Below, piece after piece: positions 1 to 64,000 of a stretch of 64,000 nucleotides of DNA. The first letter of the stretch is position 1. Every line of letters starts with the position of its first letter. The stretch is taken from assembly GCA_001768235.1 (NCBI GenBank), contig MENK01000008.1:62001-126000 (forward strand), in the 5' to 3' direction. The notes beneath the pieces were generated by a model. The model saw only the letters and a program-made list of their open reading frames with translations, was not told where the DNA came from and ran no database searches. The stretch comes from Bacteroidetes bacterium GWB2_32_14 (lineage in GTDB: Bacteria > Bacteroidota > Bacteroidia > Bacteroidales > UBA12077). A program made the translations under genes and the position numbers.

Positions 1-799
1 CTTTAACTCCGTCAATAACAGTTGCTATATCTTTAACATAAACGGGACTTCCAAAAACAGGCATAGCCACCTGTACATTCATAATATCATTTACGGTTGC
101 AAATTTTCCTATTAACCGGACAGAGTTATTCTCAATATCGGTTTGTACCTTTCCTGCAGGCAAGTCTAAACCCGAACGATTAATTGCATCAACAACCTGG
201 TAAAGTGAAATTTTATAGAGTTTCAATTTATCCTGATTTACCTTAACCTGAATCTCGCGTTCTTCTCCGCCCAAAATGGTAATTTCTGCAACACCCTTAA
301 GTTGTTGAATTTGTGGCAAATATTCATCTTTCATTTTTTGATAAAATTCGGTTGCCGTTAAATTGCTTGTTGCACTAATTGAAATAATAGGTAAATCGTT
401 GGGCGATACTTTACTCATCACGGGGCTTAAAATATCAGCAGGAAGGTCTTTTCGGATATTATCAATATAACGTTGAGCATCTCTCATCGCATTATCAACG
501 CTTGTTCCGTATTTAAGGTTGGCAATAATTACGGATGCATTTGGCATCGACTTTGTCTCCAGGTAATCAACTCCTTCAAGGTTTGATAAAGCATCCTCAA
601 TTTTTCGCGAAACCGATGTTTCTACTTCCTGGGGCTCGGCTCCCGGGTACATTGTTTTTATTACTACAACGGGTTGGTTAAAATCAGGCAACAATTCATA
701 GCCCAGGTTCTTGTAACCTATTATCCCCAACAGGGTGAATACGCTGAAAAGTACTATTATCAGCGATGGCCGTTTAATTGAAATTTCTGTAATATTCAT
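1..799 (-). CDS. RND efflux pump permease, N-terminal part (cut by window edge)
   Basis: I translated this from the reverse strand: ATG at 799-797, open to base 1, about 266 residues seen. The start MNITEISIKRPS is followed by a hydrophobic helix and then the periplasmic porter region typical of AcrB/MexB/CusA proteins (ETSVSRKIEDALSNLEGV, later LPQIQQLKGVAEI and the GGEEREIQV type segment). RND pumps are proton-driven inner-membrane exporters that work with an adaptor and a TolC channel. The adaptor ends 15 bases upstream and the TolC-like gene precedes it, so this is the third structural gene of the efflux operon. The C-terminal three quarters lie outside the window. Substrate cannot be read from sequence. 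Confidence 0.93.
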   Translation of the reverse strand, partial: MNITEISIKRPSLIIVLFSVFTLLGIIGYKNLGYELLPDFNQPVVVIKTMYPGAEPQEVETSVSRKIEDALSNLEGVDYLETKSMPNASVIIANLKYGTSVDNAMRDAQRYIDNIRKDLPADILSPVMSKVSPNDLPIISISATSNLTATEFYQKMKDEYLPQIQQLKGVAEITILGGEEREIQVKVNQDKLKLYKISLYQVVDAINRSGLDLPAGKVQTDIENNSVRLIGKFATVNDIMNVQVAMPVFGSPVYVKDIATVIDGVK

Positions 800-814
800 A
801 TTCGCTGATATTAA

Positions 815-1915
815 TTAAATAATGTTAACATTTATTCCATCAAAAAGATTAATAAAACCATTGGTTACAATAATGTCGCCTTCAGTTAAACCTTTAGAAA
901 CAACTACCTTATTTTGAACTCTCTTTGAAATAGTAATGTTTTGCAAAACAGCCTTTCCATTTTTTACTACATAAACCTTTGGCTGGTTGGTTGTTCCTGT
1001 TATTGAAGATGCTGAAATAATAATATATTTATTTTCACTTTCATCTTTTACATCAATAGCTACCGGGTTTACTTTCCCAAACATCCCCGATTTAATTTTT
1101 AAATCATCTGTATTATTTACAGAAAACTGAACAGGAAAACTATTGCTCATATTGGCTTTACTACCGATCATCGTAACTTTTCCTGACAATTTAATTTCCG
1201 GAAAAACATCTGCCGTGAGTGAATATATTTGATTTAGCTTAAATAGATTTAACTCATGTTCAGGAACATTTACAGTAAATTTCAAAAGAGAAATATCCGT
1301 AATTTGAAGCAATGGCACACCCGGTGCTGCAAATGCTCCTTCTTCGTTGAATTTAGCCGTTATTATTCCATTGAAAGGCGCTACAATTGTTGTTTTATTG
1401 ATTTGTTCATTTAATGTAGCACGTTGCACTTTTGCTGATTTTAAGCCTAAAACTGACTTTTCCAACTGAATACCTTGAATTGCATCAGCATTAGCCAGAA
1501 CAGTATATCGTTTTACATCCGATTCTAAGCCTTCAATCTGAATATCTACCGATTGTAATTGTAGTTTTAGTAAAGAATTATCTAATTGAATTAATGGCTG
1601 GCCTTTTTTTACAGTACTTCCAACATCAACCAAAATTGAATTAACCTTACCTTGAATATCCGCGCTGATTTTTGATTCCTTATTGGGTTCAAAAGTTCCT
1701 GAATAGAAGATATCGTTTTTGATATGTTCTGGTTTCAAAGTGTCAACCTGAACATTAACTGCCTGTTCTTTATTGTATTGATAAACTCTGCTTTTAGTAA
1801 TTTCTTTATTGCTTTTTAAACGAACTACCGCGAAAGCAATTAAAGCTATTGCCACAACTAAATACATAATATTTTTCATATATGGCGATTTATTTGTATT
1901 TGTTATCGAACTCAT
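815..1915 (-). CDS. RND efflux periplasmic adaptor (membrane fusion protein)
   Basis: This is a 366-aa HlyD/AcrA-type adaptor that bridges the inner-membrane pump and the outer-membrane channel. One N-terminal membrane helix (about residues 14-33) anchors it. A barrel-sandwich (lipoyl-like) half-motif GKVNSILVDVGSTVKKGQP lies near residues 89-107, followed by a short coiled-coil hairpin. The returning half TTIVAPFNGIITAKF and a beta-barrel domain come after it. The hairpin is short, as in many Bacteroidota adaptors. It begins 5 bases after the TolC-like gene and ends 15 bases before the pump, so the three are co-transcribed. The absence of a clear lipobox suggests a helix anchor and not a lipid anchor. 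Confidence 0.92.
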   Translation of the reverse strand: MSSITNTNKSPYMKNIMYLVVAIALIAFAVVRLKSNKEITKSRVYQYNKEQAVNVQVDTLKPEHIKNDIFYSGTFEPNKESKISADIQGKVNSILVDVGSTVKKGQPLIQLDNSLLKLQLQSVDIQIEGLESDVKRYTVLANADAIQGIQLEKSVLGLKSAKVQRATLNEQINKTTIVAPFNGIITAKFNEEGAFAAPGVPLLQITDISLLKFTVNVPEHELNLFKLNQIYSLTADVFPEIKLSGKVTMIGSKANMSNSFPVQFSVNNTDDLKIKSGMFGKVNPVAIDVKDESENKYIIISASSITGTTNQPKVYVVKNGKAVLQNITISKRVQNKVVVSKGLTEGDIIVTNGFINLFDGINVNII

Positions 1916-1920
1916 AATTT

Positions 1921-3252
1921 TTAATTTTTATTAATATTCATATTCCCTGTTAGTTTTTTCAACTCTAAATCTGTTTTCAAATAATCAATTACAGCAGATA
2001 TATATGTTTGCTGTGCTTCACGAAGAGAATTATCGGCTAACAATACATCGGTTATGGTTGCTGTACCTTCAGTATGCTGCAATACAGTTTGTGAATAAAC
2101 AGTCTGAGCTAACTTAATTTGTTCTGCAGTATTAACAACTGTTCTCTGTGCAACAACACTTTGATTCTTTGCATTTTCAATCAACATAGCATTTTGATCT
2201 TTAAATAAACTCAATTGCAATTCGCTATTTCGAAATTCTATTTTCTTCTGATTTATTTTTCTTTTTGTAACAGTGCCGTTAAATAAGGGATATATAAATT
2301 GAATACCCACAAAGCTGGTTTGATAAAAGTTAAGGAAATCATTCGGTTTCTCATCATAACCAAATCCTGTTGCTCCATATGTTCCATAAAGAGAAAGTGA
2401 AGGAAGTCTCGAATTTTTCAATGTTTTAAGTTCACTTTTTATGAACCGGCTATTTGTTTCTAATATCTGTATGTCTATTAAATTTGAAACTGAATAATCT
2501 TCGCTTTGTTGGTATATAATTACCGAATCAATTAAGATATTTTGATTTATAGATAAACCCATTGAATATTTTAACGCATTCATCACCTGTTCATATTTGT
2601 TTATTACAAGTTCTTTTTGCGTGGTTAATTGTTCTAACTGCAACTGTACTTTAGTTACATCTGTTCCCTTAACCATCAGTTGTTCTTTTAGCAATAGCAT
2701 GTTCTTTTGCAGAATTGTTGTGTTAATAATATTGCTGTCAATAAAAGATGATTGATACAATAAAATTTGCGCGTTGTAATACAAATCAGATATTTCAAAA
2801 AATACCTGTTCTTCAGTTTTCTGATATTGCAAATTGGTAAGTTCCGATGCTATTTTTGTTGTTCGCATAGCACCTAAAACCTGCGAATTAAATAAAGGCA
2901 TTATTAACTGCAGGTTAGTATTTATGTTATGAGGAACTCCAAATTGAGCTTCTTTGAATTGCCCCTCCGGGCCTCCAAATAACGATAATGGCATAAGCTG
3001 GTATGGCAATTCAATAAAATACTTATAATCTGCAATAGCATTAACTTTTGGGAATAAACCTGCATTTGCTTCTTTATGCTTTTGTTCGCTTAAAACAATA
3101 TTGTTTTTGCCTATCTGCAAGCTTTTATTATACACCTGGGCTGTATCAATACATTGTTGTAATGTCCATACCTGGGCTTTCAGGGGTAAAGAAAATATAA
3201 CCATATATAAAATGAGAATGGCTATTTTTAGTTTGTTAATATTAACTAACAT
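1921..3252 (-). CDS. TolC family outer-membrane efflux channel
   Basis: A 443-aa outer membrane efflux protein (OEP family) forming the exit duct of the pump. It has a signal peptide with predicted cleavage after LKAQ (about residue 27), then WTLQQCIDTAQVYNKSLQIG, the usual first helix of the family, and two long alpha-helical/beta-barrel repeats. The late segment LAQTVYSQTVLQHTEGTATITDVLLADN is the typical second-repeat helix. It is transcribed with the adaptor (5-base gap) and preceded by a cupin gene (25-base gap). The first codons, ATGTTAGTTAATATTAAC, overlap a palindrome nearly identical to the operator upstream of tetR, which is unusual for coding sequence. Confidence 0.93.
   Translation of the reverse strand: MLVNINKLKIAILILYMVIFSLPLKAQVWTLQQCIDTAQVYNKSLQIGKNNIVLSEQKHKEANAGLFPKVNAIADYKYFIELPYQLMPLSLFGGPEGQFKEAQFGVPHNINTNLQLIMPLFNSQVLGAMRTTKIASELTNLQYQKTEEQVFFEISDLYYNAQILLYQSSFIDSNIINTTILQKNMLLLKEQLMVKGTDVTKVQLQLEQLTTQKELVINKYEQVMNALKYSMGLSINQNILIDSVIIYQQSEDYSVSNLIDIQILETNSRFIKSELKTLKNSRLPSLSLYGTYGATGFGYDEKPNDFLNFYQTSFVGIQFIYPLFNGTVTKRKINQKKIEFRNSELQLSLFKDQNAMLIENAKNQSVVAQRTVVNTAEQIKLAQTVYSQTVLQHTEGTATITDVLLADNSLREAQQTYISAVIDYLKTDLELKKLTGNMNINKN
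3231..3250. promoter_or_regulatory. Second copy of the TetR-type operator, at the tolC start
   Basis: GTTTGTTAATATTAACTAAC is a 20-base inverted repeat with one mismatched pair. It agrees at 18 of 20 positions with the palindrome at 4277-4296 in front of tetR. It covers codons 1-7 of the TolC-like gene. Presence of two such sites within about 1 kb of one operon suggests a binding site for the linked TetR regulator; binding itself is inferred. No -33/-7 pair is obvious beside this copy. Confidence 0.5.
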
Positions 3253-3277
3253 ATTTTTAAAATTTTTTTACATTGAA

Positions 3278-3634
3278 TTAAATTATAACAAATGAAGATT
3301 TAGTTTTTTGAGAAAGAATTGTTTTATTAACATGTATTATTTGTGCAATATTATCTGAATAATTCATAAAACAATATATCGTATCTTTCAGGCATTCAAT
3401 CAAACTATTTGTTTGGGTTTGAATTTTTTTATCACCAATAAGTATTTCAGGGGTACCTTGTAATATGTAAAAGAACATATCATTGGAGTTTACCTGAGGT
3501 TTCAAAACTTGCCGGGGTTGTAAAATTATATGATTAATATGTATAGACTCTTTATTAATCATTTCTTTTATAGCAATCTTATTTTTAATTTCAGCTAATT
3601 TATTCTCAATTGCTGCTATTTCTTCCTTTTCCAT
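3278..3634 (-). CDS. Small cupin-fold protein in the efflux operon
   Basis: A 118-aa protein. After a charged, probably helical N-terminus (EKEEIAAIENKLAEIKNKIA) it carries a single-domain cupin-like stretch: HINHIILQPRQVLKPQ, then FFYILQGTPEILIGDKK and a second strand set near IQTQTNSLIECL. The usual metal-binding HxH is not conserved; the positions read as NSNDM, so metal-dependent catalysis is doubtful. Cupins of this type may bind small ligands. It lies 31 bases downstream of tetR and 25 bases upstream of tolC, so it is part of the efflux transcript. A role as ligand sensor or modifier of the pump substrate is only inference. Confidence 0.65.
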   Translation of the reverse strand: MEKEEIAAIENKLAEIKNKIAIKEMINKESIHINHIILQPRQVLKPQVNSNDMFFYILQGTPEILIGDKKIQTQTNSLIECLKDTIYCFMNYSDNIAQIIHVNKTILSQKTKSSFVII

Positions 3635-3665
3635 ATTTTTTAAGTTTAAAATGTATTCGTTTAAG

Positions 3666-4247
3666 TTAATTCTCTTTAATCAGTATTTTTAATGAACTTA
3701 TAAATTCATATCCTTTTTTAATTAAATCAAATGAATAATCCGACATTTGCCACTGCTTTACAAACATTCGCAATGAGCCCATAATTATGACTGATAAATC
3801 TGAAGAATAAATATCTTTCCTGATTTCACCTTTATGTTGACCTGTTTCAATAATATTTGTGAGAATAGCAATATTTTTTTTCATTATTTCTGCAATTTTC
3901 TCAATCAGAACAGTTTCATTACGAAATATCTCTTCCGAAAAAACCACAGAGACCAGTGATGGTGTTTCAGAAAATGTTCTAAAATGATTTGAAAATAAAT
4001 GTTCTATCTTTTCAATTGCATTACTTTCATTCTTTAATTCATTTGTAAAAAACTCTTCCGTATTAGATTTGAAAAAATTTAAAATTGCAATAAGAATCTG
4101 GATTTTATTTTCGTAATGTCGATATATAGCAGGTTCTGAAATACCAATTTTACCCGCAAGATTCTTTATTGTTAATCCCTGAATTCCTTTTTTTTCAATA
4201 AGCTCAAGTGATACAGTGATTATTTCGCGTTGCCTGTCCGTTAACAT
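3666..4247 (-). CDS. TetR/AcrR family transcriptional repressor
   Basis: A 193-aa one-component regulator. The N-terminal TetR helix-turn-helix is clear: RQREIITVSLELIEKKGIQ, then LTIKNLAGKIGISEPAIYRH with the recognition helix around residues 31-45. The helical C-terminal domain for ligand and dimerisation resembles those that control RND pumps (FFKSNTEEFFTNEL, then a long amphipathic series). It is the first gene of the operon tetR-cupin-tolC-adaptor-pump. A 20-base palindrome lies between the -33 and -7 elements of its own promoter, which points to autorepression relieved by a pump substrate. The inducer is unknown. Confidence 0.92.
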   Translation of the reverse strand: MLTDRQREIITVSLELIEKKGIQGLTIKNLAGKIGISEPAIYRHYENKIQILIAILNFFKSNTEEFFTNELKNESNAIEKIEHLFSNHFRTFSETPSLVSVVFSEEIFRNETVLIEKIAEIMKKNIAILTNIIETGQHKGEIRKDIYSSDLSVIIMGSLRMFVKQWQMSDYSFDLIKKGYEFISSLKILIKEN

Positions 4248-4272
4248 ATGTTTGATATAAATAATTATGGTA

Positions 4273-4304
4273 CAATGTTAGTTAATATTTACTAACTTGT
4301 CAAA
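4273..4304 (-). promoter_or_regulatory. Promoter of the tetR-efflux operon
   Basis: On the minus strand TTTG (4304-4301) is followed after exactly 20 bases by TAACATTG (4280-4273). This fits the Bacteroidota pattern TTTG-19/21-TAnnTTTG with one mismatch. Transcription would begin near 4266, leaving a leader of about 20 bases before the tetR ATG. Confidence 0.55.
4277..4296. promoter_or_regulatory. Probable TetR operator inside the promoter
   Basis: GTTAGTTAATATTTACTAAC is an inverted repeat of the form GTTAGTnAATATTnACTAAC. It fills the spacer between the -33 and -7 elements and overlaps the -7 box, the position expected for a repressor site. A near copy lies at 3231-3250. Confidence 0.6.
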
Positions 4305-4321
4305 TATTTTAACATATTTTT

Positions 4322-4361
4322 TTATAATAAAGTAGTAAGTTTCTGATTTACTTTATTATAA
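4322..4361. repeat. 13-bp perfect inverted repeat (hairpin) between operons
   Basis: The arms TTATAATAAAGTA (4322-4334) and TACTTTATTATAA (4349-4361) are exact reverse complements around a 14-base loop. A T-run follows on the plus strand and an A-run on the minus strand. It lies between the end of the TPR gene and the tetR promoter and may stop transcription coming from the TPR operon; the very high AT content makes it a weak terminator. Confidence 0.4.
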
Positions 4362-4404
4362 TTTTTTTACTGAAAATTTATTCGGTATTTAAAAATTGTT
4401 CAAA

Positions 4405-5604
4405 TTACTTACAATACTTCTCTAAATACTCTATTGCCTTTAAACTCCCGTGTCGTTTGCCTTTTTCCCAATCGGAGCATGCGCCGGCCTTGTTGTTTGT
4501 TTTAAAACGTGCAAATCCTTTTTTAGCCCAAATCTCTCCATTTTGTGCTTCCAGATCGAGTGCCATGGAATAATCCATCTCTGCAAATTGGCAGGTTCCG
4601 GTTTTTGAATAAATATCGCCACGTAATTCATATTGTCCAGCTGATTTCTTAGCATTCAGAGATTCATTTATATTCTTTAAAGCTTCAAAATTCTCTCCTT
4701 TATTGAAATACGATTTTGCAAGTACATACAAAGCATCAGAATTATTGGGATAAAGTGCTAAATAAAAATTCGATTGTTCAATTGCTTTATCATATTCCTT
4801 ATTATTTAGCAAAATTTCTGCTTTTAATAAATACAAATCTAAAAAATAGGGGTTCAGCCTGATTGCTTTATCAATATCCACCGAAGCATCTTTGAAGTTT
4901 TCAAGATTCATGTTTATCTGTATTCTTGTAACGAGGTATTCAACCTTGTTTGATTTCAATTCCAGTGCTTTATCAATATAATATTTAGCATCATTCAACT
5001 GATTGTTATGAATATTTATTTTTGATAAAAAATAATAAGCCTGAGCTATATTCGGATTCCTGTTTGCAAGCTCGTTAACTAAAAATAAAGCATCGGAATA
5101 ATTACCTGAATGAATTAACTGTTCAACTTTAAATAAGTATTTTTCTGTTGCAGAATAAATGTTTGTACTTAAAATACTATCCATAAAATCTGATTCCTGT
5201 ATCTTCTTAAACTCATCATTATTTTTTAACAGGAACAACGATATTTTATAGTCCGATTTCAGATTTTCGAGCAGTTTCTGTTCGGCTTTGTGAATATCAT
5301 TTTTTTGCAGGTAAATTTTTAAAAGATATTCAGAAGCAATTCCTTCTTCAATTTTCTCCAGTTGATTACATTCAATTAAAGCATTTTCATAATCACCCAG
5401 CATAAAATATGCTTCAATGCGTGCAAGGAGAAAACCTTTTTCATGATTTTCAGAAATAAGAACTGATAATTCATCAACGGCATCTTTAAAATTACCTTTT
5501 TCAAGATTTACAAATGGATGCAATTTTTGTATATCAACTGTTTGAGCATTGACAATTGCACTTGTTACCAGGAATAATACTATGAATATTCTTCTTTTTA
5601 TCAT
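4405..5604 (-). CDS. Exported tetratricopeptide repeat protein
   Basis: A 399-aa protein with a signal peptide (IFIVLFLVTSAIVNAQ) and at least eight TPR-like helix pairs. Clear units include ENALIECNQLEKIEEG, DALFLVNELANRNPNIAQAY, DAKYYIDKALELKSNKVEYL and KAIEQSNFYLALYPNNSDAL. The end CSDWEKGKRHGSLKAIEYL is a motif seen in many Bacteroidota TPR proteins. TPRs are protein-interaction scaffolds, so it probably acts in the periplasm with partner envelope proteins. It starts 4 bases after the CHU_C protein gene ends and is the last gene of that operon. No enzymatic domain is visible. Confidence 0.85.
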   Translation of the reverse strand: MIKRRIFIVLFLVTSAIVNAQTVDIQKLHPFVNLEKGNFKDAVDELSVLISENHEKGFLLARIEAYFMLGDYENALIECNQLEKIEEGIASEYLLKIYLQKNDIHKAEQKLLENLKSDYKISLFLLKNNDEFKKIQESDFMDSILSTNIYSATEKYLFKVEQLIHSGNYSDALFLVNELANRNPNIAQAYYFLSKINIHNNQLNDAKYYIDKALELKSNKVEYLVTRIQINMNLENFKDASVDIDKAIRLNPYFLDLYLLKAEILLNNKEYDKAIEQSNFYLALYPNNSDALYVLAKSYFNKGENFEALKNINESLNAKKSAGQYELRGDIYSKTGTCQFAEMDYSMALDLEAQNGEIWAKKGFARFKTNNKAGACSDWEKGKRHGSLKAIEYLEKYCK

Positions 5605-5608
5605 TTAG

Positions 5609-8227
5609 TTACTCGTAAATTACTGAACCTGTTGATTCAGTGTACACGTGAATAAATCCTACTATATTCCTGACTTCCAGTCCGGTAACACGTGGCTCCC
5701 AAACATCACAAATGTAATAATATACTCCTGCAGAAACTGGCGTATTCGTTCCTCTCCTTTTTCCATCCCACTCAATTAGCGGGTTATCCGTTTGGAAAAC
5801 AAGTTCACCCCAGCGGTTAAAAATTTTCATATCCACTTTTTTAACATAATCCAGGGGGTTTTCGGCAATAAAAAAGTCGTTTAAATTATCCCCATTGGGT
5901 GAAAAAACATTTGGTAACTTATAATAACTGCAAATATCAACACATCGCACATAAGATAAATTACTCTCGTTTCCAAATGAATCCACTGCCGAAACGGCAT
6001 AACAGCCACCCATTGACTCTTCAGGTGTGTGAGTATAATTGTTATTCTCAGCTCCTTCAATTCGTACTATAGAATCGAGTGACGAACCGTACAACATCGA
6101 AAAATATATTTTATAGGCAATCACATCATCGGCACAAATTAAATTCGGATTTGTCCAGTTGAGAATATTTATCAAACTGTCGCACGATGACTGTAAGTTA
6201 AGTTCGGGAGGACAAGGCCGTTGATAATCTTCAGGTATTTCGCATTGTTCGTTTGACCAGTTAAAGGTTTGATGCTCGGCTAATCCATCTTTGTATGTAC
6301 CATTGCTTTTTACTTTGTAACAATTCATGCTTCCATTTGCAAGCCCGGTATCTGTAAAATTTCTGCTTATGGTTGTAGCAATAGAATCAAATTGCATTGT
6401 TGATTCATTCAATCTATAAATAACATATTCGTTATCAAGCCAGGGAGTATTTTTATTAATTTCCATAATCACCATGTTATCAGCAGGTGTAAGTTTAAAT
6501 AATAACGATGATGCCAGTTGTGGAGTGCCAATTCGAAAACGATTACCCGGGGCATCGTTATACAGGGCAATTTCATAAGAATAAACCGATGAATCGGCTG
6601 TATTTAATCCTGAATCCATGTATGTAGTATCGTTTAAACCCGCAATTGAATCTATTAAATCAAGTCGCATTCCAAACATCTCATCCGAACGGTAAACCAG
6701 GTATTTATATGGCCCTGTAGCTCCGGGTATAGTATCAATCCGGTCTGGTTTATCCCAACGAACCATTATTTCCCCGTTAGTTTCGTCAGTATTTAAAATA
6801 CTTACATTTGTAATTATTGGAAATCCGGGAGCTAAAGAAACACATACTTCTTCGTCGGAAGGATAACTTTGGGCACCATCGGCATATTCGGCAACTATAC
6901 GGTAACAATACTCTATTCCCTGTACCAGGCCTTCTCCAAAATCGTTATCAATAAAAATGGAATCAGTAGATTCGCCAACAAAAATATAACCGTCATCTTC
7001 GGTTAAACCTGTTGTACAACTATCAAAAGAATAATAAGATGGTATATCACGCCGGTAAATTAAATATTTAGAAGCATTGCATTGGCAAGTATCCCAGCTT
7101 AATCTTGAAAATGCATTTCCGGGTTCTACTTTTAAACCGGTTGGTGCGGGGCCAATTACCTTAACGGTAAACTGGTCAATATCAACAAGGTTTATATCGG
7201 GGTGATTGTCTTTTGCGGTAACTAATATTTCAAAAGGAGATTTTCGAATATGCGAACAATTGGTAACCCATGAAAATTGTGAAATTGCTTCACCCGGTAC
7301 CGATGAAATAGTTTCAATTTTTGCAGGACCGGAAGAAAATATAAATGGGCCTCCCACTGCTGAATGTGAAATCATATTCAGGTCGGGATCAGTACTGTAA
7401 ATAATTTGTTTTGCTGTATCTCCAACAGGTAAACAGATATCTTGCAACTCATCATTCAATGGATTATGATTATCGGTGGCATAAACATCAATCTGCATAT
7501 CGCGGGTTATAGAACCAATTTTAATTTTCTGCCTCCATTCTTCTATGTTTATAGCAATATTATATTTCCCTGTTTCAGGAGGCGAGTCCCAAACCATTAG
7601 CCCGGTAACCGGGTCAATACTTATTGATGTAGTTGCAGGAGGTAAAGAATACCCGGCAATAGGTTCGCCATTTTCGCCGGTACAATCAGTAAACTTATAC
7701 GAAAGGCTGTCACCATCCTGATCGTAAGCCCCCGGATTATGAGTAAAAATCCTGTATTGTGCAGCTTTATCAATCGGGGGATTTAATAATACAGGGGTAT
7801 TGTTTAATCCCAAATCGGGATTAACAAAAATTATTGTTTTTATAGAAAAAACAGTATTCACTGAATTAGGAATGTTAAGAACACCATAATTTCTGTTTGG
7901 ATCCTGAACCAAAACTTCAAAAATACCAGGCCCCGGATACGTGTGACGTGCGACATAAATACTTCGAATATAATAATCGGGTAAAGAAATTGAATCTGTT
8001 CTTTCAACAGTCGAAATTGTTCCATCGCCCCACTCTACATCAAGTTCCAGCCTGAAAACACCACTTAATTTATAGGTATAGGTAGTAACAGTAATTTCAT
8101 AGGTCAGATTTGATATTTGTTTATAAGTTATCTCTCCTGCCCTGTTATGCGTGGCTTTTACACGGAATGTATTTACAATTAAAAACAATACAAGGAATAA
8201 AGTGATATATAATATTTTAATTTTCAT
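5609..8227 (-). CDS. Large secreted protein with CHU_C (gliding motility-type) C-terminal domain
   Basis: An 872-aa exported protein. The signal peptide is followed by ATHNRAGEITY, the start seen in many proteins of this Bacteroidota family. The middle holds PKD-like and fibronectin type III-like beta domains, for example KYLIYRRDIPSYY and YKYLVYRSDEMFG. The last roughly 100 residues form the CHU_C domain: LPNVFSPNGDNLNDFF, then MKIFNRWGELVFQTDN and WDGKRRG. This domain is a type B sorting signal for the type IX secretion system, so the protein is probably placed on the cell surface or released. It overlaps the upstream DUF6702-like gene by 4 bases and precedes the TPR gene by 4 bases. Ligand or adhesion target is unknown. 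Confidence 0.9.
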   Translation of the reverse strand: MKIKILYITLFLVLFLIVNTFRVKATHNRAGEITYKQISNLTYEITVTTYTYKLSGVFRLELDVEWGDGTISTVERTDSISLPDYYIRSIYVARHTYPGPGIFEVLVQDPNRNYGVLNIPNSVNTVFSIKTIIFVNPDLGLNNTPVLLNPPIDKAAQYRIFTHNPGAYDQDGDSLSYKFTDCTGENGEPIAGYSLPPATTSISIDPVTGLMVWDSPPETGKYNIAINIEEWRQKIKIGSITRDMQIDVYATDNHNPLNDELQDICLPVGDTAKQIIYSTDPDLNMISHSAVGGPFIFSSGPAKIETISSVPGEAISQFSWVTNCSHIRKSPFEILVTAKDNHPDINLVDIDQFTVKVIGPAPTGLKVEPGNAFSRLSWDTCQCNASKYLIYRRDIPSYYSFDSCTTGLTEDDGYIFVGESTDSIFIDNDFGEGLVQGIEYCYRIVAEYADGAQSYPSDEEVCVSLAPGFPIITNVSILNTDETNGEIMVRWDKPDRIDTIPGATGPYKYLVYRSDEMFGMRLDLIDSIAGLNDTTYMDSGLNTADSSVYSYEIALYNDAPGNRFRIGTPQLASSLLFKLTPADNMVIMEINKNTPWLDNEYVIYRLNESTMQFDSIATTISRNFTDTGLANGSMNCYKVKSNGTYKDGLAEHQTFNWSNEQCEIPEDYQRPCPPELNLQSSCDSLINILNWTNPNLICADDVIAYKIYFSMLYGSSLDSIVRIEGAENNNYTHTPEESMGGCYAVSAVDSFGNESNLSYVRCVDICSYYKLPNVFSPNGDNLNDFFIAENPLDYVKKVDMKIFNRWGELVFQTDNPLIEWDGKRRGTNTPVSAGVYYYICDVWEPRVTGLEVRNIVGFIHVYTESTGSVIYE

Positions 8228-8715
8228 TCGTGCAAATCAATTTGATTCATATTCTCCAGAAAATTAAATTGATACCCTTTTTCAAAATTTCCCGATTTAA
8301 ACAGTAAAAGGTTTTTCTGATCATAATATAAATCGAATAATATCGTATTTGTAATTGTCACCGTTTTTACTTCTGTTTTTACAGGGATATCATAATAAAA
8401 CCAATATGCATCTTCTTCTAATTTCCAGCCATTATTAAAGATAGTTAATGAGTCTTTACCATTTATTTGTAATTTAAAATGATTTTTAAAATAACCATCA
8501 ATAAGGGATTTGTATTTATCATGGTTTCCATCAACACCTAAATTGATATCTTTTTCATTTAAATGAACAAAAAGTAAGCGAAAATCGTCGTTATAAACTT
8601 TAAATGAGACCGTGATGTTTTTTTGTTCTTTAAAATATTCCATATTTGTAATCGACACATGAACCGGGTGCATAAAACCGGCTAAAAGAAAAACTATTTT
8701 TATCCACGTAAACAT
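8224..8715 (-). CDS. DUF6702-like small exported protein
   Basis: A 163-aa protein with an N-terminal hydrophobic signal (WIKIVFLLAGFMHPVHVS). The phrase HPVHVSITNMEY followed by beta-rich sequence with KNITVSFKVYNDDF is the pattern I associate with the Bacteroidota DUF6702 family; this assignment is from memory of the family. Function is unknown. It is the first gene of the operon and overlaps the CHU_C gene by four bases (ATGA), implying translational coupling. Its own upstream region is shared with the divergent caspase-like gene. Confidence 0.7.
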   Translation of the reverse strand: MFTWIKIVFLLAGFMHPVHVSITNMEYFKEQKNITVSFKVYNDDFRLLFVHLNEKDINLGVDGNHDKYKSLIDGYFKNHFKLQINGKDSLTIFNNGWKLEEDAYWFYYDIPVKTEVKTVTITNTILFDLYYDQKNLLLFKSGNFEKGYQFNFLENMNQIDLHE

Positions 8716-8884
8716 AGGTTAAAAATACTACTTTTTTGATACGAAAAAACGATTATCTCACTACAACAACACATTATTATTAATATACAATTTCAATAAA
8801 AAATTACCGGGCAATATATTTATGGATATTTATTAATACATACCAAGTATTTTGTAAATTTACGTCAATTCAAAAACTTTAATT

Positions 8885-10777
8885 ATGAAAAAATTATCAT
8901 TCATTTTTATTTTGATTCATGTGTTTGTAAGCAACTTGTTAAATGCCCAGCAAATAGAAAATTTAAGAGTAAAACAGCTAAACGATAAGATAAACCTGGT
9001 TTATGATTTAGTAAACGAAAAAACGGGACAACAATTTGATATTAAGCTTTATTGTTCTACAGATGCTGGTGCAAATTTTTCAATTACAGCAAATACAGTA
9101 ACCGGCGATATTGGTTCTGGTATTTATGGTGGAAAAGATAAAATTATTGTTTGGGATGTATTGAAAGATGTTAAGAATTTGAAAAGCGATCAAACTGTGT
9201 TTAAACTTGTTGCCACCCCGGGTATTGTTAAAAACCAGTCGGATTATATCGAAGATTTTAACTTCGAACTTATTGATTGCTATAAAAAAGAACGCACGGT
9301 TGTTTGTGCATTAAAAATAACAAATAATGGCAAGAAACGTGATTTAAAAACTATAAACCGGTTAGCTCGCATACACGATTTTAAAGGAACCAGAATTGAA
9401 TCGAATGTGAGTAAACTGGGCCAGGTTTCAGGTAACGAAAGATATGCAACACCAACACTTACCTTTAATCCGGGGCAAACAGCCATAGCACTATTTCAGT
9501 TTAATACCCCCGACGGATTTTCGAACAGGATAAAACTACTTGAATTCGGGCTCGAAATTCTTGAAATTACATATGGGCTTGATTATAAATCAGGGTATAT
9601 TGAATTCAGGGATATTTCTCTTTCAAATCCTGATAAACCAAGTAAAACCGAGTATATTTCGCAATCATTAAAAATGAATATTGGTACTGAAACCCTAAAA
9701 ATTGAAGATACAAAAGCTCCATCAATCACTTTTACATCACCCATTTTTGAAAAAAACAAATCTTTTTTGGTAAAAACAGAAGACATTATTTTAAAAGGAA
9801 AAGTTACTGATGAAAACGGGATTTTTAATTTTACAATCAATGGAATGGATATTCCGGTTAATCCTGATGGAACATTCGAGACAGATATATTCCTTGTTGA
9901 GGGCGAAAACAATGTTTTTGTCAGGGCTACAGATATTTTTCAAAATAACATTGAATTCACCCGGTTAGTAGTATTTAAGCCAGAACAGAAAAAAGATCAG
10001 CGTCAAACATCAATAGATAAACCCAAAGAATCGGACATTACCATATTTACAAATGAATCATCGAAGCAAGGCAGGTTCTACGCATTACTTATTGGAGTAA
10101 ATGAATATCCTGATCCTGAAATTGTCGATTTGGATAAGCCCGTTCAGGATGCTGAAAAACTCTACCAAAATCTTACAACTAATTACACATTTGATCCGGA
10201 AAATGTTACATTATTAAAAAACCCGACACACGAGGATATTATTTCTGAACTAGACCGTTTAGATAAACTTATTACCGAAAAAGACAATCTATTAATTTTT
10301 TATGCAGGTCATGGTTATTGGGATACAGAAGATGAAGTCGGATACTGGCTTCCATCCGATTCAAAGCAGGCAAATACAGCAAACTGGCTACGTAATAGCA
10401 CCATCAGGGATTATCTGCGAACTGTAAAGACAAAACATACCTTATTAATTGCTGATGCATGTTTTAGTGGAGGCATTTTTAAATCGCGTAATGCATTTGC
10501 CGATGCCCCGAAATCGATACAAAAGTTATACGAATTACCAAGCCGTAAAGCCATGACAAGCGGAACTCTTGAAGAAGTTCCCGATAAAAGTGTTTTTATG
10601 CTTTACCTGAATAAACGACTCGAAGAAAATACCCAGCAGTTTATTTCTGCCGAGGAATTATTCAGCAGCTTTAAAACTGCCGTATTAAATAATAGCCCCA
10701 ATATCCCTCAATATGGCGAAATAAAAGATACCGGCGATGAAGGAGGCGACTTTATTTTTGTTAAAAAGGTAAAATAA
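8885..10777 (+). CDS. Secreted caspase-like (peptidase C14) protein
   Basis: A 630-aa protein with a signal peptide (about residues 1-21, ending NLLNAQ). Residues up to about 275 are beta-rich, with DAGANFSITANTV resembling other Bacteroidota surface proteins. Residues about 278-366 resemble a bacterial Ig-like domain (APSITFTSP, later NGMDIPVNPDGTFE). The C-terminal caspase domain starts near residue 396 with GRFYALLIGVNEY and carries the catalytic dyad: His476 in YAGHGYW and Cys526 in IADACFSGG. Both residues are intact, so it should be an active cysteine peptidase outside the cytoplasm. It is a single gene, divergent from the DUF6702-like operon. Substrate is unknown. Confidence 0.88.
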   Translation: MKKLSFIFILIHVFVSNLLNAQQIENLRVKQLNDKINLVYDLVNEKTGQQFDIKLYCSTDAGANFSITANTVTGDIGSGIYGGKDKIIVWDVLKDVKNLKSDQTVFKLVATPGIVKNQSDYIEDFNFELIDCYKKERTVVCALKITNNGKKRDLKTINRLARIHDFKGTRIESNVSKLGQVSGNERYATPTLTFNPGQTAIALFQFNTPDGFSNRIKLLEFGLEILEITYGLDYKSGYIEFRDISLSNPDKPSKTEYISQSLKMNIGTETLKIEDTKAPSITFTSPIFEKNKSFLVKTEDIILKGKVTDENGIFNFTINGMDIPVNPDGTFETDIFLVEGENNVFVRATDIFQNNIEFTRLVVFKPEQKKDQRQTSIDKPKESDITIFTNESSKQGRFYALLIGVNEYPDPEIVDLDKPVQDAEKLYQNLTTNYTFDPENVTLLKNPTHEDIISELDRLDKLITEKDNLLIFYAGHGYWDTEDEVGYWLPSDSKQANTANWLRNSTIRDYLRTVKTKHTLLIADACFSGGIFKSRNAFADAPKSIQKLYELPSRKAMTSGTLEEVPDKSVFMLYLNKRLEENTQQFISAEELFSSFKTAVLNNSPNIPQYGEIKDTGDEGGDFIFVKKVK

Positions 10778-10791
10778 TATAGTCCTTTCAA

Positions 10792-10836
10792 AATATCGAA
10801 TAATCAATAAATATCGGGAGCTTCGCATTCGATATT
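10792..10836. repeat. Inverted repeat between converging genes
   Basis: AATATCGAAT (10792-10801) and ATTCGATATT (10827-10836) are exact inverted copies, with a further ATATCG between them. It lies between the 3' ends of the caspase-like gene and pyk and may form a bidirectional terminator or be a fragment of an intergenic repeat. Confidence 0.35.
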
Positions 10837-10857
10837 CCGAATTGGGTATTGGATGTT

Positions 10858-12279
10858 CTATAATAACAGATGCCCCATCAGTTTTTCAACAGTACCAATT
10901 TCTACGTATGATACCCCCATGCTGCGGCCAAAATTACCGGCTGCAACTACTATTAAATCATCCTGTTCGAAGGTGTGTTTATTTATAAGACTGGTTAATG
11001 CTTCTAAAAGAAATTCATGTGATGTTTCTTTCTGTTCCATATAATCCGGGATTACACCATAAGTTAAAGCCATTTCGCGCACTGTACGTTTTGAATAGCA
11101 TTGTGCAAATATTGGTTTTGAGCCTCTATAAGCAGCTAAAGCCCGTAAAGTTCTACCCGACATTGAATCGGCAATAATTGCCTTGGCATTTAACCGGATT
11201 GCCCCTTTTACAGCAGATTTGCACAAATAAGCTGTAGTAGCATTATTCAGTACTACCGTTGGGATATCATTAAATGGTTCTTTCGATTTTTCAACTTCCA
11301 ACGCTATCTTTGCCATTGTACATACGGCTTCAACCGGGTAATTTCCATTTGCAGTTTCTCCGCTTAACATTACTGCATCAGTATTACTATAAACAGCACT
11401 GGCTACATCATTTACTTCTGCACGTGTTGGCCGTGGATTGTCAATCATAGAATGAAGCATTTGGGTGGCAATAATCACCGGTTTGCGACGTTCAATACAT
11501 TTATTAATCAGCATTCGTTGTATTCCCGGGATTTTTTCGTATGGGATTTCAACAGCCAAATCGCCACGGGCAACCATTACTCCATAAACATGATCCAGAA
11601 TTTCATCAATATGATCAACTCCCTGCTGGTTTTCTATCTTTGCAATAATTTTAATGCTGCTTTTATGTTTATCAAGAATCTTTTGAATTTCCAAAATATC
11701 TTCCTTATTCCTTACAAATGAATGTGCAATAAAATCAATATCTTGTTCTGTTGCCAATTTTATAAATTCCTTATCACGTGAACTTACCGATGGTAAATTA
11801 AAAGATACATTGGGGACATTCACGCTTTTACGGCCTTTAATATCACCTTCATTTGTTGCTTCACAAACTAAATAATCACTTTCCTTTTTAATTACCTGTA
11901 ATTCCACGTACCCATCATCTATAAGTATCTTGCTGTCTTCGGGTACATCAGTAACAAATTCGGGATATGATACATAAATGCATTCATTCGATGATTCTTT
12001 TGAAGGGTCTCCCTTAACATGAATTCTTTGTCCCGCAACAACCTTTATTACCTGATCCGTTTTTACAGTTCTTACTTCAGGCCCTTTAGTATCAATCAAT
12101 AAAGCGATTTTTTCAGAAACCTGTCGAACATCCTGAATCACTTTTAGAGCCTGTTCAGGTGTTTGATGAGCAGTATTTAATCTTACCACATCCATTCCAT
12201 GTTCAAAAAGTGATTTTATGAATTGTGGAGTACAGGTCTTATCTGATATGGTTGCTACTATTTTGGTTTTTTTTATCAT
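10858..12279 (-). CDS. pyk: Pyruvate kinase
   Basis: A 473-aa cytosolic enzyme that converts phosphoenolpyruvate and ADP to pyruvate and ATP. The family landmarks are present: KTKIVATISDKT at the start, MDVVRLNTAH (Arg33), LIDTKGPEVRT, the active-site lysine in IIAKIENQQGVDH, GVMVARGDLAVEIP with metal ligands, and TQMLHSMIDNPRPTRAEV. The C-terminal domain has NTDAVMLSGETANG and ends normally, so it is full length. It converges with the caspase-like gene and is single. Together with ppdK and pckA in this window it makes up the PEP/pyruvate node. Confidence 0.97.
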   Translation of the reverse strand: MIKKTKIVATISDKTCTPQFIKSLFEHGMDVVRLNTAHQTPEQALKVIQDVRQVSEKIALLIDTKGPEVRTVKTDQVIKVVAGQRIHVKGDPSKESSNECIYVSYPEFVTDVPEDSKILIDDGYVELQVIKKESDYLVCEATNEGDIKGRKSVNVPNVSFNLPSVSSRDKEFIKLATEQDIDFIAHSFVRNKEDILEIQKILDKHKSSIKIIAKIENQQGVDHIDEILDHVYGVMVARGDLAVEIPYEKIPGIQRMLINKCIERRKPVIIATQMLHSMIDNPRPTRAEVNDVASAVYSNTDAVMLSGETANGNYPVEAVCTMAKIALEVEKSKEPFNDIPTVVLNNATTAYLCKSAVKGAIRLNAKAIIADSMSGRTLRALAAYRGSKPIFAQCYSKRTVREMALTYGVIPDYMEQKETSHEFLLEALTSLINKHTFEQDDLIVVAAGNFGRSMGVSYVEIGTVEKLMGHLLL

Positions 12280-12466
12280 AATACAATTACAAAGAATTTA
12301 TTTAAAAATAAGTGAAACAGAAAATTTTTCAATATGCTTAATTTTTAATTCCAATAACAAATGGTTAGGGTTTTCGTCTGGTTTCTTTATGTTCTAATAC
12401 GTAAGTATCTTTTATTAATACTGCCAAAACTCTGCTTTTTTAATAATAGCAGTAAATAAATAAAAA

Positions 12467-12856
12467 TTAAATTTCTTTCAACCAACCGCGTGCCGATTCT
12501 TCTGAATCAAAATATTTTATTGTTTCTTTATCTGTAACTTTTTTAAGATTTTTAACATAGAACTCTTTAAAAATATCTGCTTCCATAACAACTGCTATTT
12601 TTTTTAATCCGAATGAAATCGCCTTTGGAATAATTTCCTGTTGCATCCATTTTGTACTTTCTGTACCAACAACACCTTCTTTCCTGATATCAGATAAAAA
12701 ACCTGTTGTCTTATATGTTTTCATAAATTCAACAGCTTTTGTAAACATTAGTTTGTATGTTTCTGAATCTTGGTTTTTTTTCCAAATCAATTCAATTGAA
12801 TTTGTATCCTCATTATAGAAAAGGTTTGCTTTTTCATGTTCAAATAATAATTTCAT
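12467..12856 (-). CDS. SpoIIAA/STAS-like protein of unknown function
   Basis: A 129-aa soluble protein. The alternating strand-helix pattern (KANLFYNEDTNSIELIWK, TGFLSDIRKEG, LKKIAVVMEADIF, TIKYFDSEESARGWLKEI) matches the SpoIIAA-like fold common in Bacteroidota, where a final FxSxEEAxxWL helix is usual. No phosphorylatable Asp-Ser motif like that of true anti-sigma antagonists is evident, so partner switching is uncertain. It stands alone between pyk and aroQ, 69 bases from the latter. Function is not known; some such proteins are lipid-binding or sensory. Confidence 0.6.
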   Translation of the reverse strand: MKLLFEHEKANLFYNEDTNSIELIWKKNQDSETYKLMFTKAVEFMKTYKTTGFLSDIRKEGVVGTESTKWMQQEIIPKAISFGLKKIAVVMEADIFKEFYVKNLKKVTDKETIKYFDSEESARGWLKEI

Positions 12857-12925
12857 AATTTTAAAATTTAGTTTATGTTAGCAATTAATTCTCAGTTCAC
12901 AATTTTATGTTTTTTGGTTGACTTC

Positions 12926-13354
12926 TTATTTTTTTTTCAATACTCTCAGGCTTTCTATTGCCAGCCTGTAACTATCGAGTCCGAATCCAGAAATACTACC
13001 TTTGCATTTTGGAGCTATAATTGATATATGCCTGAATTCTTCACGTGCAAAAACATTTGATATATGAACTTCAACAACCGGAGTTTTAATTGCAGCAATG
13101 GCATCTGCAATAGCAACTGAAGTATGGGTGTAGCCTCCCGCATTCAGAACAATACCGTCAAATGAAAAACCAACTTCGTGAATTTTATTGATTATCTCTC
13201 CTTCTACATTGGATTGAAAATAATCAATGGTGAAATCAACAAAAAGTTCTTTTAAAAGCTCAAGGTATTTTTCAAAAGGAATATCACCATAAATGTCTTT
13301 CTCTCGTTTTCCTAATAAATTCAGGTTAGGCCCATTAATTATTTGAATTTTCAT
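12926..13354 (-). CDS. aroQ: Type II 3-dehydroquinate dehydratase
   Basis: A 142-aa enzyme of the shikimate pathway that dehydrates 3-dehydroquinate to 3-dehydroshikimate. It matches the compact type II family: IQIINGPNLNLLGKRE, the catalytic Tyr22 in IYGD, the DFTIDYFQSNVEGEII segment, VLNAGGYTHTSVAIADA, and the catalytic His in VVEVHISNVFAREEFRH. ISGFGLDSYRLAIESL ends the fold. Length is normal for the dodecameric enzyme. It is divergent from xerD, with about 80 bases between the starts. Confidence 0.96.
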   Translation of the reverse strand: MKIQIINGPNLNLLGKREKDIYGDIPFEKYLELLKELFVDFTIDYFQSNVEGEIINKIHEVGFSFDGIVLNAGGYTHTSVAIADAIAAIKTPVVEVHISNVFAREEFRHISIIAPKCKGSISGFGLDSYRLAIESLRVLKKK

Positions 13355-13435
13355 GTAAGTAATTTATCATATCTAATACAAATTTAAGCATAATCATTAA
13401 CTTTGAAAAAGGTTGATTTGATTTTATCTTCTTTT

Positions 13436-14338
13436 ATGAACTGGGAACAAATTATAGTGCAATTCAGAAATTTTTTGAAGCTCGAAAAATCTCTCTCTGC
13501 AAATTCTATATCTGCCTACGAAACAGATGTACGGAAATTTGTTACATACCTTGAAATTAAAGAGTTGGCTATTACACCCAATCAAGTTAAACTAAAAGAC
13601 CTTAAAAATTTTATCGAATGGATTAATGAGCTGGGCTTGCATGCCCGATCACAATCGCGTATTATTTCCGGATTAAAGTCCTTTTTTAAATTTCTTTTAC
13701 TCGACAATCAAATAGAAACAGACCCATCGGGTTTGCTTGAATCACCAAAAATTGGAAGAAAGCTTCCTGAAGTATTATCGATTATTGAAATAGACAAGAT
13801 AATTGCTGCTATTGATTTAAGTGCTCCTGAGGGCCAGCGAAATAAAGCAATTATTGAAACATTATACAGTTGTGGGTTACGTGTTTCAGAGCTTGTTAAT
13901 TTAAAAATAACAAATCTTTTTTTTGATGAAGGATTTATTAAAGTTATTGGTAAAGGCAGCAAGGAACGCCTAGTACCCATTGGCAGTAAAGCAATAAAAG
14001 AAATTGAATTGTATTTTAATGATCGGAATTTACTTCCAAATGTTGACAAAGCCAGTCAGAATATTGTTTTCCTTAATCGAAGAGGAAAACAATTAACACG
14101 TGTAATGATTTTTACAATTATAAAACGGCTTGTTGAAAAAGCCCAGATAAAAAAAACTATAAGCCCTCACACATTCCGTCATTCGTTTGCAACCCATTTA
14201 ATTGATGGTGGTGCAGATTTGCGGGCAGTGCAGGAAATGCTGGGGCATGAATCTATTATCACAACTGAAATTTATACTCATTTAGATCGTGAATATTTAC
14301 GCGATGCAATTATACGCTTCCACCCAAGAGCATTATGA
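13436..14338 (+). CDS. xerD: Site-specific tyrosine recombinase XerD
   Basis: A 300-aa recombinase that resolves chromosome dimers at dif sites together with XerC. I chose ATG 13436 over an in-frame TTG at 13403 because MNWEQIIVQFRNFLKLEKSL gives the usual N-terminus of the SAM-like DNA-binding domain. The catalytic set is complete: Arg149 (CGLRVSEL), Lys173 (IGKGSKER), His245 and Arg248 (SPHTFRHSF), His271 (LGHESI) and nucleophile Tyr280 (EIYTHL). The spacing equals that of Escherichia coli XerD shifted by one. No dif-like site was identified in the window, and the gene is not linked to mobile DNA. Confidence 0.94.
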   Translation: MNWEQIIVQFRNFLKLEKSLSANSISAYETDVRKFVTYLEIKELAITPNQVKLKDLKNFIEWINELGLHARSQSRIISGLKSFFKFLLLDNQIETDPSGLLESPKIGRKLPEVLSIIEIDKIIAAIDLSAPEGQRNKAIIETLYSCGLRVSELVNLKITNLFFDEGFIKVIGKGSKERLVPIGSKAIKEIELYFNDRNLLPNVDKASQNIVFLNRRGKQLTRVMIFTIIKRLVEKAQIKKTISPHTFRHSFATHLIDGGADLRAVQEMLGHESIITTEIYTHLDREYLRDAIIRFHPRAL

Positions 14339-14494
14339 ATTATGAATTATTTTCCTGCAAACCTTTGCTTCAATACTTTAAAAGCAGGTTCGTTTTTTCA
14401 GAACATAGTTATCTTGTTAATATTCTGTATATTATATATAAACAGCTATTTATTAAAATCCTTTGTAGGTGCTTAAAATAATCTTACTGTAAGC

Positions 14495-14524
14495 ATTGAA
14501 TTTGTTAATTTTTAAATATATTTG
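14495..14524 (+). promoter_or_regulatory. Probable ppdK promoter
   Basis: ATTG at 14495-14498 and TATATTTG at 14517-14524 are 18 bases apart, matching the Bacteroidota -33/-7 pattern with one mismatch in the upstream box. The -7 box ends 67 bases before the ppdK ATG. The rest of the 253-base gap after xerD is AT-rich with only a weak hairpin near 14354-14388. Confidence 0.45.
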
Positions 14525-14591
14525 TATCCTGCAAAATATTTTTATTTAAGATAGTCATATTCAATTATTTATAAATTTAAATTTCATTAAA

Positions 14592-17309
14592 ATGTCAAAC
14601 GTAAAAAGAGTTTACACATTTGGTGATAAAAAAGCCGAAGGTAATGCCAGTATGAAAAACCTGCTGGGTGGTAAAGGTGCAAACCTTGCTGAAATGAATC
14701 TTATAGGTGTACCTGTTCCTCCCGGCTTTACAATCACAACCGATGTATGTGCCGAATACAACAAATTAGGAAAAGATAAAGTTGTTGAACTACTTAAAAC
14801 CGAAGTTGAAGCTGCTGTTAAATATGTTGAAAAAATTATGGGAACACAATTTGGCAGCAACGAAAATCCATTATTAGTTTCTGTACGTTCAGGTGCTCGT
14901 GCTTCAATGCCGGGTATGATGGATACAATACTTAACCTTGGAATGAATGATGCTGCTGTTGAAGGAATAACAAAGAGAACAGGCAATGCACGTTTTGCAT
15001 GGGATTCGTACCGACGTTTTGTTCAAATGTATGGCGATGTTGTTTTAGGTATGAAACCTCAATCAAAAGAAGAAATCGATCCCTTCGAAGAAATCATGGA
15101 ACAGGTGAAACATGCTAAAGGTGTTCATCTTGATACAGAATTAACTGTTGACGATTTAAAAGAACTTGTTATAAAATTTAAAGCTGCTGTTAAAAAACAA
15201 ACCGGGCATGATTTTCCAACAAATCCATGGGAACAATTATGGGGTTCAGTAATGGCTGTATTCGACAGTTGGCAAAACCCAAGAGCTGTATATTACCGGG
15301 CATTAAATCAGATTCCTGAAGAATGGGGAACTGCTGTTAACGTACAAGCCATGGTATTTGGTAATATGGGCGAAAATTCGGGTACTGGTGTTGCATTTAC
15401 AAGAAATGCAAGCACCGGAGAAGATATTTTCAACGGGGAATACTTAATTAATGCACAAGGCGAAGATGTGGTAGCCGGTATTCGAACACCACAGGAAATA
15501 ACCAAAGAAGGTTCATTGCGTTGGGCAAAACTAACAGGTGTTTCTGAAGAAGAAAGAGCTAAGAATTATCCATCGCTCGAAGAAAAAATGCCAGCCATTT
15601 ATAAAGAACTCAACGAAGTTCAGCAAAAACTCGAAGATCATTATAAAGATATGCAAGATCTGGAGTTTACTATTCAGGATGGTAAATTATGGATGCTCCA
15701 AACACGAAATGGTAAACGTACTGCTGCTGCAATGGTTAAAATTGCAATGGATCTTTTAAAACAAGGTGTTATCGACGAAAAAACAGCCATCCTTCGTCAG
15801 GAGCCAAACAAACTTGACGAATTGTTACACCCTGTATTCTCGAAAGAAGGTAAGAAAAATGCAAAAGTTTTGGCAAAAGGATTACCTGCTTCACCTGGTG
15901 CAGCTACCGGACAAATTGTGTTCTTTGCTGATGAAGCCAAAAAATTCCCTGCTTCAATACTGGTTCGTACAGAAACTTCTCCCGAAGATTTAGAAGGTAT
16001 GAACATTGCAAAAGGTATATTAACTGCCCGTGGTGGTATGACATCTCACGCTGCTGTTGTGGCCCGTGGTATGGGTAAATGTTGTGTTTCTGGTGCCGGA
16101 GCAGTAAATATAAATTACAAAACCCGAATAATGAATATTGATGGTGTTGAGTTTAAAGAAGGTGATTGGATTTCATTAAACGGATCAACAGGTGAAGTTT
16201 ACCAGGGAAAAATCGAAACACAAGATCCTGATTTAAGTGGTGATTTTGGTGATATTATGAAAATGGCCGATAAATATAGAGTAATGGATGTTCGCACAAA
16301 TGCCGATACTCCTCATGATGCAAAGGTTGCAAGAGAATTTGGTGCTCATGGTATTGGTTTGTGCCGTACAGAACACATGTTCTTCGAAGGCGAAAGAATT
16401 AAGGCCATGCGTGAAATGATTCTTGCAGAAACCGAAAAAGATCGCAGAAAAGCTCTTGAAAAACTTTTACCATATCAACGATCAGATTTCGAAGGAATTC
16501 TTGAAGCAATGGCCGGTTATGGCGTTACTATACGTTTACTCGATCCTCCATTACACGAATTTGTTCCTCACGAAGAAGCAAATCAAAAAGAAATGGCAAA
16601 GGAAATGGGTATTTCTGTAGAAGAAATAAAACGTAAAGTAGATTCTTTACACGAGTTTAACCCCATGTTAGGGCATCGTGGTTGCCGCTTAGGAATCACA
16701 TATCCTGAAATTACCGAAATGCAAGCTCGTGCAATTATCGAAGCTGCTGTTAATTTGAAGAAAAAAGGTATTGATGCCCGGCCTGAAATTATGATTCCTT
16801 TAATCGGAACAGCTAAGGAATTTACATTACAGGAAGAACTAATACGTAAAACTGCTGAAAAAGTATTTGCTGAAAAAGGAACAAAAATCGATTACCTTGT
16901 AGGTACCATGATTGAAATTCCAAGAGCTGCATTAACTGCCGGCGATATCGCTGAAAGAGCAGAATTCTTCTCTTTTGGTACAAACGATTTAACCCAAATG
17001 ACATTTGGCTATTCTCGTGATGATGCCGGTAAATTCTTACCTGTGTATTTAAAACAAGGTATATTGAAAAATGATCCATTCCAAATTCTTGACCAAACAG
17101 GCGTTGGCCAGTTAGTAGAAATGGGTACTAAAAATGGCAGAGCAAAACGTCCAAACTTAAAAGTTGGTATCTGTGGTGAACATGGTGGCGAACCCAGCTC
17201 TGTTGAATTCTGTTTCAGAGTTGGAATGAACTATGTTTCTTGTTCTCCATTCCGCGTTCCTATTGCACGTTTAGCTTCTGCACAAGCTACAATAAAAGCC
17301 GGAAAATAA
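14592..17309 (+). CDS. ppdK: Pyruvate, phosphate dikinase
   Basis: A 905-aa enzyme interconverting pyruvate + ATP + Pi and PEP + AMP + PPi. The ATP-grasp domain begins [15 protein letters not shown] and has [19 protein letters not shown]. The swivelling phosphohistidine domain carries [18 protein letters not shown] with catalytic His486. The TIM-barrel PEP domain shows [13 protein letters not shown] and the active-site Cys in [14 protein letters not shown]. Length and motifs fit the bacterial PPDK family. It is a single-gene unit with its own promoter and a strong terminator 20 bases past the stop. It can run in the glycolytic or gluconeogenic direction, alongside pyk and pckA. Confidence 0.97.
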
Positions 17310-17330
17310 TTTTCATTATTATAAATATGA

Positions 17331-17369
17331 GAAGCCATCGGGGATATCCGATGGCTTCTTTATTTTTTT
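17331..17369 (+). terminator. Rho-independent terminator of ppdK
   Basis: GAAGCCATCGG (17331-17341) pairs perfectly with CCGATGGCTTC (17348-17358) around a 6-base loop and is followed by TTTATTTTTTT. It is one of the strongest hairpins in the window. Confidence 0.9.
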
Positions 17370-17414
17370 AAGGGTAAAATGCACTTGATGTGTATTTTGA
17401 TTATGATTATTTTT

Positions 17415-17422
17415 TACCTTTG
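17415..17422 (+). promoter_or_regulatory. -7 element of the pckA promoter
   Basis: TACCTTTG fits TAnnTTTG exactly and lies 40 bases before the chosen pckA ATG. A TTTG at 17396-17399 is upstream but only 15 bases away, so the -33 partner is uncertain. Confidence 0.35.
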
Positions 17423-17462
17423 ATGTTTAATTTTGAAAAAATCATATTATCAAGAAAATATT

Positions 17463-19124
17463 ATGGAAAAAACAATGGAAACTACCCTGAAAAACAATTT
17501 GAAGGACTTAATTGACAATCACAAGAATGCTCTTCAGAATCTATCCAGAAAAGACATTATAAAAAACGTACTTGAAAATAAGGAAGCAGTAGCATCAAAA
17601 AATGGTGCAATTGCCACATGGACACCGCCAGAATCAACAGGCCGCAGCCCAAAAGACACGTTTATTGTTAAAAGGACTGAAAGCGAAAAGAATATTGACT
17701 GGACATCACCAAATAACTTACCTATTGACAGCGAAACATTCGATATGTTGTTTAACGATGCAGTAAAATTGTTATCAGGAAAAGAAAAAATATATACTAC
17801 AGATCGTGTAATTGGTGCGGATTCAAAATATGCACTTCCTGTAAAAGTAGTTACCAGCCTGGCTTTAACCGCTTTATTTACGGATAATATGTTTAGGCCT
17901 GTACCGAATGATATTGAAAAAAGTATCTTTTACAATCGTGGATTTCAATTGATTCAGGTACCGTACAATAAGCTTGATTCAAAAAAATACGATGGCCGTT
18001 TACGAAAGTTACCAAATGGTAAAACATCAGATTTGGCATTAGCAATGGATCTCGACCGTGGTTTAGGAGTTGTAATCGGTTCAGCCTACCTGGGAAGCGT
18101 AAAGAAAATGATGTTTACAGTAATGAATTATTATCTTCCTTTCGAAGGTGTTTTACCTTTACATTGTTCGGCCAATGAAGATAAAAACGGAACATCAGCA
18201 TTACTATTGGGTTTATCGGGAACAGGAAAAACAACCCTTTCAGCAGATCCAAACCGGGCATTACTGGGTGATGATGAACATGGTTGGAGTACTGACGGAA
18301 TAGCAAATTTTGAAAATGGTTGCTATGCCAAAATGATTGACATTAATCCTGAAAAAGAACCCGAAATATTTGATGCAGTAATGCATAAAGCCGATCCTTT
18401 AAATCATGGTGCAATTGTTGAAAATGCAATGATATACCCTAATGGGGAGTTCGATTACAACGATAACCGTATAACAGAAAATTCAAGAGCTTCGTATCCC
18501 CTGTCATTCTTAAAAAATATTAAAGTTTCTTCTGTATCCGGACATCCAACAACCATTTTATTCTTAACCGCCGATGCTTATGGAGTATTACCTCCTGTGT
18601 CAAAACTCAACCCCGATCAGGCAATGCTATGGTTTTTAATGGGTTACACGAGCAAGCTGGCCGGAACAGAAACCGGGATAACTGAACCACAATCAACATT
18701 CTCACGTTTCTTTGGACAACCTTTTATGCCATGCAACCCGGATATTTATGCTGATATGCTTGGTGAAAAAATGAAGCAGTTTAATTCTAAAGTTTACCTC
18801 GTGAATACCGGCTGGAGCGGTGGTGCATACGGAACAGGGAAACGAATTGACATTAAACTAACAAGAGCAATGGTTAATGCTGCTTTAAATGGTGAACTCG
18901 AAAAAGTAGAATATACTTACGATGAGCTTTTCCATTTAAATATCCCTAAAACTTGTCCGAATGTACCATCAGAAATATTAGTTCCTTCGAATACCTGGAC
19001 TAATAAAGAAGACTACAGGAAAATGGCTGAAAAACTAGCTGATGAGTTCAGTAAAGCTTTCGATAAATCATACGGAACAAAGAATATTAAAGAAAGTATT
19101 AAAAATCAATGCCCCGGTAAATAA
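17463..19124 (+). CDS. pckA: Phosphoenolpyruvate carboxykinase (ATP)
   Basis: A 553-aa ATP-type PEPCK that interconverts oxaloacetate and PEP. ATG 17463 was preferred to an in-frame TTG at 17433, since the start MEKTMETTLKNNL gives the usual length and sits at a normal distance from the -7 box. Motifs are intact: the kinase-1a P-loop LLGLSGTGKTTLSADP, the kinase-2 segment LLGDDEHGWS, GRSPKDTFIV near the N-terminus and the region TSKLAGTETGITEPQ. In fermenting Bacteroidota this enzyme often works in the carboxylating, ATP-forming direction toward succinate. It is a single gene with its own terminator. Confidence 0.97.
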   Translation: MEKTMETTLKNNLKDLIDNHKNALQNLSRKDIIKNVLENKEAVASKNGAIATWTPPESTGRSPKDTFIVKRTESEKNIDWTSPNNLPIDSETFDMLFNDAVKLLSGKEKIYTTDRVIGADSKYALPVKVVTSLALTALFTDNMFRPVPNDIEKSIFYNRGFQLIQVPYNKLDSKKYDGRLRKLPNGKTSDLALAMDLDRGLGVVIGSAYLGSVKKMMFTVMNYYLPFEGVLPLHCSANEDKNGTSALLLGLSGTGKTTLSADPNRALLGDDEHGWSTDGIANFENGCYAKMIDINPEKEPEIFDAVMHKADPLNHGAIVENAMIYPNGEFDYNDNRITENSRASYPLSFLKNIKVSSVSGHPTTILFLTADAYGVLPPVSKLNPDQAMLWFLMGYTSKLAGTETGITEPQSTFSRFFGQPFMPCNPDIYADMLGEKMKQFNSKVYLVNTGWSGGAYGTGKRIDIKLTRAMVNAALNGELEKVEYTYDELFHLNIPKTCPNVPSEILVPSNTWTNKEDYRKMAEKLADEFSKAFDKSYGTKNIKESIKNQCPGK

Positions 19125-19155
19125 TACTATATAAAAATAGTTTGCCTGCAGGTTA

Positions 19156-19196
19156 CAGAGTTTAGTATGAAAAATACTAAACTCTGATTTTTTATT
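19156..19196 (+). terminator. Rho-independent terminator of pckA
   Basis: CAGAGTTTAGTAT (19156-19168) pairs over 13 bases with ATACTAAACTCTG (19174-19186), loop of five bases, followed by ATTTTTTATTT. Confidence 0.88.
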
Positions 19197-19344
19197 TAAA
19201 AAATCAGGGGGGTCACAATCATTACCCAACAAACCTGGTTACAGTCACTTATGGTCATTCGCACAAATTCAGGTAGCTATATATTTTGATGTCAAAAAAA
19301 ATATTTGTTATTTTGCTTTCCTTAATAGACTTGAAAATTACATT

Positions 19345-20037
19345 ATGTTTATAGTAATCAATATTATAATTATCATATTTGCTTATCTAATAGGTTCTAT
19401 TCCAACATCAGTTTGGATTGGCAGGTATTTTTACAACATTGATATCAGAGAACATGGTAGTGGCAATGCCGGGGCAACAAATACCTTCAGAATTTTAGGC
19501 ACAAAGGCAGGAGTTATTGTTTTTATTGTTGATGTTCTAAAAGGATTTGGTGCAGTTAACCTGATTCATTTTACCAGTTATTACATTCCTCACAGTGGTA
19601 GTTATACGAATATTCAGCTTTTATTAGGTATTGCAGCTATGATTGGGCATATTTTTCCAATTTATGTAGGATTTCGGGGAGGAAAAGGCGTAGCTACTCT
19701 TTTCGGTGTAATTTGGGCTATTAGTTTTTACCCGACTTTAATTATGGCAGGTATATTTTTTATCACGTTGATATTAACCCGTTATGTATCGTTAAGTTCT
19801 ATGATATCCGGATTATCATTTCCTTTTTTAATTATCGTGGTTTTTAAGGAAACGACTCCTACTCTTGTCATATTCTCTTTAATAATGGCTGTTTTAATGC
19901 TATTTACCCATCAAAAAAATATTGAACGACTATTACGAAAAGAAGAGAAAAAAGCAAATCTTCCAAAACTTAAAAAGGAAAATCTCCCAAAACTGAAAAG
20001 GAGAAAAAGGAAAAAGAAAAAAGAAATAGCCGGATAA
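19345..20037 (+). CDS. plsY: Glycerol-3-phosphate acyltransferase PlsY
   Basis: A 230-aa inner-membrane enzyme that transfers the acyl group of acyl-phosphate to glycerol-3-phosphate, the first step of phospholipid synthesis. The three PlsY motifs are present: LIGSIPTSVWIGR, HGSGNAGATNTFRILG and GHIFPIYVGFRGGKGVA. Five or so hydrophobic helices fit the family. Beyond the normal end at about residue 195 there is a basic tail with a tandem unit NLPKLKKE-NLPKLKRR followed by a Lys/Arg run, which is not needed by the family. Its stop codon lies within a terminator stem that it shares with the converging dehydrogenase gene. Confidence 0.95.
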   Translation: MFIVINIIIIIFAYLIGSIPTSVWIGRYFYNIDIREHGSGNAGATNTFRILGTKAGVIVFIVDVLKGFGAVNLIHFTSYYIPHSGSYTNIQLLLGIAAMIGHIFPIYVGFRGGKGVATLFGVIWAISFYPTLIMAGIFFITLILTRYVSLSSMISGLSFPFLIIVVFKETTPTLVIFSLIMAVLMLFTHQKNIERLLRKEEKKANLPKLKKENLPKLKRRKRKKKKEIAG

Positions 20038-20050
20038 ATCCGGCTTTCTT
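20028..20050. terminator. Bidirectional terminator overlapping the plsY stop codon
   Basis: AGCCGGAT (20028-20035) and ATCCGGCT (20038-20045) form a perfect 8-bp stem around AA, so the TAA stop at 20035-20037 lies in the hairpin. TTCTTG follows. It serves converging plsY and the GapN-type gene. Confidence 0.65.
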
Positions 20051-20051
20051 G

Positions 20052-21677
20052 TTATAATATATAATCAGTAGATAAAAAATTCGACATCCGATCTCTGACA
20101 ATATCCGATACAATTTCTTTATTCATATCATTATCTTTGGTTGCAACCAAAGTTCGTATAGAAAATACTCTTAATGCATCGAATACAGAAAGTGTTCCCT
20201 GTGCAGAATCTTTTCTTCCATTAAAGGGGAATGTATCGGGGCCACGCTGGCACTGACTATTGATATTTACCCTGCTTAATTGATTAACCAAAGGATCGAT
20301 AAGATTTGCAATTGTTGTTTTGTCTGTTCCAAAAATACTAACCTGCTGGCCATATTTTGAATTCATAATATAAGACAACGGTTCTTCAATATTTTTAAAG
20401 GTAATAATGGGAATCACAGGGCCAAACTGCTCTTCGTGATAAACTTTCATTTTTTCATTTACAGGATATAATACTGTTGGATAAAAAAATGTTTCATTGC
20501 TTGAACCACCTAAATCGTTCATTACATTTGCCCCATGATTTTGTGCATCTGTAACAAGTTCCCTTAAATAATCTGTTTTCCCGGCCTCGGGTAAAGGTGT
20601 AATAAGAACATCTTTCTCCCAGGGCATTCCAATTTTTAAGCTTGCTATCTTTTCGTTAAACTTTTTTATAAATGTGTCAAAAATATTCTCATGAACGAAA
20701 ATCATTTTTAATGCAGTACATCGTTGCCCGTTATATGATAATGCACCCAATACACTTTCATTTACTGTTAAATCAATATCTGCATCGGGTAAAATAATTG
20801 CAGGGTTTTTTGCTTCCAAACTAAATATTGTTCTTAACCTGTGCGACTGGGGATGATGAGATTTTAGAATATTTGCAACTTTACTCGTTCCGATAAATGC
20901 AAGAACATCTACTCTTCCTGATTGCATAATAGGAGTAATGACTTCTGAACCTGAGCCATAAACCGTATTAACAACACCTTTTGGGAAACAATCTTTAAAT
21001 ACTTCTAACAACGGGCTATGTAACAGTACCCCATGCTTTGGTGGTTTAAAAATAACTGTATTACCCATAATCAGCGCAGGAATAAGAGTAGCAAAAGTTT
21101 CATTTAACGGGTAATTAAATGGCCCCATGCATAATACAATACCTATTGATGATCTGCGGATTTGTGCTATAATTCCTTCTTCAATAATAAACCGGGATGA
21201 TTCCCGATCGAGATTTTTTAATTCTTCAATCGTATCAATAATATATTTTACTGTCCTGTCAAATTCTTTTTCTGAATCGCCAAGCGATTTTCCGATTTCC
21301 CACATCAATAAGGAAACAATTTCTTTTCTTTTGGTTTTCATGCGGGCAACAAAACTGTACATGTGCCTTATCCTGTTTTCAACAGTCATTGTTGGCCACT
21401 CGCCAGCTCCATTTTTATATGCTCCTGCTGCAGAATACAGCGCTTCTAATGCTTCTGTAGCCGACATCATTGGATACTCTCCAATATATTTACGTTCAAT
21501 CCCGGTTTCCGATTTTATGCATACAGGTGAATATACCTTGTGCATCTTCCCATCCCACTTTCGTATTTCTCCATTTATAAGGTAAAAGTTTTGATTTACT
21601 TCTTTTTCTAACTGATACTCGGCAGGAATTTGCGAATGTTCAGGAAAAATGTGATCAATTTGTTGTTTTCTGTCCAT
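20052..21677 (-). CDS. gapN: NADP-dependent non-phosphorylating glyceraldehyde-3-phosphate dehydrogenase (GapN type)
   Basis: A 541-aa aldehyde dehydrogenase superfamily enzyme. The segment GPFNYPLNE (Asn188), the general base in [10 protein letters not shown] (Glu288) and the nucleophile in [10 protein letters not shown] (Cys320) are all intact. GQRCTA and the substrate-pocket stretch [16 protein letters not shown] resemble GapN enzymes that oxidise glyceraldehyde-3-phosphate directly to 3-phosphoglycerate, forming NADPH and bypassing one ATP. It is about 40 residues longer than plant GapN, with an extra N-terminus. GapN is the best call; another aldehyde dehydrogenase is possible. It is a single gene converging on plsY. 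Confidence 0.8.
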
Positions 21678-21790
21678 AAAAAAATAATATATTTTGTTAA
21701 TTTGATTGTAACCTGTAAAGAAACAAAATTAATATCGATATGTTCTAAACAACATATCAGATTTTTAAAACAAAGTGGTTTTTACAAGTT

Positions 21791-22579
21791 TTAGATTGGT
21801 TTTTTAGAAAATTCTTCTTCGAGTATTTGCTGTAGCCGGTTAGGGCCAATGTTACTTTCGAGTTCACCATGATTTGCAATAGAAATAGCTCCTGTTTCTT
21901 CAGAAACAAGTACAACAAAAGCATCGGTTTTTTCTGTTATTCCCAGTGCGGCACGGTGTCTCATTCCATATTGAGGAGGCAAATCTATTCGATCGGTAGT
22001 AGGTAAAACACAACGGGCTGCAGCAATTTTATTTTTACGTATAATAACTGCTCCATCGTGCAATGGGCTGTTTTTAAAAAATATGCTTTCAAGCAATCGT
22101 CCCGAAACATCCGAATTTATTGTATCGCCTGTTTTTAAATAACTAAACAAATCGGATTGGCGGGTTATAACTATAAGAGCACCTGTTTTTTGAGATGACA
22201 TATTTATACTTGCACTCACAATTGCAGGGTAATTAAATTCTTCAACTTCTTCACCAATTGAGAAAAGTTTTTCAATTGAAAATTTTTTATTTGTAAAATA
22301 TTTACTCCCAATAATTAATAAAAACCGACGTATTTCCTGTTGAAAAACAACAATAAGTGCAATTACTCCGACCCCAATAACCTGGCCCAGTATTCCACTT
22401 AATAATTGCATATTTAATGCACGAACAATAAGCCATAGCAGATACAACGAAAATATTCCTATAAATATATTTATTGCAGTAGTTCCTTTAATCAGGTTAT
22501 AAAACTGGTACAACAGAAAAGAAACTAAAATTATGTCGAGGATATCTAAAAAACGTATTGTAATAAAAGCTGTAATCAT
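21791..22579 (-). CDS. cdaA: Diadenylate cyclase (CdaA type)
   Basis: A 262-aa membrane enzyme that makes cyclic di-AMP from two ATP. Three N-terminal membrane helices (about residues 10-85) precede the DAC (DisA_N) domain. The catalytic signatures are present: DGA at 175-177 in SPLHDGAVIIR and RHR at 207-209 in GMRHRAALG. The end EETGAISIANHGELE is also typical. It lies 46 bases downstream of folP on the same strand, a pairing that recurs in Bacteroidota. Proteins regulating CdaA in Firmicutes (CdaR, GlmM) are not nearby. Cyclic di-AMP is likely to control potassium and osmotic balance here, by analogy. Confidence 0.95.
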   Translation of the reverse strand: MITAFITIRFLDILDIILVSFLLYQFYNLIKGTTAINIFIGIFSLYLLWLIVRALNMQLLSGILGQVIGVGVIALIVVFQQEIRRFLLIIGSKYFTNKKFSIEKLFSIGEEVEEFNYPAIVSASINMSSQKTGALIVITRQSDLFSYLKTGDTINSDVSGRLLESIFFKNSPLHDGAVIIRKNKIAAARCVLPTTDRIDLPPQYGMRHRAALGITEKTDAFVVLVSEETGAISIANHGELESNIGPNRLQQILEEEFSKKPI

Positions 22580-22625
22580 TTTAAAATATTATGGATATTA
22601 AAAAACAAATGTACTAAAATAAAAA

Positions 22626-23510
22626 TCATTCGTACCAATCATTCACATTGACTTTAGAAAATTTATTCACAAGATGAATTGCTTCCCTGGCTGCTTTTAT
22701 ATCATGAACTCGTACTATATTTGCCCCACCAACAAGTGCCAGTGTATTTAATACAGTTGTGCCATTTAGAGATTCATCCGGAGATATATCGAGAGTTTTA
22801 TATATCATTGATTTACGGGATAAGCCAACAAGAACGGGTAATTCAAATATACGAAAGTCATCGAGATGCTTTAAAAGCTGATAATTGTGTTCTATAGTTT
22901 TACCAAAACCAAACCCGGGATCAATAATAACATCACTAATACCCATTAATTTTGCTTGTTGTACTTTTTTAGAAAAATACCCGATTACTTCTTTTACCAC
23001 ATTTTTATACTCCGGGTTTTGTTGCATGGTTTCTGGTGTTCCTTTCATATGCATCATAATATATGGAACGTTTAATTCTGCTATTGTATCAAGCATTTTT
23101 GAATCCAAATCTCCTGCAGAGATATCGTTAATAATATCAACATTAAAATTTTCGACAACATATTTAGCAATTCCTGAACGAAAAGTATCAACAGAAAGAA
23201 TTAAGTCGGGGAATTGATGTTTTATTAATTCAAGAACAGGTGTTAGCCTGTTTCGTTCTTCATTTTCAGTGATATTTTCTGCTCCCGGCCTTGTTGAAAA
23301 AGCTCCTATATCCAAAATATCACATCCTTCATGAATCATTTCACTGACACGATTCTTTATTTCATCTGCTGATTTATAGCGTCCTCCATCGTAAAATGAA
23401 TCGGGTGTAATATTTAAAATCCCCATAATTTGAGGCTCCGATAAATCAATAATTTCTCCCCTGCACTTTATACTTCGTTTTTTTGAAAAAAATGTATCTT
23501 TAGGCTCCAT
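22626..23510 (-). CDS. folP: Dihydropteroate synthase
   Basis: A 294-aa TIM-barrel enzyme that joins p-aminobenzoate to the pterin diphosphate in folate synthesis, the sulfonamide target. Motifs are complete: QIMGILNITPDSFYDGG, CDILDIGAFSTRPGAE, VDIINDISAGD, IIDPGFGFGKTIEHN, VGLSRKSMIYK and the final VRVHD. Length is normal. It is the first gene of folP-cdaA and diverges from tmk with about 90 bases between starts. No unusual substitution is evident at the sulfa-binding loops. Confidence 0.95.
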   Translation of the reverse strand: MEPKDTFFSKKRSIKCRGEIIDLSEPQIMGILNITPDSFYDGGRYKSADEIKNRVSEMIHEGCDILDIGAFSTRPGAENITENEERNRLTPVLELIKHQFPDLILSVDTFRSGIAKYVVENFNVDIINDISAGDLDSKMLDTIAELNVPYIMMHMKGTPETMQQNPEYKNVVKEVIGYFSKKVQQAKLMGISDVIIDPGFGFGKTIEHNYQLLKHLDDFRIFELPVLVGLSRKSMIYKTLDISPDESLNGTTVLNTLALVGGANIVRVHDIKAAREAIHLVNKFSKVNVNDWYE

Positions 23511-23601
23511 TTTGATGCTTTTAATTTTATTAACACAAAGTTAACTAAAATTGACCTGAAAAAATCGATCGAATGGTTTATTACTTTATGTAAATATCGT
23601 T

Positions 23602-24288
23602 ATGAAATTTATTGTTATCGAGGGATTAGACGGATCTGGAAAATCCACACAATTAAAGAAACTAAAAGAATATTTGACTAAAAACAATATTCACTACCAG
23701 TATTTGCATTTTCCGAGAACAGATTCACAAATTTATGGTGATTTAATTGCCCGTTTCCTGCGTGGCGAACTTGGCGATATTCATTCTGTTAATCCGTATT
23801 TAATTGCTCTTATATACGCCGGCGACAGAAACGATGCTAAAACACAAATAAACGAGTGGATTAGCGAAGGAAAACTGGTTATCGTTGATCGTTATGTTTA
23901 TTCAAATATTGCATTTCAGTGTGCTAAACTTAACCAGTTAGGAGAAATTGACAAACTCAGTGAATGGATTAAAGATCTTGAATACAATTATTTTCAGATT
24001 CCAAAACCTGCTTTAAATATCTTTTTAAACGTTCCTTTTGAGTTTACAAAGCAGAATCTTACAAATCAAAGAAATGGAAACGATCGGGACTATCTTCAGG
24101 GAAAAGAAGATATTCATGAAAAAGATATTGATTTTCAACGCAAGGTAAGGGATATCTATTTGCGTGAAACAAAAAAAGATGATTCGCTAAAAATTATCGA
24201 CTGTGCAAATGAAGATGGGCAAATGCCAGGTTCGGATATTATTTTCGCGAAACTGATTGATTTACTTAAAAAAGAAAAAATCATATAA
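23602..24288 (+). CDS. tmk: Thymidylate kinase
   Basis: A 228-aa nucleotide kinase phosphorylating dTMP to dTDP. The P-loop GLDGSGKSTQ is at about residues 8-17, and the DRY motif (Asp96-Arg97 in VIVDRYVYSNIAFQ) matches the thymidylate kinase family. Other features are FLRGELGDIH and YAGDRNDAK. The lid region near GNDRDYLQGKEDIHEK is long and charged, longer than in E. coli Tmk. It is followed after 21 bases by the DoxX/MauE gene. A related deoxynucleoside kinase is less likely given the DRY and lid motifs. Confidence 0.88.
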   Translation: MKFIVIEGLDGSGKSTQLKKLKEYLTKNNIHYQYLHFPRTDSQIYGDLIARFLRGELGDIHSVNPYLIALIYAGDRNDAKTQINEWISEGKLVIVDRYVYSNIAFQCAKLNQLGEIDKLSEWIKDLEYNYFQIPKPALNIFLNVPFEFTKQNLTNQRNGNDRDYLQGKEDIHEKDIDFQRKVRDIYLRETKKDDSLKIIDCANEDGQMPGSDIIFAKLIDLLKKEKII

Positions 24289-24309
24289 TAACTATTAATT
24301 CAAATAGTC

Positions 24310-25479
24310 ATGAAAGCCATTTATAATTTTAGCCGTTACCTTGTTGGTATAGTATTTATTTTTTCAGGATTTGTAAAAGGTATCGACCCGCTTGGTTCTA
24401 CATATAAATTTATCGATTACTTTAATGCTTTCGGGTTGGAATTTCTTGAACCTGCTGCTTTTCCTTTAGCAATATTATTAAGTAGCATAGAATTTACACT
24501 TGGTTTTTCATTGATTCTTTCTGCTAAAAAGAATTTAACGGCCTGGGTTGTTTTAATTTTCATGTCCTTTTTTACAATTCTTACATTGATTCTTGCTATT
24601 TTCAACCCTGTAACCGATTGTGGATGCTTTGGCGATGCACTAATAATGACCAACTGGCAAACATTCTTAAAAAACATTATTTTAATGATTTTTACAGGAA
24701 TAATCTTTATTAACAGGAATAACTTTCAATCGAACAGGTCAGACATTAAGCAGTGGAGCTTAGTTTCCATTCCTGCAATCCTAATCGTTTTAGTTTCAGT
24801 TTATTGTTACAGGCATCTTCCCGTAATAGATTTTATGCCATATTCTGTAGGAACATTTATCCCTGAAAAAATGATTATTCCCGATAATGCACCAAAAGCT
24901 GAATATAAAACCACGCTTATTTATACCAAAAATGGTAAAAACATTGAAGTTACAATAGACAATTTGCCCGACTCTACTTGGCAATGGCTCGAAACAAAAC
25001 AAGAAATCGTTCAGGAAGGATACGTTCCGCCAATTCACGATTTTGTTATTCAATCCTTATCGGGCGATGATATTACAGACATTGTTTTAAATGAAAATAA
25101 ATTTACCATGTTACTCGTAGCCTACGATCTGAATAATACCAAGCTCTCTGATATCAACAAGATTAATGCGCTTGCAGAATATTGCCAGAGTTCCAATAAC
25201 TGTAATTTCATTTGTTTAACATCATCGTTACAAGATGAAATAGATGCATTTACTCAAAAAACGAATGCTGCTTATCCATTTTTTAACACCGATGAAATAA
25301 CTCTTAAAACCATGATTAGAGCAAATCCCGGCTTGATTTTATTAAAAAAAGGATGGATTATTAATAAATGGAACGCAACAGATACCCCCGATTTAAATGA
25401 TTTTATAAATAATTATATTGATAATCTGAAATACAGGACAAAAGTTAATGAAAAAGAAAACGAGGATTTTAACGTATAA
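24310..25479 (+). CDS. DoxX/MauE-family membrane protein with thioredoxin-like C-terminus (BT_3928 type)
   Basis: A 389-aa protein with four membrane helices in residues 1-140, starting FSRYLVGIVFIFSGFVKGIDP, a DoxX/MauE signature. A CxC motif lies in DCGCFGDA between helices, probably redox-active or structural. A fifth helix follows (SIPAILIVLVSVYCY). The C-terminal periplasmic part from about residue 250 resembles a thioredoxin fold (KFTMLLVAYDLNN, NPGLILLKKG), but the CXXC active site is missing. The combination and its proximity to tpiA match what I recall of the Bacteroides BT_3928 family. A role in quinone or thiol redox is inferred. Confidence 0.75.
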   Translation: MKAIYNFSRYLVGIVFIFSGFVKGIDPLGSTYKFIDYFNAFGLEFLEPAAFPLAILLSSIEFTLGFSLILSAKKNLTAWVVLIFMSFFTILTLILAIFNPVTDCGCFGDALIMTNWQTFLKNIILMIFTGIIFINRNNFQSNRSDIKQWSLVSIPAILIVLVSVYCYRHLPVIDFMPYSVGTFIPEKMIIPDNAPKAEYKTTLIYTKNGKNIEVTIDNLPDSTWQWLETKQEIVQEGYVPPIHDFVIQSLSGDDITDIVLNENKFTMLLVAYDLNNTKLSDINKINALAEYCQSSNNCNFICLTSSLQDEIDAFTQKTNAAYPFFNTDEITLKTMIRANPGLILLKKGWIINKWNATDTPDLNDFINNYIDNLKYRTKVNEKENEDFNV

Positions 25480-25500
25480 CAAAATTAAAACCTGATAATT

Positions 25501-26583
25501 GTGATCCGGTTTCTGATTAAACGGTTATTGTATGCAATTCTCATTTTATGGGGTGTAGTTACCGTAGTATTTTTTCTTTTTACAATTTTACCGGGCGATC
25601 CTGCAAAAATGATGCTCGGGCAACGAACCGATGTTATTACTATTGAAGCAATCCGTAAAGACCTCGGCCTCGATCGCTCAAAGCCGATGCAATATTTAAA
25701 ATACTTAAATGACTTATCTCCCGTTTCAATTCATAATATCTCGAATATCAACAACTACTTTTATATCGATTCAACAAAATACCAATCTCCAGTTTCTATT
25801 TTAAAACTCAATAAAAATTATTCAGTTTATTTAAAGAAACCTTATTTGCGCAAATCATACCAAAGCAAAAAACTTGTTTCAGATATAATTAGCGAAACAC
25901 TTCCAAATACATTTATTCTCGCTCTTGTTTCAATCATTTTTGCATCTTTACTTGGCATTTTTTTAGGTATCATTTCAGCTATTAAAAAAGACAGTTTATA
26001 CGACAGAATTTCACTCTTGTTTTCAGCAATAGGAATGTCACTTCCTTCCTTTTTCGCTGCTATTCTAATTGGCTGGATATTTGCATTTATTTTGGGCGAT
26101 ATTACCGGTTTAAACCTAACAGGAAACCTTTACGAGATTAATGATTTTGGCGAGGGTTATACTTTACAGTTAAAGAACCTGGTACTTCCGGCATTTACTT
26201 TAGGAATCAGGCCATTAGCTATTGTAACCCAGCTTTCACGAAATTCCATGCTCGACGTGCTTTCGCAGGATTATATTCGGACAGCTAAAGCAAAAGGACT
26301 TTCTTTTTCGAATATCATTTGGAAGCATGCATTAAAAAACTCATTAAATCCTGTTATTACGGCAATCTCTGGCTGGTTTGCATCACTCATGACCGGCGTT
26401 GTTTTTGTTGAATATATTTTTGGCTGGAAAGGTTTGGGGTTTATTATTGTTGATTCATTAAATAATTACGATTTACCCGTAGTTGTCGGATGTGTATTAA
26501 CTATATCAATGTTATTTATAATAATAAATACTTTAGTTGATATTGTTTATACAATTCTCGATCCCCGAATCAGATTATCATAA
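25501..26583 (+). CDS. Peptide/nickel-type ABC transporter permease (DppB/OppB family)
   Basis: A 360-aa inner-membrane permease starting at GTG. The N-terminus RFLIKRLLYAILILWGVVTVVFF followed by LPGDPAKMMLG is the classical DppB/OppB start. Six membrane helices are visible, and the EAA loop contacting the ATPase is DYIRTAKAKGLSFSNIIWKH. About 55 residues between helix 1 and helix 2 (region of IHNISNINNYFYIDSTK) form an extended periplasmic loop typical of Bacteroidota relatives. No DppC partner, ATPase or binding protein adjoins it; tpiA follows. It may pair with a permease elsewhere. Confidence 0.9.
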   Translation: MIRFLIKRLLYAILILWGVVTVVFFLFTILPGDPAKMMLGQRTDVITIEAIRKDLGLDRSKPMQYLKYLNDLSPVSIHNISNINNYFYIDSTKYQSPVSILKLNKNYSVYLKKPYLRKSYQSKKLVSDIISETLPNTFILALVSIIFASLLGIFLGIISAIKKDSLYDRISLLFSAIGMSLPSFFAAILIGWIFAFILGDITGLNLTGNLYEINDFGEGYTLQLKNLVLPAFTLGIRPLAIVTQLSRNSMLDVLSQDYIRTAKAKGLSFSNIIWKHALKNSLNPVITAISGWFASLMTGVVFVEYIFGWKGLGFIIVDSLNNYDLPVVVGCVLTISMLFIIINTLVDIVYTILDPRIRLS

Positions 26584-26682
26584 AACCTGGATTTTCATCT
26601 GCTATCCCATTTTTTAAGAATAAAAAGGAATATAAGCTTAATATTTCTTATTTTTGAATATACGTTTATATGGGTAAAAAAC

Positions 26683-27435
26683 ATGAGAAAAAAAATTGTT
26701 GCAGGGAATTGGAAGATGAATTTGACCATACCTGAAGGCGAAAAGCTTGTTTCTGAAATTCTGAAAGAATCAGGTTTAATTAAAGACACCTTATTAATTG
26801 TTGCCCCGCCATTTACACACCTGGCAAATGTTTCAATATTATTGAAAAACTCATCAATTAAACTCTCGGCTCAAAACTGTGCCGATAAAGATAAAGGTGC
26901 ATTTACAGGCGAAGTATCTGTATCTATGATTAAATCTACAGGAACAGAGTATGTAATTATTGGGCATTCCGAACGCAGAGCATATTATTCCGAAACCGAC
27001 CAAATTATAAATAGTAAAATTAAGCTTGCTTTAAACTCAGGTTTAGTTCCTATTGTATGTTGTGGTGAAGTGCTCAATGAACGTGAAAGCAATAAACATT
27101 TCGATGTAGTTTCAAATCAGCTTAAAGGAATGTTCGATGGAATTAAACCCGATGAATTTAAGAAAATAATTATTGCATACGAACCTGTTTGGGCTATAGG
27201 TACAGGAAAAACAGCATCTCCCGCCCAGGCCCAGGAAATGCATAAATTTATACGGGAAAATATGAAATCGGCGTATGGCGCTAATATTGCCGAAAATATT
27301 TCAATCTTATACGGAGGCAGTTGCAAATCATCAAATGCAAAAGAACTATTTAAAAATGCCGATGTTGATGGTGGGTTAATCGGTGGAGCATCGTTAGATG
27401 CCAAAGAATTTATTGAAATTGCCAAATCATTTTAA
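26683..27435 (+). CDS. tpiA: Triose-phosphate isomerase
   Basis: A 250-aa glycolytic TIM barrel that interconverts dihydroxyacetone phosphate and glyceraldehyde-3-phosphate. Catalytic residues are in place: Lys11 (AGNWKMN), the catalytic His in VIIGHSERR and Glu in IAYEPVWAIGTG. The phosphate-binding end ILYGGSCKSSNAKEL and DGGLIGGASLDA are normal. A -7-like box TATTTTTG lies at 26649-26656. It is followed after 9 bases by prmA, so the two are likely co-transcribed. Confidence 0.97.
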   Translation: MRKKIVAGNWKMNLTIPEGEKLVSEILKESGLIKDTLLIVAPPFTHLANVSILLKNSSIKLSAQNCADKDKGAFTGEVSVSMIKSTGTEYVIIGHSERRAYYSETDQIINSKIKLALNSGLVPIVCCGEVLNERESNKHFDVVSNQLKGMFDGIKPDEFKKIIIAYEPVWAIGTGKTASPAQAQEMHKFIRENMKSAYGANIAENISILYGGSCKSSNAKELFKNADVDGGLIGGASLDAKEFIEIAKSF

Positions 27436-27444
27436 ATTACACGA

Positions 27445-28290
27445 ATGAATTATATTGAATTGGTTTGTAAAATTAGTGCTGAGAATCCTGAAGAAATTAA
27501 AGGAATACTTATTGCCGAAATGAACGAAATTGATTTCGAGAGCTTTGATGAAACCGCTGATGGAATAAAAGCATATATCCCGGAGCATCTTTTTAATATA
27601 GAAAATGTTAAAGAATTACAGGTGAATTCATTAACTAATTGTATTATTGAATACAGATGGGAAAAAATAAAAACTGAAAACTGGAATGAATTATGGGAAA
27701 AAAATTTCGAACCCATAATTGTTGATAACAGATGTACTATAAGAGCACCTTTCCACGACAATACTCCTGAAACAGAGTTCGAAATTATTATTGAACCTAA
27801 AATGTCATTTGGAACCGGTCATCACGAAACAACCCATTTAATGATTAAATCCATGCTTCAGGTAGAATTAAAAGGAATGGATGTTCTCGACATGGGTTGC
27901 GGTACAGGTGTTCTGGCAATCCTGGCATCTTTAAAAGGAGCAAAAAACATTACGGCTATTGATATTGATGAATGGGCATATCAAAACTGTATCGAAAATA
28001 TTGAAAAAAATAATTGTACCAATATTTCTGTTTTTCAGGGCGACGCAGAACTCATTAAAAACAAGGTTTTCGATTTTATTCTTGCAAATATCAACAGGAA
28101 TATTCTTTTACATGATATAAAATATTACTCTAAATCTTTAAAAATTTCGGGAAACCTCTTATTAAGCGGAGTTTACGAAACCGATCTTGATATGATCAAA
28201 GAAGAAGCCTTAAAGCAAAATTTGTTATTTGAACACGTTGAATCTAAAAACAACTGGGTTTCTGCCAGTTTTCGAAAGATCAATTCATAA
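27445..28290 (+). CDS. prmA: Ribosomal protein L11 methyltransferase
   Basis: A 281-aa SAM-dependent methyltransferase that modifies lysines and the N-terminus of L11. The N-terminal substrate-recognition domain covers about residues 1-70 and is followed by a linker. The catalytic domain has MSFGTGHHETTHLM and motif I around Asp149 (VLDMGCGTGVLAILA), then ITAIDIDEWAYQNC and FILANINRNIL, the NxN-type segment of PrmA. Length is normal. It lies between tpiA (9-base gap) and the 1537-aa protein gene (16-base gap). Confidence 0.95.
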   Translation: MNYIELVCKISAENPEEIKGILIAEMNEIDFESFDETADGIKAYIPEHLFNIENVKELQVNSLTNCIIEYRWEKIKTENWNELWEKNFEPIIVDNRCTIRAPFHDNTPETEFEIIIEPKMSFGTGHHETTHLMIKSMLQVELKGMDVLDMGCGTGVLAILASLKGAKNITAIDIDEWAYQNCIENIEKNNCTNISVFQGDAELIKNKVFDFILANINRNILLHDIKYYSKSLKISGNLLLSGVYETDLDMIKEEALKQNLLFEHVESKNNWVSASFRKINS

Positions 28291-28306
28291 TTTAAATTAT
28301 CGATAA

Positions 28307-31300
28307 ATGACAATCAGGATTATTGCAGGAAAAATATTTTTTTCAGTACAAATAATACTTTTAACTCTTAAAATCCAGGCACAGGAATTAAAAGAATTTT
28401 CTTCCGATTCATTGCTTTTTATAAACCAATTCGAAGAATTTGTAAATAAAAATATAAACGAAAGCGATAAAACAAACCTGGATGTATTTGTTGAAAAATG
28501 GAAAACGCGTGGCTTTGATAAAGCAATTGAAACCCGCATTACAGAAGTATGTAATTTTCTTCTAAAAAATAAAGCTCAACGAAATCCTCATTTTACAAAA
28601 TACCTGGAAACAGTTTTAGCTTTCCATTCCAATGATAAAGCAATGAAAAACTATGATGAGTGGGAAAAAGGGATAAGTTTCATTATCACAAATGAAAAAA
28701 GCCCTCTTGGAAAACTTAATTCATATTTAGATAATACCTTGGGATTAATTAAAGATAGCATTATTTACAAGTCGTATGCAACAACATGGTTTGTCAGCTC
28801 AGGTGATTTTAAAATTGAAACAGGCAAAACAGTTCGGATTTTATTTAACAAAACAGATATCACGTGTAAAATTAAAAACGACAGTATCAATATATATAAC
28901 ACACAAGGAATTTATTATCCGATAACGAATACGTGGAAAGGAGAAAAAGGAAAAGTAAACTGGATACAAGCCGGGTATCCTGTCGAGAATGTTTTTGCCG
29001 ACTTGAATAAATATACCATTGATTTAACTAAATCTGGTTATCAGGCCGATTCCGCGAGTTTTACGAATACGATATACTTCGATAAACCTATTTTAGGAAA
29101 ATTAGAAGACCAGGTTGTACATAACATGGGCAGTGATAAAGCCATTTATCCCGAATTTAATTCATACCAGAAACGTTTCCAGATAAAAGAAATTTATCCC
29201 GATATTGATTACGACGGAGGTTTTTCAATGAAAGGGGCAAATTTAATTGGTTCCGGAATTAAAAACCAGGAAGCATTTCTCTTCATTAAAAAAGAAGGAA
29301 AAAAAATAATGACTGCCAGATCTGAAACATTTTTATTTAAAAAAGATAAAGTAATTTCAAATAGTGCGCAGGTAACTTTAAAATTAGAAAACGATTCTAT
29401 TTTTCACCCCGGCATCATGTTTACATACGAGGTAAAAAACAATGAAATAACATTAAACCCTAACGACAGGATAGTTTCTGAAAGCCCTTTTTTTGATTCC
29501 TATCATAATATTTTTATGAAGTTCGACCGGCTAATGTGGCAGACGAATACCAATAAAATGTATTTAACATCGGCAAGAGGCTCTTCTATTGGCAATGCTA
29601 CATTTACATCTGCAAATTTTTACAATCTTGTTGACTATGAAAGTATTCAGGCACGCGACAATCAACATCCTCTCTACTTAATAAAAACATTTGCCCGGAT
29701 GAAAAAATCGGAACAGTTTAAAGCCGATGAATTTGCAAATTATATGGGTTACCCGGTACACCAGGTAAGACAAATGCTCATGTTTATCAGCCGGGATGGT
29801 TTTATTTTTTACGACTTTGATAATGATCTGGTAACAATAAACCAGCGTTTATACGATTACATTAACTCGAGATTAGGCAAAATTGATTACGACGTAATAA
29901 AATTCTATTCCCAAACCGAAGGTTTAACGCATAATGGTGTTTACGATATCAGCACTTCCGAACTTGAAATAAACGGGGTTCCCCGCATTTTTTTGTCTGA
30001 TTCTCAAAACGTTGTAATATCCCCAAAAAATCAAAAAATTGTAATGAAAAAAAACCGCAGTTTTAGTTTTGGTGGTGTTATCAATGCAGGGCTTTTTACT
30101 TTCTATGGTGATGTTTTTCATTTCGATTACGATACCTTTAAAATAAATCTTAACAATGTCGATTCACTTAATATCAAGGTTCAAACCAGTGGATACGACT
30201 TGTACGGGAAATCTGTTCTTACAGCAGTTCAAAATACCATTAAGTTAGTAACAGGAAATTTACTTATCGATGATCCTAAAAATAAATCCGGACTGAAAAG
30301 CTATCCTCAATACCCTATATTTATTAGTTCCGAAAACTCATTTGTTTATTATAATAGTCACAATATACAGGGTGGTGTTTATAAACAGGAAAACTTCTAT
30401 TTTAAATTAGACCCATTTGTAATCGATAGTCTTGATAATTTTAAAACCAAAAATTTGTATTTTAATGGTGAGTTTTTCTCAGCAAATATCTTCCCTCCTT
30501 TCGAAGATTCCATTTACCTTCGCCAGGACTATTCATTAGGTTTTAACCGTTTAACTCCTCCCGAAGGTTTTCCTCTTTACCAGGGCAAAGGAACTTATTT
30601 TAACGAGATCGATTTAAGCAATCGGGGATTAAGAGGTAATGGTACTCTTGAATATTTAACAAGCACCAGTAATTCCGATGATATCATTTTCTTTCCTGAC
30701 TCAACAAAAATTCACGCTAAGGATTTTTCTATTGCCCAGGTTACTACAGGTATCGAATTCCCCAATGTTAGCTCCTCCGAAATCGATATTAAATGGTACC
30801 CGTATAAGGATGTTATGCTTGTAGAACAAACAAAAGACCCATTTACTCTGTTCAATCAAAACATAAAATTAAGCGGTTCATTAAAACTACAGCCAACAGG
30901 ATTAAGCGGAAAAGGAACAATTGACATGGATAAAGCAATCCTGTCTTCAAAATTATTTAATTTCGATGCTTTAAAATTCAATTCCGACACAACAAACTTT
31001 AAATTAAAATCAATTGATAAGGCTGACTTTAATTTTATTTCATCAAACCTGAAAGCTAAGGTAGATTTAGCCTCTCAGACAGGAAAATTTGAAACTAATG
31101 ATAATTATTCTGTTTCAGAGTTTCCAAAAAATCTGTACCAGTGTTATCTCGACCAATTTCAATGGAAAATAAATGTTGACGAAATACATATCGACTCAAA
31201 CCCTCTGACTGATACAATTTCATATCCTGTTGTTGATCAACTGGCAAAACTTAAAGATGATAAATTACCCGGTGCATTATTTTTATCTGTTCATCGAAGC

Positions 31301-32920
31301 CAGGATTCTTTGCGTTTTTCATCAACAAAAGCAGTATATAAACTCGCGGATAGTACGATAAATGCAAGTGAAGTAAAATACATAAGAGTTGCCGATGCAT
31401 CTGTTTATCCTAAAAACGGGAAAGTTACTGTAGGCAATTTAGCAGAAATGAATACACTCGTTGATTCAAAAGTAGAAGCAAACAACCAAACAAAATACCA
31501 TACCATTTACGATTCGAAAATAAATATCAGGGGACGTTATAATTATATGGGGTCTGGTGAAATAGATTATATTGATGAAATTAAAACAAAACAAACTATT
31601 CATCTTACTGATATTCATGTAGATTCAACCCGTCAGACTTTTGCCGTTGGTAAAATTCTATCAGAAGATGCTTTTACTTTAAGCCCGGTTTATAAATTCA
31701 ATGGAAACGTTGAATTGTATGCATCCAAAAAATACCTGACATTTAAAGGTGGTGTAAGTATTGAACACGAATGCCCCAAAATAGGGAATGATTTTGCTTA
31801 TTTTGAATCAGAAATTAATCCCGACACCATTTATATTCCCATAAGCAATAATCTTCGTAATTTAATTCGTCGTGAGTTATTTGCTGGCAGTTTTATAACC
31901 AAAGACTCATCACATATCTATTCATCATTTTTAACCCGAAGACGCGACCCAAATGATGAAGCTATTGTAAAAGCAACAGGCTATCTGTTTTACAACAAGA
32001 ACTCAAGAAAATACATAATTGCCGAAAAATCAAAAATTTTAAACCCTGATACTACAGGAAGCCTTGTAAATCTTAATAAAGATTTTTGCTTATTACATGG
32101 CGAAGGAATAATAAACCCGGGAATCGAACTTGGTCAGGTAAAAATGTCTCCTGCAGGTTCTTTTAATCACGATTTGGATAAAAATGAAATAAAACTCGAG
32201 TTAATTTTGCCTCTCGATTTTTTCTTCTCTGACGCTGCCCTCGATTCATTAAGTTCTGATTTACAATCTCAAAAATTGGAATCGTTTAATATTACATCTC
32301 CATTTTTTGAAAAAAATATGAATGAACGATATGGAAAAGACAATACCACTGAATTTAAAAATCAAAATATGTTGTTTGCTTCTGAAGCCAAAATACCTAA
32401 AGATATTCAACATACCATTTTATTGGGTAATATTAAATTAAAATGGTTTACCGAAACCGGGAGTTATTTATCGTATGGTAAAATTGGTATCTCTACAATA
32501 AATAATAAACCCGTTAATAAATATGTCGAAGGTTATTTTCAGCTTCTGAAAAGGCGAAGCGGTGATTTATTAAAATTTTATATTAAGCTTCCAAATAACA
32601 ATTATTACTATTTTACTTATTCAAGGGGTGTAATGCAAACACTCTCTAACAACAAAAAATTTGTAGATGCTATTCAGGCTATTAAAAATAAAAACAGGAA
32701 ACTGAGTACACCCAGAAATGAAACACCCTACAGGTATATTATTGCAACTGAACAAAATATGCAACAATTTCTGCGTGATATCAGGTTATTTGAAGAAGCT
32801 CAAAACATAAAAACGAATGAACAGGAAAAAACAACCATTGAACAACCTGTTTTTGAAGAACCAATAGATTCAATACAAATTAATGATGACCTTGAAAATG
32901 ATTCAACGGATACAAATTGA
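28307..32920 (+). CDS. Very large exported protein of unknown function (1537 aa)
   Basis: I do not recognise a named family. An N-terminal hydrophobic segment (AGKIFFSVQIILLTLKIQAQ) is a likely signal peptide. The first 200 residues look helical and the rest is mostly beta-rich, with many repeated phrases of the type FYGDVFHFDYDTFKINL, SLKLQPTGLSGKGTIDM and KVDLASQTGKFETND. This resembles stacked beta-solenoid or OstA-like segments. A helical island at residues about 469-522 (EQFKADEFANYMGYPVHQVR, then MLMFISRDGFIFYDF) reads like a winged-helix unit inside an exported protein. The tail is acidic and Gln/Asp-rich. It sits between prmA and a methyltransferase with 16- and 11-base gaps. Confidence 0.75.
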   Translation: MTIRIIAGKIFFSVQIILLTLKIQAQELKEFSSDSLLFINQFEEFVNKNINESDKTNLDVFVEKWKTRGFDKAIETRITEVCNFLLKNKAQRNPHFTKYLETVLAFHSNDKAMKNYDEWEKGISFIITNEKSPLGKLNSYLDNTLGLIKDSIIYKSYATTWFVSSGDFKIETGKTVRILFNKTDITCKIKNDSINIYNTQGIYYPITNTWKGEKGKVNWIQAGYPVENVFADLNKYTIDLTKSGYQADSASFTNTIYFDKPILGKLEDQVVHNMGSDKAIYPEFNSYQKRFQIKEIYPDIDYDGGFSMKGANLIGSGIKNQEAFLFIKKEGKKIMTARSETFLFKKDKVISNSAQVTLKLENDSIFHPGIMFTYEVKNNEITLNPNDRIVSESPFFDSYHNIFMKFDRLMWQTNTNKMYLTSARGSSIGNATFTSANFYNLVDYESIQARDNQHPLYLIKTFARMKKSEQFKADEFANYMGYPVHQVRQMLMFISRDGFIFYDFDNDLVTINQRLYDYINSRLGKIDYDVIKFYSQTEGLTHNGVYDISTSELEINGVPRIFLSDSQNVVISPKNQKIVMKKNRSFSFGGVINAGLFTFYGDVFHFDYDTFKINLNNVDSLNIKVQTSGYDLYGKSVLTAVQNTIKLVTGNLLIDDPKNKSGLKSYPQYPIFISSENSFVYYNSHNIQGGVYKQENFYFKLDPFVIDSLDNFKTKNLYFNGEFFSANIFPPFEDSIYLRQDYSLGFNRLTPPEGFPLYQGKGTYFNEIDLSNRGLRGNGTLEYLTSTSNSDDIIFFPDSTKIHAKDFSIAQVTTGIEFPNVSSSEIDIKWYPYKDVMLVEQTKDPFTLFNQNIKLSGSLKLQPTGLSGKGTIDMDKAILSSKLFNFDALKFNSDTTNFKLKSIDKADFNFISSNLKAKVDLASQTGKFETNDNYSVSEFPKNLYQCYLDQFQWKINVDEIHIDSNPLTDTISYPVVDQLAKLKDDKLPGALFLSVHRSQDSLRFSSTKAVYKLADSTINASEVKYIRVADASVYPKNGKVTVGNLAEMNTLVDSKVEANNQTKYHTIYDSKINIRGRYNYMGSGEIDYIDEIKTKQTIHLTDIHVDSTRQTFAVGKILSEDAFTLSPVYKFNGNVELYASKKYLTFKGGVSIEHECPKIGNDFAYFESEINPDTIYIPISNNLRNLIRRELFAGSFITKDSSHIYSSFLTRRRDPNDEAIVKATGYLFYNKNSRKYIIAEKSKILNPDTTGSLVNLNKDFCLLHGEGIINPGIELGQVKMSPAGSFNHDLDKNEIKLELILPLDFFFSDAALDSLSSDLQSQKLESFNITSPFFEKNMNERYGKDNTTEFKNQNMLFASEAKIPKDIQHTILLGNIKLKWFTETGSYLSYGKIGISTINNKPVNKYVEGYFQLLKRRSGDLLKFYIKLPNNNYYYFTYSRGVMQTLSNNKKFVDAIQAIKNKNRKLSTPRNETPYRYIIATEQNMQQFLRDIRLFEEAQNIKTNEQEKTTIEQPVFEEPIDSIQINDDLENDSTDTN

Positions 32921-32931
32921 CGAAAATATCT

Positions 32932-33525
32932 ATGAAAGAAACCTGGGATAAAAGGTATAATTCAAATGAGTTTGTTTATGGTGTTAAACCCAATGAATTT
33001 TTAAAATCAATTTTAGAAAAAATAAAACCAGGTACTATCTTATTACCTGGCGATGGCGAAGGGAGAAACTCTGTATTTGCTGCAAAATTGGGTTGGAAAG
33101 TTGATGCATTTGATTATAGCCTGGAGGGTTACAATAAAGCTAAAAAATTAGCTAAAAAGAATAATGCTGATATTAACTATTTTATATCAGATGTTTCGGT
33201 ATTTGATACAAAAATACAATACGATTTTATTGCAATCATTTTTCTTCATTTACCACCCGAAATCAGAGCTTCTTTCTTCAAAAATTTGGTTCATTTTCTT
33301 AAACCCGGGGGGTATATTTTGCTTGAAGCCTTCTCGAGAGAACAAATACAAAATACATCAGGAGGGCCAAAAGACGTAACCCTGTTATATGATTTGCAGG
33401 AAATTAAAGAAGATTTCCAACAACTTACCATCGAATTAGCAGAAGAAAAGAAAATCATTTTAGATGAAGGTAAGTTACATCAGGGAAAAGCAAGCGTAAT
33501 AAGGTTATTAGCAAAGAAAGATTAG
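32932..33525 (+). CDS. Class I SAM-dependent methyltransferase (TehB-like)
   Basis: A 197-aa cytosolic methyltransferase. I chose ATG 32932 over TTG 32917 because MKETWDKRYNSNEFVYGVKP matches the family start. Motif I is LLPGDGEGRNSVFAAKLGWK, followed by VDAFDYS (acidic loop), IAIIFLHLPPEIR and LKPGGYILLEAF. The layout is that of small thiopurine/tellurite-type methyltransferases, but the substrate is unknown. It lies 11 bases after the 1537-aa gene and overlaps by 4 bases the converging phosphodiesterase gene. Confidence 0.85.
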   Translation: MKETWDKRYNSNEFVYGVKPNEFLKSILEKIKPGTILLPGDGEGRNSVFAAKLGWKVDAFDYSLEGYNKAKKLAKKNNADINYFISDVSVFDTKIQYDFIAIIFLHLPPEIRASFFKNLVHFLKPGGYILLEAFSREQIQNTSGGPKDVTLLYDLQEIKEDFQQLTIELAEEKKIILDEGKLHQGKASVIRLLAKKD

Positions 33526-34016
33526 TACCTGTCTTTTTCCCAAATCTCCAAATCTTTAATATCATTGCCATCGATTACAAAACGAACAGCTGTTTGCTTT
33601 TTGTGTAATCCCGATTTTCCTGCTGCGCCAGGATTTATATGCAGCAAATTGTACTTTTTATCGTAAATAACTTTCAAGATATGTGAATGACCGCAAATAA
33701 ATAGATCGGGAGTTTCTGTTTTGAAAAGTTCATTTATTTCTTTCTCATATTTCCCGGGGTATCCGCCAATATGTGTCATTAGCACTTTTACATCTTCAAT
33801 CTTAAAGTTCTGAAATCTGGGATATGATATTCTCACCTCATGCCCGTCAATATTACCAAAAACAGCTTTCAACGGCAAATATTGTACGATTTTATTTGCT
33901 GTTTCAATATTCCCGATATCGCCTGCATGCCATATTTCATCACAATCCTTAAAAAAGTCTAGAATTTTTTCATCTATCAAGCCATGCGTATCCGATAACA
34001 AACCAATTTTTTTCAT
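33522..34016 (-). CDS. YfcE/MJ0936-type metallophosphodiesterase
   Basis: A 164-aa calcineurin-like phosphoesterase. The two-metal site is complete: Asp9 and His11 in LLSDTHG, Asp33 in WHAGDIGN, Asn in FGNIDGHEVR, His in LMTHIGG and the GHSH motif in FICGHSHILK. Members hydrolyse phosphodiesters such as 2',3'-cyclic nucleotides or bis-pNPP; the natural substrate is usually unknown. It converges on the methyltransferase and diverges from rsmE. Confidence 0.9.
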   Translation of the reverse strand: MKKIGLLSDTHGLIDEKILDFFKDCDEIWHAGDIGNIETANKIVQYLPLKAVFGNIDGHEVRISYPRFQNFKIEDVKVLMTHIGGYPGKYEKEINELFKTETPDLFICGHSHILKVIYDKKYNLLHINPGAAGKSGLHKKQTAVRFVIDGNDIKDLEIWEKDRY

Positions 34017-34068
34017 CCTGAACTATTTTATTATGCTTAAATTTGTAATAAGCAAAAAACAAAGATAT

Positions 34069-34770
34069 ATGCATTTATTTTATACACCTGATTTAAGTGA
34101 AACAATTTATACACTCGACGAAACCGAATCGAAACATTGTATTCGTGTTTTAAGGTTAAATACGCATGATATAGTCCATTTAATTGATGGCCGGGGTGGA
34201 TTTTATAAGGCAAAAATTACTGACCCAAATCCCAAAAAATGTACATTGGAAATTATTAAATCTACAAAAGAATATGGTAAACGAAACCATTATTTGCATA
34301 TAGCTATTGCACCAACAAAAAATATCGACAGGTTCGAATGGTTTCTCGAAAAAGCAACTGAAATAGGAATTGATGAGATTACCCCCATCCTATGCGAGCA
34401 TTCTGAGCGAAAAGTAATTAAAAACGATCGTTTTGAAAAAATAGTTATTTCTGCAATTAAACAATCAGTTAAAGCCTATAAACCACGAATAAACGGGATT
34501 ACTGAAATAAGGCAGTTTTTAAGCCAGGATTTTAAAGGAGATAAATTTATAGCGCATTGCGAAGATAACCAGAAAAACCTGCTTAAAACAGTTTATAAAC
34601 AGGGAAATAATGCACTTATCTTAATCGGCCCGGAGGGTGATTTCAGTCCTGAGGAAATTAAGCTTTCAAGAGAAAATAAATTTATTGAAATAAGCTTAGG
34701 AGAAAGCAGATTACGAACCGAAACAGCGGGCCTTGTAGCCTGCCACACCATTAACCTTATGAATGAATAA
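34069..34770 (+). CDS. rsmE: 16S rRNA (uracil1498-N3)-methyltransferase
   Basis: A 233-aa SPOUT-class methyltransferase modifying U1498 of 16S rRNA. I chose the ATG at 34069, giving MHLFYTPDL, the typical family start, over the upstream ATG at 34033 that adds 12 residues. Features are the PUA-like N-terminus (SKHCIRVLRLNTHDIVHLIDG), EWFLEKATEIGIDEITPILCE, and the knot region LILIGPEGDFSPEEI ending with LGESRLRTETA. The gene converges on the zinc ribbon protein with 7 bases between. Confidence 0.93.
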   Translation: MHLFYTPDLSETIYTLDETESKHCIRVLRLNTHDIVHLIDGRGGFYKAKITDPNPKKCTLEIIKSTKEYGKRNHYLHIAIAPTKNIDRFEWFLEKATEIGIDEITPILCEHSERKVIKNDRFEKIVISAIKQSVKAYKPRINGITEIRQFLSQDFKGDKFIAHCEDNQKNLLKTVYKQGNNALILIGPEGDFSPEEIKLSRENKFIEISLGESRLRTETAGLVACHTINLMNE

Positions 34771-34777
34771 TTAGAAT

Positions 34778-34990
34778 CTAATTCGTAAAAAAGTCAACTA
34801 CATTGCCAAACTTATTACTTGCAGTTTTGTAAAACTCAGTATAACTGCATTTAGAGCAGGTTATTGAGGTAAAACGAGCATTCTGAATATTAAACAACTT
34901 TGTTAAAAATGAAGTTGTTGTTCGGATTTCTCCTGATTCGTATTGTCTGTTACCACACTTTGGGCAAACATATTTGTAATTGTATTCCAT
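34778..34990 (-). CDS. Small zinc-ribbon protein (YpzJ/COG3478 type)
   Basis: A 70-aa protein with two CPxCG-like knuckles: VCPKCGNRQYESGEIRT and ITCSKCSYTEFYK. The GEIRTT stretch and FNIQNARFTSITC between them match the family described as predicted nucleic-acid-binding zinc ribbon proteins (COG3478, from memory). Function is unknown. It shares strand and short spacing (36 bases) with the following unknown genes upstream, so it could be the last gene of that block. Confidence 0.8.
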   Translation of the reverse strand: MEYNYKYVCPKCGNRQYESGEIRTTTSFLTKLFNIQNARFTSITCSKCSYTEFYKTASNKFGNVVDFFTN

Positions 34991-35026
34991 AATTTTTATT
35001 ATTTGTTAAAAATAGAATATTCAAAC

Positions 35027-35605
35027 TTATATACTATTGAATAACATACTTCCCTTTGCTATAAATAATTCAAGTTTTTTACTTTCTAAAATCCAGCTAT
35101 TCGTTTTAATTGCAATAAAATTATTTCCACATAATACTGGTAAATTGCTTTCAGACTTTTGAATAGTTATTAACTCAATGGGTTCAAAAATTTTATTTAT
35201 TTCAAGAAATTCTCCAACCATTTTTGAGTTTACAATATTTCTGTCAATCTTATCATTTTCACCAATAATAGTAACACTTTTATCAATATAACTATCATTC
35301 GTTTTTACTCTTCGTCTAAAATCAAACCAAAAACGTTTACTCATTTTTATTTCGCTCTTGCATTCTGGTATTTTTTTAAATACACCACAGTATGTACTAC
35401 TTGCATAAGCTTTTGGTGTATATGAATCATTAAATATAAGAAATAAATCTTTTGAAAGATAATCCAAATCAAAAACAACAAACTTACTGCTGGCAAATCT
35501 CTCATCCTGATTCAAAGAATAATTTCTTGTATTTGAATTTGTTGAACATTTTATACCTTTTTCTTTTGCAAAGCGTTCTAATATTTCAATAGAAGTTTTT
35601 TCCAT
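35027..35605 (-). CDS. Unknown protein A (192 aa)
   Basis: I do not recognise this protein. It is soluble, without signal or membrane segment. It has a helical start (SIEILERFAKEKGIKCS), then beta-rich sequence (SSKFVVFDLDYLSKDLFLIF, SYTPKAYASSTYCGVFK). The later part, SVTIIGENDKIDRNIVNSKM, followed by ELITIQKS and GNNFIAIKT, faintly resembles DUF3137-type sequences and also the corresponding part of unknown protein B next to it. It lies upstream of the zinc ribbon gene. Function cannot be assigned. Confidence 0.55.
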   Translation of the reverse strand: MEKTSIEILERFAKEKGIKCSTNSNTRNYSLNQDERFASSKFVVFDLDYLSKDLFLIFNDSYTPKAYASSTYCGVFKKIPECKSEIKMSKRFWFDFRRRVKTNDSYIDKSVTIIGENDKIDRNIVNSKMVGEFLEINKIFEPIELITIQKSESNLPVLCGNNFIAIKTNSWILESKKLELFIAKGSMLFNSI

Positions 35606-35626
35606 TTTAGTACTTGTTTATTTTAC

Positions 35627-35805
35627 TTACTGTTTAATCCAATTTAACATTTCTTGTAAAGCTATCGTAGAAAATGTTCGCTCAATCTGAGCATTCTCAG
35701 AAGATACTCTATTTGTACATTCCTGAAAAAAATGATAAGTATTAGGAAGTTCTTTTGTAATATCATTTTTATTTCAACTTTCAACTAATTTATTAGCACT
35801 AGTTA
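35627..35805 (-). pseudogene. Decayed coding remnant between unknown genes A and B
   Basis: On the minus strand an open stretch of 48 codons without an ATG (35773-35627) reads NKNDITKELPNTYHFF and later RVSSENAQIERTFSTIALQ, ending LNWIKQ and TAA. It is preceded in frame by TGA (35776-35774) and then by ITSANKLVES, which continues the end of protein B in a shifted frame. The peptide composition looks coding. This suggests that protein B was once longer, or that another gene was lost here by frameshift and nonsense mutation. It could instead be chance open sequence. Confidence 0.35.
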
Positions 35806-36402
35806 TGATATAATATGTAAGTCCTTAAACTTTTCAATCATATTTCTATGTAGGTCTATCAATTCTACAATTACACTTTTGTCTGTAATTGTTCTGCTTA
35901 CTGTAGATAGTAATTTTGCTTTTCTATTTTTTCTATCAGTTTGAAATGAAACTGAATAAACATTATGTCTTAATAAGCAAGTAATAATTTCTGAAGTGAA
36001 GAAGTTAATAGTCTTACCTGTATCCTTGCTTTTTATCAGGTAACGATTATCAAACTTTTCATTTCCAATTTTAATATTGTTTAATCCGAATCGTTTTAAT
36101 AACTTATTAAAAGCATCGTCCCAACTTAAAACTAAATTATAATCTAAAATGCTATCAAAGTCTAATTCAAATTTTAATGGTCTTGTATCAGATTCTGAAA
36201 GATTGATTACGTAATTCTTATATGGAATATTAAGGATAAGTTTCTCTGTTTCATTTCCAGAGTTGTGCACAATCCTGAATGTTCCATTAAGTTCTTTACC
36301 TATCTGACTCCATATATCTCGTTTTGTAAAAACATCTGTGTATCCTTGAGTTTGTGTTACAAAGGTTTGTTTTAAAAAATTTTCATTCACTTTCTTACTC
36401 AT
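35803..36402 (-). CDS. Unknown protein B (199 aa)
   Basis: No family recognised. The protein is soluble and mixed alpha/beta: TKRDIWSQIGKELNGTFRIV at the start, then KLILNIPYKNYVINLSES, FELDFDSILDYNLVLSW and IGNEKFDNRYLIKSKDTGKT. The phrase FDNRYLIKSKD and the surrounding strand pattern resemble protein A, so the two may be distant paralogues. The C-terminus DLHRNMIEKFKDLHIIS may be truncated, since the adjacent frame continues with plausible protein sequence after a possible single-base slip near 35805-35815. Gene order suggests a small accessory locus. Confidence 0.55.
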   Translation of the reverse strand: MSKKVNENFLKQTFVTQTQGYTDVFTKRDIWSQIGKELNGTFRIVHNSGNETEKLILNIPYKNYVINLSESDTRPLKFELDFDSILDYNLVLSWDDAFNKLLKRFGLNNIKIGNEKFDNRYLIKSKDTGKTINFFTSEIITCLLRHNVYSVSFQTDRKNRKAKLLSTVSRTITDKSVIVELIDLHRNMIEKFKDLHIIS

Positions 36403-36502
36403 AAACTGCCTTTTTTATTCTAATAAATTTAGCACTAACATTCGAATTGGTATAACAATCAATTCTCCTTTTATTTGAAATTGAGACTTTTAGCATCAGA
36501 TT

Positions 36503-36700
36503 TTATGAATCACTAACATTTTCATTATCATCATCATTCATAGTTTCTGTTTTTTTTAATCTGCCCGATTCTTTGAGTGCCCTGGTAATAATCCATTCCA
36601 ATTGACCATTTGTACTCCTGAATTCATCAGCAGCCCATTTCTCAAGAGCTTTGAGTTTACCCGGATCGAGACGGAGTACAAATGATTTTTTTTCCGACAT
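36503..36700 (-). CDS. Arc-type ribbon-helix-helix DNA-binding protein
   Basis: A 65-aa protein with the ribbon-helix-helix plan: strand KKSFVLRLDPGK, helix LKALEKWAADEFRS, turn TNGQLEW, helix IITRALKESGR, and an acidic tail. Arc-like RHH proteins bind DNA as dimers through the strand. It lies 4 bases downstream of the SPFH gene, so the pair form one transcript; Arc genes next to SPFH genes recur in other phyla. A perfect 12-bp inverted repeat in front of the SPFH gene is a likely autoregulatory operator. Confidence 0.85.
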   Translation of the reverse strand: MSEKKSFVLRLDPGKLKALEKWAADEFRSTNGQLEWIITRALKESGRLKKTETMNDDDNENVSDS

Positions 36701-36704
36701 GTGA

Positions 36705-37580
36705 TTAATGATTTATAGTACCTGCATTAATTACCGGACGGGCAGATTCATCGGAACATAAAACAACCATCAGATTACTAACCATTGCAGCTTTTGCTTC
36801 ATGATCAAATTCGATAATATTTTTCCCTGCAAGCTGATCTAAGGCCATTTCAACCATTCCGACAGCGCCTTCAACAATTTTAGATCGTGCAGCTACAACT
36901 GCAGTGGCCTGTTGTCTTCTTAACATGGCACTTGCAATTTCTTCGGCATAAGCAATATAATTAATTCTGGCCTCTATAACATGAATACCCGCAATTTCTA
37001 ATCGTTCGCGAATTTCTTTCTCCAATTCATGATTAACCTCTTCAACACCAGAACGCAATGTTGTTTCTGCTTCCCCGCCTGCCGGATGGACAGGTTCATC
37101 TTCAAAATTATCGTAGGGATATTTTCCGGCCAGTTTTCGCAATGCAGCTTCACTCTGGACAACAACAAAATGTTCAAACTCATCAACTTCGAAAGCTGCC
37201 TTAAATGTTTCTTCAACTCTCCAAACCAGAACGACACCAATTTTTATAGGATTTCCTACTTTGTCGTTTACCTTAATCGGGGTACTGTCGAAATTCCTTG
37301 CTCTCAACGAAAATTTCTTTTTTAGAAAAAAAGGGTTCGTCCAAAAAAAGCCATTTTGCTTAATTGTGCCTTTATACTCTCCAAACAAAACAAGCACAGA
37401 TGATTCATTCGGACTTACAATTACAAATCCGATCATCAGAAAAATTGATAATACTATTCCTAAAATAAACCAAGGGTTTTGAATATAGATTAAACCCAAA
37501 ACTGTTATTGCAAGAATCATAAATATCACGAATAACATGATATAACCTGAAATTGCAGAAAATACTTTTTCGTTTTTCAT
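36705..37580 (-). CDS. SPFH/Band 7 domain membrane protein
   Basis: A 291-aa membrane protein. Two hydrophobic segments cover about residues 10-57 (FVIFMILAITVLGLIYI and FILGIVLSIFLMIGFVIV), then the SPFH domain: VSPNESSVLVLFGEYKGT, KIGVVLVWRVEETFKAAFEV and HELEKEIRERLEIAGIHV. A helical region (AYAEEIASAMLRRQQATAVV) and an oligomerising end follow. Such proteins scaffold membrane microdomains and sometimes recruit proteases; no partner protease or NfeD is adjacent. It is the first gene of the SPFH-Arc operon, which has its own promoter. Confidence 0.92.
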   Translation of the reverse strand: MKNEKVFSAISGYIMLFVIFMILAITVLGLIYIQNPWFILGIVLSIFLMIGFVIVSPNESSVLVLFGEYKGTIKQNGFFWTNPFFLKKKFSLRARNFDSTPIKVNDKVGNPIKIGVVLVWRVEETFKAAFEVDEFEHFVVVQSEAALRKLAGKYPYDNFEDEPVHPAGGEAETTLRSGVEEVNHELEKEIRERLEIAGIHVIEARINYIAYAEEIASAMLRRQQATAVVAARSKIVEGAVGMVEMALDQLAGKNIIEFDHEAKAAMVSNLMVVLCSDESARPVINAGTINH

Positions 37581-37593
37581 AAAAATAAAATTA

Positions 37594-37620
37594 ATTGTGA
37601 TATCATTTTGATATCACAAT
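37594..37620. promoter_or_regulatory. Perfect 12-bp inverted repeat, probable operator of the SPFH-arc operon
   Basis: ATTGTGATATCA (37594-37605) and TGATATCACAAT (37609-37620) are exact inverted copies with a 3-base spacer. The repeat starts 13 bases upstream of the SPFH ATG and overlaps the -7 box. Its position and symmetry fit binding by the co-encoded Arc-type dimer; binding is inferred. Confidence 0.65.
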
Positions 37621-37648
37621 AATACAACAAAAAAATACCTAAGTCAAG
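37617..37648 (-). promoter_or_regulatory. Promoter of the SPFH-arc operon
   Basis: On the minus strand CTTG (37648-37645) and TATTATTG (37624-37617) are exactly 20 bases apart, matching TTTG-20-TAnnTTTG with one mismatch in each box. The -7 box overlaps the inverted repeat. Confidence 0.5.
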
Positions 37649-37663
37649 TTTTAGTAAAAAAAT

Positions 37664-37704
37664 TTGTAAAAAAATAGGGATATCGATTCAACGATTATCC
37701 CTAT
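37664..37704 (-). terminator. Terminator after the 72-aa gene
   Basis: ATAGGGATA (37674-37682) pairs with TATCCCTAT (37696-37704), extended by TCG/CGA inside. On the minus strand it is followed by a run of seven T. It separates the 72-aa gene from the SPFH operon. Confidence 0.82.
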
Positions 37705-37724
37705 ACATTTTATTTAATTAACAC

Positions 37725-37943
37725 TTAAGATTCCTGAATATATGTTTTCGCAAATTCTAAAATTTCATTCACTTTTTTTTCAGAAGGCGAATAGCTTTTT
37801 ATATTCAAGACATTCAGAACATCAGAAAATTCATCAAACAATAAATCATCGTAATTGTAGATTTCATTTTTAGAGTCTTCAAAATTTTCATATAAATAAA
37901 TCAGTGTAGAAGTTTTTCTCATAGGCGTTTGAATGGTTTTCAT
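37725..37943 (-). CDS. Small unknown protein (72 aa)
   Basis: An acidic, soluble 72-aa protein: TLIYLYENFEDSKNEIYNYD, then LLFDEFSDVLNVLNIKSYSP and a C-terminal helix KKVNEILEFAKTYIQES. It is not recognised. It lies 106 bases downstream of the ECF sigma factor on the same strand and is followed by a strong terminator, so it probably ends that transcript. The pattern SPSEKKVNEILEFAK is plausible as a short anti-sigma or adaptor segment, but nothing shows this. Confidence 0.65.
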   Translation of the reverse strand: MKTIQTPMRKTSTLIYLYENFEDSKNEIYNYDDLLFDEFSDVLNVLNIKSYSPSEKKVNEILEFAKTYIQES

Positions 37944-38049
37944 TTTTTATATATAACGCATCAGAAAAAAAAATAGTATATCAAATTGTAAAATGTTATA
38001 GCGTAAAAAAATAATTAACAACAATAATATACTAATAGCAAATCACCAT

Positions 38050-38640
38050 TTATCTGTATGTCAGGCTCAAATTCTTTTCTTCAATTAATTTTCGTAAATT
38101 AATTAAAGCATAACGCATTCTGCCTAAAGCTGTATTAATACTTACATTGGTTTGCTCGGCAATTTCTTTAAAGCTTAAATCGAGGTAATGCCTTAATATG
38201 ATCACTTCTTTTTGTTCCTGGGGTAAAAACTCAACCATTTTGCGTAAATCTGTTTCAATCTGTTCCTGAATAATTGTCTCCTCGATTGTACGTTCAGCAA
38301 ATCTTGTTGAGTTAAACAAATCATTTTCATAATCATCATTCGAAAATGTTTTCATTTGTTTTTCTTTTCTGAAATGATCGATAATTAAATTATGAGCAAT
38401 ACGTACAACCCAGGAAATAAACTTTCCATTTTCCTGGTATTTACCTGCATGCAACGATTTGATTACCTTGATAAAAGTTTCCTGGAAAATGTCTTCGGCT
38501 AACTGGTTGTTTTTTACCATTAAAAAGATATAGGTATAAACCTTATCTTTGTGCCGTTTAATCAGTATTTCGAAACTGGATTGTTCTCCGTTAATGAACT
38601 GTCTTACAAGTTCATGATCGGAATATTTTGAAGCTTCCAA
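38050..38640 (-). CDS. ECF-type RNA polymerase sigma factor
   Basis: A 196-aa sigma-70 family protein with region 2 (KVYTYIFLMVKNNQLAEDIF, then QETFIKVIKSL) and region 4 (LPQEQKEVIILRHYLDLSFK, EIAEQTNVSINTALGRMRYA). Region 3 is absent, as in ECF sigma factors. The start is TTG at 38640, supported by GGAGG 5 bases upstream and by the lack of an ATG until within region 2. No anti-sigma gene with a membrane helix is adjacent; the only same-strand neighbour is a 72-aa acidic protein. Confidence 0.93.
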   Translation of the reverse strand: MEASKYSDHELVRQFINGEQSSFEILIKRHKDKVYTYIFLMVKNNQLAEDIFQETFIKVIKSLHAGKYQENGKFISWVVRIAHNLIIDHFRKEKQMKTFSNDDYENDLFNSTRFAERTIEETIIQEQIETDLRKMVEFLPQEQKEVIILRHYLDLSFKEIAEQTNVSINTALGRMRYALINLRKLIEEKNLSLTYR

Positions 38641-38645
38641 AATAA

Positions 38646-38650
38646 CCTCC
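38646..38650 (-). promoter_or_regulatory. Strong Shine-Dalgarno site deciding the TTG start
   Basis: On the minus strand AAAAAGGAGG is followed by TTATT and then the TTG start of the sigma factor. A full GGAGG is rare in this window, where most genes have only A/T-rich leaders. Confidence 0.75.
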
Positions 38651-38813
38651 TTTTTAAATTAAATAAAAGAGTAGAAGTTCAATCGATAAACAATCCTCCG
38701 AATTTTAGGTTAGTAAATAAATAATTAATTTAGTGCAATTAAATAAAAAATCTTGTAATTTCAAACTAATTTAAAAAATCTTAACATTCTTTAAGTTTTT
38801 CAACTCAACAATT

Positions 38814-41618
38814 ATGCCAATAAAAGAACAATACATTTATATAAAAGGAGCTAAAGTACATAATTTAAAAAATATCAGTTTAAAAATCCCGCGTGATAAA
38901 TTTGTTGTTATTACAGGTGTTTCCGGATCTGGGAAATCGTCTCTTGCCTTTGATACCATATACGCCGAAGGGCAAAGAAGATATGTTGAAAGTCTTTCTG
39001 CTTATGCCCGACAGTTTTTAGGAAAAATAAATAAACCCGATGTGGAAATTATACATGGCATCCCTCCTGCCATCGCCATTGAACAAAAGGTAAACACACG
39101 AAACCCAAGATCAACTGTAGGAACATCAACTGAAGTCTATGACTATTTAAAACTACTTTTCGCACGTATTGGCAAAACCATTTCTCCTGTTTCAAATAAG
39201 CAGGTTCAACGACATTCAGTCACTGATGTTATTAATCATATCATATCTTTTGAAAAAAATACAAAAACATTAATTCTTACTCCTTACAATCAACAAAAAG
39301 AAAAAACATTATCCGGGCAATTATCATTACTCTTAAACGAAGGAATAACCCGTATTGAACAAGATAATGAGACTTATAAAATAAATGAACTATTAACCGA
39401 TGTTGTAAAAATAAATTCTAAAAAAACATTTCATATTGTTGTTGACAGAATTGTTGTTAAAACTGATGATGATTCAATGGCCAGGTTAGCAGATTCTGTA
39501 CAAATTGCTTTTAACGAAGGAAAAGGATATTGCCAGGTAAAATCCTTTACAGATAAAGGGGTAATTACTGAAAACTTCTCCAATAAATTCGAAGCCGATG
39601 GTATTGAATTTGAAGATCCTACTGTGCACACATTTAGTTTTAATAATCCCGTTGGTGCATGTCCCCGTTGCGAAGGTTACGGAAAAATAATTGGTATTGA
39701 CGAAGACTTAGTAATACCTAACAAGAAACTTTCAATTTACCAGGAAGCTATTGCCTGCTGGAAAGGTGATAAAATGCAGGAATGGAATCAGAAACTCATT
39801 TACAATGCCGATAAGTTTGATTTTCCTATTCATAAACCTTTTTTTGAATTAACAGAGGAACAAAAACAATTGCTATGGACAGGGAACAAGTATTTTAACG
39901 GGTTAAATACATTTTTCGAACATCTCGAAGAACAGAAATACAAAATCCAATACAGAGTCATGCTTTCTCGGTACAGGGGGAAAACAGATTGTCCTGACTG
40001 TAGAGGAACCCGTTTAAAAAAGGAAGCTTCGTATGTTAAAGTTGGAAATAGTTCGTTACAGGATTTAGTTTTAATGCCCATAAATGAGCTACAGCAATTT
40101 TTCGAAAATTTAACTTTAACTGAATTTGAAAAGGAAGTTTCGAAACGAATTCTGCTTGAGATTAACAACAGGTTAGATTTTCTAATGAATGTAGGATTAG
40201 GATATCTGACCCTGAACAGGCTTTCGTCAACACTTTCAGGAGGTGAGTCTCAAAGAATTAACCTTGCAACATCTTTGGGAAGCAGTCTTGTTGGCTCGCT
40301 TTATATTCTTGATGAACCAAGTATAGGTTTACATCCAAAAGATAACGAACGTTTAATAAAAGTATTAAAACAACTTCAAACAATTGGAAATTCCGTTATT
40401 GTTGTTGAACATGATGAAGAAATTATTAAATCGGCTGATGAAATAATTGACATTGGCCCATTTGCAGGAAGGCTTGGTGGCGAAATAATTTTCCAGGGAA
40501 ACCACATTGATATATTAAAAAGTGAAGAAAGTTTAACAGCTAAATACCTTACAGGTAAAGAAAAAATTGAAATCCCCCGTCAGCGAAGAAAATGGAATAA
40601 TTACATAGAGATAAAAGGTGCCCGTGAGAATAACTTAAACCATATTGATGTAAAATTCCCCTTACACACATTAACAGTAGTAACCGGGGTAAGTGGATCC
40701 GGTAAATCTTCTTTAGTTAAAAGTATTCTTACTCCTGCTTTAAGTAAAAGATTATTAGGTTTAGGAGAGAAAACAGGAAGGTTTGAAGAATTAACCGGCG
40801 ATATCCACTTGTTAAAAAGCATTGAGTTTGTCGATCAGAATCCTATTGGAAAATCATCGCGTTCAAATCCAGTGACTTACCTTAAAGCTTATGACGAAAT
40901 TCGTAAGTTATATTCAGATCAGCAGGCTGCAAAAATCAACAATTACAAACCATCCCATTTTTCGTTTAATATTGATGGAGGCCGCTGTAGTGAATGCCAG
41001 GGTGAAGGTATTATTAAGGTTGAGATGCAGTTTATGGCTGATATTACCCTTATTTGCGATACCTGCAATGGAAAACGTTTTAAAGACGAAATTCTTGATG
41101 TAAAATATAGAAATAAAAGTATTTTCGATATTCTTGAACTTACGGTTGATGAAGCAATCGAGTTTTTTAATCAAAGTAAAGATAGCACCGAGCGAAAAAT
41201 TGTTGAAAAACTATCACCACTTGCTGATGTAGGTTTAGGATATATAAAACTGGGACAATCATCGAGTACATTGAGTGGTGGCGAGAGCCAGCGTGTTAAA
41301 TTAGCTTCATTTTTAAGTAAAGAATCTGAAAACAAGCACACTTTATTTATATTCGATGAACCAACAACAGGGCTTCATTTTCACGATATTAGAAAACTGC
41401 TTGATGCATTTAATGCTCTTATTGCCCGCGGGCATAGTATTATAATTATTGAACATAACCTTGAAGTTATTAAATCTGCTGACTGGATTATTGATTTAGG
41501 CCCCGGAGGCGGAAAAGACGGAGGAAATATTATTTTTGAAGGCAAGCCTGAAGAAATAATTCATTGCGAAAATTCATTTACAGGAAAATATTTAAAAGAA
41601 AAACTGACCCGATTCTAA
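38814..41618 (+). CDS. uvrA: Excinuclease ABC subunit A
   Basis: A 934-aa DNA damage sensor that works with UvrB in nucleotide excision repair. Two ABC ATPase modules are complete: Walker [18 protein letters not shown] (about residues 32-48) and [17 protein letters not shown], and two signature motifs [12 protein letters not shown] and [12 protein letters not shown]. Zinc knuckles are CPRC and CPDC in the first half and CSEC/CDTC in the second. Length matches bacterial UvrA. It diverges from the sigma factor and ends in a strong hairpin terminator. Confidence 0.96.
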
Positions 41619-41622
41619 AACA

Positions 41623-41650
41623 AAAAACCCCGTATAATACGGGGTTTTTA
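41623..41650. terminator. Bidirectional terminator between uvrA and the 149-aa gene
   Basis: AAAAACCCCGTA and TACGGGGTTTTT form a long perfect stem around a short loop, with a T-run on the plus strand and an A-run on the other side. It is shared by the converging genes. Confidence 0.88.
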
Positions 41651-41667
41651 TTCGTTGTATTTATAAT

Positions 41668-42117
41668 TTATTCTGAAGCATTTTCTTTAATACCAAACAA
41701 AATTGCTACACAGCCACTAATGAGTTCTTCAGATTCTCCTTCACCGCTTTTAACACGTAACGAAATAATTAATTGCTGACTGGCTTCGAGTTTAAAATCC
41801 CAAAGATTTGAGTAGTTACTTTTCCTGTTATCGTATAAAACATTACGATTAACATCAAGTACCTGAAATTCTATTTCGGGCAATGCATCTGAACCGCAAA
41901 TATAAATTCTATAATTCTGGCCTGCATAAAATGTTTTATATAACTCTGCATCTTCACCTTCGGTTAATATAGCAGCATTAAAATTCCCATCGTGAATATA
42001 AGGGGAAAGTTCAAGCTTACAAACCTTTTTGGCAAAACTTTTACATTGTGATTTACCTGCAAATGGTAAAAAAGCTATTAATGTCAAAATAATTATTACC
42101 TGGAATATTTTTTTCAT
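41668..42117 (-). CDS. Small exported protein of unknown function
   Basis: A 149-aa protein with a signal peptide (QVIIILTLIAFLPFAGKSQ). The mature part holds three early cysteines (QCKSFAKKVCKLELSPYIHD and later ICGSDALPE) and beta-rich sequence: YKTFYAGQNYRIYICG, EIEFQVLDVNRNVLYDN and LKLEASQQ-like FKLEASQQLIISLRV. Proteins with this pattern are common in Bacteroidota without a known role. It lies 14 bases downstream of a lipoprotein gene, so both are likely from one transcript and act in the envelope. Confidence 0.75.
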   Translation of the reverse strand: MKKIFQVIIILTLIAFLPFAGKSQCKSFAKKVCKLELSPYIHDGNFNAAILTEGEDAELYKTFYAGQNYRIYICGSDALPEIEFQVLDVNRNVLYDNRKSNYSNLWDFKLEASQQLIISLRVKSGEGESEELISGCVAILFGIKENASE

Positions 42118-42131
42118 AGCAGAGGAAATTT

Positions 42132-43064
42132 TTATAATGTATAATTATTTCGTATTACTTTGATTTTATCTTTTAACTCACTGTATGTTTTCGGACTCAT
42201 TGAAATTTTAGTCTTTGACTTTAGTGTAGTTACTTTTGTTTCTTCATCAGTAACCGGTTCAATTTTAGAAGTTGAAATTTCAATTTTATCAAATATTGCT
42301 TTTAATTCATTCACATTCGTGATTATATTTTTAACATCTTCGTTATCCTGATTTTGATTAAGCAGGTTAAATACAGTGGTTAAAGTTAATTTTTGATCAA
42401 TAATACGATTGACAAGTTCATTATTTTCCAAATCGGCATCAGAACCAACAAGGTTCGTAGCAATATACAAACCTTCTACCCACCCGCCAACAAGAACAAT
42501 TGTTGACAATGCCTGACGATCGTTTTCTTCAAAAAATGAGCTGGAATTCATAATTGTTTCCGAAATAATATCCATAATAACATCCCTGTTATTAATGTTT
42601 GCTTCGAGTCGTTCAACAATATCTTCGTCAATAGCATTTAAAATCCCTAGTCCTTCTGCCATCTTCTTGGAAGCATTCATGTAATTTATGGTAGCCTGGG
42701 TTTGATCAAATAAGCTCGCGTAACTCAAATCGGTAGTATATATACCTAAATTCAGGGCCATGCTTTTATTTGTTACATATCTTGATACATTATCAACAGG
42801 GTTTAATAACTCCTCATTATATTTTGCTCCTGCCTGTTTTAATATCATTGCAGTTTCTAATGGAGAAGGTAATGAATAAAATATTTCCTTAACTGTTTTA
42901 ACATCCTGAATAAGCTGCTCATTTATTTCTAAAGAGTCTAACGTTACCGTATCATCTGAATCCGAAGTTTTTGATTTGTCTGATGAACAACTTGAAATAA
43001 CTGCAATAGACAGAGAAATTGCAAAATACTTAATGGCCTTTCGTAAAACTGGTGTACTATTCAT
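42132..43064 (-). CDS. Predicted lipoprotein of unknown function
   Basis: A 310-aa protein. The N-terminus has a lipobox, SIAVISSCSSDKSKTSDSDD, with Cys26 as the lipidation site followed by Asp/Ser residues. The rest is helical: SLPSPLETAMILKQAGAKYN, then TTDLSYASLFDQTQATINYM and LVGGWVEGLYIATNLVG. It ends with KTKISMSPKTYSELKDKIKV. I know similar conserved Bacteroidota lipoproteins but no function. It precedes the 149-aa exported protein by 14 bases. A periplasmic helical bundle fits the sequence. Confidence 0.8.
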   Translation of the reverse strand: MNSTPVLRKAIKYFAISLSIAVISSCSSDKSKTSDSDDTVTLDSLEINEQLIQDVKTVKEIFYSLPSPLETAMILKQAGAKYNEELLNPVDNVSRYVTNKSMALNLGIYTTDLSYASLFDQTQATINYMNASKKMAEGLGILNAIDEDIVERLEANINNRDVIMDIISETIMNSSSFFEENDRQALSTIVLVGGWVEGLYIATNLVGSDADLENNELVNRIIDQKLTLTTVFNLLNQNQDNEDVKNIITNVNELKAIFDKIEISTSKIEPVTDEETKVTTLKSKTKISMSPKTYSELKDKIKVIRNNYTL

Positions 43065-43341
43065 AATTTACTGTTTTATTAATTGTTACCAATTTAAAAC
43101 ATTTTTTAGTAAAATTAACACTTTTTTTTAAAAAACAAAATTTAAAATACTTGTCAAGTGATTACAACTTCTGTGTTTTAAAATGCACGTTTTAAAATTT
43201 TGATTTAAGCAGGTTTAAATAATTTTGAACTAATATAGGAAAATAAATTATGAATAGCCAATATTTATAATGATTTGTTCTAATTTTGCACTGAGTATTT
43301 TTATTAACAGCCTGAAAAATCACATAAAAGATAAATAAACG

Positions 43342-43857
43342 ATGACAAATAAAGAATTAATTAAAAATCTAAACTCAAATAATCCCAACCTGATAATACA
43401 AACCCTGAATTTTATTTCTAATCAAGGAAGTTCTGAAATTGTCGATCATTTAATTGATCTTCTTCATAAAAACAAAGACCAGCAAATACAAGCAGAGCTT
43501 ATTCATATTCTCGAAAATATTCATGATCAAAAATCGGTTATTCCAATAACAAATGCATTAAAAAACACTAAATACATAAACGAGCGGGCATTACTATTAT
43601 CAACTTGCTGGAAGAATAGCATTAAATATGATGAATTTGCTGAATTATTTACCGATATTTTTATTGAAAGTAATTTTGAAGAGGCTTTTGATGCATTTAC
43701 TGTACTTGATAATTTACATTCAGTAAGTGATGAAAATATTACTAAATGTATATTAAAACTTGAAAGTTCGGTAGAAGATGCAAATGATTTAAAGAAACCA
43801 TTATTTTCGGAACTTATTAAAATATTTTTAAGTTTTAAAGAAAATCCTGCCGAATAA
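43342..43857 (+). CDS. HEAT-repeat-like protein
   Basis: A 171-aa soluble protein with short helical repeats: NPNLIIQTLNFISNQGSSEI, VDHLIDLLHKNKDQQIQAEL, then IHILENIHDQKSVIPITNAL and NERALLLSTCWKN. These read like HEAT or PBS-lyase type repeats, i.e. a protein-binding scaffold. No catalytic motif is seen. It is a single gene between the divergent lipoprotein and the converging DHODH-like gene, and its stop codon lies in the loop of the terminator. A -7-like box TAATTTTG is at 43281-43288. Confidence 0.75.
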   Translation: MTNKELIKNLNSNNPNLIIQTLNFISNQGSSEIVDHLIDLLHKNKDQQIQAELIHILENIHDQKSVIPITNALKNTKYINERALLLSTCWKNSIKYDEFAELFTDIFIESNFEEAFDAFTVLDNLHSVSDENITKCILKLESSVEDANDLKKPLFSELIKIFLSFKENPAE

Positions 43858-43870
43858 GCAGGATTTTTAT
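43842..43870. terminator. Terminator overlapping the end of the HEAT-like gene
   Basis: AAATCCTGC (43842-43850) and GCAGGATTT (43858-43866) form a perfect 9-bp stem. The TAA stop (43855-43857) is in the loop. A T-run follows, and the structure also serves the converging DHODH-like gene. Confidence 0.8.
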
Positions 43871-44839
43871 TTATTGAATACTTGAAAAATATCTCATAAA
43901 CTGTGAACGTTCATAAATCAGCGGATCATCAATCTTATCATAACTCATTTTACCCCTGAATTCTTCAATGCTTTTATAACCCTTATTTTCCATCCATTTT
44001 TCAATATCTTTAAGAATTACATCCAATTGGTCGAGTCCGTTTTTATATAAGGTAGAACATACCTGAACAGAAGCTGCACCGGCTAAAATTTGTTTAATGG
44101 CAGCTTTTCCATCGTGAATACCTGTAGAAGCTGCTATATCTGTTTTTGTAATTTTTGAAGATATAATCCCTACCCATCGAAGAGAATTTCGAATATCGGA
44201 AGGAGTACTGAAAATATCAGCAGATCCGAATTTTAATGTATCAATGTCAATATCAGGCGCATATAACCTGTTAAATAAAACAACACCGGGGACATTTAGT
44301 TTTTGAACAAATCCAACCAAATTTGAGAAATGTGAGCTTAATTTGAAAGCAAAAGGTATTTTTAACATTCCGCGCAACTTTTCAGCTAATTCGAAATAAA
44401 TATTTTCATATTTCTCAGGCGGGGCATTTCTATCCATTGGAAGTACAAATACATTTACTTCAAGAGCATCAGCACCTGCTGCTTCAATTTTCCTGGCAAA
44501 AGAAACCCATTCTTTTGATGAAACACAATTAATGCTTGCAATAACAGGTATTTTAACCTGGGCTTTAGCATTTTTTATTAAATCGAGGTATTCCTGAACT
44601 GAATTATTCTTTGTATAGTAATTAATATAATCTAAAGCCTCGGGGTAATCTGTATTATTGGCCAATTTACCAGCATCCACGTTTATTTGCTCTTCGAACA
44701 GTGATTTAAGAACAACTGCACCGGCTCCTTTTGCTTCCAGATTCTTGATTTTTTCTATACTATTTGTCAGTCCTGAACTTGCAACAATTACAGGATTCCT
44801 TAATTTTAACCCTAAATAGGTTGTTTCGAGTTTATTCAT
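43871..44839 (-). CDS. Dihydroorotate dehydrogenase-like flavoprotein
   Basis: A 322-aa TIM-barrel protein of the PyrD family: TYLGLKLRNPVIVASSGLTN, VIASINCVSSKEWVSFARKI, GVVLFNRLYAPDID and ASTGIHDGKAAIKQILAGAA, VQVCSTLYKNGLDQ. FMN binding is expected from these segments. The substrate loop NxSxPN of true dihydroorotate dehydrogenases is replaced by EVNVFVLPMDRN, so dihydroorotate may not be the substrate. It follows yggS by 24 bases on the same strand. I leave the symbol empty for this reason. Confidence 0.85.
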   Translation of the reverse strand: MNKLETTYLGLKLRNPVIVASSGLTNSIEKIKNLEAKGAGAVVLKSLFEEQINVDAGKLANNTDYPEALDYINYYTKNNSVQEYLDLIKNAKAQVKIPVIASINCVSSKEWVSFARKIEAAGADALEVNVFVLPMDRNAPPEKYENIYFELAEKLRGMLKIPFAFKLSSHFSNLVGFVQKLNVPGVVLFNRLYAPDIDIDTLKFGSADIFSTPSDIRNSLRWVGIISSKITKTDIAASTGIHDGKAAIKQILAGAASVQVCSTLYKNGLDQLDVILKDIEKWMENKGYKSIEEFRGKMSYDKIDDPLIYERSQFMRYFSSIQ

Positions 44840-44863
44840 AATATTTATTTTATAGTAAAAATC

Positions 44864-45538
44864 TTAAATTATATTTCTTTCTCCAAATATCAGGCTTCCT
44901 ATGCGAACAAGCGTTGCTCCTTCTTCTATTGCTAATTTATAATCATTCGACATGCCCATTGATATTTCTTTAAAATCTGGATTATCCTGAAAAAAGGTAT
45001 TTTTTAATTGATTAAATATATAAACTAATTCTTTAAATTCAGCACGAATGGTATGAGTATTTTCAGTAAAAGTTGCCATTCCCATAACTCCAACAATGTT
45101 TACATTTTTTAAATCATTGAATTCCGGCAACTGAATCATATGAAGGGCTTCGGGCAGGTCAAATCCGAATTTTGTTTCTTCTTTAGCTATATAAAACTGC
45201 AATAAGCAATTTATTTTCCTGTTATTTTTTTGGCCTTCTTTATCTATAACCTGTAATAATTTAAAACTATCGACACCATGAATCAAATGTACAAAAGGGG
45301 CGATATATTTTACCTTGTTTGTTTGTAAATGGCCTATCATATGCCATTCTATATCTTTTGGAAGTGCCTGGTATTTATCGGATAGTTCCTGTACTTTATT
45401 TTCGCCGAAAATCTTATACCCGGAATTATATGCCTCAAGAATTGCAGATATTGGTTTGGTTTTAGTAACTGCTATAAGCTTTACATTCTTTGGAATATCA
45501 TTTATAAGCAAGGATTTAATATTTTCAGAAACACCCAT
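44864..45538 (-). CDS. yggS: PLP-homeostasis protein YggS family
   Basis: A 224-aa PLP-binding protein of the alanine racemase-fold type that balances vitamin B6 and amino acids. I chose ATG 45538 (MGVSENIKSLLIND) over the in-frame TTG at 45556. The PLP lysine is in LIAVTKTKPIS, followed by FGENKVQELSDKY, WHMIGHLQTNKVKYI, LMGMATF-type VGVMGMATF and the end LVRIGSLIFG. All match YggS/PROSC. It is the first gene of a pair with the DHODH-like flavoprotein. Confidence 0.93.
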   Translation of the reverse strand: MGVSENIKSLLINDIPKNVKLIAVTKTKPISAILEAYNSGYKIFGENKVQELSDKYQALPKDIEWHMIGHLQTNKVKYIAPFVHLIHGVDSFKLLQVIDKEGQKNNRKINCLLQFYIAKEETKFGFDLPEALHMIQLPEFNDLKNVNIVGVMGMATFTENTHTIRAEFKELVYIFNQLKNTFFQDNPDFKEISMGMSNDYKLAIEEGATLVRIGSLIFGERNII

Positions 45539-45592
45539 TGTATGCTGATTTTTCAATTTATTAGTTAATTCAAAAGTAATAAAAAAGGTGGT

Positions 45593-45627
45593 TCAAAAAA
45601 AGCAGGGATTGAAAAATCAATCCCTGC
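45593..45627 (-). terminator. Terminator of the DUF1015 gene
   Basis: GCAGGGATTGA (45602-45612) and TCAATCCCTGC (45617-45627) form an 11-bp perfect stem; on the minus strand seven T follow. It closes the serC-serA-DUF1015 region. Confidence 0.88.
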
Positions 45628-45649
45628 CTGCTTATAATTGTTTTCTAAA

Positions 45650-46900
45650 TTAATCTAGTTTATGAATTACCAACCCGCTTCTTAATTTAGGTTCGAACCA
45701 TGTAGTTTTCGGAGGCATAATATTTCCGCTGTCAGCAATATTGATTAATTGTTGCATAGAAACAGGATATAAAGCAAATGCAGCTTTCATGTTCCCGCTG
45801 TCAACGCGTTTTTTTAATTCGCCAAGTCCCCTGATTCCTCCAACAAAATCAATACGTGTAGATGTTCTTAAATCTTTAATATCAAGAACTTTATCCAGAA
45901 TAAGATTTGAAAGAACAGTAACATCAAGTACTCCTATTGGATCGTTATCGTTATATGTACCTGGTTTTGCATTTAGTTTATACCATTTACCACCTAAATA
46001 CATACTAAATTCGTGCAGTTTTGATGGTTTGTAAATCTCTGTTCCAATAACTGTAACATCAAATGAAACTTTTAATTTTTCAATTAATTGTTCTTCAGAC
46101 AACCCATTCAGGTCTTTTACTGTACGATTGTAATCGATAATATTTAACTGGTTATCGGGAAAATGAACAGCCATGAAATAATTATACTCTTCTCCTCCTG
46201 TATGTTTTGGATTCTGAGATTTTCTTTCCAATCCAATTCTTGCAGCAGCAGCAGTTCTGTGATGGCCATCGGCAACATAAGTATATGGTACTTTTGTTGC
46301 AAATAATTCTTCGAGTTTTTTATTTGTCTGAGCATCATTTACAGGCCAAAAGTGGTGGCCAAAGCCATCCTCGGCTACAAAATCGTAATCGGCTTTCTGA
46401 TTTTTAACAATATTCCCAACTATCGCATCAATTTCGGGAACAGCCCTGTATGAGAAGAAAACAGGTTCTATATTTGCTTTTGTATATCGTGTAAGAATCA
46501 TTCGGTCTTCTTCCTTATCTGGCCGGGTTAGCTCGTGTTTCTTAATAATACCTTTATTGTAATCTTCGCAAGCTGCTGCACCAACAATACCATACTGAGT
46601 TCGTCCATTCATGGTTTGAGCATAGATATAAAATTTCGCTTCTTTATCTTCTACAAGCCATCCATTTTTCTGGAACTTATTAAAATTTTCAACGGCTTTA
46701 TTATACACTGTTTCAGAATGAACATCAGTTCCTTTGGGACAATCAATCTCTGCTTTTGTAATGTGTAATAAAGAGCATTCTTTGCCTTTTGCCATTTCTG
46801 CAGCTTCTTCGCTATTCATCACATCGTAAGGCAAACATGCCAAATCCTTAGAAATCTCCTTTGGAGGTCTTAATCCTTTAAATGGTTTTACTATTGCCAT
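45650..46900 (-). CDS. DUF1015 family protein
   Basis: A 416-aa cytosolic protein of the conserved DUF1015 family. Landmarks are MAIVKPFKGLRPPKEISKDL, LACLPYDVMNSEEAAEMA, then YVADGHHRTAAAARIGLERK with a His-His-Arg core and FDFVGG-like RIDFVGGIRGLGELKKRV. Biochemical function is not established to my knowledge. It lies after serA on the same strand, an arrangement that is frequent in Bacteroidota and suggests a link with phosphoserine metabolism. The His/Arg-rich ADGHHR motif looks like an active or ParB-like nucleotide site. Confidence 0.9.
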   Translation of the reverse strand: MAIVKPFKGLRPPKEISKDLACLPYDVMNSEEAAEMAKGKECSLLHITKAEIDCPKGTDVHSETVYNKAVENFNKFQKNGWLVEDKEAKFYIYAQTMNGRTQYGIVGAAACEDYNKGIIKKHELTRPDKEEDRMILTRYTKANIEPVFFSYRAVPEIDAIVGNIVKNQKADYDFVAEDGFGHHFWPVNDAQTNKKLEELFATKVPYTYVADGHHRTAAAARIGLERKSQNPKHTGGEEYNYFMAVHFPDNQLNIIDYNRTVKDLNGLSEEQLIEKLKVSFDVTVIGTEIYKPSKLHEFSMYLGGKWYKLNAKPGTYNDNDPIGVLDVTVLSNLILDKVLDIKDLRTSTRIDFVGGIRGLGELKKRVDSGNMKAAFALYPVSMQQLINIADSGNIMPPKTTWFEPKLRSGLVIHKLD

Positions 46901-46947
46901 CTTAAATTAGTTTAAAGTTAAAAGTTAATTTTTTCATTTATAAAATT

Positions 46948-46980
46948 GCCCGCCTGGGTTGATCCATAAGCGGGTTTTTT
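46948..46980 (-). terminator. Hairpin between serA and the DUF1015 gene
   Basis: CCCGC (46949-46953) pairs with GCGGG (46970-46974) with an inner TGG/CCA stem. The T-run is on the plus-strand side, so it is an imperfect terminator or attenuator for the minus-strand transcript. Confidence 0.4.
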
Positions 46981-47012
46981 AATAAACAAAATAAATAATT
47001 GTTACAAAAATA

Positions 47013-47936
47013 CTATTTATTTACTTTGAATTTGATATCTCCTTTTTCAAAGAAATCAACAATCTGGTTTGCAGCAGCAATACCTGCATTTATATTAGCT
47101 TCTTCGGTTTGAGCTCCCATTTTCTTAGGTGTAAAATAGAAACGTCCTTTGTATTTTTCTTCGAATATTGCTTTGCAATCAGGTTCGATATCAGAAACAT
47201 ATTCAAAGTCTTTTCTTTCTTCCATTAATTTTAAAAGGTCTTCTTCGTTTATCACTTCTTTACGAGCAGTATTCACAAGAACAGCTCCTTTTTGCATTGA
47301 AGAAAGCAAAGTGAAGTTTATTGATTTTTTTGTCTTATCATTTGCAGGAATATGCAACGAAATATACTGGCATTTTTTGTACAATTCTTCAACTGTAGCA
47401 ACTACTTTAACACCATCTTTTTCAATATCAGCTTTATTTACAAAAGGATCGAATGCATAAACTTCCATTCCGAAGCCTTTTGCAATTTTGGCAACTAATT
47501 TGCCAACATTTCCATAAGCATGAATACCAATTGTTTTTCCTGATAATTCAGTTCCTGAACCACCATTAAATTGTTTTCTTGCCTGATATACCATCATACC
47601 CAATGCCAGTTCAGCAACTGCGTTTGAATTCTGTCCGGGGGTATTCATAGCAACAACCCCTTTTGCAGTACATGCAGCCAGATCAATATTATCGTAACCT
47701 GCGCCGGCACGAACAACAATTTTAAGGTTTTTACCTGCTTCAATAACTTCTTTATCTGCTTTATCGCTACGAATAATAACTGCATCAACATCAGCTACAG
47801 CTTTTACAAAGTCAGCTTGTGCTGTATATTTTTCTAATAAAACAAGCTGATAACCTGCTTTATCACAAACGTTTCTGATTCCATCCACTGCTACTTTAGC
47901 AAATGGTTTATCGGTTGCAACTAATACTTTTTTCAT
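47013..47936 (-). CDS. serA: D-3-phosphoglycerate dehydrogenase, short form
   Basis: A 307-aa enzyme of serine synthesis oxidising 3-phosphoglycerate. It lacks the C-terminal ACT domain, so serine feedback through ACT is absent. The catalytic Arg is in VNTARKEVINEEDL and Glu251 in SDIEPD. At the place of the usual catalytic His (TPHxG) it has Lys271 in FTPKKMGAQT. The NAD-binding loop reads GIHAYGNVG, with Ala140 in the first Gly position, and the acidic NAD-selecting residue is Asp163 in YAFDPF. The Lys substitution is known from Entamoeba/Bacteroides-type PGDH. serC precedes it by 76 bases. Confidence 0.93.
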   Translation of the reverse strand: MKKVLVATDKPFAKVAVDGIRNVCDKAGYQLVLLEKYTAQADFVKAVADVDAVIIRSDKADKEVIEAGKNLKIVVRAGAGYDNIDLAACTAKGVVAMNTPGQNSNAVAELALGMMVYQARKQFNGGSGTELSGKTIGIHAYGNVGKLVAKIAKGFGMEVYAFDPFVNKADIEKDGVKVVATVEELYKKCQYISLHIPANDKTKKSINFTLLSSMQKGAVLVNTARKEVINEEDLLKLMEERKDFEYVSDIEPDCKAIFEEKYKGRFYFTPKKMGAQTEEANINAGIAAANQIVDFFEKGDIKFKVNK

Positions 47937-47959
47937 GATTGTATGTTTTAAATTTTAGC

Positions 47960-47990
47960 AAAAAGACTCAAAGCTTAAAGCATTGAGTCT
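47960..47990 (-). terminator. Hairpin terminator or attenuator between serC and serA
   Basis: AGACTCAA (47964-47971) and TTGAGTCT (47983-47990) form a perfect 8-bp stem extended by GC pairs inside; on the minus strand TTTTTGC follows. It is between two genes of one pathway, so partial read-through is likely. Confidence 0.6.
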
Positions 47991-48012
47991 ATTTTTAAAT
48001 TAATTTATACTA

Positions 48013-49086
48013 TTAAGCATTTTTAGCTTCGTATTCTTTCATAGCATTTACTAAAGCCTGAACATCTTCCATTGTACAAGCATTGTAAGTAGAAGCACGG
48101 AATCCACCAACTGAACGGTGACCTTTTATTCCTATACAGTTTTTCGATTTTGCAAAAGCAATAAAATCGTCTTCTTTATCTTTGTATTGGTCTTTCATAA
48201 CAAATACAATATTCATACGTGAACGATCTTCTTTTACTACCGGGCAAACAAACATTTTACTGCTGTCGATTGCACCATATAAAAGGTTAGCCCTGTCGTT
48301 AGCCAATTTATCCATTGCTTTTAATCCACCCAATGATTTAACCCATTTTAATGTTTCGCGAACAGTAAAAATGTTAACACAAGGAGGTGTGTTGTACATT
48401 GAACCACCATCGATATGTGTTTTATACTGAAGCATAGTTGGAATTTTACGATCGGCAACTACATTGTTTAAGAAATCGTTTTTAATAATTACAAACGTAA
48501 CACCGGCCGGGCCCAAGTTTTTCTGTGCACCACCGTAAAGCATTACATATTTTGATACATCAATCGGGCGGCTTAAAAAGTCGGATGATACGTCAGCGAT
48601 AAGTGGTTTACCAAAATTGTAATCTTCGAAAATTTCTGTTCCGCGAATCGTGTTGTTGGTTGTTATGTGAACATAATCAACATCAGCAGGAATTTTATAG
48701 CCTTTAGGAATGTATGTGAATTTCTTATCTTCAGATGAAACAACTTCTACTTCTCCAAACATTTTAGCTTCTTTAATAGCCGCGGTAGCCCAGGTTCCTG
48801 TATTTAAATAGAAAGCTTTGGTTTTTAAGAAATTAAAAGGTATCATGGCAAACTGAAGACTTGCTCCACCACCTAAAAATAATACTGAGTATCCTTCAGG
48901 AATGTTCAGGATTTCTTTCATTAACGCAACAGCTTCGTTTAATATCGCTTCAAAGTCTTTACTACGGTGCGATACTTCAAGAATTGATTGTCCGATTCCG
49001 TTTAAATCCAAAACAGCTTCTGCTGTATTTTTTAAAGCAGGATCTGATAATTTACATGGACCAGCATTAAAAATATGTTTTCTCAT
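48013..49086 (-). CDS. serC: Phosphoserine aminotransferase
   Basis: A 357-aa PLP aminotransferase converting 3-phosphohydroxypyruvate to phosphoserine with glutamate. [50 protein letters not shown] and [12 protein letters not shown] are family segments; the PLP lysine is in [14 protein letters not shown]. The C-terminal [19 protein letters not shown]-type motif ([16 protein letters not shown]) is intact. It is the first gene of serC-serA-DUF1015, transcribed on the minus strand. Confidence 0.96.
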
Positions 49087-49239
49087 AATGGTATAGTTTA
49101 ATTATTAGTAACAAACAAATAAAATTGAGTGCAAGATGCAAATAATTTTTCGATTAAAAATATCAATTTGTATGATGTGAAACATCTTTTTTATAAATGT
49201 TAAAATTACAAATTCTGAAGATGAATAAAAAATTTGAAA

Positions 49240-49956
49240 TTATAATTGATGTTTCCCGATAAAATTACCGGTTAAAACAGGAATTATTTCTGTTTTATCA
49301 AATGTAAGACAATACTTTATAATATCATTCATTCCGAGCTTTGTCAACCTTTTAAATTGAAATGATTTACTTAAATATTTTGTAATATCTGGTTTTGCAT
49401 GATTCCAGATATCCATGGAATTTAAAGCAGAATCATCCTGAGCCAGAAACAGGTTTGTTGATATCAGTTTTTCAGATAATACACCTGCAAAAACTGTATC
49501 TTCAAGACACAAATTTCCTTCCCAACCCGAACATAAGATAATAATATCTTTATTTTGATTGATTAAAAAATTAACTGTAGATGTGAAATTCAGAAACGAA
49601 CTGATTACAACCAAATCGAAGTTTCTGCAAAGATTAATTGTATTTGTTCCATTGGTAGTGCTATAAACTATTGTTTTACCTTTCACTTTTGCCGGAGTAA
49701 ATTCAAACGGAGAATTTCCAAAATCTGCAAAATCGAGTTTCTTTCCATTTCTTTCTGCAGCAACAAGAAAACCTTTTTCCTTATATTCTTTTGCTATTTC
49801 AAGACTTTCAACCGGAATAACCTTAGAAGCCCCATTCATAAACATGGTACAAATAATTGATGTAGCCCTGAAAATGTCAACAATAACAATAACTTTATTT
49901 TTGGTATCGTACAAGTTTAAAAGAGAAGGTACAATACAAACTTCAATCGTTTTCAT
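49240..49956 (-). CDS. comB: 2-phosphosulfolactate phosphatase family protein (ComB)
   Basis: A 238-aa protein of the ComB family: VIVIVDIFRATSIICTMFMN, KVIPVESLEIAKEYKEKGF, LVAAERNGKKLDFADFGNSP and GKTIVYSTTNGTNTINLC are its signatures, with CSGWEGNLCLEDTVFAG further on. In methanogens ComB removes phosphate from 2-phosphosulfolactate in coenzyme M synthesis. ComA and ComC are not near, so the bacterial substrate may be a related sulfonate or another phosphate ester. It is a single gene on the minus strand between serC and gcvT. Confidence 0.88.
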   Translation of the reverse strand: MKTIEVCIVPSLLNLYDTKNKVIVIVDIFRATSIICTMFMNGASKVIPVESLEIAKEYKEKGFLVAAERNGKKLDFADFGNSPFEFTPAKVKGKTIVYSTTNGTNTINLCRNFDLVVISSFLNFTSTVNFLINQNKDIIILCSGWEGNLCLEDTVFAGVLSEKLISTNLFLAQDDSALNSMDIWNHAKPDITKYLSKSFQFKRLTKLGMNDIIKYCLTFDKTEIIPVLTGNFIGKHQL

Positions 49957-50060
49957 TGATTAATGAATTTATTAAGCGAAGGTAGTACTTTTAAGTAAAA
50001 ATCAGAAGACAGGATTCAGTATTCAGCTTTCCCGCTGCAAGCAGGAAGTGAGAAATAATA

Positions 50061-50084
50061 AACCCCACTCTTTTGAGCGGGGTT
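50061..50084 (-). terminator. Terminator of gcvT
   Basis: AACCCC-A-CTC and GAG-C-GGGGTT form a stem with one mismatch around TTTT. It is 17 bases past the gcvT stop on the minus strand; TTTATTATTT follows the hairpin. Confidence 0.72.
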
Positions 50085-50100
50085 ATCCATTTTTTATTTT

Positions 50101-51207
50101 TTATTTGCTTTCATGAAAAGGTGGACGGGTAACTTTTGCTTTTAGTTTTTTATCGCGAATACCGATAAAAATTTCAGTACCTTCTTTCCAGAATCCTTTT
50201 TTCAAGTAAGCCATACCAACACCTTGTTTTAAAATTGGTGACATAGTACCAGATGTTACTTCACCAATCTCGTTATTTTGTGCATCGTAAACCAGGTAAT
50301 GCTGACGTGGAATACCACGGTCAATCATAACAAAACCTTTAAGCCTGTCGCCTGAGTTTTCGTTTTTAATTTTTTCCCATTTCTCACGATCAATAAAATC
50401 GTTTCCATCAACAAATTTGGTAATCCAGCCTAAACCGGCTTCAATAGCAGAAGTTTGGTCGTTAATATCGTTGCCATACAAGCAGAAACCTGATTCAAGA
50501 CGTAAAGTATCGCGTGCACCTAAACCAATCGGTTTAATCCCGAATTCAGCACCAGCTTCGAAAACTGCTTTCCACAGTTTATCTGCATCTTTATTATCAA
50601 CATAAATTTCGCAACCACCAGAACCTGTATAGCCAGTAGTTGAAAATAGGACATCTTTAATTCCTGCAAAATCACAAACCTGGAATGTATAATATTCCAT
50701 ATCAACAACATTTGCTTTAGTCAATTTTTGCATGGCTTTTAAGGCAAGCGGTCCTTGAACTGCAAGCTGGGCGGTTTCATCAGAAGCATTATATACATCT
50801 TTTCCGATTTCCATACCCATTTCTTTTGCATTCCTTGTTACCCACGCCCAGTCTTTTTCGATATTTGCAGCGTTTACAACCAATAAATATTTTAAATCAT
50901 CGAATTTATAAACCAACAGGTCGTCAACGATTCCGCCTTTACCGTTAGGGAAGCATGAATATTGAACCTTACCATTATAAAGCTCAGCAACATTGTTTGA
51001 AGTAATTTTCTGAACCAAAGCAAAAGCTTTAGGGCCTTTAACCCAAAATTCACCCATGTGAGAAACATCGAAAACACCAACCTTTTCACGAACGGTCATG
51101 TGTTCATCGTTAATTCCAGAGTATTCAATTGGCATATTAAAGCCACAAAAAGGAAGCATTCTAGCTCCAAGCTCAATATGAAATTTTGTAAATGCTGTAG
51201 TCTTCAT
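50101..51207 (-). CDS. gcvT: Glycine cleavage system T protein (aminomethyltransferase)
   Basis: A 368-aa tetrahydrofolate-dependent enzyme that releases ammonia from the aminomethyl group carried by H protein. I chose ATG 51207 ([20 protein letters not shown]) over the upstream ATG 51246, since the former is the normal family start. Further motifs: [54 protein letters not shown] and [20 protein letters not shown]. The C-terminal barrel ends normally. P and H protein genes are not in the window. No glycine riboswitch-like structure lies upstream. Confidence 0.95.
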
Positions 51208-51292
51208 TATATGATATTTAATGTTAATATTTAAATTGTGCCACAAAGCTACTATTTTTTAAAAATAAAATTTATGTTTTTAATACATATCA

Positions 51293-51326
51293 TAAAAAAA
51301 TGGGTAACAAAAGTATGTTACCCATT
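51293..51326 (-). terminator. Terminator of the TPR/OmpA operon
   Basis: AATGGGTAAC (51299-51308) and GTTACCCATT (51317-51326) pair perfectly over 10 bases; on the minus strand a run of seven T follows. It lies between the OmpA-like gene and gcvT. Confidence 0.88.
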
Positions 51327-51354
51327 GATAAACTTATAAAAGTAAGATGTTATT

Positions 51355-53430
51355 TTATTTACTAAGAACTTTAAATTCTACCCTCCTGTTTTGAGCCCGG
51401 CCTGCTTCAGTATTGTTATCGGCAACGGGTTGATTAAATGAATACCCTTTGTATTCCAATCTTGATTTTTCAATTCCCCTGCCAATTAAATATTCCACAA
51501 CACTTTTAGCTCTAGATTCCGAAAGTTGCTGATTTGCTCTAAATCCTCCAATATTATCGGTATGTCCTGAAATCTCAAGGCGAACGGTAGGATTTTGAAT
51601 GAGAAGCTGTAAAACCCGCTCCAACTCAGCATACGATTCTGATTTAAGTGTTGCTTTATTCGTTTCAAAAAAGATATTATTCAAAATAACTTTAGAACCT
51701 ACCTCAACCTTATCAAGTTGGAAATTTGACTGTATTTTGCTGTCAACAACTTGTTTTTCTTTCAGGTATAACATTTTTACATAAAACAAATAATCTTTAG
51801 CAGTGACTTCAACACCATAATCTTTTTGTTTTGGAATTCTTATTTTATAATTACCTAATGAATCTGATAAGCCGGTAGCAATCACTTTACTTTGCTCCAT
51901 ATCAATAATTTCAATTTTAGCAATTACCGGGTTACTTGTTTTTGAATCAGAAACTATACCAACAAGAAATAATGTGGTATCTATTTTTTGTTCTGTAGGT
52001 TTTATGTAAAATAAATTATAATCAGGTTTAAAATTCCACGCTAATTTTTCTTCTTTAAAAGACATTTTAAGTTCTTTTTCTTCTCCAAGGAATATTACTT
52101 TGTAAATATCGAATCCGCCAAAGCCATTTTCTCTTACAGATGAATATAGTGCCTGTTTTTCGTTTTCATCCATTTTAAAAAACACATCATCGTAAGGAGT
52201 ATTTATAGGATAACCAATATTTACAGGAGCATCCCAATTGCCATCGCTATTTTTTTCGCTGACAAAAACATCGTAACCACCCATAGAATTATGGCCTTCC
52301 GAACTAAAATACAACTTAGTTCCACCCGGATGTATAAATACTCCTTCTTCGTTAAAAGGAGTATTTATTGTATTTCCAAGATTAACAGGTTCAGTCCACC
52401 TATTTTTTTCATCTAAAAAGGAATGATAAATATCCAATTCTCCAATAGAACCTTCCCTGTCGGAAACAAAATAGATTTCTTTACCATCTTTACTAACAGA
52501 CATTGTAGTTTCTTTGTATTTGCTTGAAATTTTGCCCGGCAGTTTTTCAGGTGATTTCCATCCTCCATTTTTTAATTCACTAACGAGAATTTCGCCTCCG
52601 TTTTCTTCTCCGTTATAAACGTATATCTGGCTTCCATTGTATGCAATTGCCAAAACAGATTCGTTATTTTTAGAATCTAATTTATTATCAACCAATACGG
52701 GTAATCTCCATAATTCACCTGCCTGTTCTGAAACAAAAATATTTTCAAAATATTTGTAATCCACGTCCCTGTTAGTTTTTTTTTCGGTTTCGCGGCGTGA
52801 TGTAAAATAAAGCTGGTTTTGATTTGGATGAAGTACAGAGTTATAATCATCAAATTTCGAATTTACCCTTTCGCCAAGATTATTAATAATGACTCTTACA
52901 GGGTTATTTATTAATTCTTTACCATACTTGCATTCTTTAATTAGTTTATCAACATTTACTGCTATTTCATCAATGTTGCTTTCATTAAACTGAGCATAAT
53001 AGGCTTTGTAATTATCTATTGCATTATCAAAATCGAGGTTTACATGGTATGCTTTACCCATTATTAAACGGATATCGCCTGTAACGTGTTCATCTTTATT
53101 ATACGCTTTTTTAAGATAATCAACTGCATTGTTATACTTATCGGAGGCAAGGTAACAAACCCCTATCTTGTAGTTTAGTAATGCACAATCGGGGTTATAT
53201 TTTGCAGCCCTCAGGTAAAAGTTTAAAGCATCGGGGAACGAACCTAAGCCATTAGAATATAAATCTTCAGCAGTTTTTAAATCATCCCAGGCTTCATCAA
53301 ACCCGGTTTCTTTAATATCTATACGGAAATCGCTTTTTGAGATTTTACTATTTTCCTGTGCTGATAAGTATGAAACTGAAATAACCAGCGTAAGAAATAT
53401 AAGTATAATTGTTTTTTTTGTTTTCATCAT
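51355..53430 (-). CDS. OmpA-family protein with TPR, PD40 and carboxypeptidase-like domains (PorE-like)
   Basis: A 691-aa exported protein. After the signal peptide (MKTKKTIILIFLTLVISVSY, then LSAQ) come TPR helices (about residues 45-170: ALNFYLRAAKYNPDCALLNY). A WD40/PD40 beta-propeller stretch has repeated units such as KEIYFVSDREGSIGELDIYH and TKLYFSSEGHNSMGGYDVFV. A carboxypeptidase regulatory-like domain (FLVGIVSDSKTSNPVIAKIE) and the OmpA peptidoglycan-binding domain (LEISGHTDNIGGFRANQQLS) follow. This order is that described for PorE of the type IX secretion system. The gene follows a TPR gene by 16 bases; both end at a strong terminator. Confidence 0.85.
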   Translation of the reverse strand: MMKTKKTIILIFLTLVISVSYLSAQENSKISKSDFRIDIKETGFDEAWDDLKTAEDLYSNGLGSFPDALNFYLRAAKYNPDCALLNYKIGVCYLASDKYNNAVDYLKKAYNKDEHVTGDIRLIMGKAYHVNLDFDNAIDNYKAYYAQFNESNIDEIAVNVDKLIKECKYGKELINNPVRVIINNLGERVNSKFDDYNSVLHPNQNQLYFTSRRETEKKTNRDVDYKYFENIFVSEQAGELWRLPVLVDNKLDSKNNESVLAIAYNGSQIYVYNGEENGGEILVSELKNGGWKSPEKLPGKISSKYKETTMSVSKDGKEIYFVSDREGSIGELDIYHSFLDEKNRWTEPVNLGNTINTPFNEEGVFIHPGGTKLYFSSEGHNSMGGYDVFVSEKNSDGNWDAPVNIGYPINTPYDDVFFKMDENEKQALYSSVRENGFGGFDIYKVIFLGEEKELKMSFKEEKLAWNFKPDYNLFYIKPTEQKIDTTLFLVGIVSDSKTSNPVIAKIEIIDMEQSKVIATGLSDSLGNYKIRIPKQKDYGVEVTAKDYLFYVKMLYLKEKQVVDSKIQSNFQLDKVEVGSKVILNNIFFETNKATLKSESYAELERVLQLLIQNPTVRLEISGHTDNIGGFRANQQLSESRAKSVVEYLIGRGIEKSRLEYKGYSFNQPVADNNTEAGRAQNRRVEFKVLSK

Positions 53431-53446
53431 TTCAAAGATTTAAATA

Positions 53447-54496
53447 TTACTCACATTCATTCATATATTTCTCAGCATCGCTTAAACCAAGTTCTTTGGC
53501 CTTTTTCCAGTCTGCACAAGCTTCGCTAAACTTACCCAGAAATTCCTGTGCGTATCCACGATTCAGGTATGCTTCTGCAAACTGGGGATTTAACTCAATA
53601 GCTTTTGTAAGTTCTTTAACTGCCGTAATATATTGTTGTAGTTTTACATTTGTTATTCCAATGTTATTATAGGCAGGTGCAAAATCTTTTTTTATTTCAA
53701 CTACTTTTTTATAATCACTTAAAGCAGCTTCGTATTTTGCCATCTGGTAATATGCATTTCCACGGTTATTATAGGCAATGTAAAAATCGGGTTTCATTTC
53801 AACAGCTTTTGTAAAGTCAGCAATCGCATCCTGATAAGCGCCGGTTTTAATTTTGCAGTTACCCATATTATCGTAAGCTACAGCAAGATTCGCGTCATAT
53901 TTAAGTGCATTATTGTAATCGTTAATTGCTCCCTGGTAATCATTTAACATACTTTTTGCACTTCCTCTTTCGTGATAAGCGTATGCAAAATCGTACTTTT
54001 TATCTATAGCCATTGTAAAGTCAATCAAAGCGCTGTTAAAATCTTTTGATTCAAAATAGATTATTCCCCGGTAATAAAAAACTTCATGACCAGCAAATCC
54101 TTTCTGTATAGCTTTTGTAAAATTTTCAATTGCCTGTTGATTTTTCTTATTTAAAAAGTCGATATAGCCAAGGCAATAATACGCTTCAGCAAGATCTTTG
54201 TTTAATTCAAGTGCCTTATTAATGTCTTTTAATGCTAAATCTATCTGGTTATTTTTAATTTTAATTTTTCCACGTTCAAGGTAAGGCAAATCAAATTCGG
54301 CCAACAGAAACAATGCGGCATCAAATTTTTGATGTGCCTCTGTGTATTTGCCATCTTGTGCAAGTTTTACACCTTCGTTGTAAATAATGCCTGCTTTCTT
54401 TTTTAACTCGTTCAATGCATCATCGGAAGGATTGCTTTCCTGCGAAAAAAGAAATAGCGGGAAAAAAATCAGGAGTAATGTAACTAAATGTTTCAT
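53447..54496 (-). CDS. Exported TPR repeat protein
   Basis: A 349-aa protein with a signal peptide (MKHLVTLLLIFFPLFLFSQE) and about nine TPR units in regular 34-residue spacing, e.g. AEAYYCLGYIDFLNKKNQQA, AYAYHERGSAKSMLNDYQGA, LAVAYDNMGNCKIKTGAYQD and FYIAYNNRGNAYYQMAKYEA. The final EACADWKKAKELGLSDAEKY matches the tail of the other TPR protein in the window. It is the first gene of the operon with the PorE-like OmpA protein and probably interacts with it or another envelope assembly. Confidence 0.85.
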   Translation of the reverse strand: MKHLVTLLLIFFPLFLFSQESNPSDDALNELKKKAGIIYNEGVKLAQDGKYTEAHQKFDAALFLLAEFDLPYLERGKIKIKNNQIDLALKDINKALELNKDLAEAYYCLGYIDFLNKKNQQAIENFTKAIQKGFAGHEVFYYRGIIYFESKDFNSALIDFTMAIDKKYDFAYAYHERGSAKSMLNDYQGAINDYNNALKYDANLAVAYDNMGNCKIKTGAYQDAIADFTKAVEMKPDFYIAYNNRGNAYYQMAKYEAALSDYKKVVEIKKDFAPAYNNIGITNVKLQQYITAVKELTKAIELNPQFAEAYLNRGYAQEFLGKFSEACADWKKAKELGLSDAEKYMNECE

Positions 54497-54720
54497 GCGT
54501 ATAGTTATTAATTTTATTAAGCAAATACTTAGAATAATTGTGTATTAAGATTTTCCTGAGAACTTATTTATTTAAATTTTTAAAATAAATTAATGGTAAA
54601 TATAAAAATTTTATATGCAATATTTGTTAAAGTTGAATGATATCGAAATAAATTACAAATTACATAAAAAAAATAGATATATTTCAAGTATATTAGCAAT
54701 CGTATAGTTTAAATTATAAA

Positions 54721-55083
54721 ATGGCAAAGGAGTATCATATTATTAATTTGGCTTATTTAAAGGAAATAAGTAATGGAGATAATAAACTAATAACAGATCT
54801 TATCGAACTGTTTTTTGAACAAATACCGGAATACCAATTAAAAATGAATGAATATTTTGAACAGCATGATTGGAATAATTTAGGACGTATCGCTCATAAA
54901 GCAAAGTCGGCTATATTAATGGCCGGAATGGAGGAACTGGCTTTAGATTTGAAAAAATTAGAACAAAATACAAAAGATGGAGAAAATATTGGCAATTATA
55001 AGGAAATAATTGTTAAATTTGTAAACGTCAGCAATGCTGCAATAAAAGAACTTCAAGAAGTAAAAAAACAATACAATAAGTAG
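54721..55083 (+). CDS. Orphan histidine phosphotransfer (Hpt) protein
   Basis: A 120-aa four-helix Hpt domain. The phosphorylatable His59 is in LGRIAHKAKSAILMAGMEEL, the standard HxxKxxAxxxG pattern. It starts AYLKEISNGDNKLITDLIEL and FFEQIPEYQLKMNEYFEQHD. No histidine kinase or response regulator lies beside it. A STAS gene follows after 25 bases on the same strand. It probably relays phosphate between a hybrid kinase and a response regulator encoded elsewhere. Confidence 0.9.
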   Translation: MAKEYHIINLAYLKEISNGDNKLITDLIELFFEQIPEYQLKMNEYFEQHDWNNLGRIAHKAKSAILMAGMEELALDLKKLEQNTKDGENIGNYKEIIVKFVNVSNAAIKELQEVKKQYNK

Positions 55084-55108
55084 TAATATTAACCAAAAAA
55101 GGGTATCT

Positions 55109-55450
55109 ATGTTAAACCACGAATCCAAAAACGGAATTGAGATATTAACATTCGACAATGTAAATAAATTAAATATCTTAATAGCTCAGTCGTTAAAAGA
55201 AGAAGTAGCTCAATATTTATTAAAGCCTAATACAAAACTCATATTAAACATGAAAGGTGTTGAATATGTCGATAGTTCAGGCTTTGGAGCATTACTTTCG
55301 ATACTGAGAAATTCAAAAAACAATGATAGTCAGTTTAAAATCTGTAATATTTCACCTGATGTTATGGAACTGGTTAAATTACTTCAATTGCATAATGTTT
55401 TCGATATTTGTGATAATATCCAAGATTGTATAAAAAGCTTTGACAAATAA
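55109..55450 (+). CDS. STAS-domain anti-anti-sigma-like protein
   Basis: A 113-aa STAS protein of the SpoIIAA/RsbV type. The phosphorylation loop is VEYVDSSGFGALLS with Ser56 in the usual place after Asp55. LILNMKGVEYV and FKICNISPDVMELVKLLQL are further marks of the fold. Such proteins bind an anti-sigma or serine kinase when unphosphorylated. No kinase or PP2C phosphatase gene adjoins it, and its upstream partner is an Hpt protein. It ends just before the terminator shared with clpB. Confidence 0.9.
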   Translation: MLNHESKNGIEILTFDNVNKLNILIAQSLKEEVAQYLLKPNTKLILNMKGVEYVDSSGFGALLSILRNSKNNDSQFKICNISPDVMELVKLLQLHNVFDICDNIQDCIKSFDK

Positions 55451-55479
55451 AAACCGGGTTACCCCGGTTTTTTCTTTTA
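55449..55479. terminator. Bidirectional terminator between the STAS gene and clpB
   Basis: AAACCGGG (55451-55458) and CCCGGTTT (55463-55470) pair around TTAC; TTTTC follows. It starts right after the STAS stop codon and lies just downstream of clpB on the other strand. Confidence 0.85.
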
Positions 55480-58065
55480 GTTTTTAAATATTAACCTGCT
55501 ATTTACCATATCTATTTGTATTGTTTTATTTTTATCAATAGAATTTGCCAGAATTTGTTTTGACAACTCGTTTAAAATATGTTTTTGAATAATTCGCTTA
55601 ACCGGACGTGCTCCAAATTGAGGATCGTAGCCAATAGTCGAAATCCAATCAATTGCTTCATTCGTAATTTCAATATGTATATTTTGTGTTTCAAGCATTG
55701 ATTTTATCATACCGAATTGCAATTTTACAATCTCTTTTATTTCATTTTCATTTAATGGAGTAAACATAACAATCTCATCAATCCGGTTTATAAATTCAGG
55801 CCGTATAGACTGTTTTAATAAACCAATAACCTGTTCTTTGGTGTCTTCTAAAATAACATCTCTGTTTTTCTCGTTCATTTTTTTAATATTTTCCTGGATA
55901 AAATGAGAACCCACGTTCGATGTCATAATAATAATTGTATTCTTAAAGTTTACAGTGCGGCCTTTGTTATCAGTTAAACGGCCATCATCGAGAACCTGCA
56001 ATAATATGTTGAAAACATCGGGATGAGCTTTTTCAATCTCATCGAGTAAAATTACCGAATATTGTTTTCTACGAACAGCTTCAGTAAGTTGTCCTCCTTC
56101 GTCGTAACCGACATACCCGGGAGGAGCTCCGATTAGTCGTGAAACAGAATGGCGTTCCTGGTATTCCGACATATCTATTCGGGTCATTCTGTTTTCATCG
56201 TCAAATAGAAATTCGGCAAGAGCTTTAGCCAATTCCGTTTTACCAACTCCTGTAGTACCTAGGAAAATAAATGAACCAACAGGCCTTTTTGAATCTTGCA
56301 ATCCTGCCCTGTTTCTACGAACAGCATCTGAAACAGCTTCAATAGCCTCATCCTGGCCAATAACCCGTTTATGCAATTCATCTTCCAATCGTAATAATTT
56401 ATCTTTTTCACTTTGCAGCATCTTACTAACAGGTATTCCTGTCCATTTTGCAACAACTTCGGCTACATCTTCACTTCCAACTTCTTCGTTTATCATTGCT
56501 GAATCTTTTTGGATTGCCGAAAGTTCTTGTTTCAAATTAGCTGCATTCAGTTCAGCTTCTTTAATTTTACCATATCTCAACTCTGCAACACGTCCATAAT
56601 CTCCATTTCGTTCCGCCTGTTCGGCTTCAAGCTTATATTGTTCAATATTTTCTTTAAATTGCTGTATCTGGTTTGCAATCGATTTTTCATTTTCCCATTT
56701 TGCTCTAAGTTTGCTGCGTTCATCTGAAAAGTTTGATATAAGTTTACTTAAATCATCAACCTTTTTCTTATCACCTTCGCGTTTAATAGCTTCCCGTTCA
56801 ATTTCAAGTTGTTTAATTTTTCTTTCTATTTCATCAATACTTTCAGGAACAGAATTCATTTCGAGCCTTAATTTTGAAGCAGCTTCATCGATTAAATCTA
56901 TTGCTTTATCAGGTAAAAACCTGTCCGAAATATATCGCTGCGAAAGTTCAACAGCAGCAATAATCGCTTCATCTAAAATACGTACTTTATGATGTGACTC
57001 GTAACGATCTTTTAACCCACGAAGAATAGAAATAGCACTAAGAGTATCGGGTTCTGAAACCATTACTTTTTGAAACCTGCGTTCAAGGGCTTTATCATTC
57101 TCGAAATATTTCTGGTATTCGTTTAACGTTGTTGCACCAACAGCTCTCAACTCACCACGTGCAAGGGCCGGTTTAAGAATATTTGCAGCATCCATTGCTC
57201 CTTCGCCCTTTCCTGCACCAACAAGAGTATGAATCTCATCAATAAAAAGAATTATTTCGCCTTCGGAAGCTATGACTTCTTTAACTACCGATTTCAAACG
57301 TTCTTCAAATTCACCTTTATATTTTGCTCCTGCTATTAATGCTCCCATATCCAGCGCAAATACCAGTTTGTTTTTTAAATTCTCCGGTACATCGCCGTTT
57401 ACTATCCTGTGAGCAATACCTTCGGCAATGGCTGTTTTTCCAACACCCGGCTCTCCAATTAATACAGGGTTATTTTTTGTTCTTCGCGATAATATTTGCA
57501 ATACCCTCCGGATTTCATCATCACGGCCGATAACAGGATCAAGTTTACCAGCCCTTGCCTGTTCAATAAGATTTATTGCAAAACGATTTAGTGAATTAAA
57601 GGTATCTTCGGCTGTTTGGCTATTTACTTTCGATCCTTTACGTAACTCCTGAATGGCCAGTTTAAGTTCCTTTTCGTTTATTCCATTGTCTTTCATGAGC
57701 TGGGAAATATTATCACCGGACATTAATATCCCCAACAATACGTGTTCAATAGAAATAAACTGGTCTCCCATTTCTTTAGAAAATGTAAGGGCTTTTTGTA
57801 ATGATTTATTTGCATTATTTGAAAGATAAGGTTCTCCCCCGGTAACCTTAGGATATGAATCAATAATCTTATCAAGGACTTTTTGAAAATTTAACAGGTT
57901 CACATTCAGTTTTTTTAACAAAAAAGTTGAAATATTCTCCCCTTCTATCGTGATTCCTTTCAATAGATGTCCATTTTCAACAGCCTGTTGCTGATTAGCC
58001 TGGGCAATATTAAAAGCCTGCTGAATCGCCTCCTGCGATTTTATTGTAAAGTTTTCTGTTTTCAT
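55477..58065 (-). CDS. clpB: ATP-dependent disaggregase ClpB
   Basis: An 862-aa Hsp100 chaperone that threads aggregated protein with DnaK. ATG 58065 ([20 protein letters not shown]) was chosen over an in-frame ATG six codons upstream. It has the N-terminal Clp domain, the first AAA+ module (Walker A GEPGVGKT at about 204-211), the coiled-coil M domain ([20 protein letters not shown]) and the second AAA+ module ([20 protein letters not shown]). [20 protein letters not shown] is the substrate pore loop. Paired direct repeats lie upstream and may be heat-shock control sites. Confidence 0.97.
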
Positions 58066-58131
58066 ATTTTTAATTTTTAACAAAAGAAAGGTTTCAAAAT
58101 AATTGCCATTTATAAAAATTGTAGAAAATGA

Positions 58132-58178
58132 GCCAAAACGTCATTTATACCAATAAAATCAAAGCCAAAATGACATTT
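58132..58178. promoter_or_regulatory. Paired 15-bp direct repeats upstream of clpB
   Basis: GCCAAAACGTCATTT (58132-58146) and GCCAAAATGACATTT (58164-58178) differ at two positions and are 32 bases apart, close to three helical turns. They lie 67 to 113 bases upstream of the clpB start. A role in stress induction is inferred from position only. Confidence 0.45.
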
Positions 58179-58266
58179 CAAATTTCACTTAACTTAAAAA
58201 ATTCAGATTGAATTGAAATTTTAATACATTTATCAAATAAAGTTGAAAACTAAAAATTTTAATATC

Positions 58267-58836
58267 GTGGAAAAAATAAATAAACAACCCCTAACATTAA
58301 TCTATCCTGTACCTGCATTCATGGTAAGTTGTGGTAAAAGTGAAAATGAATTTAATATCATTTCTATTGCCTGGACAGGAACAATTTGTTCAACGCCTCC
58401 CATGTGCTACATATCTATTCGAAAAGAAAGATATTCATATCCCATAATTAAACGTAACATGGAGTTTGTAATTAACTACACGACAAAAGAACTTATTTAT
58501 GCAATGGACTGGTGTGGAAGAAACTCAGGTAGTAATTACAACAAATTTAAAGAAATGAATTTAACACCAGTAAAAGGAACCCTGGTTGATTGCCCCGTTA
58601 TTCAGGAATCTCCGGTAAATATTGAATGTAAAGTAAAAGATATTATTTCTTTAGGTTCGCACGATATGTTTATTGCCGAGGTTGTTCATATTCAGGCATC
58701 AGAGCGGTATATTAATCCTAAATCCGGAACTATACAAATTCAGAATAACGAACTAATTGCTTACTCACAGGGGAATTATCTTGAACTGGGAAAAATAATT
58801 GAACAAGCAGGATTCTCGATTACAAATAAACAATAA
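58267..58836 (+). CDS. Flavin reductase family protein
   Basis: A protein of 189 aa if it starts at GTG 58267 (MEKINKQPLTLIYPVP); a TTG at 58243 in the same frame would add 8 residues. It has the flavin reductase-like FMN-binding fold: FMVSCGKSENEFNIISIAWT, GTICSTPPMCYISIRKERYS and FVINYTTKELIYAMDWCGR. The family uses FMN to reduce substrates or supply reduced flavin; the Bacteroidota members are usually not assigned a partner. The end AEVVHIQASERYINPKSGTI is typical. It is followed by the TonB-dependent receptor. Confidence 0.85.
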   Translation: MEKINKQPLTLIYPVPAFMVSCGKSENEFNIISIAWTGTICSTPPMCYISIRKERYSYPIIKRNMEFVINYTTKELIYAMDWCGRNSGSNYNKFKEMNLTPVKGTLVDCPVIQESPVNIECKVKDIISLGSHDMFIAEVVHIQASERYINPKSGTIQIQNNELIAYSQGNYLELGKIIEQAGFSITNKQ

Positions 58837-58842
58837 TTCTAT

Positions 58843-58850
58843 TATCTTTG
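58843..58850 (+). promoter_or_regulatory. -7 element of the TonB receptor promoter
   Basis: TATCTTTG fits TAnnTTTG exactly, 36 bases before the receptor ATG. No clear -33 TTTG is in the expected place. It is flanked by an inverted repeat ACAATAATT / AATTATTGT (about 58830-58875). Confidence 0.35.
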
Positions 58851-58886
58851 TTTTCCTTTTTTTAATTAATTATTGTACATAAATAC

Positions 58887-61244
58887 ATGAGAATTAAGGT
58901 CGTTTTTTCAATTATACTTTTATTTTTCCAATTAAATTTAATTTATTCGCAGGTAAAAGTAAAACTCTATCAAACAATCCGTGGTGTAGTTGTGGATAGA
59001 GAAACTCAAACAACCATACCGGGTGTAAATATTATCGTTTTAAATACTAACCCGCAGAAAGGTACAGTATCAGACGAGAACGGGGTATTTCGGTTAGAAA
59101 ATGTTGAGGTCGGGAGACAATCAATCCAGTTTAGCTCTATAGGGTATAAGACACAAACATTTGATAATATTGTTGTTATATCGGCTAAAGAAACTGTATT
59201 AAAAATTGAGTTGGAAGAATCTGTAACAACTATAGACGAAGTAGTAGTAAAAGCAAACGGGAGAAAAGATCAGGCAATAAATAAAATGGCTACTATAAGT
59301 GCCCGTTCGTTTACAGTGGATGAAACCAGCCGTTATCCGGGAAGTTATGGCGACCCTGCACGTATGGCTGCAAACTATGCAGGAGTAATGTCGGTTAGAG
59401 ACAACAGAAACGATATTGTAATCCGTGGAAATTCTTCAACAGGTTTATTGTGGCGACTCGATGGTATTGAAATTCCAAACCCGAATCATTTTGCTGCTTC
59501 AGGTTCAACAGGGGGGCCAATTACCATATTAAATAATAACCTGCTTACAAACTCCGATTTTTTAACAGGAGCCTTTCCTGCCGAATATGGAAATGCATTA
59601 GCCGGAGTTTTCGATTTAAAAATGAGAACCGGGAATAACGAAAAACGTGAATACTGGCTAGAATTAGGTTATAACGGACTCGAGTTTGGTACAGAAGGAC
59701 CTTTTTCGAAGAATAATAAAGCATCTTATCTTTTCACGTATCGTTACTCTATGGTTGATATTCTCGACTTATTAGGAGCAGAAGTAGAAACAACCAAATA
59801 CCAGGATTTGACTTTTAAATTAAATTTTCCAACAACAAAAGGAAGATGGACATTCCTGGGTGTTGGAGGTTCAAGTTATATAGAAATGTTCGATTCCAAT
59901 GATGAACAAAACGAATGGTCGTTTGATAATTGGGGCGAAGATTTAAGCAATGGCTCTAAAATAGGTGCTGTGGCATTAAGTTACCTGCATTTTTTAAGCA
60001 CCAATACCCGTGTTCAATCATCTCTATCATTACAGGGTTCTGAAGTAACTACAAAAATAGACACATTTACTGTTGACTTTCCTACTCCTTATGTTTGGGC
60101 AGGAGAAAAATCATCGGAAGTAAAAGCAAGTCTTACAACTCAGCTTAATGCAAAGCTAAATGCAAGGAATAATCTTAGTGTTGGATTTATTATTGACCGT
60201 TATTATATAAGTTTTGCAGATAGCAGTGCATCAAATGGTTCTTATGATATTGACACGGATATCCAGAATCAGTTTGGACTGTATCAGTTATATACTCAAC
60301 TTAAACATGAATTTACCGATAATAAAGAGTTTTATATTGGTTTACACGGGCAGTTTCTTGATTTAAATAACTCCTATTCCGTTGAACCCCGCATGGGTTT
60401 TAACTGGGACATAAACGATAAAAACTCTTTTAAAATTGGTTACGGGCTCCATTCACAAATGCAACTAAGGGCAGTTTATTTTGCACAATCGAGATTATCA
60501 TCAGGTGAATATCTTACTACAAACAAAAATTTAGATTTCTCAAAAAGTCATCAATTTGTTATCGGCTACGATCACCTGTTTAGTGAAAATCTCCGTTTAA
60601 AATTTGAAACCTATTATCAGTATTTATACGATATTCCTGTAAAAGAAACACTCCCCCAATATTCTGTTTTGAATTATGGGGCCGAATATTTTATCGAGCG
60701 AATCGACAGCCTTGTTAATAAGGGAACCGGAGAAAACTATGGTGTAGAACTCACTCTTGAACGTTTTTTTAATAATAACTTCTACTTTTTAATTACTACT
60801 TCGCTGTATAATTCTACATATACCGGATACGATAAAGTAAAACGCAATACAGCATTCAACGGCAATTTTGCAATAAATGCCCTTGCCGGATACGAATTTC
60901 GCATTTATACGAACAACGTTTTATCATTAGGATTAAGAACATCGTGGGCAGGTGGCAGGCCGTATGTTCCTTTTGATGTTGCGGAATCGATGAACCAGGG
61001 TAAAGAAGTACTGGATTGGGATAATGCGTACGAAGTAAGGCCAAGTGACTATTTCAGGATTAATCTTCGAATTGGATACAAGCGGAACAAACGCAAATTC
61101 AGTATAGAATACGCGATGGATTTACAATACAGAACAAACTATACCAGTGTTTACGAAAGACGTATCGATCCCACGACAGGTAAAATAACTTATAATTATG
61201 AAATGGCACTGTACCCGATGGCTTTGTGGAGAATACAGTTTTAA
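58887..61244 (+). CDS. TonB-dependent outer-membrane receptor with carboxypeptidase-like domain
   Basis: A 785-aa outer-membrane receptor. The signal peptide (FSIILLFFQLNLIYSQ) is followed by a carboxypeptidase regulatory-like domain (YQTIRGVVVDRETQTTIPGV, NIIVLNTNPQKGTVSDENG), then the plug (DPARMAANYAGVMSVRDNRN, DIVIRGNSSTGLLWRLDGIE) and a beta barrel with periodic aromatic girdles. The last strand ends ALYPMALWRIQF with a terminal Phe, as in outer-membrane barrels. No SusD partner, glycosidase or metal gene is next to it, so the ligand is unknown. Confidence 0.93.
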   Translation: MRIKVVFSIILLFFQLNLIYSQVKVKLYQTIRGVVVDRETQTTIPGVNIIVLNTNPQKGTVSDENGVFRLENVEVGRQSIQFSSIGYKTQTFDNIVVISAKETVLKIELEESVTTIDEVVVKANGRKDQAINKMATISARSFTVDETSRYPGSYGDPARMAANYAGVMSVRDNRNDIVIRGNSSTGLLWRLDGIEIPNPNHFAASGSTGGPITILNNNLLTNSDFLTGAFPAEYGNALAGVFDLKMRTGNNEKREYWLELGYNGLEFGTEGPFSKNNKASYLFTYRYSMVDILDLLGAEVETTKYQDLTFKLNFPTTKGRWTFLGVGGSSYIEMFDSNDEQNEWSFDNWGEDLSNGSKIGAVALSYLHFLSTNTRVQSSLSLQGSEVTTKIDTFTVDFPTPYVWAGEKSSEVKASLTTQLNAKLNARNNLSVGFIIDRYYISFADSSASNGSYDIDTDIQNQFGLYQLYTQLKHEFTDNKEFYIGLHGQFLDLNNSYSVEPRMGFNWDINDKNSFKIGYGLHSQMQLRAVYFAQSRLSSGEYLTTNKNLDFSKSHQFVIGYDHLFSENLRLKFETYYQYLYDIPVKETLPQYSVLNYGAEYFIERIDSLVNKGTGENYGVELTLERFFNNNFYFLITTSLYNSTYTGYDKVKRNTAFNGNFAINALAGYEFRIYTNNVLSLGLRTSWAGGRPYVPFDVAESMNQGKEVLDWDNAYEVRPSDYFRINLRIGYKRNKRKFSIEYAMDLQYRTNYTSVYERRIDPTTGKITYNYEMALYPMALWRIQF

Positions 61245-61318
61245 TTGTTAGAATTGGCATTTTATTTGTAAATTCAATTTTCATTTTTTTAATACTATTC
61301 TATTAAACTAAACCAGTT

Positions 61319-62419
61319 ATGAAAAATTTTATTTTGGTAATTCTTAGCATTTTAACTATTTCACAATACACCTTCTCTCAGAATTATATCGCGGCAGCAC
61401 TTGACGAAGAGTTTTGGGGATATATTGATGAAACAGGCAACTGGGTTATACGCCCCATGTATAATGCCGCTAAAGATTTTAACTCGGGAACAGGTTTAAT
61501 CAGAAACCTGGATGCATGGTATTTTGTAAATAAAGAAGGTATAATTATTAATCGTTCTAACACGTATCTGGTAAAAAATGATTTTTCCGAAGGACTCGCT
61601 CGTGTTCAGGAAAATGGGAAATGGGGATTTATTAATAATTTGGGAGAAATTGTGATTCAACCTCAATTTATCGAAGCGGGAGATTTTAAGAATGGTGTTG
61701 CAGCTGTAAAACTGAATTCAAAATGGGGATATATCGACCAAAATGGAAAATATTTTATAGATCCACAATTCGATCACGCTAAAGATTTTGAAAATGGTGT
61801 CGGCATTATTCGCGAAAAGGGAATTTATAAATATGTAAATTCAAACAAAGAAATATTTCCTGCGAATAACGAATATGAAGCATTAAAAGATTTTTCAAAT
61901 GGATTTGCCCGGATTAGGCAAGGAAAATTCTGGGGCTTTGTAAACCAATCCGGGAAAATAGTTATTCCTGCCCAGTTTATCGATGCAGGTAATTTTGCCG
62001 AAGGTTTAGCTCCTGTATGTTCCGGGAAATTCTGGGGATATATAAACACCCGTGGTGAATATAGTATTCAGCCTACTCTTGAAACAGCTAAAGAATTTTC
62101 GGATGGAATGGCATTGGTAAAAGAAGGAAAAGAATTTTATTATGTCAATTCATCCGGAGAGCAAGTTGGACGAAACGCCAGTTACATTATTAAACATGAT
62201 TTTTCTGATGGTTTAGCCAGAATTATTCAAAACGGAAAAGTTGGATATATTGATAAATCAGGAAATATAGTTATTCAACCAACATTTGAAGATGCAGAAG
62301 ATTTTGCTGGTGATTATGCTGCCGTCCGATTAAATGGTAAATGGGGCTTTATAAATAAAAACGGGGACATTGTAATTGAATGTAAATTCAAAAAAGTAAG
62401 AAACCTGATAAAACTTTAA
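61319..62419 (+). CDS. WG-repeat exported protein
   Basis: A 366-aa protein with a signal peptide (NFILVILSILTISQYTFSQN) and about ten WG repeats of roughly 33 residues, each of the form WGFINxxGEIVIxPxF-x-A-x-DF: WGFINNLGEIVIQPQFIEAG, WGYIDQNGKYFIDPQFDHAK, WGFVNQSGKIVIPAQFIDAG, WGFINKNGDIVIECKFKKVR. WG repeats form beta-propeller or solenoid folds that probably bind proteins or ligands; their role is unknown. Its mRNA ends in a strong terminator. Confidence 0.9.
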   Translation: MKNFILVILSILTISQYTFSQNYIAAALDEEFWGYIDETGNWVIRPMYNAAKDFNSGTGLIRNLDAWYFVNKEGIIINRSNTYLVKNDFSEGLARVQENGKWGFINNLGEIVIQPQFIEAGDFKNGVAAVKLNSKWGYIDQNGKYFIDPQFDHAKDFENGVGIIREKGIYKYVNSNKEIFPANNEYEALKDFSNGFARIRQGKFWGFVNQSGKIVIPAQFIDAGNFAEGLAPVCSGKFWGYINTRGEYSIQPTLETAKEFSDGMALVKEGKEFYYVNSSGEQVGRNASYIIKHDFSDGLARIIQNGKVGYIDKSGNIVIQPTFEDAEDFAGDYAAVRLNGKWGFINKNGDIVIECKFKKVRNLIKL

Positions 62420-62436
62420 AACACTGAAAATATATT

Positions 62437-62472
62437 AAAAACCGTCATCTAAGATAAATGACGGTTTTTTTA
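62437..62472 (+). terminator. Rho-independent terminator of the WG-repeat gene
   Basis: AAAAACCGTCAT (62437-62448) and ATGACGGTTTTT (62458-62469) pair perfectly over 12 bases, followed by T. It covers an alternative ATG at 62458 of the next gene, which argues that translation starts further down. Confidence 0.9.
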
Positions 62473-62526
62473 TTACACATCATATTCTTTTTTATCTTCG
62501 CAATTAGAAAACTTTTACAACGAAGC

Positions 62527-63870
62527 ATGAAGATTTTACTTATAAATACTCCCCGTTCACCACACAACATGATTCTTGAATCGGCACCCGAAGAAGCCAA
62601 ACACTTTATTCATAAAAAACTTATTGGCCCGCCATTAGGGTTATTAACAGTTGCAGCAGCAGTTAAAGATCACGATGTTATAGTATTTGATACCAAAGGA
62701 GAATATGATTTATATCCTGATACTACACCCCCGCTGAAAGAATTGGTTAATAAATTATTAAAACAACATAATCCTGATGTTGTAGGAACAACAACCATTG
62801 CATCCGAATTTTATTATGCCGTTGATATTTTAAAAGAAACAAAAAAATATAACCCTGAAATTCTAACTGTAATCGGGGGTTTACATGCAACAATCTCGAC
62901 ATCCGATATTACTGATTCTTCAATTGATTTGGTTTTACCCGGACAATCCGCACACCTGTTCAGAGAAGTTATACTGGCTAAAGAGAAAGGCCAATCCTTT
63001 GAAAATATTGGAGGAATTTTAATAAACCATAACGGGAAATTCATGCCTTCGAAAGCAAAAATTGCATTAAATAATCCTGCTGACGAAGATTTTCTAATGC
63101 CCGACAGGGAACATTTAAAACCCTGGATTGATACCTATAAAGTAGGTAAAAGCCCCTATCCTTCAACCTATTTATTTACATCCCTGGGATGCCCTTACAA
63201 ATGCACTTTTTGTTCAATTTGGTGTCAATTTGAAGGAAAATACTTACAAAGAAACATCGAAAGCATTATCGAAGAACTAAAACTGCTTGATGATTATCCT
63301 GTTGTTCGTTTTGCTGATGCGAACACCATTGTAAATACCGGTTTTATTAACACTCTTTTTGACAGAATACAGGAAGAAGGAATAAAAAAAGATTTTATAA
63401 TGGACATAAGAACAGATACGGCTGTTAAATATCCAAAACTAATTGAAAAACTGGCTAAAGGAGGGTTAAAAGTAGTTATTTGCGGATTTGAATCGTTTCG
63501 GGAAGAAGAACTAAGAAAATACAACAAAAGCACTGATGCAAAGCTGATTCACGAATCTATTGACGTTTTTCACCAAAATGACATCATGTTACGTGGAAAT
63601 TATGTTATTCCAAATGACTATGACGAAACGGATTTCAAGGCTTTATCAGATTATACTTCATCACACAGGGTAACATATGCAGGATATACTATTCTTTCCC
63701 CAATGCCCGGAACACCTTTTTACAACGAAGTAAAAGATCAGATCATTGATTTTGATCTTTCAAAATATAATTTCTTTAATAGTGTTCTCAAAACAAAACT
63801 TCCACTCGAAAAGTTTTATGAGAATGTGGGTAAGTTATGGCTTATTAAAAAAGGAACGGACGTGATATAA
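62527..63870 (+). CDS. B12-binding domain radical SAM protein
   Basis: A 447-aa protein. ATG 62527 (MKILLINTPRSPHN) was chosen because the in-frame ATG at 62458 lies in a terminator stem. The N-terminal cobalamin-binding-like Rossmann domain (GPPLGLLTVAAAVKDHDVIV, VIGGLHATISTSDI) is followed by the radical SAM core with the Cys222-x3-Cys226-x2-Cys229 cluster in LGCPYKCTFCSIW. FADANTIVNTGFINTLFDRI, GGLKVVICGFESFREEELRK and MLRGNYVIPNDYDE continue the barrel. The usual DxHxxG cobalamin motif is not evident. The reaction is unknown; methylation or ring changes are common in this class. Confidence 0.92.
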   Translation: MKILLINTPRSPHNMILESAPEEAKHFIHKKLIGPPLGLLTVAAAVKDHDVIVFDTKGEYDLYPDTTPPLKELVNKLLKQHNPDVVGTTTIASEFYYAVDILKETKKYNPEILTVIGGLHATISTSDITDSSIDLVLPGQSAHLFREVILAKEKGQSFENIGGILINHNGKFMPSKAKIALNNPADEDFLMPDREHLKPWIDTYKVGKSPYPSTYLFTSLGCPYKCTFCSIWCQFEGKYLQRNIESIIEELKLLDDYPVVRFADANTIVNTGFINTLFDRIQEEGIKKDFIMDIRTDTAVKYPKLIEKLAKGGLKVVICGFESFREEELRKYNKSTDAKLIHESIDVFHQNDIMLRGNYVIPNDYDETDFKALSDYTSSHRVTYAGYTILSPMPGTPFYNEVKDQIIDFDLSKYNFFNSVLKTKLPLEKFYENVGKLWLIKKGTDVI

Positions 63871-63937
63871 TTATGAATCTAATACCACATGTTGGTGGTT
63901 ATAGACTGAGTATCTGCAAATAATTAAATATTTTATT

Positions 63938-64000
63938 ATGAAAAAGTTAGTTTCATTTTTTTTTGGATTATTAATTTTTATTTTACTTCCGATATTGGGT
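63938..64000 (+). CDS. Start of a further exported protein (cut by window edge)
   Basis: ATG 63938 opens a frame that runs to the window end, giving MKKLVSFFFGLLIFILLPIL. The Lys-Lys start and hydrophobic stretch form a signal peptide or membrane anchor. About 21 residues are visible, so the product cannot be named. It is 67 bases after the radical SAM gene on the same strand. Confidence 0.55.
   Translation, partial: MKKLVSFFFGLLIFILLPILG

Follow-up and report, generated by a model that had tools for sequence, protein, structure and literature searches.

How the outer membrane receives its lipids other than lipopolysaccharide (LPS) is a matter of continuing debate. OstA-type jellyrolls, as described in PMC6164715, form V-shaped hydrophobic grooves for lipid A and are joined head to tail, with divergent sequences. 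AsmA-like proteins can be numerous in Bacteroidota, with seven in F. johnsoniae, and the study of TamL states that no TAM subunit from outside Proteobacteria had been studied functionally before (PMC12045153). Here we describe a predicted exported protein of uncultured Bacteroidota that may be a new kind of lipid bridge in the envelope, because chained copies of the LPS-carrying grooved fold are predicted within it.

The window is a 64,000-nucleotide stretch of contig MENK01000008.1 of Bacteroidetes bacterium GWB2_32_14, and its positions 28307-32920 (+) form one intact frame with an ATG start and 1537 codons. In a list of ORFs down to 150 aa it is the longest of the window, the runner-up having 934 aa, in agreement with an earlier sequence-only reading that had called it the largest gene. 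We regard it as a real gene because relatives hold full-length versions, mostly without internal stops, to approximately 22-29% identity; two near-full-length matched frames of relatives have one TAG inside (among the matches listed). The parts of the locus are as follows.

28307..32920, + strand: whole gene, a 1537-aa multi-domain beta protein, predicted to be exported (ORF list, relatives)
28307..28384, + strand: predicted signal peptide without lipobox, residues ~1-26 (script rule over family members)
28409..28756, + strand: N-terminal all-helical domain, residues ~35-150 (AlphaFold2 model of 24-1160, helices at model 12-127)
28760..29617, + strand: beta region 1 with amphipathic strands, residues ~152-437 (model, strand hydropathy)
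29645..29869, + strand: winged helix, residues ~447-521 (model match 2pex_B; weak 1q1h profile match)
29963..30529, + strand: predicted Lpt-like beta-jellyroll module, residues ~553-741 (C-side model against LptD structures)
30833..31456, + strand: predicted Lpt-like beta-jellyroll module, residues ~843-1050 (both models against LptC/LptD structures)
31457..32236, + strand: further beta region with coupled cysteines 1156 and 1261, residues ~1051-1310 (model, alignment)
32237..32806, + strand: C-terminal alpha/beta region, residues ~1311-1500 (AlphaFold2 C-side model)
32807..32917, + strand: low-complexity tail of poor conservation (family comparison)
27445..28290, + strand: prmA, conserved upstream neighbour (PF06325)

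Neither Pfam nor NCBIfam yields a family at cut-off for the window protein: RPA_C (E 0.089) and PRK10030 (E 0.094) are all that appears up to E 10. Among PDB sequences phmmer finds no match up to the same limit. Pfam and NCBIfam scans of seven members (the window protein and six relatives) gave no family and no match to the OstA, LptC and LptD family models; the Pfam scan of the window protein up to E 10 has no row for an LptD or LptD_2 domain and no match to TamB (PF04357) or AsmA, and PDB searches with two family profiles identified no family. RPA_C, PRK10030, TFE 1q1h, acyltransferase 4yzo, a Fab chain, MC8, PRK07740 and CsgE were rejected as below cut-off or with E values of at least 0.059. 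Compared by hhalign in runs without a positive control, all 12 segments of the family gave probabilities below 2 against OstA_2 of relatives (30 proteins) and against TamB of relatives (22 partly cut proteins); the TamB profile has 975 columns and represents part of the protein, the loci being clipped by flanks, with a stretch of at least 700 aa from 22 of the 25. Searches of the same genome with the protein and with a profile of residues 546-1500 recovered the gene itself and no paralogue, and no title on the family was found among the open-licence papers listed. On these searches the family is unnamed. The description of a 1537-residue protein lacking a recognised domain thus stands, and clear homology to a characterised family, the outcome that the sequence-only reading had set against itself, was not found by sequence.

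A script with a simple rule, used in place of a trained predictor, identifies a hydrophobic signal core in 76 of the 77 family members long enough to be counted, the window protein included, and the sole exception begins at a contig end; none of the 77 has a lipobox. The N-terminus contains a single hydrophobic stretch ending in AQ and reads as a cleaved signal peptide, in line with the earlier designation as an exported protein. Cysteines 1156 and 1261 are both present in 88 of 96 alignment rows and both missing from eight, and a single one never occurs; because seven of the eight rows lacking the pair are distant relatives, about two events could account for the coupling. The 96-row alignment, used for hhalign, hydropathy and cysteines, includes near-duplicates, since certain genomes and named contigs apparently come from one and the same organism. 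The lipobox-free signal peptide and the paired cysteines are both in keeping with an envelope role.

Structure was predicted by AlphaFold2 as two overlapping segment models, N-side (residues 24-1160) and C-side, with pLDDT of 89.5 and 90.7. The two pTM values, 0.59 and 0.62 in unspecified order, are low, which makes the overall shape and any continuous groove uncertain. The models show a helical N-domain, antiparallel amphipathic sheets and a winged helix, with helices and strands mixed in residues 1311-1500 (C-side model). Foldseek matches with E ≤ 0.001 are all to LptD for the C-side model (6/6), and for the N-side model nine of ten are LptD and the other DDB1; since the query-normalised TM-scores of these matches are 0.07-0.14 with rmsd of 27-48 Å, the fold support is limited to modules. 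A second structure comparison places LptA, LptC, LptD and LptH in rows 1-18 for the C-side model (Z 12.5 to 7.8), ahead of an axonemal protein as the first non-Lpt row (Z 6.7), and in rows 1-16 for the N-side model (Z 12.9 to 9.2). We take 4q35, titled merely 'membrane protein', to be LptD. In both models the stretch ~843-1050 aligns at Z 9-13 with the OstA-type jellyroll known from LptC, LptD and LptA (C-side, LptC 6mjp_C, Z 12.5, rmsd 2.0 over 122, and 6mit_C, Z 12.1; N-side, LptD 9a39, Z 12.9, rmsd 2.9 over 152). Residues 553-741 match in the C-side model LptD 8h1r_A (Z 9.8, rmsd 3.7 over 138), LptD 7omm_A (Z 8.3, rmsd 5.2 over 150) and 8h1s_C (Z 7.8, rmsd 4.3 over 145), and are absent among the matches listed for the N-side model. 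Both segments are thus predicted to be twisted antiparallel beta-jellyrolls of the Lpt OstA type, and the OstA/LptD-like fold that structure prediction in overlapping segments was suggested to look for heads both comparisons.

The winged-helix-like island noted earlier at residues 469-522 also appears in the N-side model, where helices and a hairpin at residues ~447-521 match the MarR/OhrR winged helix (2pex_B, Z 8.0, rmsd 2.1 Å over 66). Since the winged helix here sits within an exported beta protein, DNA binding by it is unlikely. The TFE chain 1q1h gives a weak profile match (E 0.11) at the same position, and the RPA_C and TFE rows, though below cut-off, land on the winged helix and agree with its fold. 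The earlier mention of beta-rich repeats is borne out at profile level, with hhalign probabilities of 96 for residues ~751-828 against 842-917 and 84 for ~540-584 against 1001-1042; the second half of beta region 1 has weak profile similarity to the 843-1050 module (probability 38). Internal matches between adjacent segments (b1a-b1b, b2-b3, b4-b5, b5-b6, b6-C) were excluded from the repeats as artefacts, because these segments overlap by 6-16 residues. The strands have a hydrophobic face and a polar one: the mean even-odd hydropathy difference of 72 strands is 2.34 versus 1.50 when shuffled, and none of 1000 shuffles reaches 2.34. The C-part is less clear (64/1000 shuffles reach its value), and most beta proteins would show amphipathic strands in any case.

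The family is common among relatives (47/59 genomes, own genome counted) but sparse in a phylum-wide sample (14/392, own counted); because 378 of the 392 lack a match, the family is no universal requirement of Bacteroidota. Neighbourhoods were compared in 81 loci with a family ORF, the window and 80 named loci. Alignment A3 omits 11 of the 80, namely five in which an adjacent longer ORF had been taken instead (L086, L095, L100, L102, L103), L075 (Ns), four short or cut (L054, L059, L085, L101) and a near-duplicate (L069); A4 omits 12, additionally L066, whose frame terminates early. Of the two neighbours remarked on previously for their tight spacing, one is widely conserved: prmA lies 16 nt upstream and is immediately upstream in 67/80 named loci, whereas the link to the downstream TehB-like methyltransferase is local (8/80, plus several members of the genus). 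With its listed TTG start the methyltransferase gene overlaps by 4 nt, although relatives point to a start at the ATG at 32932, giving an 11-nt gap. In 19/80 the gene directly downstream is plsY, a phospholipid-synthesis gene, a point in favour of the groove reading proposed below.

The computed properties are those of a conserved family with an export signal, a predicted Lpt fold in two modules, repeats, amphipathic strands, coupled cysteines and linkage to prmA. From these we propose, as a reading about evenly poised between true and false, that the protein is a soluble periplasmic groove of several Lpt-like jellyrolls in a single chain, shielding or carrying lipid beside Lpt and TAM. The chain would hold several OstA/Lpt-type modules in series; we infer that the remaining beta regions resemble these modules in kind, that the groove is continuous and that it binds lipid, and any direction, cargo or partners are put forward on the same footing. 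The groove would shield the acyl chains of a lipid in transit between the inner and outer membranes (phospholipid, LPS or a Bacteroidota-specific lipid being candidates), acting in addition to Lpt and TAM of the same cell, and the helical N-domain and winged-helix insert could be docking elements. The role in envelope biogenesis through a beta groove that had been suggested earlier gains from the predicted fold, the signal peptide and the cysteine pair. On the other side, prmA and tpiA serve other processes and count against the lipid-groove reading, as does the presence in this genome of LptC, OstA_2, LptD, two LptF/G-type proteins and TamB.

The main competitor, which we consider unlikely but worth keeping in view, is a structural or scaffolding periplasmic protein whose elongated beta sheets and docking domains space or tether envelope machines with no movement of lipid. 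The two non-groove domains (helical N-domain and winged helix), the conserved linkage to housekeeping genes rather than transporters, and weak matches of both models to OspA-type single-layer sheets (Z 5-6) agree with it; the models agree better with Lpt jellyrolls, however (Z up to 12.9), and the hydrophobic face of the strands would be superfluous on an exposed single-layer sheet. A repeating beta-groove bridge of the AsmA/TamB type, diverged past recognition, is a poorer prospect: the protein resembles these in size (the same genome's TamB has a 1509-codon frame), beta-rich chain and envelope setting, and Bacteroidota can encode many such proteins, but it has no family match and no profile similarity to the part of TamB compared, and its predicted signal peptide looks cleavable, not an inner-membrane anchor. 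No AsmA-like chain is among the 50 matches listed for each model, which does not count against such a fold.

Least probable of all is an Lpt accessory, an alternative or extended LptA that, in the lineages concerned, would take LPS over from LptC and deliver it to LptD. The top fold matches are indeed LptC, LptA and LptD, and what the protein shares with LptA, LptC and the LptD N-domain is the fold predicted for two modules (Z 7.8-12.9), along with amphipathic strands and a predicted periplasmic location. Lpt proteins are separate subunits, however, whereas this is a single 1537-aa chain without detectable sequence homology to them and with an extra helical domain and winged helix, and it coexists with separately encoded LptC (198 aa), OstA_2 (506 aa) and LptD (905 aa) and two LptF/G-type proteins; LptD_2 of this genome is a different gene from 28307-32920. 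OstA_2 is found in 37/39 genomes (own included), among them three without a match to the giant gene (G026, G032, G039).

Beyond the groove reading itself lies the doubtful further step of a separate class, a single-chain trans-periplasmic lipid duct in which Lpt-like jellyrolls are strung together and docking domains are part of the chain. Such a duct would work in parallel with Lpt and TAM, and its cargo would be a Bacteroidota lipid, phospholipid or lineage-specific. A conserved, unannotated single-chain family with a predicted Lpt groove fold provides a concrete gene for testing in Bacteroidota, and if the groove reading is true, the jellyroll would have been reused outside Lpt.

The gene under study and the methyltransferase frame that follows it in the window are:

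28307-32920, forward strand: predicted exported beta protein of 1537 residues
32917-33525: methyltransferase ORF as listed, with a TTG start and a 4-nt overlap with the large gene

The window ORF listing gives the first of these as an unbroken frame and the longest ORF present, in agreement with the sequence-only reading, and the assembly carrying it comprises 3.66 Mb in 36 contigs. It lies 16 nt downstream of prmA, and the next gene to its 3' side encodes a TehB-like methyltransferase. Because the methyltransferases of relatives begin at the residue equivalent to an ATG at 32932, this ATG is a more likely start than the TTG.

Sequence searches of the large protein against Pfam, NCBIfam and the PDB gave no match above threshold, as had been anticipated from the lack of a recognised domain, and the same was true of six diverse relatives against Pfam and NCBIfam; searches of open-licence papers likewise listed no title on the family. 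Despite its lack of a name the family is large, with 428 stretches confirmed in a search of named genome contigs and a match in 47 of the 59 related genomes searched, including its own, where it is present in one copy. The closest match among named contigs, at 72% identity, comes from the metagenome genome Bacteroidetes bacterium GWF2_33_16, and the record titles of the best 80 of the 428 (hereafter the named loci) are all marked as MAGs, 79 naming a Bacteroidota group and one Verrucomicrobia. The distribution across the phylum is patchy: a single-protein query matched 11 of 296 genomes and a 20-sequence profile 14 of 392, the own genome included in each, and all other matches are within its class. 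The 12 match-less genomes among the 59 relatives all belong to the same order, and the phylum profile search had no match in the six listed genomes of that order besides the own genome. One relative (locus L101) has the gene in two frames of 1298 and 214 aa, perhaps through a sequencing error or as a pseudogene.

Simple script rules find a hydrophobic N-terminal stretch in 76 of 77 long members, the window counted, and the sole exception begins at a contig end. In 65 of the 77 an A, G or S precedes a Q within residues 15-34, and none of the 77 carries a lipobox. Of 96 aligned proteins, 88 have both cysteines 1156 and 1261 and eight have neither, with no protein having just one; the pattern is suggestive of a disulfide bond, which would place the protein outside the cytoplasm. 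The co-occurrence may reflect few independent events, since seven of the eight proteins without the pair are distant relatives.

AlphaFold2 models were built from alignments of 70 and 69 sequences, for an N-side model (residues 24-1160; pLDDT 89.5, pTM 0.59) and a C-side model (residues 546-1500; pLDDT 90.7, pTM 0.62). Local confidence is high in both, and the global arrangement is only tentative. The predicted parts are:

residues ~35-150: helical domain
residues 152-437: beta sheets
residues ~447-521: winged helix
residues ~532-1310: long run of strands
past ~1310: mixed C-terminal part

In Foldseek searches of the PDB, both models have LptD as their best match (E 2e-4 and 1.2e-4); the top-ranked entry, 4q35, carries just the title 'membrane protein' and we take it to be LptD. 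Re-examination of Foldseek's own match list by VIA-align places Lpt proteins in rows 1-18 for the C-side model, with LptC 6mjp_C (Z 12.5, rmsd 2.0 over 122 residues), LptC 6mit_C (Z 12.1), LptD 9rps (Z 11.7), LptA 2r1a (Z 10.7) and LptH 4uu4 (Z 9.8), and the first non-Lpt row at Z 6.7. For the N-side model rows 1-16 are all Lpt proteins, including LptD 9a39 (Z 12.9, rmsd 2.9 over 152), LptC 6mit_C (Z 11.2) and LptA 2r1a (Z 10.5); winged helices come next, from Z 8.0. A jellyroll at residues ~843-1050 is predicted in both models. A second Lpt match, at ~553-741 in the C-side model (LptD 8h1r_A, Z 9.8, rmsd 3.7 over 138; 7omm_A, Z 8.3; 8h1s_C, Z 7.8), is absent among the N-side matches listed, though that model spans the region. 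Sequence identity within the Lpt fold matches is 4-12%. The Foldseek matches with E <= 0.001 have query-normalised TM-scores of 0.07-0.14 and rmsd of 27-48 A, which limits the support to predicted modules of the Lpt fold, as opposed to the layout of any whole Lpt protein. For two modules, structure prediction bears out the earlier proposal of an OstA/LptD-like beta fold, and it also recovers the winged-helix-like island suspected from the sequence.

The beta-rich repeats proposed at the same time are seen in within-family profile comparisons, where residues ~751-828 resemble 842-917 (probability 96, E 4.6e-9) and ~540-584 resemble 1001-1042 (probability 84, E 7.6e-6), with a weaker likeness of ~300-425 to 853-967 (probability 38). 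The hydropathy difference between strand faces averages 2.34 over 72 strands versus 1.50 when shuffled, a value reached in 0 of 1000 shuffles; by region, 0, 8, 1 and 0 of 1000 shuffles reach the observed difference, and 64 in the C-terminal part.

Among the named loci prmA is directly upstream in 67 of 80; four others lack upstream sequence, in one prmA is slightly farther away, and in eight it was undetected. In a distant set of ten genomes (loci L031-L046), prmA adjoins the gene in six (L032, L034, L035, L036, L037 and L044), whose proteins have ~25-27% identity, and was undetected in the other four, one lacking upstream sequence. The pair is kept even where the remaining neighbours change. 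The methyltransferase is directly downstream in only 8 of the 80; seven of the 80 loci lack downstream sequence. The prmA link is therefore old and the methyltransferase link local; of the ties to both genes remarked on previously, only the prmA one is widely conserved. A shared promoter within a growth-linked operon would be enough to account for the prmA pairing. Two genes upstream, tpiA is found in 50 of 81 loci, the window counted. A plsY gene, which we take to encode a phospholipid-synthesis acyltransferase, immediately follows the large gene in 19 of the 80 named loci, deep lineages included, and is the next downstream gene in L025, L041 and L042; in the window it lies away from the large gene (19345-20037). 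A lone ABC permease gene (BPD_transp_1; 25501-26583), three genes upstream and kept in 34 of 81 loci, has no further transporter subunit among the scanned neighbours. In L086, L095, L100 and L102 (at about 10500-16400) a second giant protein with a signal-like N-terminus and, presumably, PD40-like segments is encoded directly 3' of the gene; it is 1841 aa in L095 and at least ~1970 aa in the others, where the frames extend to the locus end. BLAST clustering places 51355-53430 (reverse strand) of the window in this group.

Elsewhere the genome encodes OstA_2 (506 aa), LptD_2 (905 aa), LptC (198 aa), two LptF/LptG-type proteins and TamB (1509 aa). These separate genes rule out the large protein as the host's missing LptA or LptD, and it is thus additional to the Lpt set and TamB; an accessory of Lpt, with modules of the same predicted fold, is one rival reading. 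TamB and related AsmA-like proteins are described as tubes comparable to the OstA-type grooves, seven of them in F. johnsoniae, with TamL and TamB essential there and in C. canimorsus (PMC12045153), and a strongly diverged AsmA-type bridge is another. At profile level, segments of the large protein matched neither 30 OstA_2 proteins nor 22 partly cut TamB proteins from relatives, which is weak evidence against kinship because Lpt jellyrolls are themselves described as divergent in sequence (PMC6164715). The strand amphipathicity fits a groove, as it would other beta folds. A non-transporting scaffold is a third rival reading.

According to published work, OstA-type jellyrolls form V-shaped hydrophobic grooves for lipid A binding and assemble head to tail as one sheet (PMC6164715). 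Going from fold to function, we infer as the simplest reading that this single exported chain, whose architecture with Lpt-like jellyroll modules is under no family name that we found, would use several jellyroll-type modules as a groove or bridge for lipid in the periplasm, the helical N-terminal domain and the winged helix being possible docking parts.
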